Assembly: GCA_950295325.1 (NCBI GenBank)
Contig: OX485805.1
Span: forward strand, 2,916,501-2,980,500
From: Polytrichum commune
Taxonomy: Eukaryota; Streptophyta; Polytrichopsida; Polytrichales; Polytrichaceae
Direction of reading: 5' to 3'
Length of the DNA: 64,000 nt
Both the position numbers and the translations under genes were made by a program. Shown piece after piece: positions 1-64,000 of this stretch. Each line of letters begins with the position of its first letter. Position 1 is the stretch's first letter. The notes under the pieces are model-generated. The model saw only the letters and a list, made by a program, of their open reading frames with translations. It was not told where the DNA came from and ran no database searches.

Positions 1-2479
1 TATCGTTTATCCGGTGTATGGATTCACTCGCAGTAGTCTCTTTCTCTGTTTCGTACCCATCATCACTGGTGAATTCAGTTTCCTCATCTTGTGTTTCACC
101 GTGATATTGAGTAGGAAATAAAGGTAGAATTATTTTCTTTAATCCACTTCCAATGGTCAGTGTACCCTTTCCCCAGTCTTCTTTGGCTTGTGCATCTAGT
201 AGCCAAGTGCGTCCAAGAAGACCTGGATAAGACTGTACACCGTCCATTGTCTTAAAAACAACATAATCGATCTTGTACTCAATGTTCGCTACGAGAGTTG
301 GAATTTGTTCCAACACTCCTAGGGGTTTCACTCGACTGCTGTCTGCCATTTTTAATATGATTGTGGTAGAGACTACATTGGATATCCCTAACTCATTCAT
401 GGTTTCAACATTCATCAGATTGACACTTGATCCTGTGTCAATTTGGAATCCAGGTATAAGAGCACCTCCTATGATAACATCAACCGTGGGGGCTCCTGGG
501 TCTCTACTTAAAGTAATATCATGTACCGAGGCCGGTTTAGGCCGTCTACGTATCATGGATGAACTCAAAGAACTACGACACTGTGGTGCAACAGCCAACA
601 ATTGTTTCATTGTTATCGTTGGTTGTATTTTATCTAAATCCTCCATGATATCATAGGGTTTAAGGTCTTTAGATAACATCATCGTTCGAGATGACCGAGA
701 TGATGTTGGCTTAACCTTAGATTTCTCTCTCCTCGCAATGGTTTTTAGACGGGGTTGAAGAATATTAGTGGGTAAGATAGGTATGTGATTAAAAGCTGGA
801 GGGTTGACGACAACAGATGGTGATGGAATAGGAGCCTTCTCGGGAATTGTTGTTGGTACAACATTATCTTCCAAGGTTGTTTTATCTTTTGGAGTTCTAA
901 TCAAGGGTGCTTCAGAATATTCTGAGAGACTCGTCTCTACATCACTGTGTTGTTCGTTAAACCTCTCAGTACTAGACCCATTGTGTTGTTTTAAGGTTGG
1001 TTTCCGGGATCTAGTAGTCACTACACTCACTTCCTCATCTAATCTCTTAGAGTGTTGAACTCTATGGACATTACGATCTTGCCTCTCTTCCTCTTGGATG
1101 GTCACATGCTTACCCTTCTTCCAATCCCTCTCAGATGGTGGACCTTCCTTCCTGGGTTGATCACACTCTGCTGTAGGGTGTCCTGCCTCTTTACAGTTTC
1201 CACACAATGGAATATATTGCTGAACTTTTCGAGGATTGGGACAATCTCCTGCATAATGACCTATCTCTCCACATCTGAAACATACGACGTATTGGTTAGG
1301 CATTGGTGTCTTATAATTTTGGGTTCGGGGGTTATATGGAGGACCCCTCCAATTTGGTGGTTGATTAGTATCACCCCAAGTTGGTTGATTCCCAAAACTA
1401 AGAGGTACTTGCCGACGGTTGAAATTTCTTTTGGGGTTATATCCCATGTTGGGCATATCACCCATTCGCTCTTGTTGCCAAGGTCGTGACTGGTTGGTAT
1501 CTATTTGGTTGACCGTACGACTCCTAGGCAAATTCCAACACTCATTGACTGAATGATTCCCTCCACAAAAAGTGCACTTGACTCTCAAACCTTTGGGAGT
1601 GGGGCACTCATTAGACAAATGACCATGACCCTTACAATTATTACACCATACATTGGTTCTTTCTTCAGTTGGTGGTGGTCTCTTGTTAGCCCCTTTTGTG
1701 ATCTTTACCTCTAGATCTGCTAACTTCTTTGTGATATCCATAAGGGCTAGTTCCTGTGAATTGTTTTGAACCACGGGTGTGGGCTTTATCATTAGCCTTG
1801 GGGGTGTAAACAAATCTGCACTAGGATGTTTGAACTGTGTGGCATCTATCATAGGCTTAGCACCTGGATACGTTAGTGATTGACCTGGCAAAACTGGGTG
1901 ATAAAACTGATCAGTCCTAGGTGGGTCATAGAGGTCGTAATTATAAGTATCAAAAGTGTATCGATCCTCTATACGGGACTCTTCCCAAGCTTTTGCCAAG
2001 GCAAAAGCTGCCTCAGCAGTAGCAGGAGCTCTTTCTCTCACATATAATTTCAACTCAAAAGGGTATAGACCTCCTATGAATATATTCCGTAAGAAATTAT
2101 TCGGGATTTGATGGTTGGGCATTCTCAGTAGGATGTCACTCATCCTTCCCCAGTAATTGTCAATGGTTTCATTTATACTCATACGAATGGTTCTCAATTT
2201 CTCCATTAAACTATTTTCAAACCCCAAGGGCCTAAAATATTGCAGGAATGCATTCTTAAGGTCGTTCCAGTTAGCAAATGGTTGCTGACGGGAAAACCAT
2301 AAGAATGCGTTTTCTTGCAATGTTGCTGCAAATACTTCCATTTGTTTGTCCGGAGGTACGCTATTTGCAGCACATGCAATCTCGAATTTCCTCACATGGA
2401 CATCAGGGTCTGTTCCCGGTCTACCCTGAAAATAGGGTAAATTTACTACACTATTGATTCTAGGAGGATTGGCCGCCAT
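1..2479 (-). CDS. gag-pro: Retrotransposon Gag-protease polyprotein, partial
   Basis: An open frame of about 826 codons runs from an ATG at 2479 to the window edge without a stop. Residues 1-200 resemble the retrotransposon capsid family (hydrophobic positions around ENAFLWFSRQQPF and WNDLKNAFLQYF). Four CCHC zinc knuckles follow, at about 1,650-1,600, 1,590-1,550, 1,290-1,240 and 1,210-1,170 (cores CNNCKGHGHLSNEC, CTFCGGNHSVNEC, CFRCGEIGHYAGDC, CGNCKEAGHPTAEC); the second has three rather than four residues before its histidine. A retropepsin domain follows, with active site DTGSS near 420-441 and the later GLLGRTWL motif. Gag packages element RNA and the protease cleaves the polyprotein. 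I chose ATG 2479 because it opens MAANPPR directly before the capsid homology. The frame may once have begun further upstream, since a nine-G run at 2520-2528 separates it from another ORF. Confidence 0.85.
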   Translation of the reverse strand, partial: MAANPPRINSVVNLPYFQGRPGTDPDVHVRKFEIACAANSVPPDKQMEVFAATLQENAFLWFSRQQPFANWNDLKNAFLQYFRPLGFENSLMEKLRTIRMSINETIDNYWGRMSDILLRMPNHQIPNNFLRNIFIGGLYPFELKLYVRERAPATAEAAFALAKAWEESRIEDRYTFDTYNYDLYDPPRTDQFYHPVLPGQSLTYPGAKPMIDATQFKHPSADLFTPPRLMIKPTPVVQNNSQELALMDITKKLADLEVKITKGANKRPPPTEERTNVWCNNCKGHGHLSNECPTPKGLRVKCTFCGGNHSVNECWNLPRSRTVNQIDTNQSRPWQQERMGDMPNMGYNPKRNFNRRQVPLSFGNQPTWGDTNQPPNWRGPPYNPRTQNYKTPMPNQYVVCFRCGEIGHYAGDCPNPRKVQQYIPLCGNCKEAGHPTAECDQPRKEGPPSERDWKKGKHVTIQEEERQDRNVHRVQHSKRLDEEVSVVTTRSRKPTLKQHNGSSTERFNEQHSDVETSLSEYSEAPLIRTPKDKTTLEDNVVPTTIPEKAPIPSPSVVVNPPAFNHIPILPTNILQPRLKTIARREKSKVKPTSSRSSRTMMLSKDLKPYDIMEDLDKIQPTITMKQLLAVAPQCRSSLSSSMIRRRPKPASVHDITLSRDPGAPTVDVIIGGALIPGFQIDTGSSVNLMNVETMNELGISNVVSTTIILKMADSSRVKPLGVLEQIPTLVANIEYKIDYVVFKTMDGVQSYPGLLGRTWLLDAQAKEDWGKGTLTIGSGLKKIILPLFPTQYHGETQDEETEFTSDDGYETEKETTASESIHRIND

Positions 2480-2957
2480 GTTGAGAAGCGGTACTACAGG
2501 TTGCGCTACGGGTTGTAAAGGGGGGGGGTATTAATTGTGCTACGGGTACTGACGGTGTATAAGGCGTAAACAATGGGTTGCCTTGTACATTAGCGTAAAC
2601 CGTTGGGTCAAGTACCGGAGATGGTGTGCGTTCATAGGCAGTAGCCCACAACGGTGGAGTAGGTGAACTGATGAGAGGTGAATTATCAATAAACAAAACT
2701 TTCGGTGATAAGAAATCCCTCTCAACACTTGTTGTAGGTTTATTTACTGGTGTCTTAAAAATATCTCCTGGGATGCTACCAGAACCCTCTCTTGCTTCCT
2801 CTAAAAATGGCTTAACCCAACTGCGTCTTCTATCCTGTGTTTGTTTCCTATACTCTCTGGCTGCCGCTCTATCTTCTCTAGCTTTATCACTGGCTGCCTT
2901 CCTTACGGATGCAGATTGAGAATGAGATTTTTCATGAGCAGATTCCAGTTTGACCAC
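2460..2957 (-). pseudogene. Gag-leader ORF broken from gag by a homopolymer
   Basis: Minus-strand frame of 165 codons, rich in charged residues first (Arg, Lys, Glu, Asp up to about residue 55) and in Pro, Ser and Thr later. It has no ATG; a GTG would be its first codon, so it is probably not a free-standing gene. At its 3' end the frame passes a run of nine C (plus strand G 2520-2528). With one base fewer in the run, this frame would flow into the gag frame through more proline-rich sequence. A one-base insertion, or a sequencing error, is therefore the simplest explanation. Function unknown. Confidence 0.5.
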
Positions 2958-2979
2958 TTTTCCCTAACCTTACACTCTA

Positions 2980-3498
2980 CTACTTGCATATGGTTTTAAA
3001 ATCGATTGGGTAAAGGTAGAGGTGTAAAGGCTCCCTATGCATAAAGTCAGGTATAAAAGGTGTAGCTCGGTAATTTGGTCTACCAAACACAAATTTATAC
3101 TTTGTTCTAGACACTTTGGTTCCTTGCCACGTACCGTCAAAGGGTGGTACTATTTCTGACGTTACACTCTTCAATCTCCCATAAACACAAAATAAGAACC
3201 AAAGGGATAGGGGTAAGGCAGGGGAATTATTTTTTACAATTACTTGCCTATAGTCCTTTCCTTGGTTCCAAATTCGGTTAGTGATCTCTCGCTGCAACTC
3301 TAAAGGTAAGGCTACAAATCGCTCTATATATTCCTTGGGAAAGGTCACCCTCTCAGGAGTAATGTAGAATCCGTTCCCGTGATAAGTGAGACGAAAAAAT
3401 CTATACAAAGCTGAGAACAAGTACCCTCCGGAATATACTTTTAACTTGTCAGATTCAGGGACTTGCCAGCACCACTCCATGAATACTTCAAGGGTCAA
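2980..3498 (-). pseudogene. Retrotransposon leader ORF, second part
   Basis: Minus-strand frame of 172 codons with protein-like composition (many aromatic residues; no zinc or protease motif). It opens directly after a stop codon, with TTG as first codon, and overlaps the preceding ORF by a few bases. This suggests it is the continuation of that ORF after a frameshift rather than a separate gene. It lies between primer binding site and gag, where Tat/Ogre-type elements carry an additional ORF of unknown function. I do not recognise the domain. Confidence 0.45.
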
Positions 3499-3965
3499 CT
3501 AGAACAGTATCGACATTGGGTTATGTCGATTGTCCTAGGTCGTCCTTGTGGCTCACTCGGTTCGTCTCTATAATATCCTCTACGGTTCTTAGTTGGGGTT
3601 CTAGTTGGATCTACATACACACTATTCCCTTCTCTAAACTCTCTCACTTTCCCCTGTTGAATCTGTCTCCACAATGTTTCAGCACCGGGAAGATTATCCT
3701 CTCTATACGGGTTTCTCCCCAATCTCTCTGACGTGTTATAAACGTAATGTTCGAGTCTAGTGAGTCTATCGGTGAAGATGCTCAAAAGTTCATAAATTTG
3801 GCGGTCAATTCTTGCAATGGGTTCTTGTACAGGACAAATGTTATAAGGTCTAAGAGAAAAAGTAGGGTTGGGGATAGGTGGGCAGTGTTGGTTTTGATTT
3901 CCAATTACCTGCACCTTATCCTTAATCCTATGACTTCTAAACCTCCATTTGTTGTGTATGTTCAT
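3495..3965 (-). CDS. Retrotransposon leader ORF, first part
   Basis: Minus-strand ORF of 156 codons with a true ATG at 3965, only about 65 bases inside the primer binding site, so it is the first ORF of the element's RNA. It is basic, with an amphipathic stretch around residues 50-80 (IDRQIYELLSIFTDRLTRLE) that could form a coiled coil. It ends in a cysteine-containing tail (CRYC). No family recognised. The next ORF follows in another frame, so the two may be halves of one broken protein. Confidence 0.5.
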   Translation of the reverse strand: MNIHNKWRFRSHRIKDKVQVIGNQNQHCPPIPNPTFSLRPYNICPVQEPIARIDRQIYELLSIFTDRLTRLEHYVYNTSERLGRNPYREDNLPGAETLWRQIQQGKVREFREGNSVYVDPTRTPTKNRRGYYRDEPSEPQGRPRTIDITQCRYCSS

Positions 3966-4031
3966 TGTGATTGACGCTAACCATTTATTATTATGTTCCT
4001 TTCCAATTTAACCTTAAAAGACGACCACAGC

Positions 4032-4051
4032 CTTCCCCGGCAGCGGCGCCA
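4032..4051 (-). other. Primer binding site of the LTR retrotransposon
   Basis: On the minus strand the sequence reads TGGCGCCGCTGCCGGGGAAG, starting four bases inside the end of the LTR (CTACA, complement of 4056-4060). TGG plus a GC-rich stretch complementary to a tRNA 3' end is the standard primer site. The TGGCGCCG-TGCCGGGGA form is common in plant Ty3 elements of the Athila/Tat type. It fixes the orientation of the element and the inner LTR boundary. Confidence 0.8.
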
Positions 4052-4055
4052 AAAA

Positions 4056-6960
4056 TGTAGTAAGTTTTTGGTTTCACTTTAAACAACAAAACCCAGGGAA
4101 CAAGGTCTCCAGGAAGGCTGAGCTAGTGTCTATAAGGGTTAATGTCACATTGGATTAAGGTTCACAATAACATTTTAGGGTGATTCTCATTCTTTACTCT
4201 CTTCAATGTTAACTTATCCCATCCTTTTTCCTTCCTCTTATTAATTCATTCGTGATGGTTCTATAGTGAGTGTTGTCTGTCCTATCTTCCAGGAAATGCT
4301 CTATCATTCTATGGTTCTCGACCTATGTCAGTCATGAAGCTCAAAAGCTCGGCGAATTGTCAATGGCTCATAATCAGGACAAAGTCCGGGGTAATGTCTT
4401 AGTATCCGTATAGTCTTTGCTCATTTGAATGCACAATTGCGTAATTCAACGATTTAATTAATTCTTCGATTAACTTACAACCATCATGTTTGTGTCGCGG
4501 AACCAGTAGCCATCATCTTGTTCTTCCGGTGTATCTGGCAACTCATCTCAAAATTCACCCACATTGTCAATACATAAAGCAATGCATATTAAGCTAGGCG
4601 ATATCCTGTATTACAGCATTATTCTGTTACTTTTACTCAGTCTTACACAAGAATTAGCCTTACTCTTTGCTGGTAACGTCTCCACTTCCTCAGGTACAGC
4701 CTATCAGCTTATGGCCTACTAGCCTCTCAGGTAATGGCGAGTTGGTTATTGTCCACCGCCAATGCTTTATCTCTCTATCTCTCTGATCATAGCCTGATTA
4801 ACACTCTTCGACGATGGCCTAAGGCTCCCACAGCGTGCACAACTGCTTTATCTTTCAGACCTCTCAATGTTCTCTCGGCAATTGCCCTTAAGGATTTTGA
4901 CTATATCATGGCCTTCGACAATGCCAATCTCTATGCATACTCTGAACTTCACTCCTTCCTGATTGAACTTAGCTCTCACCGCTGACTCAAGTTTCCACAC
5001 CCTTACGGTCAGGTACCTTCCACTCAAACGGCTATTGCCCTTAACATGTTACTGCCATTATTTCAAGGCAATGTTGGCTTTTCCCCGACTCTACTCTCTC
5101 AGAATTACACTTAGAATCAATTTCACCGCCGGCCTATCGCCTGATATGTCAATTGCCTATTTCTTTTGATAGAACCACTTTTACTCTTTCTTTTTACTCT
5201 ATGGTTTCTTCCAGACTACTTGCCTGATCCACATTCAAACATCAATTGCTTATATCACTGAGACTTCATTTCTGCTTCATATAGCTTGCTCAAACTTGCA
5301 CATACACATGCTGACTCTTCGAACACATTCAAATTATACTCTTAAATTCACACTTCCACTGCAAGGTCCAAATTCAGACTCTACCGAAGTCCACATCTCA
5401 CGGCTTCCACAGTCTTCCTTTCCTTTACTAAATTCCTATTTGCTTGCCTAATAGCCGGTCAACCTCGATCACCGAGAATTGCCGCTGGTATTTGCCTATC
5501 GCTAATGCTACGTGAGAGACTATGTAAAGTTCTGCAAAATGTCAATAGCCTGAATTCCAACTAGGCTGCCCTCTCCTCATAGTGCCGAGGGAGAGAGACA
5601 GTCGGTTAGCCTAGTAACCGCTCTCACAACGGCGATAGCCCTTCCTTTTCACACTGACTTGTCTTCAGTGGCCAATAGCCGGATGAATCTCATCAAAAAG
5701 TTGAAATTGCGTCGCTCGACTAGGCGATAGCCCGAAAAGTGGTTTTACACCACCTCACCCATATAAGCCTCTAGGACTCTAGGCGGGGCCCCTACACCAC
5801 CGTCAAGAAACCTTTTGTCTCTCTACCAAGAGTTGGGGCCAAGTAGACATTTTCCCTTAGCCGCATGGCCTAGAAGCCCCAACAGCTTCATACCATCATA
5901 ATTTCCTTATATGATGTCTGATGCTAACAAGCGACCATTCCATCTTCATCTACGCTTCACGTAGATACGTATGGACTCTTCACTTGCCCCATTCGGGCAA
6001 GTATTGAGGGCGTTATGCTTGTTTAAACCTTGGCAGTCCCGGGAGGCGCTCCCAGGCCACTTCTCTGTACTAGGGCGCTGTCCGGGACAACGCCTCACTC
6101 AAATTGCCATAACTCCTAGCTCACACCTCCGATTGAGGTGTTATTTAGCATTCTAGAATCACCACGCCATGAGCTACGCTAGCTCATGGCCATACTCTTG
6201 TGCCTACTAGTCTCCGTGGGTGGGAGGCGTTCCCATCGCCCGGGGCCCTCCCCCACACTAGGATCACTTGGGCCCTCTCACCAACGGCACCACAAGTCCC
6301 AGGTGTCACTGCAGGGTCCCCCTTGTGCCCATGGTGTTTCGAGCACTCCTCATGGAGAGGTGCGCGACACTCACCCCCACCAAATGGAGTCGATGCCCTC
6401 ATCGACTATACTCGTAGTCGGCACACCAATTCTCAAGTTGCGATCCTCTATGTTGCGGCATTGTGTTTACCTTAGGGCGCAACCCCTACAATACATCTTC
6501 AAATTTGGCATAGTCCCAAAGGTGTCGTTCCTAGGTGGTCCGTTAACAACCTTGGATCTCTCCTCCAAGGACCTAACCTACACTAGACCCGCCTACTTTG
6601 GGACTCACTTGGGTTGCCCCTCCTTTGGGGCCTCCCCCGTTAGGCTCCACTAGCCTAACATGACACATCTAGGCCAGACCTCAATGCTTGCACTAAGTTG
6701 ACTCGGTTGCAACTCCGAGATGGCTTTCCATTGTTAAGCCACGCCTCGATTGCACGGGGGTGATGCCAAGTCTCGCCCGACTCGGTTTCCACTTTGTTTT
6801 TTCGAGACATGGGTTTATGACTCCCATGTGCCAACTCTCGTTAGCTCGTGGGTAGTACTTTTATGAGCATGTGCCATCACCTTAACCCCGCCCGAATAAG
6901 CCCACGGCTAAGAGGTTTCTTGGTTTTATTCAAGGCCCCTCCAAGCCATGGCCCCCAATT
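4056..6960 (-). repeat. Long terminal repeat (left boundary sure, right boundary uncertain)
   Basis: The LTR ends in CA on the minus strand immediately before the primer site. Rightward there is no convincing ORF. The part 4,700-5,760 is rich in short near-palindromic GGC-AT-GCC words (for example GGCAATTGCC near 4880, GGCTATTGCC near 5031, GGCGATAGCC near 5632 and 5718). The part 5,940-6,830 is GC-rich and full of short perfect stem-loops. I could not find a matching TG start or target duplication, so the right limit is a guess. Confidence 0.5.
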
Positions 6961-6986
6961 ACTCGGCTTATCCAATCTAGTTTGGC

Positions 6987-8193
6987 ATGTCTATTCCCCC
7001 TCTTCCACTAACCAATAACAAGTACAAGACTAGGACCTCATCTCATACTTTTCTCTTTGCACCACTAAAGTTGGACTTTATTGCCTCAAGCCAAAGAACA
7101 AGTATCTGTTGTAGAGAAATTAACCTCCAAGCTAAGTGTGCTACTAGCATCTTTCTTGATGTCTTTGTTGATGGTGTTTGTGTCTTTCTTGATGGTGGGG
7201 CACACACACAACGACATTGATACGTCATTTGGTCGTTGGAGCATGAAGTTGCATGAAGAGGATTTTACCATCATACCACTTCTCATGAAATCATACATGG
7301 ATTTGGACAATGTGCCGCTAATCCCGCATATGATTGAGGAAATACCAAATTTCAAGGCCTTCATCAAGTCATACATGTTGAAGGAAGTGGACCGTTTGGT
7401 GGGACATACCAAAGTACAACAATTCCGTTTCTATATGAGGGATGATGGTGTCCCCGCCATGCAGTTTAAGCTTTTATGCACATCTCCTAATTGGGGCCTA
7501 AAGGATGGTATATTCGTGTGGCATTGAGACAAGGATGAGAAATGTTTGCTCCCGGATGGAGATCCAAAGCCTCACAAACCCGACCCCATGAAGAATGCGC
7601 CGGAAATCATCAAAGGTATATCCGGATTCATTGAGTATTGGAAAGAGTTGTGTGAGGAAGACATTACCAAATGTGTTATGGATACTTAATATGAATCGTT
7701 TATCGCATATTGGGATTGCATTCCCTCGGCCTTGATGACACTTGGTGGCGACACCCGTATGACTTTGACACAAGGATTTTGGCCACAAAGTTGTTTGACG
7801 GCTGTGGAATCCAGCACCATGTTCTTCGACAATGGAGACGTCCGTGAAGAGTTCGCAATGGACGAGCATTACATTGGCCCTCCACGCAATCGGTCCGCAT
7901 TGTTGTTTTGTGTGGGTGTTGATTTCCACGAAGATTATATGGTCCTCGTACGAGCAAGAGATGAGGAGCATCCCAAGCCAATTTGGTTGGTGAAAGCATT
8001 GTCTTCACCCAATTTTGTTCGAACTAGCTCCAACTTTCATCAAATTGAAGTGGAATATTACCGTCCTAGCACCAAAGACCAGAACGTTCTCCACACATAT
8101 TTAGGTTGGGACTCCAAAAATAGTTTCAAGTGGATAGTGGACTCAGTGTACGGACTAGTTTGGATAAACACGGATACCATATTTTCTGCTTAA
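6987..8193 (+). pseudogene. Broken gene fragment with GHTHNDID motif, transposon-associated family
   Basis: One plus-strand frame is protein-like from about 7081 to the stop at 8191-8193 but is broken by TGA at 7525 and TAA at 7687. Upstream of 7081 the likely reading moves to another frame (from 6987), so there is also a frameshift. The clearest motif is VGHTHNDIDTSFGRWSMKLH near 7195-7255. From memory this matches the conserved core of a eukaryotic family of unknown function (I believe DUF7869), usually found in repeated, transposon-like genes. The N-terminal half is missing. The stops show it is dead. The family name is from memory and should be searched. Confidence 0.5.
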
Positions 8194-8989
8194 AAAGCCG
8201 CACAAGGGTTCCAAATCGGAAACAATGACCATCCCTCAAAAACATATAGATTTTGCCAAAGACAACTTGGCACGTATTACGACTACAAAAAATGATACCG
8301 ATAATGAATATGAAGCGGAAGATGGAGATGGGGAAACATAATGTAGGTTGGAATTAATGGCAAAACATAGGGGCACTTTCTAGACTTTGCTTATTGCAGC
8401 TAATATATTCAAATTTATAATATTTAAATTTATACATACGTTTGGGATGTGCCATCCAATTCCATAAGACCCTTATATATGGGATGCGCACCCTAAACTT
8501 TATAATGACATAAAACCATATGTTTTTGGGATTCGATTGTTTTTTTCCACATATAGTTTATATTTTGATTTTGATTTGAATATTTTCTATTTTTAGTAAT
8601 GTGACTATTTTCCGCATGCGAATTTGTAAACCGTCATGTTCCTGATGTTTCCAATGTTTTGTATGCTCACAATATTGGCATCCCAAATTATGGGCGTATT
8701 TTATTTTGAGACATTCCAAAGTCTCGAATTAATGAATATAGTGTTACTAGTGGATGTTCTAATAACTAATTGTATGAGGAACAAATTTGACGTCAAACAG
8801 TAAACTGGCATTTTTTGTCCCTTCAACAATTTGTGACCAACTAATAAGTGTTTGACGGGTTGGCTTATTATGAATATTTATGTTCTTAAAACCTAATATT
8901 AAATTCTACCTTCAAAATCCAACACAAATGTTCTCATACAACCAATTAAATTTCATTTGATTTCATAGATGGTCATCGAAAAGGGGCTT
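8194..8989. other. AT-rich stretch without recognisable feature
   Basis: Stop codons in all frames, high A/T content, no repeat pair that I could match elsewhere in the window. Short possible coding remnants of the preceding pseudogene may continue to about 8,340. Confidence 0.4.
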
Positions 8990-9060
8990 GGTGTTGATGG
9001 CTAGTACCCTTGGTTTTACATTTCGAAAGGAAGAGGTTGGGGTTCGAATCCCTCTGTTGG
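8990..9060 (+). mobile_element. tRNA-derived SINE head (candidate)
   Basis: A perfect RNA polymerase III box B (GGTTCGAATCC, 9041-9051) is preceded about 40 bases upstream by a box-A-like word (TGATGGCTAGTACC). That spacing is right for a tRNA-related promoter, but the flanks do not fold into an intact tRNA. The end of the element could not be found. The sequence after it, to about 9,319, shows no other feature. Confidence 0.35.
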
Positions 9061-9319
9061 TATCGTTTCTTTCACAAGTCCTTTCAACGAAGGACTTAGT
9101 TTGGAAGATTTCATCCAAGCTTTGTGAGAAGATAGAGGTGGAGATTTCATCCACCGTGAAGTTTTTCACGCTCTACCCAAGGGGAAAAGAGGCCAGAAAT
9201 TGGGACAACATAGGATCCTTTAGACTATCAGATCGCAATCAACAGTCGAAATCTTCCTAGCCCACGACCACACGGGAGGTGTTCATAGCGCCTCAGTGAC
9301 ACAGGGCTTGTAGTACTAA

Positions 9320-9808
9320 GTGTTGTTTCACACTATGGCCAAAGTTCGAGAGGCCATTGATTTCCACCAATCAAATTATAAGAAACCAAAAATTCGGCCT
9401 CTCAACCCTTCACACTAGAGGCCAAAGTCCAGAGGCCACCGCAATTTAAAATGCCTACTTTTTGACCAAGGTGACGGACTCTCGAAGGAAGTTTGGGTCG
9501 GACAGGAATGGAAACCCAAACTATGGTCGAGAGGCCGTCGATTTTTTTTGGTTAAAAAAAATCAAAAAAATTGACAAGATCTTGGCCATTAGATTGGAGG
9601 GGTTGTTTTGAACAAGGAATAAAGTGGGATGCTCCTTGTTCCTTTGGACTTTGCCTTTGGAGGCTTCACATTGTCCCTGCCCGAAGGCTCCAATGCCTAT
9701 AGTTTATTGGCTATCTATTTTCAGCCCATTTCTTTTGGACTCTCAACAAAGTTTGGCCATTCAATCCCACGGCCTCTCGACTCGGACGGCCACAGTGTGA
9801 AGTAGCCC
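9320..9808. mobile_element. Terminal-inverted-repeat element spanning the left duplication breakpoint
   Basis: The left end (TTTCACACTATGGCC then TTCGAGAGGCC) and the reverse complement of the right end (TTCACACTGTGGCC then GTCGAGAGGCC) form imperfect inverted repeats of about 35 bp. Near the middle is a perfect T8/A8 hairpin (9540-9563). The first base of the tandem duplication (GGCCGTCG, 9533) lies just left of that hairpin, so copy B holds only the right part of this element (35,889 to about 36,160). No clear target duplication seen. Confidence 0.45.
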
Positions 9809-10470
9809 GTAGACCCAATGGCATCCCACGTGGAAACTATATTCCGGCAGAAAAAAAGATGAATTAGAGAGTCCTCTACAACATTCCGCTGGTCATAGGG
9901 TGGCACATTTCCTTAACCCCTAATTTTCAAAGAGGCCAAAAGTGACAATATGTCAAAGAGCAAAGGTCATATGGCTAAGCTAAACCTGGGCCACGCCCGG
10001 GAGGCATATATGTAGTACTAAGGAGGGCAATCGCCCATTATACAAATGCGTATCATAACCTCGAAATCGCCAAAAATGGTCCGGAAGTGTAACTTTACAC
10101 TTCATGAGCCGTGCATATATTTGAAGACAAAGCGTGTGAATTAGATGCCACCTGGCACCTCCAGGCAACCTGCACGGCAAGTAGCTCAGGAAATAGTAAG
10201 TAAAGTACTGGCAAGTGCTCGTCTATTCAAACCGACAAGTCATCACACCAACAGACTGCCAAACCGGGAAGGGTCCCGCATTAAAGTACCAGTAAACAAG
10301 TGCCACGTGGATTAAATCAAAACTCAAAAACCCTAAGTCACTCTCGATTTAGTTTGCCACCTGGTTTCACATGTGTAAATTAGCTGCCAGAGCCTCGCAT
10401 CGCCAGGGAAGTCAAAAGAATAACTTGAATGCGTCATGCTGACTTGTGATGGCCAGGAATATTAGACTTA

Positions 10471-11295
10471 ATATTGTATTCAGTGTTATATGGTATTGTA
10501 ATGTGATGGTGGTATTTGTTTTTAGTGACACTGCTCATGAATAAGTTTACAGGTATTCTCATCCGAACATACTTTCAGCTCATCCAAATGGCAATTAGTG
10601 AAACAAAGTTTGATATCTTTTGCATCCTAACAAATTTGTAATGAAATATTGTCATGTTTGATGGAAGTTGGGATGGAAAAGTACTTCATGATTTGTGACA
10701 GTAATTGTATTATTGTAAATCTATTAGACCCTAATTTTATAAAAAAAATGGAATGACAAATAATGTTAGATTTATTTTAAGTTTGGTAACACTACACGAG
10801 TGGTTGACAATAAGCTTAGTATTGAGCAAGACATATTGAATTGGTGACACTAAATACAGTATTTGGTGTAGATTCCCAACACTCTTTGAGATGGGCCCCC
10901 ACCAATATTTACCAAGGGTAGGGGGTCTACACCAAATATTGTATTTAGCCTCACCAATTATGTTTGTCTTGTTCAATACTAATCTTAAGCCTTCCCTGCA
11001 GTCTCACCAACAATCAATGTACACCTAACATTATTTGTCATTTCTTGGACAATTTCTTGTGCAATATGGGTTTACAATGTTGTAGTTATTGTCACTTACT
11101 AATTGATTTTTCATCCAAAATTGAATCATCCATGACAATATTTCATTGCACAAATGTTAGGATGCAGAACATACCAAAAGTGGATGAGCTAAACGTGAAG
11201 TGGAATAACAATATTTGTAAATTTATTCATTAAGAAAGCTTCATTAAGAAAGTTACCACAATGACATAAAATACCATATGACACTAAATATAATG
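10471..11295. repeat. Foldback palindrome, copy A
   Basis: Arms of roughly 400 bp are imperfect reverse complements around a centre near 10,895. Examples are CACTAAATACAGTATTTGGT against ACCAAATATTGTATTTAG near the centre, and ATATGGTATT near 10,490 against AATACCATAT near 11,271. Small ORFs here arise from the palindrome and are not genes. A partial right-arm copy follows at about 11,645-11,980 in direct orientation. Confidence 0.75.
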
Positions 11296-11437
11296 TAACT
11301 GTAGTAAACACTTGACCTCCATAAGTTTATGGTAAATTCATCTCTGAATTTTGGGATGAAAACATCAAAAATAAACATTCCTATGCTATAATATAGTTGC
11401 TTGTTTTTTTTACCTCGAGTAATAATGGCCAAAGACA

Positions 11438-11650
11438 GGGATTATCAAATGTCTAGGGACATTTTTGGGCATAGTTGGTTGAGATCCTAGTGTTTCCAAG
11501 TCCAAACAGATACATGTTGACATCTTTTAATTTTTCTTTATTAGTTTGAGGTAATTTCTCTAAAGACCTCTAAAATAGCTAGTAATTTCTTGAAGTCTTG
11601 AACTTCAACCGGTTATTTCTCAAACTCGGACCAACCAGTTCAACTGTAAA
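11438..11650 (-). mobile_element. hAT-type short element relative, copy A
   Basis: About 210 bp whose minus strand contains a GAGTTTGAGAAATAACCGG core and a TTGGACTTGGAAACACTAGG segment. Both recur in the element at 13,215-19,562 and at 21,120-21,350. Its ends are degraded, so target duplications could not be assigned. Confidence 0.5.
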
Positions 11651-12439
11651 TATGATATTTAGTGTCACCAATTCTAGTTGTCTTGCTCAATACTAATTGT
11701 AAACCGCATTATAGTGTCACCAACACTAAATGTCAACCCAACATGATTTGTCATTCCTTGTAAATTTGTAGGGGGATTATGGATTTACAATGTTGTAATT
11801 ACTGTCACTTACCAAGTAATTTTTCCATCCAATTTCCAATCATCCATGAAAATAAATTTCATTAGAAGTTGCTAACAAGAGAAGGTAGAGCTTTGGCCAA
11901 TGGATGAACTCATCCATCATCCATGACAATATTTGTTCACTTGTTCATAACCATATTATGAATAGTTCTAAAATATCATATTTTAGTGGTCATAAATGCT
12001 TTGATGGGGTCCCACATATGTTTAAGTACATAGTTAATATTAAATTTGTTAACTTTCACATGTGAAATGTGGATATAAGAAATATTTAATGTAGAATGAT
12101 GGTAAATCATGGGAATTAAGCGAAGTAAGTTCTCAATCTCAAAGCCTAATCCATAGATTCATTAGCTTTTGTCTCCTTCACAAAAATTTCTCACAAAAAC
12201 CCTAAACCAAGGTGCATGATTTGTTTTCAATTATATTTACACCTCCTAAATACACATGTATGGTGCAATCACTTGACCAAGGTATAATTGTTGCTTTCAA
12301 ATTGCGATACAAATTCAAGTTAGTAGATTGGGTTCTATCATAATGTTGATTCAAATCATCAACATTATTTGAAAAATGTTGTACCCAATATTAAACATGC
12401 TGTTTTTTAGAGCTATAAGGTTTGGATGATTATGGATCC

Positions 12440-12800
12440 TTAGATTATCCGAAAATATCGGAGAAAATATTATTCTTGCCACCTGATTGGAGTGCAAACT
12501 TTGCTAATGAGGAATAGCTAGAAAAATCAAAACTGACCAAGGAGTTTAAAAATTTGGCACTCCCCTTATCAAAACTGAAGCTTAGACAAGATGAGATGCC
12601 ATTTGAAGATTATTTAATAGAGGAAGGTGAAGTCATTATTGAAGCTGAATATTGCATGTCAAAGCTACTTCATTGGCCTCGGGACAAATAATAGCGCCAC
12701 CTAATTTTGACCTTAATGCATAGCCCTTAGACTCTTTAGATGTCGATGAGAGACCTCCACATGTTGTGAAAGTGGCAAATGCTCAACATCATGCTTAACA
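12440..12800 (+). pseudogene. Degenerate coding-like stretch, copy A
   Basis: Several reading-frame segments look protein-like (for example FLPPDWSANFANEE and LIEEGEVIIEAEYCMSKL) but are interrupted by stops and shifts. The equivalent in copy B (39,900-40,260) keeps some of the same frames, also with stops. It is absent from copy C. I do not recognise the family. Confidence 0.35.
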
Positions 12801-13316
12801 TTTTTGATGGACAACCAATTCGAGTTACTCCTTGCATATGTAATGAAACTGCATGCCTTATTGAAGAAGCTCAACACGATATTTGTTACTGATTTAAAGT
12901 GGCAAAATCAATGCACTATGAATTCCTTCTTCGAGTCCACATAGATCTCATGAGAAAAATTCGCATATTTACAAACGGATTTGAAAAAATATATGATCTT
13001 GTATAAGTGGAAAAATACCTAATGTGTGATTTTCCACGAAGCACCTCATTTTCATGACAACGAAGTCCAATTTCTCATATTACTGAATATGTGATACCTC
13101 GATAATACCACAGTTCTCTCGTTTTCCGAAGTGTCATATTAAAGAGGAAGGACTGTAGGTTAATTGTGGATTCATCTCAAATGACCACGAGTAGATTGAT
13201 TGGGGTCTGTAAAGCAATGATCGGGGAGAACCGGCTGTTAGTTACAAATGAACCGGATGAGTTTGATAAATAATCGGTTGAAGTTGAGGATTGCAGGAAA
13301 TTTACCGATCATTTTA

Positions 13317-13704
13317 GGGCATCACCACCCATCCTACAAAATGCAGGGTGGAACATCCTCACAATAAGTTCAAGTCACTCGGTTTGCAACCCGGGTGACC
13401 CACCCATGACTTGTATATAAGGTGATAAAACAAGGAAGAAACAAAAGCAAGATGAATCTCATTGGCACCTTGGAAATCGGAGAGGAATATGGAGTTTGTC
13501 CTTTGTTGTTTAGGGGGCTCCTTTTTTGTTTTGGGGGCAGAGCTCCGACTTGCAAAATGACCCCAATTTGCAAGCCAACCTCAACTTCCAAGCCGGCCCT
13601 ACCAACAAATCATCCATTTTGCAAGATGGGTGGGGCACTTTTGTAAGCCGCCTCTCACAATATAAGTTGAGGTCATCCGTTTTTGAGGATGGGTGGTGAT
13701 GCTC
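13317..13704. mobile_element. PIF/Harbinger-type MITE
   Basis: A 388-bp element with inverted ends GGGCATCACCACCCATCCT and (reverse complemented) GAGCATCACCACCCATCCT, flanked by TTA on both sides (13314-13316 and 13705-13707). TTA duplication and a GGGC start are typical of Tourist/PIF-Harbinger MITEs. It has no transposase, and the small overlapping ORFs inside are not believable genes. It sits inside the hAT-type element. Confidence 0.85.
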
Positions 13705-14272
13705 TTATTAGAGGAATTCAGTGAATATACCCCAATTTAATAAAGGAAAACCGGAGGAGGTCAACTTGTAACCGGTTGGACTTGCAAACACGGAGGACGC
13801 TAAACACCCCCCCACGAACTTCTAGGGATTCCATATTCGGGCGGGGGCAGCCCTCCCACGAAATTTCTGGCCCCGCCCGGATTTTTTCCAAACCCGCCCG
13901 AAAATAGCTGCCCGCCCCGCCCGAAAACGAAAAAAACATTGCTCTTCCATTCTTGAAGGCCGCTTGACTACAAATCCCATATTGAGTGCACTTCACCTTC
14001 AAGGTCTCAAATCCAATACATATGTGCACTTCCACCTAGTAAATAAGGCATTAAATGGGATTTCATTCCGGAAGTGAAACCATCAACCAAGAATGTAATT
14101 AACTTGGAAGTCAAAAAATTAGAAAATCCTCATCAACATTGAGGTTATAATTTTTATGACTTACCATTTGAAATTGTCTTCGTCATTCTTAAATGACACT
14201 TAAATTTAATGTGCTGATGTGGTATGTATATTTTATAATATTTTAGATAATTCTAGCTACTTTCAAGAATAT

Positions 14273-16555
14273 TCAAGAATTCTGGGTGTATTTGTCGAAC
14301 CAATAAGCGCTCGACTTCTCCCAATTGATCTCCATTCCGGATGCTTTGCTAAATGTTTCAAGCAACCTCACAAGCTCGTCTACGTCCTCTTTGGTGCCTC
14401 TTACCATGAATGAGGAATCATCCGCATATTGGGATATGCTTTGTTGCTTCTTCCCCCCGGGTAGGTAAACTCCTTTGAGCCTACCCTCCGCTACCGCCTT
14501 TTTTATTACATGAGTAAGAATCTCACCCACTATTAGGAAAAGGTAGGGGGCTAGTGGGCACCCTTGTCTCACTCCCCTCTCAATTTTGAAGTTCCTCCCG
14601 GGGTTACCGTTAAGATTCACCGCCGCGGACGCTTAGGTAAAAAACAATTTTACCCACCTTATGAACACCTCGTCAATATTCATAGCCTTCATTGCACAAA
14701 AGAGAAAGTGCCAAGACACCTTGTCATATGCCTTAGAGAAGTCTAGTTTTAGAAAGATAGAGGGTTGCTTAGAAACTTTGGCCCAATGAAGGGTCTCTTG
14801 AGTAAGCACAATATTGTCTAATATAAACCTAAGGGGTAAAAACGCTGTTTGCTCCGGGCTAATGACATCCCTTAACATGGGTTGGAGTCTAATTTAAAGA
14901 GTCTTGGCAAGGATCTTATAAATCACCGTAAGGAGGGTGATTGGCCTCCAATAGTTGAGGTCTTTGGTGTCCCCCTCCTTATGTATTAAACTAATCAACC
15001 CCCTTGTTACCCCCTCATGTAGTTTTCCTTCATCCATGCTTTGCATAATCATCCGGTGGAAGTCCTTACCGATAGTTGGCCACATCTTTTGGTAGAACTC
15101 TACCGGGATGCCGTCATGTCCGGGCGCCTTTCCTTTAGCCATTGAATTTACCGCACCCCGTAGCTCCCTTTCCGTAATTTCCTTAACAAGCGCCTCGTTC
15201 ATGGCGGGGGAAAATGTAGCCGGTACCCCCTCCATTACTTTTAGAAGTGCCTCCTCCTCAATGTCCCTATGTCTATATAGGTCTTGATAAAAGTCTTGGC
15301 AAATTCTATCTAGGTCCTCTTTTTTGGTGAACATCCGTCCATGCTTATCCTTGAGTTCCGTAATTACCATATGTGTGTTTTTTTGACGTACGGATTTAAA
15401 AAACTCTTTGGAGCATCTATCACCTACTTGTTGCCATTTGACCCTAGACCTAATGGCAGCCCCTATAGCTTTCCTATTTTCTATGCTATCTATGGTATTC
15501 TTAAGTCTATTTACTTCCCCTTGTTTCTCAAAGCTATTGACATCCTCATGTAGGTTGACTATAGCTACTTCTAACTTGGCCTTTGTGTCTAGCTCTAATC
15601 TCCTATTCTCCTTTGCTTTTTGCTTGCACGCTTGTCTATAGAATCTAGAGATGTTTCTTAGTTTGTGAAAAAAGTTGGCATCCTCCGGTAAGCTCATCCA
15701 CCTATCCTCTAATTTCTCCCTTAGCTCCCCTTTAAGGTGTGCCGTATTCCACTTAAATGCCCCTTTCCGTTCTTCTCCACTACCAATATTTACCTCTAAA
15801 TGAACCGGAGCATGGTCCGATCCTACGGTATATCCATGGATAAAGTAGGAGGTAATACGAGTATTGAGTTGACTTTGGGATGGTGTGTAGAATCTATCTA
15901 ACCTAGCTAGTCTTCTTCTTGCTCCCTTTTGCCCGTTATCCCAAGTAAATCGCGGGCCCTCTTGATGGAGGAATTCATCTCTCACTTGTAGGGAATTTAG
16001 AAATTCCTTCCAAGAGTAAATCTCCAAGTCGCTAATGGTTCTCCCACATCCGTGTGACTTGTCCTCCGGTCTTTCGGTCATATTGAAGTCTCCCCCAATG
16101 ATCCACTCGCAGTCTTTGGGAAGCGCGTCTAGCAATATATGCCATAGATGTCTTCTTTCCGTAGGTATATTAGGTGCATATACACAAGCTAGCCCAATAT
16201 TCCCCCCCTCCACTCCTTCTAATTTGATCCACACTACCCTATTTTCATATAGGGCCCCGGTGGCCGTAACAAGTTTAGCGTACTTGTTAGCTAGTAAAAT
16301 GCCTACTCCGCCTTTCCCGGCGGCATTAGGATTAAGCCAACTCCTTTCCCCCGGGCTGGCTTCCAACACCCAACTAGCACATCCGGGGAAAAGCCTTGAT
16401 CCTATATTCTCCAAGGTTTTTCCTCTAAGTTTGTGCTCTTGGATCATTACCACGTCCACTTTTGGTACTATCGTACTAAGGAAACCTCTCTCTTTTGCAA
16501 TATTCTCCGGGTCATTTAGACCCCTAATATTGTGTGTAATTAGATTCCACTTCAT
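14273..16555 (-). pseudogene. LINE ORF2: endonuclease and reverse transcriptase, broken
   Basis: One minus-strand frame starting at ATG 16555. Residues 1 to about 240 are an APE-type endonuclease with HNIRGLND, QEHKL, GGDFNMTERPEDK and SDHAP motifs. It nicks target DNA to prime reverse transcription. From about residue 430 the reverse transcriptase begins (KGKAPGHDGIPVEFYQ, LISLIHKEGD, NYWRPITLL), then LDFSKAYDKVSW, RGVRQGCPLAPYLFLI and catalytic YADD. Stops at 14894-14896 and 14633-14635 interrupt the frame without changing phase, and the protein ends about 50 residues after YADD. The full plant L1 ORF2 is usually above 1,200 residues, so roughly the last 40 percent is missing. Not functional. 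Confidence 0.9.
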
Positions 16556-16600
16556 AGACCAAGATTTTGAAGAATACTGTGATCATCCTCCTTTCACCCT

Positions 16601-19171
16601 TTAGTGAGGATTGGTGTCCACCCCCCATAGTCTTCCTTGTCTTGGGGTGATAATGTGCTTCCCGAGGGCTATAAGACTAGATGCACTATTCCGGATAGGT
16701 GTATTAGTCAACAGTGCCTCTTGACCATGTCCTCTATTCTCCCCTTCTCTAGTCTCCGTGGATGTGTTGGGACTATCTAGGCCAATGCTTGCCATTATAT
16801 CTTTATACATGCTTCCCTTATGAGTGGTTTTGGGTATTGGTTGAGTCTCCCAAACTACATCTATTGGTCTATTATTATGTGTACCCTCATCATCCGGGTA
16901 TGAACTACCAATACGGTCTATGTCGTTGTTGGGGTAGGAGTCCGACCACTTACCAAGTCTCGGGGCCTTGTTGATGACCCGGTGGTTGGTTGGTTCAACC
17001 TCCCACGTTTGTTTTTCCCATATACTCGCCTCCGTGTAAGACGGTTTGCTGTGGGATTCTCCATTCCACCTCCCCTGCTTTTGTCCCTTAGAGTTTTCTA
17101 TTGGCCCCTTGCCTCTTATTTTCTCTGTTGTGCCGACTGGGTTGCCGTTGTCCGCTTCCCCAACCGGTGCAGCTCCCCCTAGGTTGCTATGTGGGCGGGT
17201 TCCCCGAGGTAGCCGTTGGCCTACTGGGTTTTGGGTGGGCGACCTCCCCTCTCGGGTTGCTGGTTCCGCCCCTGCCTCAGCCTCACCCTCTCTCTCGCTA
17301 CTTCCTCCCCTCCCAGTCTCCTCCCAGCCCCTCTCATTGCCTTCCCATAGTCTGGCCTCACCGCCGGTTCTCTGCCCTCGCTCGACCGCCTCCTCGCCTG
17401 TCTGCTCCCTCTCTGCTTGTGGCCGAACTCCCTCTGTGTGTGGTGGTTGCAGGTTTGGTGCCGCTTCTCCCACCTGCTCTTCATCGATCGCAGCCTCTAG
17501 CTACTCTTCAAGTGCCTGATCTAGGGTTGTTTCAGTCCCTGCCTCGCTCATCAACCTTTCTGTTCCCATTTCGACTTCGGTCTCTTCACTGCCGGATTCT
17601 TCCCCCTCTTCTTCCGAGCGATCTGCTTCTGTTGTTTCAAGTGGTCTTTTATTACCTGCGAATTTCCTTGGTGACCACATCATAGTTGATGCTGGATCAC
17701 CTCTGCCCCCTGGTGTATGCCTTTCTTGTTGTTCTTCTCTCCGATCCAGCATCAGCTCACCCTCCTCCATCTCGTAATTCACCGAATCTCCTGCCATGTG
17801 TGGATCCCTGTCCGGTTCTTTTCCTTCCGGCCTTGCCTCCCGAACTTTTCCTTTCTCTGTGGGATCTGTCTGGCCCTCCCGGCCTTTTTCTGCAGAGGCC
17901 TTTGCTGCTGCCCTCCGAGGAGATTCGGCCGGCTCTTCACTCCTTTGTCGCATCACTGTGTCGTCAACTTGCTCATATGGCCCTTCCTCACAGTCTTCCT
18001 GGCCGTATCCTCTTCTGCTCCCCTCACCTCTTTGTGGCTTGCTTCTACGCCTGGCTGCCCAAGCTTCCTCCGCTAATGCATAAGCACTGGATCTCGCTTC
18101 ATCATTGACCACATCGAAGATGTTCCTCCTTGTGTTTTTTCTGTTTTTAACTTGTTGAAAGCCGTCTTCATCCACAACTATGTTTTTCCCTTTTTCTTGT
18201 TGGAATGTGTATGGTGCATGCATTGCTTTCCTTCCACCCCGTCCATACCTTTTTTGGATCTCATTACACTCCCTAACCCTATGTTTCCAGCTTTGACAAG
18301 CTTTGCATCTCATCGGAAGCCTATCATAATCCACTAAAACTTTTTGGGGTGGGAGTGTTCCATCCTCCGATTCCAGATCTATACTTGTCACCCACCCCTT
18401 GGTGACCATGAGATTCACACAGAATCTAGGATCCTTGGCAGTTTCATTCATTGTGTCTATGCCTATGACCTCTCCTAATGTTGCCGCTATGGCAAGTGCT
18501 TGATCATGATGTTCAAAGGGGAGTTTCCTCAAGACAACCCATGTGGGAAATGCAAGGTTGCTAGGGTTGTCCGGATTGAATCCCGGTACCCAACTTTGAA
18601 TCATGCATGTTCCCCATTTCGATTTGTATGGTGATAACATCAAAGCATTGTTAAGTGCATCCGAATCTTGTCCTTTGAGGAAGAAAAACCCCTTACCCAC
18701 ATTCATACAGAAATCTAACTCACTTCCTCTCAGTTTTTGGTTTAGATCTTGCAGCCATCTTTCCAGATCTTGGGAGGGAGGTTTTGGACCTACAAACTTT
18801 GCAATTAAAAGTTGTTCTTTCAAAAGTGCAATGCGGGCTTTTACTTTCACCGAATCAACTTTAAAAGCAATGGCATCCTTTCTAACTAAGAAGCCACTAA
18901 AGTTTCTTTCCATGTTTGTTGGGAGAATCTCACCAACTTGTCCTTTGAAAGGGTTGAGTTGCCCTTCCCAGATCTGTTGACTTACTTTGGCAAGGGCTTC
19001 GATCACAACTTCCGTCATTTCTTCATCACGCTTCGGATCCTCCCCCGCTATCCACCCCCCTTTTTCTTCCAGGAGGGGGTCAAATCTCATCCCTCCACCA
19101 GATCGCACTTTATCCGCGAATGTCGCCATGTGTCGCCCCTCTCCCATTGTTTTTGGTTGTGTTATCTCCAC
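16601..19171 (-). pseudogene. LINE ORF1: nucleic-acid binding protein with one internal stop
   Basis: Starts at ATG 19171. An in-frame TAG at 17501-17503 splits it into 556 and about 290 residues, both in the same phase, so the original was about 856 residues. The first 250 residues resemble the DUF4283 region common in plant L1 ORF1. A CCHC zinc knuckle follows around residue 285 (CKACQSWKHRVREC). The rest is low-complexity and charged, rich in Glu, Arg and Gly. It would coat LINE RNA. ORF2 starts about 45 bases downstream of its end. Plus-strand ORFs over this region are shadows of its skewed composition. Confidence 0.8.
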
Positions 19172-19570
19172 CCTTCCTTGTGCAACTCTTGCATCCGTCC
19201 GATCGGGTATCTCAGTGCATCTGCAATCGCCTAGCTTCCGCCTGCCTCCGAAATCTTCTAGATCTAGGCCCTGTATACAGATCCAATCCGTCCTTGTCTC
19301 TACAAACTTCCAGTTAATCTCAAAACACTACGCTTCTGCTAAGCTAATCACTTTCCTAACACCCTTCATGGCACAGATCCCTATTTGCCCAGGGCTCCGC
19401 CTACGTTTCCTCATTGTGAGCCCCCTCAGACATTGGTTAACATATTAAGTGTGTACTTGCATCGTCTGCATGCAAATGTTTCCCGTGGGGGGGGGTGTTT
19501 AGCGTCCTCCTGCAAACACTAGGATCTCAACCGATTATGCCCAAAAATCTTCCCGATCACTGCTGTAAAG

Positions 19571-22500
19571 CTGAATTCCTATGTCGAATCGACTAAAAAA
19601 AAAGTAGCTTCCTGCAGGTCAACGCGTTCTATTTCAAGGCGTTGCTTCTGCAAGTTGACGCTCGGTTGCGAAGATTGCCTCTCGCACTCTCGCTCGTCTG
19701 CACAGTGGTAGGGGCTCAGCGCAAACAAGTGGGCGCCTAGCTGCCCTGGCAGTTCTTCGAGTGTGAAGCCATTAGTGCGTGTGGCAAGATGTGGAAGTTA
19801 GTGTAACTTAAGTGCAACATGCGACTCATTTGGGAGGGCTTCAATACCATCATGTTGTATGATCTAATCTGAGCTACTCTTTATTGAGCTTTGAAGGACG
19901 GGGGAGGGAGGAGTCTCCAGCACCTTGTGCTTGCTGGGAGATCCGTTTGGATCGGTCTTAGCGAAAATCCATCAGCAGCTGGATCGATCTTCAACATCAT
20001 CATCACCATGTGAGTAGTAATGATCAAGCCACCGGCTTCATCACCATCCTGTAAGTTTTTTTGGTGGGCCGACATCTTTTGAAGTAGTATTTACGTGTAT
20101 ATACATGCTAGCTAATGATTAGACTATTTAATCGATTGGTGGTGCTTCGGATTGGAACTGGCCATGGTACTTAGTCATCATGTCGACAAGTCTAGCTGAA
20201 TCTTATAGAGCTTTTACAAGAAACAAACTAACCTTTTGCAAATTAAGAGTTGGAAGCCGGAGGTGCTGATATTGCTTGTTCCACGAAATGGGTGGCATGA
20301 AGCTTAGTAAAGTTTTCCATGGGGGTTTTACTTTCTCAAAGGAGTGTGATTAGTTTACCGGCAATGGTCAGCATATTTTGGTGCAGTCACAGAATCTGTA
20401 GTGTGGGATCTCTGGAAGCATTATTTACATTCACCGATAGACAGGCTAGTTGCGTGATGCTTCATTTTGGAACAGTATGGCACTTTGTCACGTCGGAAAG
20501 TCTGGCTTCTTTTAACTCGCACTGATGCGTTTCGATTTTGATTGCGATCGAGCTAATGTCACCTTAATACGCACTGTAATGTTACAGAGTGGCCATTCTC
20601 TCAGCGGAAGCTTAGTATGTCCACTTTGTGACATTATAGTGCGGCTTAAACATAAATTCAATCAAAACGCACTAATCTTTTGGGCAAAGATTTGGAAGAG
20701 GTGCTTGTTTATTATTATTGGATCACAGAATGGAGTGAGCTGAATCTTAGCATCATGTGATGAGTAGTATGCGATGCATCTATTGACGTGTGGATCCACT
20801 AGTCTCGCGTCAAATTACATAAAATCATTGGTTGGAACTGGTTCAGTGGCAAGTCCTGACTGGGTTTCAGAGGAGTGGGATTGGTTGATTAGTTGAGGGG
20901 AATTAATGGATCACAGAATTATATGTACTTTTTCGGAATGGCATACATACATAGATTAGCTTGAACACGCACGCACCAGTAGTGTCGTGAAAATAATTAA
21001 GCTAACTATTCTTCTATAGAAGAATCTGATTCGCCAGTCTGAAGAGTGCTTACTGATTGCACAAGTATGTAAGAAAGCATTGAGCCGGTGTGCAATAATG
21101 CGAACCTGCAAGTTTTGGGACCTTGTACGAACGGGGAGATCAGACCGCTAGTTTGAGAAATGACCCGGTTGAGTTGGAGAAATAGCGGGTTCAAATTCTT
21201 CAAGTCTTTAGGGAAAGTTGCGATCACTTTAGAGGAATGTGTAGAATATAATTCAATCTAAAAAAATGAAACTAAAAGACATTAACATGTAAGCAGTTGG
21301 ACTTGGAAACACTTGATCTCGACAGATTTTGCCGAAAATCTCCGTGGATACAGTCTAGGACACGGCTTGTATATATACGAAGAGTAGTAATTGACTAGGT
21401 ATTAACACTTCATAACCTCATATGTCTCCGCCCATTGCTGGTTCTTGAGTAGGTCGTCGGCGGTCTTGTTTTTAAGGTCCCAGCAGGGTGCTGTTAAACT
21501 GCATCTGATGCATTATAAGGTTATTGCATCTGAACATTGTTAGTGATGGCTCACACGTGAGTAGAAGAGGTTGAAATCATCAGCAATGAGCTTTGAAATT
21601 TGGGTCTTCTAATTCCCATCTTCTCATGTTCTACTTGAGTCACTGATGTCTCTAGAAGCAGAACTAGCCTTGGACTCTGGAGACTGCCTCAGATCTTCTG
21701 AACATTAAAACACGACAAAGTTAAGTTGGTATGAACCCTACACGAGGATTTTGGACTTTTCACCTGACATTATAGAATTGTTCGTGAGATTATTATTGTT
21801 CGTGAGATTTCAATTTGTATCACAGCTGACCTGTTCATATACATATATATATGTATACATAATTTTACATTATAGATCCATACATGAGGGGGTGGAACTG
21901 CCAATTTTCGGGAGTTTGATACTTGGAGTTGACAAGTAGCTTTCATCCAAAGCATACCAAACAATCTTCAAGCTCTCAATAGTGAGCAAGTGTAAATGGA
22001 GGTATCGCGAGGGAATGATACCAAACGATTGAGCATTCATGACGAGCGAAATAATGCTTGAAAGCCCATTGGCTTGGGACCCGCAAAACAGTAGCTTGAG
22101 TATGGAGGTAGCTTAGGATTTTGACAGAGAGTTTCCTTGTAAAAAATGACTGAGCTTGGCATCGTCATTCCACACGGGATGCATCAAGCCGCCATGTAAG
22201 CATACTTAGCATGCTAAGTTCAAGCTATCAGAATGAGAGCTCATTAATAAAGTCAAATTGAGTGCAGGCGTTAGAAGCTCCCCGCCGCAAATGACAAGGA
22301 TCCTTTGTTAGAGCTCTCAACTCGAGCTCTAGAGTAAAGGGGCCTTATTAGTCAAGTCGTGTCAATTTTACCGCATGTTTCCCCAGGTAAGTTCCCTGCG
22401 ATTTGAATATGACCACAGATTGTTGCAGAGCCTACGTTATAGCTCATGTGGAATACACATAATAGGTTCCATAGGTTACAGTTTCATTTGTGTAACCATA

Positions 22501-23370
22501 CATCCTTTGACCTATGTAGCTACTTGGAGCGACACTTTAGTTTCTTCTTAGATGCTGATATTTCTGGTGAGGATTTTGTGGCAACGTTGTAATTAGTTGA
22601 TAGCAACTAGGCTCTTCTGTGAGTCTCAGATTTTCATTCTCGTGTCGAACTGCAGTAGTTTAGTTTATTGAATCTGAGGACTGGAAGTTGCATTCAGTCA
22701 CAGTACTTCATCCGTGTGTCTGTATCTGGTGGGGCTTATAACACGTACAGGGGAATTGAACTTCAACAACTCTGCTCAATATCTAGGATCTGTGTAGATA
22801 GTACTGCTGGTGAAAGGGGTACATCTCCCCCCAACCTAGATATGCTGACAGAGGTGATGAGCTTTATGGCCGCTGTGCTAATGTTGCTGGATAACAACTT
22901 GAGGGCAAATAAGTTAAATTGAAGCGCGTGTATTGCGGAAATTATGCATTGGTCTTCTACATCTTCAATCTGATTGAAAAATTGTCATACAACTTAGCTA
23001 ACTACAGCCCACAGTCCTTCAATAGGGTGTGGCTTATGCAAATTGACTTGCTTCGAAAACTGTAACTGTCTACGGTATGTATTTCATCGAGCTTCATATC
23101 CATTAAGTTCACAAGTTACTGTGAACATAAATTGTACTGAGGCACTGCCTAGCCTGCATGCAATCTCAAAGAGTACTAGGCTGCCCAATTTGAAATAGCC
23201 TTAGCTTCAAACAAAATCAATCTAAATCAGTACATTGACTCATGAAAGTTGCATGATGAGGTGGGTCTGCCACAGTTTATTGCAGTTCCGATCGGACTGG
23301 AACTAGTTCAGGAGCTGAAATGCAACATTGGCATGCGTTACAGCGAAGTAATTTTTACCTGAATGCAAAT
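19571..23370 (+). promoter_or_regulatory. Upstream region of receptor kinase copy A
   Basis: About 3.8 kb conserved with copy B (40,678-44,449), without a believable long ORF. It includes a hAT-related repeat (about 21,120-21,350), an alternating AT tract at 21,838-21,860 that is longer in copy B, and a stretch near 22,740-22,920 with a partly conserved small frame in both copies. Promoter and 5' UTR must lie here, but no transcription start can be fixed. Confidence 0.4.
21120..21350 (+). mobile_element. hAT-type short element relative, second in copy A
   Basis: Contains GTTTGAGAAATGACCCGGTT and CAGTTGGACTTGGAAACACT, matching the other family members in sequence and order. Its copy-B counterpart is at about 42,180-42,415, so it predates the duplication. 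End motifs are too degraded to define. Confidence 0.45.
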
Positions 23371-26300
23371 ATGGCTAGACGCACACAAGATGCTCGGACT
23401 TTGTACTTGGTGTTTGGAATGATGAGCAGTTTGTGGAGTCTCAACACTATGCCAATCAACGGGGCTACAAATCCACCAGGTACTACTCAATGGTTGCACT
23501 AAGTTTCTAAGTTTGTATATTTATGTAGCGAGGGGGTTGTAAAAGTTTACGTCAATCAGGACTATAGTTACAGGCTTCTACCCAATGTAATCTCACCTCT
23601 CACTGCGCAATGATATCCTTTGATTGTCATCTTTGAATGAATAAAAATTTGATATTTAAGTTTTTTCCTTGCTAGTCATATTTGACTGACGAACAAGTAT
23701 ATTTTCTCCTATGAGTGGCAGGGTTCGTCTACATCGATTGTGGTGCATCAGCTGCATATGCTGACCAAGTGACCGGCTTACAGTGGGTCCCAGATGATGG
23801 CTTTATTACGACTGGTGTGAACGTTGGCAATGTACCTGTCGCCTCGGCTCATTTGGAATTTCCTGAGCTTACAACCCTTCGATACTTTAATGAATCTTAT
23901 CCCAAAGATTGTTACAGCCTACCGGTGACACCCAAGGCCAAGTATTTGGTGAGAGCAAGTTTTTATTATGGAAACTATGATGGTGCTTCAACGCCTCCTA
24001 CTTTCCAGATGGCAATTGATGCAACAATTGTGGTCAATATAACCACTTCAACAAGTACCTTTGTGTATGAAGAGTTTGCAATAACATCTCAAAGTAACGT
24101 GACCTATCTTTGCCTTCTAAGAGATTGGTCCAATACAGTGCCTTTCATCTCTGCTATAGCCTTACGACCTTTTATATCATATGATTATGGTATGGGTAAT
24201 GTCCTTGCTTCACCTCGATATCTATTTCTTATTGCGAGGTTGAATCTTGGCGGAGTTGGTCCCATGATAAGGCATTATTCCTCAACTTTGTTGATTTGGC
24301 CATCAAAAGCTACATGTTTTATGTATTTCGGTGCATTAAAGAGGCGACTTTGATTAAAAAATGTCAATGACAAGAACACACATGTCAAACTTGAAACTAA
24401 ATCAATACATTTTGTAATTAGTAACTTAATCATCATGTTTATTGATCTCTTTTGATCTATTCATAATTTGGCGGTTAATAATTTCTCCAAACAAGCGAAT
24501 CTATGTGAAAAAGACTTGATAAATTTTGGCTTGATATTTTCTTTGAAATCTTGAGAATTGAATTATTTAGAAACCAATCAATGGGAAATTTTGATGTTAG
24601 TATAATTATGTAGTTTTAAAATTTTTGAATGTTTTTCAGATCGTTTGCAAAAAAATTTAATTTGGTTGCAAGTTTTTGTAGTTCTCTTAAAAGGTTGTTG
24701 TTGATGCAGATACCCTGATGACAAGTTTGATAGATATTGGTACCCAGAGAATGTGGATAGTCCATATGTTTCTACAACAACAACATTAACCAATTTATCC
24801 ACATCTATTGTGGTGAATACGTTGGGAACGAATGAATCTATCCCATCCGTTGTTATGCAAACTTGTTTGACCGTGACTAGCCTTGGAAACATAACAATCT
24901 TAAGCAATCTCATTCCCCAAAATGTTCGAGCATATGTGGCATTCCATTGGGCTGAACTGAATCCAAAAGTAAATGCATCCTCAAGACAATTTTGGATACA
25001 AATACCTGGTTTTGTGGATACATTTGAAAATCCCTTTGTAAGTAGCGGGGGACTATATATGTTTCAAGATTGGATCTTTTGGGGTGTACCTTTAACTACA
25101 TCAACAACATCAACTCCTGAATTTGTATTATATCCAACCCCACTATCTATATTTGGGCCATCATTGAATGCGTTGGAAATATATGGAGAAACAAACATTA
25201 TATCTTTGACATCCTCTGAACTTGATGGTAAATATTCTACTCCACCCAAACTAATTTGATGTAGGTGTTAGAATTATGTAATTAGTCTTGGAATCGTCTG
25301 AAATAACCATTGTTGATATTGTAGCTTTGGCTATTGAGGCTGTCAAATCAAGTATGAACCTAGGAAATTGGAGTGGTGATCCATGTCTTCCATCTCCTCA
25401 TCCATGGCTCACTTGTGACAACATGATTTCACCTCCGTACATTCTTGCAATGTAAGTATTTCTTCTAGCTTCCATCAAATCCTAGATATAATCAAAATGC
25501 TTAGTTTATTTTCCAACATTGATTTAATCAATATAATTTGATTTGATGAATAAATGGCTTAGCTTATAAAAAACTTTTATGTTTTTGGTGTATGATTTGT
25601 TTATTCACGTGTATATGTATGTGTGCATGTGATTAAATGATCATTAGTTTATTCATGTGCATACTTGGACTTGATTCTAGTTGTAAACCAATGATATCAA
25701 GTGCCCCTCAACTGTTTTATGTTTCCATAATACTAATAGTTGTCAAATATCATGTAGGAACATTGTGCTACATGATATTGGGAAGAGAACCTTAATCTTG
25801 AAATTTCAACATAGAAAGGTGGTCAATATATATGTTGTGATTCTCATTGCAGAAATCTATCCGGATATCAGTTGAATTCAACCATTTCCCCAAGCTTTGC
25901 CCAACTTGAGAACCTCACAAGCCTGTAAGGAATTTGACCATGTATTAATATTATGTTGTTATTTTTTTTGGTGTGATTGAAGTGATGAACTATGAGGTTT
26001 TTTTTTTGTTATAACCTTGTCATGAAAATTGGGAGTGAATTGGTTTTTTTTGTTTTGATGAATAAAAAAGACATAATCTAGTTATAGGTTGCTAAGGATA
26101 CATTTGGGATACATTTTTTATTTTATTTATGAAATTTAAAGATTATGTACAAGCTACTCATAATAAGAGGATGAAATATTAAATTAGCATTTAGGTCATT
26201 CTTAACATTTTGGTTGAAAACCGACAAAATGAGTGCGTGATGTCATCCTCCGAATCCCCTCAATCTTGTGATTTCTTCCCATAACTTTGTAGTTGTATGT

Positions 26301-29300
26301 CATATGTGGCTTCTATTGGTTTTTGTTTTTTACCATGCATTTGTGACCATATAAATTTGTGTTTAAATTTTTATTTTATTTTTTGTTATCACGTAATGCA
26401 TGCATCATTTTTGAAAGTGTGGAATTCCCTAAGTACCATTTTATTAGCGTAGATTAGCATTTCAAACATGAAATAAGATTATAGAAAATATGTTCAAAAG
26501 GTTGTTATATCTTTTTTTCCAACATATATCTAACACAATTTAGTTCCAATGTGAATGAAATTTTTGATGATTTTCAAGTATATTGATGATCGTATTACAT
26601 CCATAAATTGTGTGCAGGGACCTATCTCATTGTGGATTGTTTGGATCATTGCCGAATCTCAGTGCATTGAAAAAGTTACAAAAGTTGTAAGTGCAAAAGA
26701 ATATTCAAAGTTGAAAATGTGGATCAATTCCAAATATCAAAACACTTGGCATTTGGCATTGGCATTTTTGAATGATTAATTGGCATATTAATTGATATGA
26801 AAACATGCTATAAAGTAATTGAACTTTATATGTATTTGAAGTAGTATGTTGTATGAAATATGGTCATGATTGTCTCAAGACTTATAATAATAACCAAATC
26901 TATTAGCTCAAAACTTAAATTATAGTTTGTGGATGACTACATTCTACTTCCAGATTTTTAGACTTTTGGAGAATCCTCAAGTTGATGTAATGACTTGAAA
27001 TTGCTTGACGATTATGATGTTTGATTATTCTAAGATATGATTTGGTATCAACTCATCAATTCTATTTGTCTTTATATGACAAGCATTTACAAAACAATAT
27101 GTTTACAGGAATCCTCCCTGAGTGGTTGGCATCATTGTCAATGCTTACGGAATTGTAAGTTTAAATGATTTTCATTTTCTTAAGTCTACATAATCATTTT
27201 CTTAAGACATGATTTGCAAAGCCTGATTTCTAGATTTGTATACTTATAGCTCACCTAACACATTTTTAAAATCCAAATTGTGAGTGTATTATTCATAATG
27301 TGTTCGTTCCAACTTTTTGGCAATCCAGGTTTGTGGAAAACAACAACTTTTCCGGAAAAATTCCTGACAAATTATCAAACACTAGTGGTTTGGACTTCAG
27401 GTGCTTCTTAACCTTTATTACGACTTGTAAATATATTGTAACCACCAATTTAAAGGTAACAGCAAATTTGACTTACAAGGTATACAAATAGTAAATGTGC
27501 ATTTATGTTATCATCCGAAATTTGATTTACATGCAATATTTGAATACTTGAATACATGTGTTGCAAGTCCCATTGTAATAGTCATTTGTTCAAAGTAATA
27601 ATTCATTTTTTTAATGATTATTAAAGGTACATGCCTGGAAATCCTCTACTTGGCAATGCATGGAATTCCTCTACTTCAACATCATCTCGAAAGCTTGGAG
27701 TGATCATTGGTGTTGTGGTTGGGGGTATCGCAGCATTAACAATCATATTCTTTTTTATTACATATTTTGTTTGCATTCATCATCGAACCAATGGAAACAT
27801 ACATCTTCCACATATGGGTGATGTTCCAATGCCAACTTTGCCGAAGAGCAAAGCTCTTGGCACCGGAGGTAAAAAAGACGACTCAAGTTTGCAATAGGAA
27901 AATCAAGTAAAATCACAAAAATGTTTTGAGTGATTATTGTGGTAATTATCTTAATTGTGATTTGTTATTCGTTGAAAAAATAAATAAAAAAATTGAAGTG
28001 TGCCATTGTCTCTATAACATATAGTTATGAGAGTATTCAAGATGTTTATAGTCAATTTAAGAATTTGGGCCATTTGATTGCACGACCTTAATGAATTTGT
28101 GAGATGGTGTTCTCATGATTCATTAAATTCAATTTTGTAGGAGCAAAACCTTATTCATTACCTGAGATTGTTGTTGCAACTCAAAACTTTGAGAAGGAGA
28201 TTGGAAGAGGTGGATTTGGCCCTGTATATTACGGAAAACTTCATGATGGACAAGAAGTGGCCGTCAAAGTACTTGATGTTGCCTCTCGGCAAGGGTCAAC
28301 GGACTTCTTTAACGAGGTTGACTTTCGGTTCAAATTATTTTTAAGTGATATGAATGACCATAAAAATCCAACACATTTACATATGTCATCAAATAATAAT
28401 AATAATAATAGAAAAATCCTATATAGTGATAGTATGGTCCTAATATTTTAAATTATTTAGGATTCAAATCATTTTATAACCAAAACATGTATGCATGTAC
28501 ATACTTTGGTCTAGTAACTTCATATCTTTGGTGAATATTCTATATAGTGTATTGAATAGTGCTTTTAGGTATGACGACATTATCTGCAAATTTATATGTA
28601 ATGATTCAATTGCTAAACACTTTGTATATGGGATTGGTATGTTTGTTTTGTAGGTTGATGTATTATCAAGGGTCCATCATAAGCATCTTGTATCATTGGT
28701 GGGATATTGCATAGACGAAGACAAACAAATATTGATCTATGAATATATAAGCGAAGGTTCTTTGTTTGACCATTTGCATGGTGCGTATCTCTCATGTTCA
28801 AAGTTGTGGCGTAAAATATTGATGATAATAGATTTTGATTTAATATTATAAGTATGTAAAGTTCATGTAATAGGGTCTAAGATGACCTTGAACTACCAAA
28901 TGATAGTGAAGAGGTATCTAAAACCAAATGGAGTGGTTGGGGGTTCGATTCGCAACCGTGAACTCTTCTCTCTACTTGACCAAAAAACTAGCTAGTAGGC
29001 CATGCGATTCTTATCTCCAAAACATCCAAATAAAAAGTTTATGTAAGATGTATTACGGTTTCATAGTCTTAGTGTAATGTTGATAGTATGCAATGTTGGT
29101 GTCTTCAACTTGTAATCACTAATATGTACATGTTTGTTGAATTGTCCAAAGGAGCCTTAGCATCAACATCTACCCCCCTTGATTGGAAATCACGACTCAC
29201 TATTGCCATGAATGCAGCACAAGGTAAACCAAGTGCATTTGTTGCATATTTCCATATTATGAAAAAAAAATCTTAAATTGCATAGTGATAAATTTGATGA

Positions 29301-30520
29301 TTTATATTGATCTATTCATTATCGTAGTAATCTAATATGTAAGTATAACGAGCCAAAATCAAATACCATGACAAATATGAAACTGACTTTTCAAGAGCAT
29401 GAATGATTAGGATTGGACTACCTTCATACAGGATGTGATCCAAGTATGATACACCATGATGTGAAATCAAGCAACATTTTAATTACCAACAAAATGAAAT
29501 CTGCCAAAGTGTCTGATTTTGGACTTTCCAAATTGGTGGAAGATCAAGCAGCAACACATGTTTTGACTTGTGTGAAAGGCACAATGGGTTACCTTGATCC
29601 AGAGTATGTCCTAACCTTATGCCCTAGTTTATCTCATTACAATATGCAATACACACGAGGTATACATGATTATTTTTTCTTTTCTTTTTCTTGTTGTTTT
29701 GTGTGGTTTGTGAATGTTGTAATTGTGCGCTTGAGCATCTATGTTGAATTGAAATCTATTTTGGTAATCATTTATTGAGCTCCAATCTATCTAGAGCTAG
29801 GAGAACAAGAACTCTTAACTATGTCTCAACCATCAATTCTAGTTCCAAAATATCACGATGCTCAACCTTCATCATTTGCATGCAGGTATTTTTCCACTCA
29901 TCAACTATCTCCCAAGAGTGATGTTTATGGCTTTGGTGTGGTTTTATTGGAATTGGTAACTGGTCGTAGTCCAGTTAATACAATGGCCGAAAACTATCAA
30001 AAAACAAACATTTGTGAATGGGTAAGGGTTTTCTTTCAACTTTCACCTCTAATAACAATATATTTTATTGTGGTTACATAATATATCATTATGAAATATG
30101 CATTTGAAATCCAAAACATATGCAAGTTACATGTTAAGTATATTTTCTCCACATTTTTTAGCCCATTTTGAATGATTTGACAAAATCAATTAAGGTTCTC
30201 TTTATTCTATTTTGTAGGTTCGGAATTCTCTAGAATCAGGCAACATTGAGATGATTTTGGACCCTAAATTGCGCCAAGCTTTAAGTGCAACACTTGATTC
30301 CGTATGGAAGGTCGTAGACATCGCAATGCAAAGTGTGGAGCCTAAAAGTATTAATAGACCAACAATGGGTGAGGTGGCTGATGAATTACAACAAGCATTG
30401 GCCATGACAAATGTTTGTACTCCTACCGTCTATAAAGCCACACATAACAACACACCGTCAAGCATCACAGCTCTTGATTCATATATTGAATCTCATACTG
30501 ATTCGATCCTACCTAGATAA
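23371..30520 (+). CDS. Malectin-like LRR receptor kinase, copy A (possibly impaired)
   Basis: Exons: 23371-23479, 23722-24271, 24710-25227, 25325-25451, 25853-25924, 26618-26686, 27083-27154, 27329-27400, 27627-27868, 28141-28316, 28654-28780, 29152-29223, 29411-29603, 29886-30021, 30218-30520; 945 residues. Order: hydrophobic leader, malectin-like domain (about 37-390, opening GFVYIDCG), four LRR-type exons of 69-72 bases (about 435-530), membrane helix [20 protein letters not shown] (about 555), kinase (about 620-895) with [18 protein letters not shown] and GTMGYLDPE. This is the LRR-I architecture of plasma-membrane kinases such as At1g67720; the ligand is unknown. Defects relative to copy B: the exon 7 acceptor is AA instead of AG, the donor after exon 2 is GC, and the catalytic loop reads IHHDVKSSN rather than IHRD. 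Skipping exon 7 (72 bases) would keep frame. An in-frame ATG at 23320 is an alternative start. Confidence 0.85.
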
Positions 30521-32409
30521 ACATTTTTAATCATGTTTTGCCTTGACTTACTCATGTTATGAAAGGATCACCATTGTCTATCTTTTAAATTCACCTTTGA
30601 GTTAATGATCACTTTTAGGCTTTAGGATTTCTATATCATTACTATGACCATAGAGTTTGTATTTTGTGGTTTTTAGTTTGTCATAGATATTCAATGTCCA
30701 AACTAGACATACAACATGCATGAACGATTTAGAATCATTTTTTACATATGTTAACAATATTGTTATGCTCCTTTCACTAGAATCACAAGTCTCTAGGTCA
30801 TGTTCACTTTGCATACCGTACCCTACATTGTGATTCAATTTGACATAATTATATCTATAATACTTTTGAGATTAGAATTAACCTTTAATTCAATTGGACT
30901 CTTGGTTAGGAGTTAGTTGATTTGCATACATTACTTTCCATGTTCAGTAAGTTTTTGATTCATGGTTGGTGTTGTAGAGGATTGAATGTAGTGTTGTGCC
31001 AATTATGGAGAGAATAAGTTTATAGTGTATCTTGTTGGAGACAGCCCAAGAGATGAAACCAGAGGCCTCTCAACTCAATAAAGAAGGTTTAATTCCCCTC
31101 CATAAGTGCCATGTGTCATTCCTCGATGGGTTGAGCCAACTTGAATCCCACATGGATAGTACATCCCATGTGAAATAGAGCTTTCTCTACAGGTAAATGT
31201 TTTCTAAGTGAACACGGTTGGGAACTCAGAGGGCACAGGGATTGGGAACAAGTGGATAGGGGCGGGCCCTTCATTTGCTTCTGGCTACAGATGTCCCCAT
31301 GGCCATGGCTATGGTGATGATGGCTTGTGGCGTAGTCCCTTTCGTCCCCAGCATCCTTGCAATCTCCGTGAAAGATCACTTTTGGATTGCAACACAGAGG
31401 CGTACCATTGGATTGGCACTTCCACTCGAACTTGTGGGACGCAATTTGATGCTGTGTGCAGGTTTCTGCTGACCTCCGAGTGCAGGCATGGCTATGGCGA
31501 CAACAGCAGCATCGCGATGCGCTATAACAATACCGGTGAGAAAATATAATCCTTCCACTCTCCTTTCTTCTGGAGAAACTCTATCACAGATTCTGAACAG
31601 AATTTGAGCTGAGCTCCAGTCGGTTCCAGGATTCCAGAGTATTTTGCAGGGTTTAAGCATTGTCAGTTTGGAGAGCTTCAGAAGAGTTTGATGACTTTGA
31701 ATGTAGAATCTCTCTCTCTCGGTGGTGGTGGTGGTAGTCGAGTTTTGAAGACTTGTAGTTTGTTGGCGCAATGTGAGTGTCGGGAAACTAAATTCTGCAG
31801 GGTTGAGAGTTAGGTTTATGGTTCTGAATTTGCAATTTGACGTGAGGTGATGTTTAAGATTCTCGATTCGAAAGGTTTGTTGAGAATGAGACCACCTTAC
31901 TGCTCTGAGTGCAATGTACAAGTATGCCCTTGCCCCTGGCAGGCATTGATGGCTAGCCAGCGTTGCAATTTTATTCAGCACGAATTTGGTCATGTATCGT
32001 GCTTGAACTTTTGATACCGTCTTTTGGCTATCTTCTCTTAATTGCCTGCTGCCAAGTCACTGGTTCAAGATATGGCAATTTCTTTGATTCAAGATATGGC
32101 AATGTACAATACCTCCTGGGTAGGGACCCTTTCCAAGGACACGGGTCTCAGGAGATGTGGGAGAAATGAACATCTTAGATCAGTGAAAGGAGAAGCATCT
32201 CTTGGTAGCAGCTATGTTGTCCTGATTTGGAGACATTTGGATGTGAACAGATGTTGTGCAGCATCCCCAAATTTAGAGACCTGGAGGCGTGAAGCAGCAT
32301 GGGTTATGGTTCCATCTTGTACAAATGGCAATGAAGGAAAATAATGAAGGGCTGAAATTGTCAAGGCCTTACGTAGGCGGCCATTCGACATGGGATACAG
32401 TCAAGACTC
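30521..32409. other. Downstream region of copy A, no sure gene
   Basis: Conserved with copy B. It includes 3' UTR sequence and a more GC-rich block (about 31,200-32,340). Small ORFs there, including a minus-strand frame at 31,376-31,993, are not kept intact in copy B. A minus-strand frame of 100 codons is open in copy B (53,039-53,341) but shifted here by one missing base. I cannot assign a function. Confidence 0.4.
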
Positions 32410-33200
32410 TATAAATAACATGGGATACAGTGAAGACTCTATAATGTTACAGGTCGGGAGTACCAAAAAAATAACGTATATACAATTATAACAATTAACA
32501 TTTACAGAATTCATACTGATGATTAATAACATTTATAGAAATAATACTTGAAATTTCTGAAAATGAAGAACATAACGTTTTATAAGAATAAAAAATAAAA
32601 GTGCAAATGATAATACATAATTCAACTAAATTAATTGAAAGAAATAATCTATATAGTTGAAACTAGAGGAGATTCTTCCAACTAAACTAACCAAAAGAAA
32701 GAGTCTATAATAGTATGACGAGAAGCTTCCAAATGATGAAATGAAACTTCCTTCTGAAGTACTTGAATGCTCATGATGTGTGATAGGGCATCATTTGGTC
32801 TTTGTTCAAAGTACTTCTTCAAAGTCTCTAGAGAACACTCAGCAACACTCAGTCCCAAAAATTCTTCTACCACATCAACCATAACCTCATCAACATCAAT
32901 CACTTGATTCTCTGAGGAATACATATCCAAAAACTCCTCATCGGTAGGTTTATAGGGGTTGTTTAAATCAAAGTCCAGCTCATAGTTGAGGTATTCATGA
33001 GCATTCATTACGTCACCCACCTCACTATCAGATGACAACAATGTCAGTTGATGAAGTAGAGTAGCAACTTCATCAACCGCTACCAAGCGCCTAGCTTTCT
33101 CTATCTCCCTCTCAATAGAGATCAAAAAGAACACCCGTGTGCCTCCAACAATTTTGAATTGTTCGCAAAAAATATGGGATAAAGGTGATTATATGGTTGA
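32410..33200 (-). mobile_element. 3' fragment of a pogo-like DNA transposon
   Basis: The left end contains two near-identical words ending ACTCTATAA (CAGTCAAGACTCTATAAATA near 32,400 and CAGTGAAGACTCTATAATGT near 32,430). They resemble the CAGT...CTCTATAAAT ends of plant pogo/Lemi1/Emigrant elements. A transposase C-terminus follows on the minus strand. The other end and the catalytic core are missing. Confidence 0.5.
32682..33134 (-). pseudogene. C-terminal part of pogo/CENP-B-type transposase
   Basis: Minus-strand frame of about 150 codons, acidic in the middle (DEEFLDMYSSENQVIDVDEV), ending HTIIDSFFWLV. Acidic, helical tails with a PCNA-binding-like end (Q/H-x-x-I-x-x-F-F) are known for pogo-type transposases. 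DNA-binding and DDE catalytic parts are absent upstream, so it is a truncated remnant. Assignment rests on the tail and on the TIR-like words beside it, without a database search. Confidence 0.45.
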
Positions 33201-33307
33201 ATTGTACGCTCTCATATATTATTACCTTGATTTTCTCAAAATCAACACATATAGAGGTGCAATCAACAAAGAAGGGAGTAGAGCATGTTATATGTGAGCA
33301 CGAATCA

Positions 33308-35805
33308 AGGCACCACAGGCTTTGGCTTGGTGGTTAGGGCTCATGGCCCCCAATGAGGAGGTTGTGGGTTCTATTCCCCATGCCGGCGTGGTGCTCACCA
33401 CCTTAGTACACCCAACTATGGTGGGGGGTCCTTGGACCTTGTTGTATGGGTACCTCAAAGCCCTTTGGGGGGATACCATGTCCGGTGTCTTCAAGGCACT
33501 AGTGGCTAGCTAGGAACTAGTATAGTGTCTCACTATAGTGTCCATCTTCGAAAGGGGAGAGTAGTATTGTCCCTGTGAGCCACAATCACCCCCACCCTTC
33601 AATTGCGTCCTAGTCCGGGTGGGAGATCATGTGCCACATCCTAAACCTAACATTCTCATAAGCAAATGCAAATTCAATCCATGTGGAGTGGGAGAAGTGG
33701 TGTGTTTAACACCTTTTTATTAAAACACTTCAATCATTCACAATGAATCGTGAAACTCATGACAATTCTTGGAATCCTACCACATCCATTAAATCCTAGA
33801 CCTAATCGTCCACCCCTCCAATCCTTCTGTCTACCACATCTGCCCAGCTCATCACCACAGTGTTGTCACCTTTGTAAGACAACCCCTGCAACAACAAAGG
33901 AATTGCAAGTCCCGTAATCGACGAAGCTCCCTGGAGCTGGCGGCTTCGCAGTCTTCCTAGGCAGCCCGTACCTCCTTCAAAATTCCCACGAGAAGCATGT
34001 AAGGGGTCACCCTTTCTCCACCTGTAGCCAGACCAATCCTTCTTTGCTTACGCTAGTTGGCTGTTACGGAAGATCTTGTTCCCAGCAGCACTGCTAATCG
34101 CCCTCAAAGGGGACTTCCCGCAGCATGGACGCTCAAGCAGGAAACAAAGAAAATAACTCGGGTACGCCGACAGCCTGTGAGCACTTGGTTGATGGCACTG
34201 ATTGCCTCAGGCTCATTATTAGTCTCGCAATTGCAGAGCTTTCAGAGATTACCCACTGCAACGATGATTTAAATTGCCTCCTTGACGCCTTGTTTTCGGC
34301 GCTACAATTTCGGCTGGTCACTTCCACATTGTGTTGTCTCTTGCAGCTCATAAGCATCATGAGCCACTTCTGGTTGCCACCTGAGCCACATTCTCACCAA
34401 CTGTAGGGTCCACACTCTTCCGCGTGTCCTAACTCTAGCAACCATCAACCCTCGAGGCCAAACCTAGGTGCCCAGGTTCTCCCTGATCTGCCGGTTCAGA
34501 ATTAATTGACTGTTGCTGCGAAGAAAGGAAAATCCCACTCCTCATTCTTCTACACCCACCCAAGTAACCCACGGCACTTTCCCTTGGCCTCTCAATCATG
34601 AACCTCAAATCAAAGATTGCTTCCACCAAATGTTTTCTGTTTCGGTGACTAGGTGGCAATGCTTCAAATCTCACCAAACTTGTGGCACCGATGAAATGGT
34701 TGCGCCGAAATCGTGTGCATGAATGTTGTTCCCGCACAAGAATGAATGTTTCTTCCTGTCCGCAGCTCATCTCCTTCGCTATTCGGTGCGAGACTTGGCG
34801 CCGTGAAACGCTTGCTTCCCAGGTGCCTTTTCTCTCTACCTTCCCTGACCATCAATCTTCCCTCATTCAACCAATCCTGAGCCACAAACACTCGTACACG
34901 CGCTACTAGATCCGCTAAACTTCACAGGAAAGACTGAGCATGACGTTGCTCCGCAATCTGAGCACAACTTCGAGATCTGCAACGGCTTCTGATGTGATAG
35001 TGGCGAGCGATTTCGAAGGTTTTGTGGAGCCCCGCTCTCTCATCAGCGGCTCATCCACTCGCCTGCCGCAACCCACTATGCCAGGAAGCCACATCCCACC
35101 GCGACAAGGCTTCGCCCTCACGCCGGGTTTTCTTTCTCCCCCCTTCTCCAGCCGCACTCTCTTTTCTCTACTCTCTACCTTGCCTTGACTCAGAATAGGG
35201 CTTCCGCCTCCTTCTCTCCCTCTCTATCCATACCCTTCATGCATCAATCCCCAGTGAAGCAAGGCTTCGCCTCTCCTTTCGAGTTTTCTCTCCTCCTACT
35301 TACATAAATGAGGCTCCTCTTTCTTGCCTCCCGAGACCCCTCCAAGCTTCTCCCTTTTTTCTCGCGTTGTCCGGCATCTTTCGGGCCGTCCGAAAAGAAA
35401 AACGTGGTTAGGCCTCTTTCCTTGGCCCTTCCCCTTGTAAGACTCCACTTCCCCATTTCCTTAGTTAATTTTACCTCCCCCTAGAACTCACATTTAATTA
35501 CTTACTTGACCCACCATTAATTCTCCTAGGCCTCTTACCTTACATAACTCCTAACTCACCACTTAACTCAATTAAATCTAGACTTTAACTCCTCACCCTT
35601 TTTCTTATCTTTTTTACTACTCAAGAAAGCACAATATTAAGGTTTTAGTAATTTTTATGGTTAAGTCTTCATGTGGGCACAATTTTGGGCTCACAGTCCC
35701 AATGTCCCCTTGTCCGGTGGGCATCAGGTCATTGACATTACGAGCAGACACTTTATTCACACCGGCCCCTTGCTAAAAAGGGACTGGAGTTTCTATCTAT
35801 CTATC
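33308..35805 (+). mobile_element. tRNA-derived SINE, interrupted by a solo LTR
   Basis: Box A TGGCTTGGTGG (33323-33333) and box B GGTTCTATTCC (33367-33377) give a tRNA-like head. The 3' end is a (TATC)n tail ending at 35805. The 13-bp target duplication TGAGCACGAATCA is exact at 33295-33307 and 35806-35818. Without the LTR inside it, the element is about 366-371 bp (33308-33573 plus 35701-35805). Confidence 0.7.
33574..35695. mobile_element. Solo LTR, 2.1 kb
   Basis: Begins TGTGAGCC and ends GGCTCACA (8-bp inverted ends, TG...CA). It is flanked by the 5-bp target duplication GTCCC (33569-33573 and 35696-35700), as expected for an LTR retrotransposon. No internal coding region, so it is a solo LTR left by recombination. 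Numerous short ORFs inside are not genes. Its orientation cannot be fixed. Confidence 0.75.
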
Positions 35806-36374
35806 TGAGCACGAATCATCAACCACCCTTGTATGCGTCCTTGTCCGGGTGGGGAATCCTCCGTCACACAACTTAGGTTATCATTCATGGGCCGTCGATT
35901 TTTTTTCGGAAAAAAAAATCAAAAATATTGACAAGATCTTGGCCGTTAGATTGGAGGGGTTGTTTTGAACAAGGAATAAAGTGGGATGCTCCTTCTTCCT
36001 TTGGACTTTGCCTTTGGAGGCTTCACATTGTCCTTGACCGAAGGCTCCAATGCCTATAGTTTATTGGCTATCTATTTTCAGCCCATTTCTTTTGGACTCT
36101 CAACAAAGTTTGGCCATTCAATCCCACGGCCTCTCGATTTGGACGGCCACAATGTGAAGCAACCCGTAGACCCAATGGCATCCCACGTGGAAACTATATT
36201 CCGGCAGAAGTAAAGATGAATTAGAGAGTCCTCTACAATATTCCGCTGGTCATAGGGTGGCACATTTCCTTAACCCCTAATTTTCAAAGAGGCCAAAAGT
36301 GACAATATGTCAAAGAGCAAAGGTCACATGGCCAAGCTAAACCTGGGTCACGCCCGGGAGGCATGTAGTACTAA

Positions 36375-36975
36375 GGGCCACTTCACACATGAGCCAAGAG
36401 CGGTGACCTTGTAATGGTGAGGACCCTTGACTCTCATCCAAAGGCCGTACCATGGGTGTTGGGAAAGCCATTTTATGTAGTCTTGGGCCCTCAAGCATAG
36501 TGTGAAGTGAGAATGAACCATGTTGTAGGACCATTGCATATTTTGTTGGCGAAAAAAGAGGGGAGGATTTGGTTTGATATAATATGTCTCCAAGTTTATC
36601 AATTTAAGATAATTACTTGGTGGTGTTTGTCTGTCCTGGAATCTGTCTTGGAATCTATTATGGAATATGCCATGCAGTCGGTCCTGAAATCTGTCCTGCT
36701 GGATAAAATATTTAAAAAGTCATGGTCTCCCGAAATTTGCGTCAAGCCCACCTCTTGGAGGTGGGTCTGACGCAAATTCTAGTAGACCATGCACCCTTAT
36801 CCACAACCAGCCATGTAGGACTCCATGTAGACTTTTTATCCACGAACTTTTCTTTGGGCCTTTAGGCCTTCACCTCCTAGTGTGAAGTGAACTTAGACGG
36901 TCTCCGCCTTTTCGACCAATGAGAGCTCTTACATTGCCATGGTCAAGGGCCTCCAGCCTTGTGTGTGAAGTGGCC
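36375..36975. mobile_element. PIF/Harbinger-type MITE, family member 1
   Basis: A 601-bp element with inverted ends GGGCCACTTCACACATGAGC and (reverse complemented) GGGCCACTTCACACACAAGG, flanked by TAA (36372-36374 and 36976-36978). The corresponding site in copy A (near 10,020) has a single CTAAGGAGGG, an empty site, so the element inserted after the duplication. It contains a long hairpin at 36,721-36,791. Confidence 0.85.
36721..36791. repeat. Long hairpin inside the MITE
   Basis: CATGGTCT at 36721-36728 pairs with AGACCATG at 36784-36791. AATTTGCGTCAAGCCCACCTC-like sequence pairs with its near-complement across a four-base loop near 36756. The overall shape is a 71-nt imperfect hairpin of precursor-microRNA size. 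Confidence 0.6.
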
Positions 36976-37114
36976 CTAAGGAGGGGAATTGCCCATTATA
37001 CAAATGCGTATCTTAATCTCGAAATCGCCAAAAATGGCCCGGAAGTGTAACTTTATACTTCATAAAGAGCCGTGCATATATTTGAAGACAATGCGTATGA
37101 ATTAGATGCCAACT

Positions 37115-37675
37115 GCCAACTTTCTTCTACTCCCCACATATTGCACACTATAAATGTTAAACGTGTTATCTGGTAACAAAATGGTACTCCCTTCTTTGTA
37201 AATTTGACTCTATAAATGTTAACGAATGAAATACAACCATAATATGGATGATAAAAACTACACTACCAGTTACATTCCTCTCTCTCTCACCATCTTATAG
37301 TGACTTGCAATCTAGTTTTGGTACCATTAGAAGGTACATGGAATCACGTTCATGTGATGTGTCCAAGTATGTGGGTTTGTTGGTGCAGATTGAGAAATAT
37401 TTGCAAGGTGTGCATGCAGATGAATCTCACCAAAGAACCATGGATTCATACTTCACCTGTGATTTGTAAACTTGATATTGAATAAAGTTTTGATTGGTTT
37501 TACAATTTTATGAATGGTATTCTCTCACAAGGACTCTTCACAATTGCTTATATTTATAAATGTTAAGATTTGTATATTGCTCAAAAAAGTAATTTTATAA
37601 TTGTTAACTGTTAACACCTCTATAAATGTTAACTTTGATCCACTCCCGAGGGTTAACATTTATAGAGGGTAGACT
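37115..37675 (+). mobile_element. pogo-like fragment in copy B
   Basis: Absent from copy A. The right end, reverse complemented, reads CAGTCTACCCTCTATAAATG, and TATAAATGTTAA words recur near 37,150, 37,210, 37,557 and 37,620. These fit pogo/Emigrant-type ends and subterminal repeats. The left end appears truncated. It carries a small transposase tail (37,248-37,469). Confidence 0.5.
37248..37469 (+). pseudogene. Transposase C-terminal remnant with PIP-box-like end
   Basis: A 73-codon frame ending HQRTMDSYFTCDL. QRTMDSYF fits the PCNA-interaction consensus Q-x-x-[ILM]-x-x-[FY]-[FY], known at the C-terminus of pogo-type transposases. An AATAAA word follows about 15 bases after the stop. There is no catalytic region, so it is only a tail. 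The similar end of the frame at 32,682-33,134 supports a shared family. Confidence 0.4.
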
Positions 37676-37932
37676 GTCCTGGCAAGAGCTCCTCAATTCC
37701 AACCGACAAGTCATCACACCAACAGACTGCCAAACCGGGAAGGGTCCCGCATCAAAGTACCAGTGCCACGTGGATTAAATCAAATCTCAAAAACCCTAAG
37801 TCACTCTCGATTTAGTTTGCCACCTGGTTTCACATGTGTAAATTAGCTGCCAGAGCCTCACATCGCCAGGGAAGTCAAAAGAATAACTTGAATGCGTCAT
37901 GCTGACTTGTGATGGCCAGGAATATTAGACTT

Positions 37933-38752
37933 AATATTGTATTTAGTGTTATATGGTATTGGAATGTTATGGTGGTATTTGTTTTTAGTGACACTGCTCA
38001 TGAATAAGTTTACAGGTATTCTCATCCGAACATACTTTCAGCTCATCCAAATGGCAATTAGTGAAACAAAGTTTGGTATCTTTTGCATCCCAACACATTT
38101 GTAATGAAATATTGTCATGTTTGATGAAAGTTGGATGAAAAAACACTTCATAATTTGTGACAGTTATTGTAATATTGTAAGTCTATTATACCCTCTTTTT
38201 TTTTACATGGAATGAAAAATAACGTTAGATTTATATTAAGTGTTGGTAAGACTACACGAGTGGTTGACAATAAGCTTAGTATTGAGCAAGACAAATTGAA
38301 TTGGTGACACTAAATACAGTATTTGGTGTAGATTCCCAACACTCTTTGAGATGGGGCCCCACGAATATTTACCAAGGGTAGGGGGTCTACACCAAATATT
38401 GTATTTAGTCTCACCAATTTTGTTTGTCTTGTTCAATATTAATCTTAAGCCTTCCCCACAGTCTCACCAACAATCAATGTACACCTAACATTATTTGTCA
38501 TTTCTTGGACAATTTCTTGGGCAATATAGGTTTACAATGTTGTAGTTATTGTCACTTACTAATTGGTTTTTCATCCAAATTAGAATCATTCATGATAGTA
38601 TTTCATTGCACAAATGTTAGGATGCAGAACATACCAACAGTGGATGAGCTAAACGTGAATTGAATGACAATATTTGTAACCTTATTCATACGAAGCGTCA
38701 TTAAAAAAGTTACCACAATGACATAAACTACCATATGACATTAAATATAATG
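37933..38752. repeat. Foldback palindrome, copy B
   Basis: Counterpart of the palindrome at 10,471-11,295, with the same arms and centre (near 38,360). The partial right-arm copy also follows (about 39,110-39,420). Confidence 0.75.
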
Positions 38753-38889
38753 TTAGTATATTAAACACTTGACCTCCGTAGGGTTGTGGTAAATTCATCT
38801 CTGAATTTTGGGATTGAAACATCAAAAATAGACATTCCTATGCTATAGTATATTTGCTTGCGTTTTTGCCTCAATAATGGCCGCATACA

Positions 38890-39098
38890 TGGATTTTCAA
38901 ATGTCTAGGGACATTTTTGGGCATAATTAGTTGAGATCCTAGTGTTTCCAAGTCCGACCAGATACATGTTGACATCTTTTGGTTCTACTTTATTAGTTTG
39001 AGGTAATTTCTCTAAAGACCTCTAAAATGGCTAGTAATTTCTTGAAGTCTTGAACTTCAACCGGTTATTTCTCAAACTCGGATCAACCGGTTCAATTG
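38890..39098 (-). mobile_element. hAT-type short element relative, copy B
   Basis: Counterpart of 11,438-11,650, with the same core words, so it was present before the duplication. Confidence 0.45.
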
Positions 39099-39899
39099 TA
39101 AATATGATATTTAGTGTCACCAATTCTAATTGTCTTGCTCAATACTAATTGTAAACCGCAGTACAGTGTCACCAACACTAAATGTCAACCCAACATGATT
39201 TGTCATTCCTTGTAAATTTGTGGGGGGATTATGGATTTACAATGTTGCAATTACTGTCACTTACCAAGTGATTTTTCCATTCAATTTCCAATCATCCATG
39301 AAAGTAAATTTCATCACAAGTTGCTGACAAGAGAACGTAGAGCTTTGGCCAATGGATGAACTCATCCATCATCCATGACGATATTTGTTCGCTTGTTCAT
39401 AACCATATTATGAATAGTTCTAAAATATCATATTTTAGTGGTCATAAATGCTTCGATGGGGTCCCACATATGTTTAAGTACATAGTTAATATGAAATTTG
39501 TTAACTTTCACATGTGAAATGTGGATAATATAAGAAATTTTGATATAGAATGATGATAAATCATGGGAATTAAGGGTCCTAGGTTCTCAATCTCAAAGCC
39601 TAATCCATAGATTCATTAGCTTTTGTCTCCTTCACAACAATTTCTCACAAAAACCCTAAACCAAGGTGCATGATTTGTTTTCAATTAAGTTTACACCTCC
39701 TAATTACATGTGTATGGTGCAATCACTTGACCAAGGTATAATTGTTGCTTTCAAATTGTGAAACAAATCCAAGTTAGTAGATTGGGTTCTATCATAATTT
39801 GATTCAAATCATCAACATTATTTGAAAAATGTTGTACCCAATATTAAACAAGCAGTTTTTTAGAGCTATAAGGTTTGGATGATTATGGATCCTTTGATT

Positions 39900-40260
39900 A
39901 TCCAAAAATGTTGGAGAAAACACTATTCTTGCTACCTGATTGGAGTGCAAACTTTGCTAATGAGGAATAGCTAGAAAAATCAAAACTGACCAAGGAGTTT
40001 AAAAATTTGGCACTCCCCTTATCAAAACTAAATCTTGAACAAGATGAGATGCCATTTAAAATTTATTTAATAGAGGAAGGTGAAGTCATTATCGAAGCTG
40101 AATATTGCATGTCAAAGCTAGTTCATATGGCCTCGGGACAAAGAATAGTGCCACCTAGTTTTGACCTTAATGCATAGCCCTTAGACTCTTTAGATGTCGA
40201 TGAGAGACCTCCACATGTTGTGAAAGTGGCAAATGCTCAACATCATGCTTAACATTTTTG
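39900..40260 (+). pseudogene. Degenerate coding-like stretch, copy B
   Basis: Counterpart of 12,440-12,800. The frame through VPPSFDLNA, a stop, then SLDVDERPPHVVKVANAQHH is clearer here, yet still contains stops. Unrecognised family. Confidence 0.3.
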
Positions 40261-40661
40261 ATGGACAACCCATTCGAGTTTACTCCTTGCACATGTAATG
40301 AAACTGCATGCCTTATCGAAGAAGCTCAACACGATATTTGTTACTAATTTAAAGTGGCAACATCAACGGACTATGGATTCCTTCTCCGAGTTCACATAGA
40401 TCTCATGAGAAAAATTCGCATATTTACAAACGGATTTGGAAAAACATATGATTTTATATAAGTGGAAAAATATCTAATGTGTGATTTTCCACAAAGCACC
40501 TCATTTTCATGACAAAGAAGTCCAATTTGTCATATTCTTGAATATGTGATACCTCGATAATACCACATTTCTCGCGTTCTCAAAACGTGTCATATTAAAG
40601 AGGAAGGACTGTAGGTTTGTTGTGGATTCATCTCAAATGACCACGAGTGGACTGATTGGGT

Positions 40662-40677
40662 CTGTAACAGTGTAAAC
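40662..40677. other. Candidate hAT excision footprint
   Basis: The site equivalent to the hAT insertion in copy A reads CTGTAA CAGTG TAAAC instead of one clean CTGTAAAG. It looks like two imperfect target copies around five bases identical to the hAT terminus (CAGTG). Confidence 0.5.
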
Positions 40678-43600
40678 CTGAATTCCTGTGTCGAATCGAC
40701 TAAGAAAAAAATAGAAGTCGCTTCCTGCAGGTCAACGCGTTCTATTTCAAGGCGTTGCTTCTGCAAGGTGACGCTCGGTTGCGAAGATTGCCTCTCGCAC
40801 TCTCGCTCGTCTGCACAGTGGTAGGGGCTCAGCGCAAACAAGTGGGCGCCTAGCTGGCCTGGCAGTTCTTCGAGTGTGAAGCCATTAGTACGTGTGGCAA
40901 GATGTAGAAGTTAGTGTAACTTAAGTGCAACATGCGACTCATTTGGGAGGGCTTCAATACCATCATGTTGTATGATCTAATCTAAGCTACTCCTTATTGA
41001 GCTTTGAAGGACGTGGGAGGGAGGAGTCTCCAGCACCTTGTGCTTGCTGGGAGATCCGTTTGGATCGGTCTTAGCGAAAATCCATCAGCAGCTGGATCGA
41101 TCTTCAACATCACCATCACCATGTGAGTAGTAATGATCAAGCCACCGGCTTCATCGCCATCCTGCAAGTTTTTATGGTGGGCCGACATCTTCTGAAGTAG
41201 TATGTATGTGTATATACATGCTTGCTAATGATAAGACTAATTAATCGATTGGTGGTGCTTCGGATTGGAACCGGCCATGGTACTTTGTCATCATGTCGAC
41301 AAGTCTAGCGGAATCTTATAGAGCTTTTACATACAAGAAACAAACTAACCTTTTGCAAATTAAGAGTTGGAAGCCTGAGGTGTTGATATTGCTCGTTCCA
41401 CGAAATGGGTGGCATGAAGCTTAGTCAAGTTTTCCATGGGGGGTTTTACTTTCTCAAAGGAGCATGATTAGTTTACCGGCAATGGTCAGCATTTTGGTGC
41501 AGTCACAGAATCTGTAGTGTGGGATCCCTCGAAGCATTATTCATATTCACTGATAGACAGCCTAGTTGCGTGATGCTTCATTTTGGAACTGTGGCACTTT
41601 GTCACGTCGGCAAGTCTGGCTTCTGTTAACTCGCACTGATTCGTTTCGATTTTGATTGCGATCGAGCGAATGTCACCTTAATGCGCACTGTAATGTGACA
41701 TTATAGTGCGGCTTAAACATAAATTCAATCAAAACGCACTAATCTTTTGGATAAAGATTTGGAAGAGGTGCTTGTTTATTGATATTGGATCACAGAATGG
41801 AGTGAGCTGAATCTTAGCATCATGTGATGAGTAGTATGCGATGCATATATTGACGTGTGGATCCACTAGTCTCGCGTCAGATTACATAAAATTATCGATT
41901 GGAACTGGTGTAGTGGCTAGTCCTGATTGGGTTTCAGAGGAGTGGGATTGGTTGATTAGTTGAGGGGAATTAATGGATCACAGAATTATATATACTTTTT
42001 TGGAATAGCATACATACATAGATTAGCTTGAACACGCACGCACCAGTAGTGTCGTGAAATTAATTAAGCTGACTATTCTTCTACAGAAAAATTTGATGCG
42101 CCAGTCTGAAGAGTCTTACTGATTGCACAAGTATGTAAGAAAGCATTGAGCCGGTGTGCAATAATGCGAACCTGCTAGTTCTGGGACCTTGTTCGAACGG
42201 GGAGATCAGACCGCTAGTTTGAGAAATGACCCGGTTGAGTTTGAGAAATAGCGGGTTCAAATTCTTCAAGTCTTTAGGGAAAGTTGCGATCACTTTAGAG
42301 GAATGTGTAGAATATACTTCAATCTAAAAAGATGAAATCAAAAGACATTAACATGTAAGCAGTTGGACTTGGAAACACTTGATCTCAACAGACTTTGCCT
42401 AAAATCTCCGTGGATACAGTCTAGGACACGGCTTGTATATATAGAAAGAGTAGTAATTGACTAGGTATTAACACTTCATAACCTCATATGTCTCCGCCCA
42501 TAGCTGGTTCTTGAGTAGATCGTCGGCGGTCGTGTTTTTTTAGGTCCTTGCAGGGTGCTGTTAAACTGCATCTGATGCATTATAAGGTTATTGCATCTGA
42601 ACGTTGTTAGTGATGCCTAACACGTGAGTAGAAGAGGTTGAAATCATCAGCAATGAGCTTTGAAATTTGGATCTTCTAATTCCCATCTTCTCATGTTGTT
42701 CTACTTGAGTCACTGATGTCTATAGAAGCAGAACTAGCCTTGGACTCTAATGACTGCCTCAGATCTTCTGAACATTAAAACACGACAAAGTTAAGTTGGT
42801 ATGAACCCTACACGAGGATTTTGGACTTTTCACCTGACATTATAGAATTGTTCGTGAGATTATTATTGTTCGTGAGATTTCAATTTGTATCACAGCTGAC
42901 CTGTTCATATACACATATATATATATATGTATACATAATTTTACACTATAGATCCATATATGAGGGGGTGGAACTGCCAATTTTCGGGAGTTTGATACTT
43001 GGAGTTGACAAGTAGCTTTCATCCAAAGCATACCAAACAATCTTCAAGCTCTCAATAGAGTGAGCAAGTGTAAATGGAGGTATCGCGAGGGAATGATACC
43101 AAACGATTGAGCATTCATGACGAGCGAAATAATGCTTGAAAGCCGATTGGCTTGGGACCCGCAAAACAGTAGCTTGAGTATGGAGGTAGCTTAGGATTTT
43201 GACAGAGAGTTTCCTTGTAAAAAATGACTGAGCTTGGCATCGTCATTCCACACGGGATGCATCAAGCCGCCATGTAAGCATACTTAGCATGCTAAGTTCA
43301 AGCTCTCAGAATGAGAGCTCATTAATAAAGTCAAATTGAGTGCACGCGTTAGAAGCTCCCGGCCGCAAATGACAAGGATCCTTTGTTAGAGCTCTCAACT
43401 CGAGCTCTAGAGTAAAGGGGCCTTATTAGTCAAGTCGTGTCAATTTTACCGCATGTTTCCCCAGGTGATAAGTACCCAAAGTTCCCTGCGATTTGAATAT
43501 GACCACAGATTGTTGCAGAGCCTATATTATAGCTCATGTGAAATACACAGAATAGCTTCCATAGGTTACAGTTTCATTTGTGTAACCATACATCCTTTGA

Positions 43601-44449
43601 CCTATGTAGCTACTTGGAGCGACACTTTAGTTTCTTCTTAGATGCTGATATTTCTGGTGAGGATTTGTGGCAACGTCGTAATTAGTTGATAGCAGCTAGG
43701 CTCTTCTGTGAGTCTCAGATTTCCATTCTCGTGTCGAACTGTAGTAGTTTAGTTCATTGAATCTGAGGACTGGAAGTTGCATTCAGTCACAGTACTTCAT
43801 CCGTGTGTCTGTATCTGGTGGGGCTTACAACACAAGGGAATTGAACTTCAACACCTGTGCTCAATATCTAGGTTGAATGTAGATAGTACTACTGGTGAAA
43901 GGGGTACATCTCCCCCCATCCTAGATATGGTGACAGAGGTGATGAGCATTACAGCCGCTGTGCTAATGTTGCTGGATAACAACTTGAGGGCACATAAGTT
44001 AGATCAAAGCGCGTGTATTGCGACAATTATGCATTGGTCTTCTACATCTTCAATCTGATTGAAAATTTTTCATACAACTTAGCTAGCTACAGCCCACAGT
44101 CCTTCAATAGGGTGTGGCTTATGCAAATTGACTTGCTTGGAAAACTGTAACTGTCTACAATATGTATTCATCGAACTTCATATCCATGAAGTTCACAGCT
44201 TACTGTGTACATAAATTGTACTGAGGCACTGCCTGCATGCAATCTCAAAGAGTACTAGGCTGCCCAATTTGAAATAGCCTTAGCTTCAAACAAAATCAAT
44301 CTGAATCAGTACATTGACTCATGAAAGTTGCATGATGAGGTGGATCTGCCGCAGTTTATGGCAGCTCCGATCGGACTGGAACTAGTTCAGGAGCTGAAAT
44401 GCAACATTGGCATGCGTTACAGCGAAGTAATTTTTACCTGAATGCAAAT
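40678..44449 (+). promoter_or_regulatory. Upstream region of receptor kinase copy B
   Basis: Counterpart of 19,571-23,370 including the hAT-related repeat (about 42,180-42,415) and a longer alternating AT tract (42,910-42,935). No believable gene. Small frames here (for example minus 40,994-41,188) are conserved only because the duplication is recent. Confidence 0.4.
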
Positions 44450-47400
44450 ATGGCTAGACGCACACAAAATGCTCGGACTTTGTACTTGGTGTTTGGAATG
44501 ATGAGCAGTTTGTGGAGTCTCAACACTATCCCAATCAACGGGGCTACAAATCCACCAGGTACTACTCAATGGTTGCACTAAGTTTCTAAGTTTGTATATT
44601 TATGTAGCGAGGGGGTTGTAAAAGTTTACGTCAATCAGGACTCTAGTTACAGGCTTCTACCCAATGTAATCTCACGTCTCACTGCGCAATGATATCCTTT
44701 GATTGTCATCTTCGTATGAATAAAAATTCGATATTTAAGTTTTTCCCTTGCTAGTCATATTTGACTGACGAACAAGTATATTTTCTCCTATGAGTGGCAG
44801 GGTTCGTCTACATCGATTGTGGTGCATCAGCTGCATATGCTGACCAAGTGACCGGCTTACAGTGGGTCCCAGATGATGGCTTTATTACGACTGGTGTGAA
44901 CGTTGGCAATGTAACTGTCGACTCGTCTCATTCGGAATTTCCTGAGCTTACAACCCTTCGATACTTTAATGAATCTTATCCCAAAGATTGTTACAGCCTA
45001 CCGGTGACACCCAAGGCCAAGTATTTGGTGAGAGCAAGTTTTTATTATGGAAACTATGATGGTGCTTCAACGCCTCCTACTTTCCAGATGGCAATTGATG
45101 CAACAATCGTGGCCAATATATCCACTTCAACAAGTACCTTTGTGTATGAAGAGTTTGCAATAACATCTCAAAGTAACGTGACCTATCTTTGCCTTCTAAG
45201 AGATTGGTCTAATACGGTGCCTTTCATCTCTGCTATAGCTTTACGACCTTTTATATCATATGAGAATGTTATGGATGATATCCTTGCTTCTCCTCGATAT
45301 CTTTCCGTTATTGCAAGGTTGAATCTTGGCGGAGTTGGTCCCATGATAAGGTATGATTCCTCAACTTTGTTGATTTGGCCATCAAAAGCTACATGTTTTA
45401 TGTAGTTCGGTGTATTAAAGAGGTGACTTTGATAAAAAGTGTCCATGACAAGAACACACAGGTCAAACTTGAAACTAAATCAATATATTTTATAATTAGT
45501 AACTTAATCATCATGTTTATTGATCTCTTTTGATCTATTCATAATTTGGAGGTTAATAATTTCTCCAAACAAGCGAATCTATGTGAAAAAGACTTGATAA
45601 ATTTTGGCTTGATATTTTCTTTGAAATCTTGGGAATTGAATCATTTAGAAACCAACAATGGGAAATTTTGATGTTAGTATAATTGTGTAGTTTTAAAAGT
45701 TTTTAATGGTTTTCACATCGTTTGCGAAATTTTTTTAATTTGGTTGCAAGTTTTTGTAGTGCTCTTAATAGGATGTTGTTGATGCAGATACCCGGATGAC
45801 AAGTTTGATAGATATTGGTACCCTGAGAATGTGGATAGTCCATATGTTTCTACGACAACAACATTAACCAATTTATCCACATCTATTGTGGTGGATACAT
45901 CGACAACTAACTCAGCAATCCCATCCATTGTTATGCAAACTTGTTTGACCGTGACCAGCCTTGGAAACATGACAATCTTAAGCAATCTCATTCCCCAAAA
46001 TGTTGAAGCATATGTGGAATTCCATTGGGCTGAATTGGATCCAAAAGTAAATGCATCCTCAAGACAATTTCGGGTACAAATACCCAACGATAACGTATAT
46101 GAAGATGCCTTCAATTTTACAGGGGGACTATATAAGCATGATGGTTGGTTGTTTTGGGATGTACCTTTAACTACATCAACAACATCAACTCCTGAATTTG
46201 TATTATATCCAACCCCACAATCTATATTTGGGCCATCATTGAATGCGTTGGAAATATATGGAGAAACAAACATTATATCTTTGACATCCACTAAACTTGA
46301 TGGTAAATATTCTACTCCACCCAAACTAATTTGATGTAGGTGTTAGAATTATGTGTTAAGTGGTTGGAATCGTTTGAAATAACCATTTTTGATATTGCAG
46401 CTTTGGCTATTGAGGCTGTCAAATCAAGTATGAACCTAGGAAATTGGAGTGGTGATCCATGTCTTCCATCTCCTCATCCATGGCTCACTTGTGACAACAT
46501 TTCATCTCCGTACATTCTTGCAATGTAAGTATTTCTTCTAGCTTCCATCAAATCCTAGATATAATCAAAATGCTTAGTTTATTTTCCAACATTGATTTAA
46601 TCAATATAATTTGATTTGATGAATAAATGGCTTAGCTTATAAAAAACTTTTATGTTTTTGGTGTATGATTTGTTTATTCACGTGTATATGTATGTGTGCA
46701 TGTGATTAAATGATCATTAGTTTATTCATGTGCATACTTGGACTTGATTCTAGTTGTAAACCAATGATATCAAGTGCCCTTCAACTGTTTTATTTTCCAT
46801 AATACTAATAGGTGTAAAATATCATGTAGAAACATTGTGTTACATGATATTTGGGAAGAGAACCTTAATCTTGAAATTTCAACATAGAAAGGTGGTCAAT
46901 ATATATGTTGTGATTGTCATTGCAGAAATCTATCTGGATATCAATTAAATTCAACCATTTCCCCAAGCTTTGCCCAACTTGAGAACCTCACGAGCTTGTA
47001 AGTAATTTGACCATGTATTTATATTGTGTTGTTATTTTTGTTGGTGTGATTGAAGTGATGAACTATGAGGTTTTTTTTTGTTATAACCTTGTCATGAAAA
47101 CTGGGAGTGAATTGTCATGCATCATTTTTGAAAGTGTGGATTTACCTAAATACCATTTTATAAGCGCAGATTAGCATTTCAAACATCAAATTAGATTATA
47201 GAAAATATGTTCAAAAGGTTGTTATATCTTTTTTCCATAATATCTCTAACGTAATTTAGTTCCAATGTGAATGAAATTTTTGATGATCTTCAAGTATATT
47301 GATGATCATATTACATCCATAAATTGTGTGCAGGGATCTATCTCATTGTGGATTGTTTGGATCATTGCCGAATCTCAGTGCATTGAAAAAGTTACAAAAA

Positions 47401-50400
47401 TTGTAAGTGCAAAGATGAAAATGTGGATCAATTCCAGATGTCAAAACACTTGGCATTTGGCATTGGCATTTTTGCATGATTGATTGGCATGTCAATTGAT
47501 ATGAAAACATGCTACCAAGTAATTGAACTTAATATGTACTTGAAGTAGTATGTTGTATGAGTTCTAGTCATGATTGTCTCAAGACTTATAATAATAACCA
47601 AATCTATTAGCTCAAACTTAAATTATAGTTTTTGTGTGACTACATTCTACTTTCAGATTTTAGACTTTTGGAGAATCCTCAAGTTGATGTAACGACTTCA
47701 AATCGCTTGACAATTATGATGTTTGATTATTCTAAGATATGATTTGGTATCAACTCATCAATTCTATTTGTCTTTATATGACAGGCATTTACAAAATAAT
47801 ATGTTTACAGGAATCCTCCCTGAGTGGTTGGCATCATTGTCAATGCTTACAGAATTGTAAGTTTAAATGATTTTCATTTTCTTAAGTCTACATAATCATT
47901 TTCTTAAGACATGATTTGCAAAGCCTGATTTCTAGATTTGTATACTTATAGCTTACCTAACACATTTTTAAAATCCAAATTGTGAGTGTATTATTCATAA
48001 TGTGTTCGTTTCAACTTTTTGGCAATCTAGGTTTGTGGAAAACAACGACTTTTCTGGAAAAATTCCTGACAAACTATCAAACACTAGTGGTTTGGACTTC
48101 AGGTGCTTCTTAACCTTTATTACGACTTGTAAATATATTGTAACCACCAATTTAAAGTTGACAACAAATTTGACTTACAAGGCATACAAATAATAAATGT
48201 GCATTTATGTTATCATCCGAAATTTTATTTACATGCAATATTTGAATACTTGAATACATGTGTTGCAAGTCCCATTGTAATAGTCATTTGTTCAAAGTAA
48301 TAATTCATTTTTTTAATGATTATCAAAGGTACATGCCTGGAAATCCTCTACTTGGCAATGCATGGAATTCCTCTACTTCAACATCACCTCAAAAGCTTGG
48401 AGTGATCATTGGTGTTGTGGTTGGGGGTATCGCAGCATTGACAATCATATTATTTTTTATTACATATTTTGTTTGCATTCATCATCGAACCAATGGAAAC
48501 ATACATCTTCCACATATGGGTGATATTCCAATGCCTAATTTGCCAAAGAGCAAAGCTCTTGGCACTGGAGGTAAAAAAGACGACTGAACTTTGCAATAGG
48601 AAAATCAAGTAAAATCACAAAAATGTTTTGAGCGATTATTGTGGTAATTATCTTAATTATGATGTGTGATTCGTTGAAAAAAATATAAATACAAAATTGA
48701 AGTGTGCCATTGTCTCTATAACATATAGTTATGAGAGTATTCAAGATGTTTATAGTCAATTTAACAATTTGGGCCATTTGACTGCATGACCTTAATGAAT
48801 TTGTGAGATGGTGTTCTCATCATTCATTGAACTTGATTTTGTAGGAGCAAAACCTTATTCATTACCAGAGATTGTTGCTGCAACTCAAAACTTTGAGAAG
48901 GAGATTGGAAGAGGTGGATTTGGCCCTGTATATTACGGAAAACTTCATGATGGACAAGAAGTGGCTGTCAAAGTACTTGATGTTGCCTCTCGGCAAGGGT
49001 CAACGGAGTTTTTTAACGAGGTTGACTTTCAGTTCAAATTATTTTCAAATGATATGAATAACCAAAAAAATCCAACACATTTACATACTTCATCAAAAAA
49101 TAAAACGAAAAATAATACAAAATATCTAATGTAGTGATAGTATGGTCCTAATATTTTAAATTACTTAGGATTCAAATAATTTTATAACCAGAACATGTAT
49201 GCATGTACATACTTTGGTCTAGTAACTTCATATCTTTGGTAAATATTCTATATAATGTATTGAATAGTGCTTTTAGGTATAACGACATTATCTGCAAATT
49301 TATATGTAATGATTCAATTGCTAAACACTTTGTATATGGGATTGGTATGTTTGTTTTGTAGGTTGATGTATTATCAAGGGTCCACCATAAGCATCTTGTA
49401 TCATTGGTGGGATATTGCGTAGACGAAGACAAACAAATATTGATTTATGAATATATAAGCGAAGGTTCTTTGTTTGACCATTTGCATGGTGCGTATCACT
49501 CATGTTCAAAGTTGTGGCATAAAATATTGATGATGATAGATTTTGATTTAATATTATAAGTATGTAAAGTTCATGTAATAGGGTTTAAGATGACCTTGAA
49601 CTACCAAATGATAGTGAAGAGGTATCTAAAACCAAATGGAGTGGTTGGGGGTTCGATTCGCAACCGTGAACTCTTCTCTCTACTTGACGAAAAAACTAGC
49701 GAGTAGGCCATGCGCTTCTTATCTCCAAAACATCCAAATAAAAAGTTTACGTAAGATGTATTACGGTTTCCTAGTCTTAGTGTAATGTTGATAGTATGCA
49801 ATGTTGGTGTCTTCAACTTAACTTGTAATCACTAATATGTACATGTTTGTTGAATTGTCCAAAGGAGCCTTAGCATCAACATCTACCCCCCTTGATTGGA
49901 AATCACGACTCAATATTGCCATGAATGCAGCACAAGGTAAACCACATGCACTTTTTGCATATTTCCATATGATGAAAAAAAAAATCTTAAGTTGCATAGT
50001 GATAAATTTGATAATTTATATTGATCTATTCATTATCGTAGTAATCTAATATGCAAGTATAATGAGCCAAAATCTAATACTATGACAAATATGAAACTGA
50101 CTTTTCAAGAGTATGAATGAATAGGACTCGACTACCTTCATACAGGATGTAATCCAAGTATGATACACCGTGATGTGAAATCAAGCAACATTTTAATTAC
50201 CAACAAAATGGAATGTGCCAAAGTGTCTGATTTTGGACTCTCCAAATTGGTGGAAGATCAAGCTGCAACACATGTTTTGACTTGTGTGAAAGGCACAATG
50301 GGTTACCTTGATCCAGAGTATGTCCTAACCTTATGCTTTGGTTTATTTCATTACAATATGCAATACACATGATATGTACATGCTTATTTTTTCTTTTCTT

Positions 50401-51235
50401 TTTCTTGATGTTTTTTGTGGTTTATGAATATTATAGTTGTGTGCTTGAGCATGTATGTCAAATTGAAATCTATTTTGGTAATCATTTATTGAGCTCCAAT
50501 CTATCTAGAGTTAGGAGAAGAAAAACTCTTAACTATGTCTCAACCATCAAATTTAGTTGCAAAACATCACAATGCTCAACCTTCATCATTTGCATGCAGA
50601 TATTTTTCCACTTATCAACTATCTCCCAAGAGTGATGTTTATGGCTTCGGTGTGGTTTTATTGGAATTGGTAACTGGTCGTACTCCAGTTTATACAATGG
50701 CCGAAAACTATCAAAAAACAAATATTTGTGAATGGGTAAGGGTTTTCTTTCAACTTTCACCTCTAATAACAATATATTTTATTGTGGCTACATTATATAT
50801 CATAATGAAAAATGCATTTGAAATCCTGCAACATATGCAAGTTACATGTTAAGTATATTTTCTCTACATTTTTTAGCCCATTTTGAATGATTTGACAAAA
50901 TCAATTAAGGTTCTCTTTATTCTATTTTGTAGGTTCGGAATTCTCTAGAATCAGGCAACATTGAGATGATTTTGGACCCTAAATTGCGCCAAGCTTTAAA
51001 TGCAACACTTGATTCCGTATGGAAGGTCGTAGACATCGCAATGCAAAGTGTGGAGCCTAAAAGTATTAATCGACCAACAATGGGTGAGGTGGCTGATGAA
51101 TTACGACAAGCATTGGCCATGACAAATGTTTTTACTCCTGCCATCTATAAAGCCACACACAACAACACACCGTCAAGCATCACAGCTCTTGATTCATATA
51201 TTGAATCTCATATTGATTCAATCCTACCAAGATAA
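44450..51235 (+). CDS. Malectin-like LRR receptor kinase, copy B (intact)
   Basis: Exons: 44450-44558, 44801-45350, 45788-46302, 46401-46524, 46926-46997, 47334-47402, 47785-47856, 48031-48102, 48329-48570, 48845-49020, 49362-49488, 49865-49936, 50125-50317, 50600-50735, 50933-51235; 943 residues, with phase kept throughout and GT-AG at every junction. Same architecture as copy A: leader, malectin-like ectodomain (about 37-388), LRR-type exons, membrane helix, and Ser/Thr kinase with [28 protein letters not shown] and YLDPE, all expected for an active RD kinase. It matches the LRR-I group in domain order and in length (about 930). It probably binds a ligand or cell-wall carbohydrate at the plasma membrane, by family inference only. 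Exon 1 rests on a fitting GT donor and in-phase joining into GFVYIDCG. Confidence 0.9.
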
Positions 51236-53425
51236 ACATTTTTAATCATGTCTTGCCTTGACTTAACCATACTTATATGCAATAAACAATATGGTGATGG
51301 TAGTGGTTGTTGCCCTATTACTCTTCACCGTTGTCCCCACTTGTAATTAGGTGAGAGAACCATGTTAAAATGATGTGTCATACACATGGGTGTAAAGAGT
51401 TGGGACAACATATGCCCATATTAGTTTGTTTACACAGAACTTGACTCTTTATGCGTGTAAAATAGTGGAATATATATACATCTCATCTTCCTAGAAATGT
51501 CACTTGGACCCGTTTGATGATTATTTTGAAATTCGAAAAGGTTGTGTTTGAAAGGATCACCTCTGTCTACCTTTTCCCTTCACCTTTGAGTTAATGATCA
51601 CTTTTAGGCTTTAGGATTTCTATATCATTACTATGACCATAGAGTTTGTATATTGTGTTTTTTAGTTTGTCATAGATACTCAATGTCCAGACTAGACATA
51701 CAACATGCATGAACCATTTAGAATCATTTTTTACATATGTTAATAATATTGTTATGCTCCTTTCATTAGAATCGCAAGTCTCCAGGTCATGTGCACTTTG
51801 CATACCGTACCTTGCTCTATGATTCAACTTGACATAATTATATCTATAATACTTTTGAGATTAGAGTTAACCTTTAATTCAATTGGACTCTTGGTTAGGA
51901 GTTGATTGTTTTGCATACACTACTTTCCATGTTCGGTAAGTTTTTGGTTCATGGTTGGTGTTGTAGAGGATTGAATGTAGTGTTGTGCCAATTATGGAGA
52001 GAATAAGTTTATAGTGTATCTTGTTGGAGACAGCCCAAGGGATGAAACCACAGAGGCCTCTCAACTCAATAAAGAAGGTTTAATTCCCCTCTGATGGGTT
52101 GAACCAACTTGAATCCCACATGGATAGTACATCCCATGTGAAATAGAGCTTTCTCTACAGGTAAATGTTTTCTTAGGGAACACGGTTGGGAACTGAGAGG
52201 GCACATGAAATGGGAACAAGTGGATAGGGGCGGACCCTCCATTTGCTTCTGGCTATGGATGTCCCCATGGCCATGGCTATGGTGATGACAGCTTGTGGCT
52301 TAGTCCCTTTCGTCCCCAGCATCCTTGTAATCTCCGTGAAAGATCACTTTTGGACTGCAACACAGAGGCGCACTTCCATTTGATATGCACTTCCACTCGA
52401 AGTTGTGGGACGCAATTTGATGTTCTGTGCAGGTTTCTGCTGACCTCCGAGTGCAAGCATGGCTATGGCGACAGCAGCAGCGTCGCAATGCGCTATAACA
52501 ATACCGGTGCGAAAATATAATCCTTCCACTCTCCTTTCTTTCTTCTGAAGAAACTCTATCACAGATTCTGAACAGAATTTGAGCTGAGCTCATCAGTTGG
52601 TTCCAGGATTCCAGAGTATTTTGCAGGGTTTAAGCATTGTCAGTTTGAAGAGCTTCAGAAGAGTTTCATGACTTTGAATGTAGAATCTCTCTCTTGAAGT
52701 GGTGATGGTGGTGGTGGTAGTCAAGTTTTGAAGACTTGAAATTCGTTGGCGTAATTTGAGTGTCAGGAAACCAAATTCTGCAAGGTTGAGAGTTAGATTT
52801 ATGGTTCTGAATTTGCAATTCGACGTGAGGTGATGTTTAAGATTCTCGATTCGAAAAGTTTGTTGAAAATAAGAACACCTTACTCCTCTGAGTAAATGTA
52901 CAAGTAAGCCCTTGCCCCTGGCAGGCATTGATGGCTAGCCAGCGTTACAATTTTATTCAGCACGAATTTGGTCATGTATCGTGCTTGAACTTTTGATACC
53001 GTCTTTTGGCTATCTTCTCTTAATTGCCTGCTGCCAAGTCACTGGTGATTGCAATTTCTTTGATTCAAGATATGGCAATGTACAATACCTCCTGGGTAGG
53101 GACCCTTTCCAAGGACACGGGTCTCAGGAGATGTGGGAGAAATTAACATCTCAGAGCAGTGAAAGGAGAAGAATCTCTTGGTAGCAGCTATGTTGTCCTG
53201 ATTTGGAGCCATTTGAATGTGAACATATGTTGTGCCAGCATCCCCAAATTTAGAGACCTGGAGGCATGAAGCAGCATGGGTTATGGTTCCATCTTGTACA
53301 AATGGCAATGGTGGAAAATAATGAAGGGCCGAAATTTTCAAGGCCTAACGCAATGGCCTATGTTCTTTGGTGTCAAGGCCATTTGACATGGGATAACTGG
53401 CCTTTGTTATAATGTTATACTAATG
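51236..53425. other. Downstream region of copy B
   Basis: Conserved with copy A apart from about 290 bp present only here (about 51,265-51,553). A minus-strand frame of 100 codons (53,039-53,341) has protein-like composition but no recognised domain, and is shifted in copy A. No sure gene. Confidence 0.4.
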
Positions 53426-54183
53426 AGTATTTAGGACTGGCCTCAAAGCTAATAGGGGTTGAAACTCATTGAATCAACCCCAAGAAAAGTGGGTCTCAAT
53501 CTCAAGTGTGAATCGGCCCCACTGCATGTTGGCAGTGGCCGTTTTTTGGCAATTTTTCAAAAATACATATATAAATACATAAACTATAAAATGGGGTGGA
53601 GACTTGTTCCTCGAGCCCGAATAGAATGATTGAGTCACTCTTGATGTCACTATGACCACATTGTCAAAACCACTTCATTATTTCACGAGTGATACTGTGC
53701 ATTATACAGGTTTCTAGTAACATAACATTACTCAACGACGTGGGCTTCAGAGTATAACAATGGGATGTTGAGAGTTTAGTCTCCCTACCAAACTTTTCGA
53801 TAATCTCATTGTTTATATTTTGAGGGTCCACGGAACGAGAGTTGCACACTCAGTAATGTTAGTCGGACACTAAAGCACCCTTGTTGAGTTATGTTTACCT
53901 AAGAATCCCCGATCCGTAGCCCACGTGCCATTGCCCAAACTAGAATTTTATGGTTTTGCCCACGCATCATTGCCCATATTAGAACTTTATGGTTTTGCCC
54001 ACATTGTTACCCACAGCTTGCATGACCAGATGGAACCATGGATTGAGTTAGCTCCAACAACATTAGACACCCTTCAAGCCATGTACCCTCTTTAGACATT
54101 GGGAACGTTCTTTACTTCCACCTCCTTAGTTTTGCACCCCATTCTTTGATATTTTATGCAAACCATGTTGCGGTTGTGTTTTG
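53426..54183. other. Unassigned stretch
   Basis: No ORF of note and no match to other parts of the window that I could see. It holds a short direct repeat (GCCCACG-GCCATTGCCCA and GCCCACGCATCATTGCCCA near 53,920-53,975). Confidence 0.4.
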
Positions 54184-54575
54184 CACTGAAATCTATAGAA
54201 TTTGTTATGCATCGAGATCTGTATGATGTGTTATGTGCTAGATCCCAAATTACAAATGTATTATACACGGGATCAATATTTACAAATGTGTTATGCACCA
54301 AATCTAGATCTACAAGTGTATTATGCATCAAATCTATATCTACAAATATGTTATGCACCATTTTCAAAATCAACATATGTGTTGTGCACGAGATCCAAAT
54401 CTACAAATGTGTTGTGCACCAATTCTAAATCTATAAATGTATTGTGCACCAAATCTAGATTTACAAATGTGTTATGCACATAATCTAGATCTAAAAATAT
54501 ATTGTACACCAATTCTAGATCTACAAATGTGTTGTGCACCAATTCCAAATCTATAAATGTGTTATGCAACAAAAT
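54184..54575. repeat. 30-bp minisatellite
   Basis: About 13 imperfect units of 30 bp of the type ACAAATGTGTTATGCACCAA followed by ATCTAGATCT; one unit near 54,370 has 31 bp. Since 30 is a multiple of three, several frames on both strands stay open. The minus strand would give a ten-residue repeat, VHNTFVDLDL. The 31-bp unit shifts the frame, and no start context or partner exon is evident, so I regard it as non-coding. Confidence 0.8.
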
Positions 54576-55029
54576 TAACAAATTTGTTATTGTTAGTGTC
54601 CACAACTATTTCATACAAATAGTGTTTGTAATCAAGTGAGTTTCCTATCTAAACCTATGATACCAATATTCCATAGCTTAGTGCACACACCACTTTTGTT
54701 TTGTACCTATATAAACATGATTTATAGGTTGTGCATAAGTATTTATGATCGCATTACATTTGATTATGTACTAGTAGTTGATGTGGTGTTATGATATTTT
54801 GCTACCTTTGATAATTATGTTGATTCACTACAATCTACAGTTCATAGGAGTGTAGATCCATGATTGTTCAATACCTAATCGTTTGGACCATCATTTATGG
54901 GTTTGATGAATCTTTAATCGGTTAGTTAATCTAGTTGGTTTAATAACACAAACTTGTTGATCTAATAGCATATATCCACCTACACATAACATATTGATTT
55001 GCTAGGCTTTGTGGTTGCAACATACTTTA

Positions 55030-56150
55030 TGAAGACATGGTTGGATATAGTTGTGGTTTATGCAAAAGTTAACACTTACAATTTTCATTACTAGAGAATC
55101 AACTTCATGGGCCTCAAACCCAACTACAAGACATATGACAAATATGCCAAAGTTATTACGGTTGTTTTCTAGTTGTCCAAGTATATTTCACAATGAGATT
55201 ACGAGAATTGATTCAATATCCACCAACACGCCCATACGCATCTAAGGACCTTCAATGGACTCTACAAGTTTTCTCTAGAAACCGTGGTTACAACACCATC
55301 AGCTATGTAGTCATACCTTGGGAGAGGCTTGATGACTTCATAGTGGGTGAACAAAATAACGACATCTTTTCATGCAAATTTACCAAGGAAATTATTAAGA
55401 CAAATCTTCCAAATTCCCTCAACAATCCGAGAGCCAACACTCTTGGCATTCCAACCAGGTAATATTAACCATCACGATCCTCTCTTCACTAGCCATTTTT
55501 CAAATTAATGCACTCTTGCCTATTCATTCTAATGCTTGCATTTAAATCATGAATTATAAAGGCATAACTCACAATAGTTGCCTCCATCCATACACCAAGT
55601 CTTTAATATGAGAGATTCAAGCTTGATAATTGGGATGTTATGTGTGGGATTTACAACCTGTTTATCAATGCTTTACATTCTTCATTGTATGAAGATATGG
55701 ATGCGATTTTGGGTCAAATGATAAGACACGGATCATTCCAAAGGATATGAAAGTGCTCTTGAAATCTACACAAATAAAATGTATAAAAATGACATGTGAA
55801 ATTAAAGCCCAACGAGGTCATAAGACTATCCCCGACTATGACGGTTTTCATGTTAACCGCAACACATGCCAAAAAGTACAAAGAATTGGAAAAACTTTGT
55901 CAGATATGTCCATTAAGTGAAGGCGTCTTCATTGTTTTGTTGTAAAGAAGTTTTATCTTGATGGCTCGATATGTCAACTCATATATGAGCATGTAGAGTA
56001 TACAAATAAACATAGGGAGTTGTCTCATGAAAGCACAATGGTTGATTTTTGTCACGCGTTGGAGTCTAATATTTCGAAAACAATTTTATGAAGGATCATT
56101 CTCCTTGCAAAAAATCAATCTTCTGGGATTGTAGGTGTCCATCATTTGTA
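55030..56150 (+). pseudogene. Degenerate gene fragment, perhaps N-terminal part of the GHTHNDID family
   Basis: Protein-like segments occur in successive frames: SKDLQWTLQVFSRNRG with VIPWERLDDFIVGEQ (55,193-55,462), then around 55,770-56,130 KFYLDGSICQLIYEHVEY with STMVDFCHALESN. Stops and shifts separate them. From memory, both segments recall the N-terminal half of the family whose C-terminal half is at 6,987-8,193. No match was run, so the link is an inference. The sequence from 54,576 to 55,029 shows nothing else. Confidence 0.35.
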
Positions 56151-56390
56151 GCTCAATAAGATTGGCCCTTGTACGTGACACCCCTCCCCAAGCAATAGTA
56201 TTACATAAATCAAAGAGCACATATTGGTTCATAACTTGGATCAGTATAATGGCCAACACTAGAATTTTCTTAACCTCTAAAATGCTTGGCTTATTTTTGT
56301 AAAGTCAAGGCATTGCTCATATAATGTAGTTGAAAATGAGGCACATTTCGTGTTGGAATGTCCTCTATATAAGCCCATTAGAGATAGGTA

Positions 56391-56464
56391 CTTAATCTTA
56401 TGTCCCTAGGATTACATTCTCAAATAGGGAAATAGGTATGTAATCCTAGGGCCATAAGATTAAG
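56391..56464. repeat. 74-nt hairpin
   Basis: CTTAATCTTATG...CCTAGGATTACAT at 56391-56417 pairs with ATGTAATCCTAGG...CATAAGATTAAG ending 56464, about 26-bp arms with few mismatches. It may be a minimal inverted-repeat element or a small-RNA precursor-like fold. Confidence 0.7.
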
Positions 56465-57848
56465 TAGCAATGCTACCGGTAATCCTTTGGGTCCGTAGGC
56501 GGGTGCAAGGTAAATGAGCATAAAGTGAAAATATGACTCCTTAATGTGGATAAAGGCTAGGCTAAATAAAGGTGAATTGCACAAAATTAGTGTCTTACAC
56601 AAAGAGCAATCAAGGTTTGTCCCTAAAACTTTTATAATAAATGCTAATATTGAAAGTAACTACCTAAAACTAGGTTAAGTAATATTAAAAGGCAACACTA
56701 CCTTAATTTGCTCTCAAAAGAGCATCAAACCGGGTCACACCAATTTGGTGCTCTTTTGGGAAGGAAAATCCAAGGGCGCTAAATAATGTTATGGAGCTCC
56801 AAGTCGTTCTTTTAATTGAACCATCGAGTTTCTATTAACGTCTATCTCACAGAAGCTACCGCACACCCACCACTCTAGAGAATTAGCTAGTTCAAAATCA
56901 ACTTGATGTATTTTTAATTTCCTTAGCCTTTTGGCTTCTTAAACTTAAAATTCATTTTTATTTCATTGCATATGAATAATTTTTGTTACTTAAAGAAGTG
57001 AAAAATTTAGTGTAATATTCTACTTATGTAGGCAAATGTATATTGAACAAGCTAGAACCAAAATTTGAAATAATTGTTGGCATTTTAAAAAGATAAAGTT
57101 GATAATAGTTATACTATAAGCATGATATCATCCAAAAATGCATATGTGGTAGATATAGTAGGTATTCATTGATCGGTAAGAAGTTTCAAGGAAAAATTAT
57201 AAGAGGCACGTGATTGAAGCATCCATAGAATTCGGTTTGCATTTAGGGCACTCAATTTTTGATTTCTCAACGGTGTAGAACCTACAAAATAGGTCTGTTA
57301 CTTAATCCCAATGGTCAAAAGATGCATCGTAACCTAAACTTAAACATCATGTGAAATGAGTATCTCCATTAAAACTTTGGAATTTTATGGTTTGGCCCTT
57401 TGACAAGGAATCACCCACTTTGTGGTCTCCCAAGCATTTAAAAGTTAAGAATAATTGGGGGTGAGTGGGTCGTGGGAGAGTGAACCACATATTCAAACAC
57501 ATCCATGCAACTCATAACATATGATACCCTCCATCCAATTGCAAAGAGGGATTGAAAATATGACCACATGTGAGGATTGTCATCTGAAAATGTATGTGGG
57601 TCCATTTATTTGAGACAGGATCTTGACTTAGGATTTGTAGCCTCCTTTGAAGGGGGTCCATTGGCGGTTTAGGTAGCTTGCACTTATTGGCCTTGAGGTT
57701 TAATCGGGGTTACAATTATCCTTCTTCATCAAATTAACCTCGGATTAACCTTTTGATCACGTTGATTGCCAACATTGGTTTTTACCACCACATCAATCTA
57801 GGTGTAAGAACCAAAATGTTGTGAATTGATGTCCCATTGCCATTAAGT
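56465..57848. other. AT-rich stretch without recognisable feature
   Basis: No long ORF on either strand, and no inverted ends or repeats matched elsewhere. Confidence 0.4.
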
Positions 57849-57974
57849 GGACCTGGCCATCGGGTCCGATGAGCGTGTCCACTCCCAGAGAAGAAACTTC
57901 GATCCCCGTAGGGGATCGACGTGAATGAAGTGTCTGTTCGTTCCACCCCTAGACCTATGTCCACGGGACATAGG
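57849..57974. repeat. Cluster of short perfect hairpins
   Basis: GGACC/GGTCC (57849-57867, overlapping CATCGG/CCGATG), TCGATCCCC/GGGGATCGA with loop GTA (57899-57919), and CCTATGTCC/GGACATAGG with loop ACG (57954-57974). Two perfect 9-bp stems with three-base loops within 76 bases. Confidence 0.75.
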
Positions 57975-59030
57975 AATAGGAGTAAAGAACTACTTCCCCC
58001 TTTCGAGAGTAGACACTATCCCACTCCCAGATGACCATTAGAGAGAGACAATGCAGACCATTTGTGTTGGGTTGAATGAGGGGCATTCAACCTCATTATA
58101 GCCATGAGCTCATGAACATGTAACGGGTTTACAAAAGAGGGTTATGGGAAAAGAAGAGAGGGAATTATCGCATACAAATATACCTCTCATCTTTCAAAAA
58201 TAAAACTTGCCTCCCTATAGGTTTGTGGCCACATCACCCCAAAAGACTTGGACCAGATTGATTCAAGGTAATGAAAGTCGATTTCGCTTTCAAATAAACA
58301 TTAATTATTCGAATATGGGTTACATCTAATATTAGGTTTTGTTGTTATGATGTTGGATGAATGAGAAGTACGCTTGTATGCAATAATTCCCTTTTTCATG
58401 GAAGCAATGTTATTGCCCCATGTTGGAGGTGGTCCCTTGCAATATGTAGGTGAGGAGGGCCATGGCTAAACACCCACCTCTTTGAGTTGGGCCTGGTCAC
58501 TATACCCTAACCTTCATAATGTCACCACCCCTCTCTTATATCCCGAAACCCTAGGAATAGATGTGCTCAATTGAAATCTTCCTCCTTGTTGGCACAGTTC
58601 CCTCCCATGTATCACAAAGTTTGACATTCAAATAATCCACCAAAGAATTCAAACCACACGTTCGCACACATCACGTTGTCATCATTGTCATTATTGTAGT
58701 GTTAACTTTGCATCATTCCATACTGTCACATGCTACACTAATCCTCTATTATCATGCATCCATGTTAATACTACATACCTCCTTAATATCACATGCACTT
58801 TGGATGCCACATGCATGATATTAGGGAGGTTAGTGTATATTATCAAGGTAAAGGGTATCTAGTAAAAACTTGACCCTAGTAGGTTTTTATACGATTAACC
58901 TCAAGTAGGTCCCCTTAGACTAATTCATGATGTGTGTTTTTACATGAGGTAGTAATGACGGGGGCTCAACTCAATAAGGTGGACTCCTACCCTTGGTACA
59001 TAAAGCTAGGGATGGACACCCACCTCTTTA
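57975..59030. other. Unassigned stretch with one long imperfect hairpin
   Basis: No gene. An imperfect hairpin lies at about 58,776-58,833 (TACCTCCTTAATATCACATG against CATGATATTAGGGAGG). Confidence 0.4.
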
Positions 59031-59520
59031 GGGCCACTTCACACACGAGCCAAGAGCCGTGACCATGAAATTGTGAGAGCCCAAGAAAGTGTCCAAAGGC
59101 CATCCCAAAACACCTTCAAAATCATGTAGCTAGTGTGGTCATGGATCCTCAAGTTTAGTGTGAAGTCATATGTGACCGGGCCCTCAACCAATTGGTATTT
59201 CAAGGATTTTTTATTCATCCGGATCCTCGCACATGAAAAAATAAAATATATCAACAGTTGTGAGCATTCGGAGCACCATGGTCTCCTAGGTTTTGTGTGA
59301 GGCCTACCTCCAAAAGTTGATTTTTGAAAATAATCCAAGTGACCACGAAACATGATCCATTTGATGCCATGTAGACTTTACATGCATCTTGCATTCACAT
59401 ACTCCGTTGGTCCCTCAAGCATAGTGTGAAGTGAATTTGGACCGGCTCCGCCTTTTCCACCAATGAGAGTGCTTGAAGTGAAATGGTCACGGGCTCTCAG
59501 TCTCGTGTGTGAAGTGGCCC
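59031..59520. mobile_element. PIF/Harbinger-type MITE, family member 2
   Basis: A 490-bp element, with ends GGGCCACTTCACACACGAGC on the left and (reverse complemented) GGGCCACTTCACACACGAGA on the right, flanked by TTA (59028-59030 and 59521-59523). Same family as 36,375-36,975. Confidence 0.85.
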
Positions 59521-59935
59521 TTAATCTGGGCCCCTACCACAACCACCGAGATAAGGAATCTTACATAAACTCCAACACCCATAGGATTCTAATTCATTCA
59601 TCTCATGTACACTGATTCAAAGCAGGGCCTCCGATGCTGCCAATTCTGAGGTTAAACCATCTTCAACAAGACACATACATGTTAAAATATGAATGAAAGC
59701 ATTTTCGCCTAGTAACCCTAAACCCGGCAGGCATGTAGTAATAAGGAGGGCCAGGGCCCATTATACAAATGTGTATTACATCTGGAAATCGCCAAAGGGC
59801 CCAGAAGTCCAACTTGAACTTATTAATGAAGGAGCTGTTGCATATGATTTGAAGACAATGCGTGTGAATTAAGTTAGATGCCACCTGGGCCCTCAAGGCA
59901 ACCTGCACGGCAAGTAGCTCAGTAATTAGTAAGGA

Positions 59936-60388
59936 AGGGCCGGTTTACACCATGGACCATGAAGTTGGACCATGGAAGATGGCCTTTTTCCATGGGCCGA
60001 TTTCATGATCCAACTTTCATGGTCTGAGTTCTTGAAAAATCAATTTATAATGTCTTTGGGCCCTTCACTAGGAGTGAACCCAATGTGGACCAAGAGAAAT
60101 GACCATGCACCCAAAAGTGAACATGCTGATTTTTTTGATATATGCCCGAAAAAAAATTCAAGTTTGACCATGCTTGTGTCTTCTCTTATTTTCATGTTCT
60201 CTTCCCCAAAACAATCATTAAAAAAGTATTTCTCTGCCATGGGCTCTTGTCTCTTTCTACAAGAACACCTCTTTTATCTCTCCCACCGCAAAACTCGGTA
60301 AACCATGTCAGTGAATCATGCATGCTTTAAAATTATGTCTTTTGGGGACCTCAACCTGCATGGTCACTCTGACATTTTTTCCCCTTAG
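59936..60388. mobile_element. Unassigned insertion in copy C
   Basis: About 450 bp with no counterpart at the same place in copies A and B. It starts with GGGCCGGTTTACACCATGG and contains internal near-complementary words (CATGGACCATGAAGTTGGA against TCCAACTTTCATGGTC). Ends and target duplication could not be settled. Small ORFs inside are unconvincing. Confidence 0.4.
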
Positions 60389-60637
60389 TACTGCCAAGAG
60401 CTCCCCAATCAAACCAACAAGTCATGACCACCAACAGTCTGCCAAATCGGTACGGGTCCCTCAATAATACCCCAGTGAACAAGTGCCACGTGGATTAAAC
60501 CAGTTCTTAACTTAGTTTGCCACTTGGTTTCACATGTTAAGCTGCCAGAGCGTCACATGCCATTGCTGGTAGGCAAATCAATAGAATAACTTCACTACGT
60601 CATGCTGATTTGGGATGGCCAGGAATATTAGACTAAA

Positions 60638-61408
60638 TAGTTCATTGTGTGTTCTATGGTATTTTGATGTTACGGTGGTATTTTGATGAATAGGTTTACA
60701 TGTATTCTCATCCGAACATACTTTTAGTTCATCCAAATGCCAATTAGTTTTGCATCCTATCAAATTTGTAATGAAATATTGTTATGTTTGATGAAATTTT
60801 GGATGGGAAAAACACCTCATAATTTGCGACAGGAATTGAAGTATGCTCAACCTATAATACCTCAAGTATTTTTACATGGAATTATGACAAATAACGGTAG
60901 TTGGTGAGACTACACGGGCGGTTAACAATAAGCTTAGAATTGAGCAAGACAAATAGAATTGGTGACACTAAATACAGTATTTGGTGTAGACGCCCAACAC
61001 TCTTTGAGATGGACCCCCACCAATATTTACCAAGGGTAAGGGGGTCTACACCAAATATTGTATTTAGTGTTACCAATTCGATTTGTCTTGTTCAACACTA
61101 ATCGTAAACCTTCCCTACAGTGTGACCGACCAAAAATGTATACCTAACATTATTTGTCATTCCTTGGACAATTTTTTGGGCATTATAGATTTACAATGAT
61201 GTGATTATTGTCACTTACTAATTGATTCTTCATCCAAATTTTAGTCATCCATGACAACAATTCATTGCATAAATGTTAGGATGCAAAACATACCAAAAGT
61301 GGATGAGCTAAATGTGAATTGGAATGACAATATTTGTAACCTTATTCATAAGAAGTGTCATTAGAGAAGTTACCACAATGATATAAAATACCATATGACA
61401 CTAAATAC
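60638..61408. repeat. Foldback palindrome, copy C
   Basis: Third example of the palindrome seen at 10,471-11,295, centre near 61,010, more diverged. Confidence 0.7.
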
Positions 61409-61641
61409 AAGTGTAATAAACACTTGACCTCCATAAGTTTGTGGCAAATTCATCTCATGTGGGTCCCTCTCGACTAATAAAGGGTCTCTAATTGCCAATT
61501 TTGGGATCAAAACATCCAAAATAAACATTCTTATATCGTAATATAGGTCCTTGCGTTTTGTAAACGTATTTGAAAAAATATTTATTTCATATAAGTGGAA
61601 AAATACCTAATGTGTGTTTTTCATGAAGTGCCTCGTTATTA

Positions 61642-62578
61642 CCGTACGTTAAGGGCAGCTTCGGCACAAAGTAATTCTAAAAATAGACGCCGAAAATTTT
61701 GGAATATTATTGACATTTTTTGCCGAAAATAAAATCAATTATTTTTCAAAATTGCCAAAAAGTAAGAACTTTTTACTTCTCACTAGAGTTTTACTTACAG
61801 TGGAAGCATATGTGAATTTTGAAAGAGAGAAGGTGCTCCTTTTGTAATCAAGCTCACTTACATTAGTCCACAAAGAATATGGGTTAAGAAGTAGCAAGAC
61901 TCTAGGTGAGGCTTTTCAAATGTGTTGTACACAAATTTTTGGAGTCCAATTGAGCATAGAAGATGAAGTTTTATAGAATTTGTCCAACTAACAAAAGTTG
62001 AGAAATCAATCCTTCTTCCACCTCCAATAAGTTTTGTGTCAAAATAAGTCTTTATGCAAAAGATATGGACAAAACATTGCAGCCGTGTAAAGATCAAAAA
62101 ATTAAAATGCGTTCATAACAGTTTTTCGGAGCTCATTTGTGCATAGAAGATCAACTTTTTTGGAATTTTGTCCAACTAACAAAAGTTGAGAAATCAATCC
62201 TTCTTCCACCTCCAACAAATTTTATGTCATTTGAAGACTCTATGCAAATGTTATGCGAGTTATAAAAATGAAGTCTAACTCGGTGCTTCACCTCAAAGGT
62301 TACATATCCCATATGCATTGTTGAACACAACTCCACTCTACTTGCATAAAGCACAGAGCATTCTCTACTCTTCACAGCTTACTCGCCATTCAATGCAAGA
62401 GAGATGTACAAGATATAAGCTTAAATAGAAAATTTAAAATGGATTTAAGCTGAATTTTAAAAATTAAAAGAGAAAATTGCCGAAAATATGAATATACTAT
62501 TTTAAGGTGCCGAACACTGTTTTTTTACTTTTAATAATTATTCGGCAAGAGAGCGCCGAAGCTGCCCTTAACGTACGG
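61642..62578. mobile_element. 937-bp element with 24-bp perfect terminal inverted repeats
   Basis: Both ends start CCGTACGTTAAGGGCAGCTT followed by CGGC, a perfect 24-bp inverted repeat, flanked by TA (61640-61641 and 62579-62580). Comparison with copies A and B shows a clean insertion between words equal to CCTC and GAAGTCCAATTT. Near both ends GCCGAA/TTCGGC recurs. The middle holds two direct copies of about 80 bp (61,958 and 62,143). It has no transposase. TA duplication would suit Tc1/mariner, but the ends match no family I know. Confidence 0.8.
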
Positions 62579-62657
62579 TATAACAAAGAAGTCCAATTTG
62601 TCATAATATTAAATATGTGATACATTGATTCATCTCAAACGACATCAAGTATATTGA

Positions 62658-62815
62658 GGGGCATTTCACACACAAGACTGAATGCTTATGACTATTGCAA
62701 TGTAAGCGTTCTCATTGGTCAAAAGGTGAAGACCTAAAGGTCCAAAGAAAGGTCGTGGACAAAAAATCTACATGGAGTCCTACATGGCAAGATGTGGATA
62801 AAGGAGTTGGAAGAT
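62658..62815 (-). mobile_element. Truncated PIF-type MITE, family member 3
   Basis: GGGCATTTCACACACAAGAC and following sequence match the reverse complement of the right part of 36,375-36,975, with an internal deletion. The other end is missing. Confidence 0.6.
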
Positions 62816-64000
62816 TCGGAAGGTAAAGAAGAGGCCCCTATTAAATGACGAGATTATGAGAACGAAACCCTCATAGCTATTCCTGGTGAAATGGAAGAAA
62901 AATGCATAAAATCAACAAAAAAAAACAATGTATGAAGTAGTAAATTTGAATTATTGATGTTGAGTTCAATAAATTTGATTGAATGATTGAAAGTGCAAAA
63001 TAATAGATTCATATTGGACCAATTGGGCATTTTTAAGGGCATGGTCTTTGTCTCTTACTATGGGGCCCCCTGTCTCCCGCCTCCCTTTCCATCCATTGAG
63101 GACTTTGTCATTTGGTCATGGTTAATAATCAAATTTCCGACCTCTTGGTTATGGCCGAACGCCTTAGGAGGTGTTTTAGACCAAAATGTTCATTTTGTCA
63201 TGTTGATAAACTTTTTGGTATATAATACTTAATTTAATGATACTATATTCTAAATTCCACAGGTTGTATGTAGAGATGAATAAATACTAGGATCAAACTA
63301 CATGCTCGTATACTATCCAGTTTGCGCAATTTTGGAAAAATTTAACATATCTGCAAAAAAAATAAAAATACAAAGTTCTATTGAAGGAGTACAAAAATAA
63401 TAAATGTTTGAATGAAATTTAAGTTCAGGATAGATATGAGTGTCAATATTATGAACAGATGCATAATATGTAGAATGAACAACGTATAAGTGTTGTCAAT
63501 CAAATTCTAGCAAATGCTCAAGAAGATGATGAACACCACACTATGCAAGCCATACAATAGAATTTATTTGCAAATCCTTCAAATGGTAAAATCAAATTTA
63601 AAGACTATAATCTATTATCGATTTGTCTATTCAATTATCTATTTTTTTCCATCAATTTCATATTAAATTTGTACACATATCCGAATTGCACACATGTTAT
63701 GTAGCATAATACATGTAACAACTATATCAGCCATATGTTGTAATGATATATGAACCCTTCTCATAATATTCTTTATGTTCCTTTTAGGTTTCCGAAAGTA
63801 CGTTTTATATACATGCGAATAGAATTTTGAATAAAACTCTAGTTATTTTATAACCTTCAAAATCCTCTGCACTATCTTTGAATGAACTATAAGTGCATAG
63901 CCGTATTGGATATACACAATGTCCAATCAACTTATAAGGTAAGAATTTTCTTTTAATACAAAATTTTCTAACTTTTGATAGTTGGAACAATGTCCAATTG
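62816..64000. other. AT-rich end of window without recognisable feature
   Basis: Only short frames, no repeat ends matched. Nothing supports a gene. Confidence 0.4.

Follow-up and report, generated by a model that had tools for sequence, protein, structure and literature searches.

An apparently empty site in one copy of a tandem duplication most likely carries the excision scar of a hAT-like MITE that was in place before the two copies, A and B, arose; this reading comes from comparing the copies with each other and with two outgroup paralogs. In copy A the same MITE is retained and holds a PIF/Harbinger-like MITE and a Mutator-like element (MULE), and part of the latter has been replaced by a LINE segment. 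We consider probable a history in which hAT insertion was followed by duplication, by excision from copy B, by the arrival of the PIF-like element and the MULE in copy A, and by the LINE fill. The inserts, their duplications, the states of the paralogs C and D, the fit to a footprint and the replacement structure were all shown, whereas the transposase-hairpin mechanism, the relative dates and a fill later than the landing of the MULE are inferred.

The nested elements of copy A

The window, that is, the whole 64-kb stretch of DNA that was analysed, corresponds to C3:2916501-2980500 in an assembly whose 64 contigs total 408 Mb; seven contigs measure 42-78 Mb. It contains tandem duplicates A and B at a K2P distance of 5.0% over 13513 aligned sites of 10205-30550 (6.5% for the block to the left of the site and, for the two blocks to its right, 4.5% and 4.8%). 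The block 30555-32373, which is 92% identical between A and B, was excluded from this distance. Further tandem paralogs lie near C3:2981179 (C, L024) and C3:2876119 (D, L025), and all 37 two-against-two sites in the right flank group A and B against C and D. The comparisons were made within one genome, and the repeat searches list the best 40 matches only.

10205-32373, + strand: duplicated unit copy A, with the nest and other inserts counted within (alignment to B)
37676-53350, + strand: duplicated unit copy B (alignment to A)
13207-13214: left 8-bp target site duplication (TSD) CTGTAAAG of the hAT-like MITE (sequence read; paralogs C and D)
13215-19562, + strand: hAT-like MITE, 6.35 kb by inserts, ends CAATGATCGGGG / CCCGATCACTG (family alignment)
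19563-19570: right 8-bp TSD CTGTAAAG of the hAT-like MITE (sequence read)
13314-13316: left TTA TSD of the PIF/Harbinger-like MITE (sequence read)
13317-13704, + strand: PIF/Harbinger-like MITE, 388 bp, ends GGGCATCACCACCC / GGGTGGTGATGCTC (family copies)
13705-13707: right TTA TSD of the PIF/Harbinger-like MITE (sequence read)
13783-13791: left 9-bp TSD TGCAAACAC of the MULE (sequence read)
13792-19510: whole MULE with LINE and filler, TSD TGCAAACAC
13792-14275, + strand: left terminal inverted repeat (TIR) of the MULE, 484 of about 496 bp (family consensus)
19484-19510, - strand: right TIR remnant of the MULE, about 27 bp, length by eye (family comparison)
19511-19519: right 9-bp TSD TGCAAACAC of the MULE (sequence read)

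The outer element carries CA...TG terminal inverted repeats (CAATGATCGG / CCGATCACTG), and the terminal motif tabulated for rice hAT elements is 'CA' (PMC4423477). In the window its TSD CTGTAAAG occurs twice on the + strand, at the two element borders, and once more on the - strand. A first look at the family gave 2043 candidates, of which the best 40 were scored and 25 copies fetched. These copies from elsewhere in the genome give a family size without inserts of mostly 226 bp. In nineteen of the 25 the alignment begins at position 1-3 and reaches 220-223 of the 223 joined window positions, one (L074) ends at 197, and five match the first 100 positions only. These five (for L063 the fetched stretch was too short) were left out of TSD scoring and dating. 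The 20 others, each with at least 180 positions aligned, have an exact 8-bp TSD in 11 cases and at most one mismatch in 15, the remainder showing two (one copy), three (two copies) or four or more mismatches (two copies), while cross-paired flanks as a control gave 0 of 380 with at most one mismatch. On these terminal features and the 8-bp TSD, the element is assigned to the hAT superfamily as a non-autonomous MITE.

The first insert is assigned to PIF/Harbinger, as a putative Tourist-like MITE, from its 3-bp TSD. Seventy candidates were found at first look, and among the best 40 listed, the 39 scored copies besides the window are 95-98% identical. Twenty were fetched, with identical 3-bp flanks in 15, different flanks in three and an end that was not recognised in two; the equal flanks are TTA or TAA in 13, conforming to TWA, TGA in one and TCA in one. 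The terminus reads GGGCAT in the window and mostly GAGCAT in the family, and the rice Harbinger motif is given as GG(G/C)CC (PMC4423477). Of 20 unoccupied hAT copies, 12 keep the insertion site TTTTAGAGG intact. An extra TTA at 13708-13710 directly follows the right TSD and is unexplained.

The second insert is bounded by the only two occurrences of TGCAAACAC in the window on either strand, which adjoin a perfect 22-bp inverted repeat formed by its termini (GGAGGACGC; the rice Mutator motif is given as GAG, PMC4423477). Among the 20 unoccupied hAT copies, TGCAAACAC is present once in 12 and absent from eight. The canonical family element is about 1.28 kb with TIRs of about 496 bp, and the canonical copies have long TIRs at both ends, where the window element keeps a long one on the left only. 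Five copies (L003, L005-L008) were fetched with both ends included, and all five have an exact 9-bp TSD by eye. L002 and L004 show one end only in the fetched stretch, and these single-TIR copies contain four ORFs of at least 110 aa. The 9-bp TSD and long TIRs assign the family to the Mutator-like elements.

The original prediction had described a PIF-like MITE and a Mutator-like element within a hAT-type element. This nesting, the TSDs and the family assignments were borne out by the terminal features and by unoccupied relatives in the genome. A search for unduplicated flanks in other copies of the families, proposed with the prediction as the finding that would speak against it, was also run, and the flanks proved to be duplicated (hAT 15/20 with at most one mismatch, MULE 5/5, PIF 15/20).

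The copy B site and the order of events

The nest is absent from copy B, as had been predicted. The further claim that B shows the locus as it was before the nest did not hold, since B carries a longer sequence than either outgroup paralog.

40662-40677: site in copy B, CTGTAACAGTGTAAAC, interpreted as a footprint of hAT excision (first TSD copy minus 2 bp, followed by a CA.G.TG palindrome of the second)

The surroundings of this 16-mer in copy B read TCTGTAACAGTGTAAACCTGAATTCC. At the same position C has a single CTATAAAG and D a single CTGTAAAG, so that B exceeds the single 8-mer of either by 8 bp. Because C and D carry one 8-mer and A groups with B, the ancestral state was most simply one 8-mer, with a gain of 8 bp in B.

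Excision of Ac/Ds elements is described as leaving short deletions together with palindromes whose central base is complementary to the one that adjoins the element, in line with a hairpin model (PMC5873905). Applied to CTGTAAAG, this model yields CTGTAA + CAGTGTAAAG, in which the left side is short of two bases and the right side reads CA.G.TG, the central G being the complement of the bordering C. The product CTGTAACAGTGTAAAG is reached either by removing two bases from the first TSD copy with three P-nucleotides, or by removing three with four. The unaltered 16-mer of copy B is not itself a product of the model, as its last base is C where the model has G; we take this difference to be a later substitution. 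A blunt hairpin without the complement rule fails to yield the 16-mer. Since copy B resembles an excision footprint, the hAT-like MITE was most likely inserted before the A/B duplication and later left copy B.

The divergences point in the same direction. The hAT-like MITE differs from its family consensus at 14 of 223 positions (K2P 6.6%, a figure that may include subfamily differences predating its insertion), the PIF-like element at 6 of 389 (1.6%) and the left TIR of the MULE at 3 of 484 from a consensus of 12 other TIRs (0.6%), to be set beside half the A/B distance of 2.5% K2P, or 2.4% raw. The samples were the copies nearest to the window, comprising 20 of the 25 fetched hAT copies, 20 of the 39 other scored PIF copies and, for the MULE, 12 TIRs from seven other scored loci; because the consensuses thus draw on close matches to the window, the ages are rough and relative only. 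Binomial comparison with half the raw A/B divergence shows the hAT-like MITE to be older than the duplication (P = 0.0012 for all blocks together, 0.0004-0.010 for single blocks) and the MULE to be younger than it (P = 0.0026 and 0.0002-0.0066, respectively); for the PIF-like element the corresponding values are P = 0.17 and 0.04-0.26. These values suggest an order of hAT insertion, duplication, then in copy A the MULE and probably the PIF-like element, then the LINE fill. Copy B would have lost its MITE after the duplication, most simply in un-nested form.

This order reverses the one originally read from copy B as a never-occupied site, in which the hAT-like MITE entered copy A only, after the duplication. 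The true absence of the nest from B is what such an order would predict. It is nonetheless improbable, as B exceeds the outgroup state by 8 bp and matches a hAT footprint save for one base, and as the divergence of the hAT copy is greater than half the A/B distance in every block; a pristine site in B was rejected on the 8-bp excess and the near fit to the hairpin product. That the excess is an unrelated small insertion or slippage is more improbable still: in its favour, 49 indels occur in the 13.5 kb of aligned A/B blocks, one of them of 8 bp at another place, but the excess sits exactly within the TSD, slippage would be expected to give CTGTAAAGCTGTAAAG, which was not seen, and only 14 of the 458752 distinct 16-mers obtainable by inserting 8 nt into the TSD are products of the hairpin model, which makes a chance match rare.

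Under the preferred history, then, the common ancestor of A and B would have received a 226-bp hAT-like MITE, with an 8-bp TSD, some 4 kb upstream of a gene with a malectin domain, and the unit would have been duplicated with the MITE in it. In copy B a hAT transposase may have excised the MITE through flank hairpins, whose opening and end joining would give CTGTAA + CAGTGTAAA (G, now C). Copy A would have kept the MITE, later gaining the PIF-like MITE at TTA and the young MULE at TGCAAACAC.

The LINE segment within the Mutator-like element

The innermost sequence had been described as a LINE inserted into the MULE as a fourth layer. It proved to be a 3'-truncated segment that replaces part of the MULE.

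14280-19418, - strand: LINE segment, L1-like, lacking about 2.2 kb at its 3' end (domain hits, family copies)
19427-19465, - strand: 39-bp filler, identical to C3:14445413-14445451 (genome search)

From left to right the element consists of the 484-bp left TIR, the antisense LINE, 8 bp, the 39-bp filler, 18 bp and the right TIR of about 27 bp. The filler matches one other place found in the genome, 11.5 Mb distant on the same contig. The 5.1-kb LINE segment has Exo_endo_phos and RVT_1 domain hits (endonuclease and reverse transcriptase) and an ORF1 with DUF4283 and a zinc knuckle, the latter recognised by eye, and is cut just past the YADD box. Its nearest relative (L016/L027) runs about 2.2 kb further, to GGCCTTCTGT, without poly(A) in L027, and another copy (L079) reaches GGCCTTCTGT followed by poly(A), whereas the window segment stops at 14280. 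At the opposite end, the match between L016 and L078 ends 4 bp before the point at which the window and L016 diverge. The 5' end of the segment is apparently natural, because the resemblance between these two copies ends within 4 bp of its limit, a call based on two other copies, one of them (L078) with a similarity of only about 82%.

Around the segment neither a TSD nor poly(A) nor a LINE 3' end was seen, and an ordinary fourth-layer insertion with a TSD was rejected on these grounds. The original expectation that every target duplication could be read thus held for the hAT, PIF and MULE layers and failed for the LINE. Around the fuller copy (L016/L027) no TSD was found either, the longest shared word being 7. 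A very close donor was not found among the genome matches listed, the best being 91-96% identical over the parts compared, which does not fit a very recent LINE copy unless its donor has been lost. A genome search that allowed up to three mismatches gave one place for the left MULE/LINE junction, and another gave the right-end region 19300-19510 in full nowhere but in the window, a missing match in either case not being proof of absence. An amplified family of LINE-bearing MULEs was rejected, as these genome searches gave a single place for the left junction and a single one for the complete right end. About 60% of the MULE, its centre and nearly all of its right TIR, has given way to the LINE; the layout of TIR, LINE and filler and the single-copy junctions indicate that these parts were replaced and not interrupted. 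The LINE layer therefore looks, in its sequence structure, like the patching of a break and not like ordinary nested retrotransposition. The short right TIR and the single-copy state suggest that the fill came after the MULE had landed.

In the preferred history, a break in the MULE, or interrupted gap repair, would have removed its centre and its right TIR except for about 27 bp, and the gap would have been filled by a LINE copy that kept its 5' end and lost its 3' end, together with 39 bp of templated filler. One possible form of this, less likely than not, is that a break in the palindromic MULE was sealed by a LINE transcript or cDNA that was internally primed and kept up to the natural 5' end.

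It is also conceivable, if somewhat doubtful, that a full-length LINE entered the right TIR and that a later deletion took its 3' end, the MULE centre and the remaining right TIR. Extra nucleotides occur at LINE 5' junctions, which counts for this course of events, as does the natural look of the 5' end, L016 and L078 parting within 4 bp of the limit of the segment. It would, however, require a second, independent deletion, and neither the TSD nor the poly(A) of such an insertion was seen. We regard it as unlikely that the LINE segment was captured, as in a Pack-MULE, before the MULE moved into the hAT-like MITE. A perfect 9-bp TSD does flank the composite with its matching outer termini, but the transposase would have had only about 27 bp of right TIR to act on, the need for more being presumed here, and the genome searches gave neither the left junction nor the complete right end a second time.

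Comparison with known systems

Every component of this locus is of a known kind, and its value is mainly that of a well-resolved case history. It illustrates clearly how a paralogous site that looks empty may be misread: once two outgroup paralogs are compared, the 'empty' copy reads as an excision scar, and the insertion is placed before the duplication and not after it. The LINE-filled MULE may be a case in which a plant repaired a break with LINE sequence; if the patching is real, it would be a plant counterpart of endonuclease-independent LINE 'patching' within a DNA transposon, and the locus together with its sister hAT scar would represent two different outcomes of transposon-break repair. 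Among the literature matches listed, none matched this case by title for hAT MITE footprints in segmental duplicates, and nothing pertinent appeared for interrupted gap repair with filler, LINE-filled plant breaks or Pack-MULEs with LINE fragments.

Endonuclease-independent L1 insertions are marked by a 3'-truncated LINE, the lack of TSD and poly(A), and a target deletion. The LINE segment in the window resembles them in its 3' truncation, its missing TSD and poly(A), and the deletion of target sequence; unlike them, it belongs to an L1-like LINE of a plant and its 5' end is apparently complete, so that the likeness lies in sequence structure.

Footprints of Ac/Ds-type hAT elements described from Candida, and compared there with yeast and Arabidopsis, share with copy B a short deletion on one side and, on the other, a palindrome around the complement of the element's neighbouring base, CA.G.TG in copy B (PMC5873905). 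Unlike the cases in that account, copy B is a tandem duplicate with an old MITE footprint that only the outgroup paralogs reveal and that is attributed to a putative transposase. The logic applied here is common to a survey of DNA-transposon polymorphisms in rice, where an empty allele with one TSD is read as insertion and two TSDs, deletions or filler as excision (PMC4423477). The TSD sizes in that survey also agree with those in the window (hAT 8, Mutator 9, Harbinger 3), and repair following transposon excision in rice is reported often to introduce fillers or deletions. As described, the survey compares two species, whereas the present comparison is between tandem paralogs in one genome.

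Transposition-independent gap filling has been put forward as the origin of animal TIR elements that hold captured segments and exist as single copies (PMC8277862). The window MULE is like these single-copy Pack-TIRs in being present once and in having a foreign segment between parts of a TIR element. The Pack-TIRs in that report are from animals, their median gap spans 4.6% of the element and most of their donors lie within 15 kb; in the window MULE, by comparison, a 5.1-kb LINE takes the place of about 60% of the element, and the match to the filler is 11.5 Mb away on the same contig.

Additional TTA beside the PIF-like MITE

An additional TTA (window 13708-13710) directly follows the right TTA target duplication of the PIF-like MITE that lies inside the hAT MITE, the outer element of the nest. 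It may have been left behind when a PIF element excised earlier. TTATTAGAGG was present in none of 20 unoccupied hAT MITE copies.

Filler match and the duplicated regions

Besides its place in the nest, the 39-bp filler beside the LINE segment was found just once more, at L017 1014-1052 in the C3:14445413 region. Roughly 180 bp away from that match is a further diverged copy belonging to the same hAT MITE family as the outer element (L017 1235-1435). The four related flank regions form a tandem array, with two in the window and paralogs near C3:2876k and C3:2981k, and both window regions adjoin genes encoding malectin-like domains (window 23715-25259 and 44794-45405). Other features of the window were:

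26043-26398, 356 bp specific to duplicate A, between aligned duplicate blocks
51266-51544, 279 bp specific to duplicate B, between aligned duplicate blocks
54247-54575, tandem array with periods of 30/60/90 bp

Right flank of the nest

Parts of the right flank (window 19563-20600) recur elsewhere at 94-96% identity with differing end points, in the following places:

fetched stretches L015 and L026
matches on contigs C1, C27, C3, C4 and C5

These recurring parts resemble captured or transduplicated fragments.
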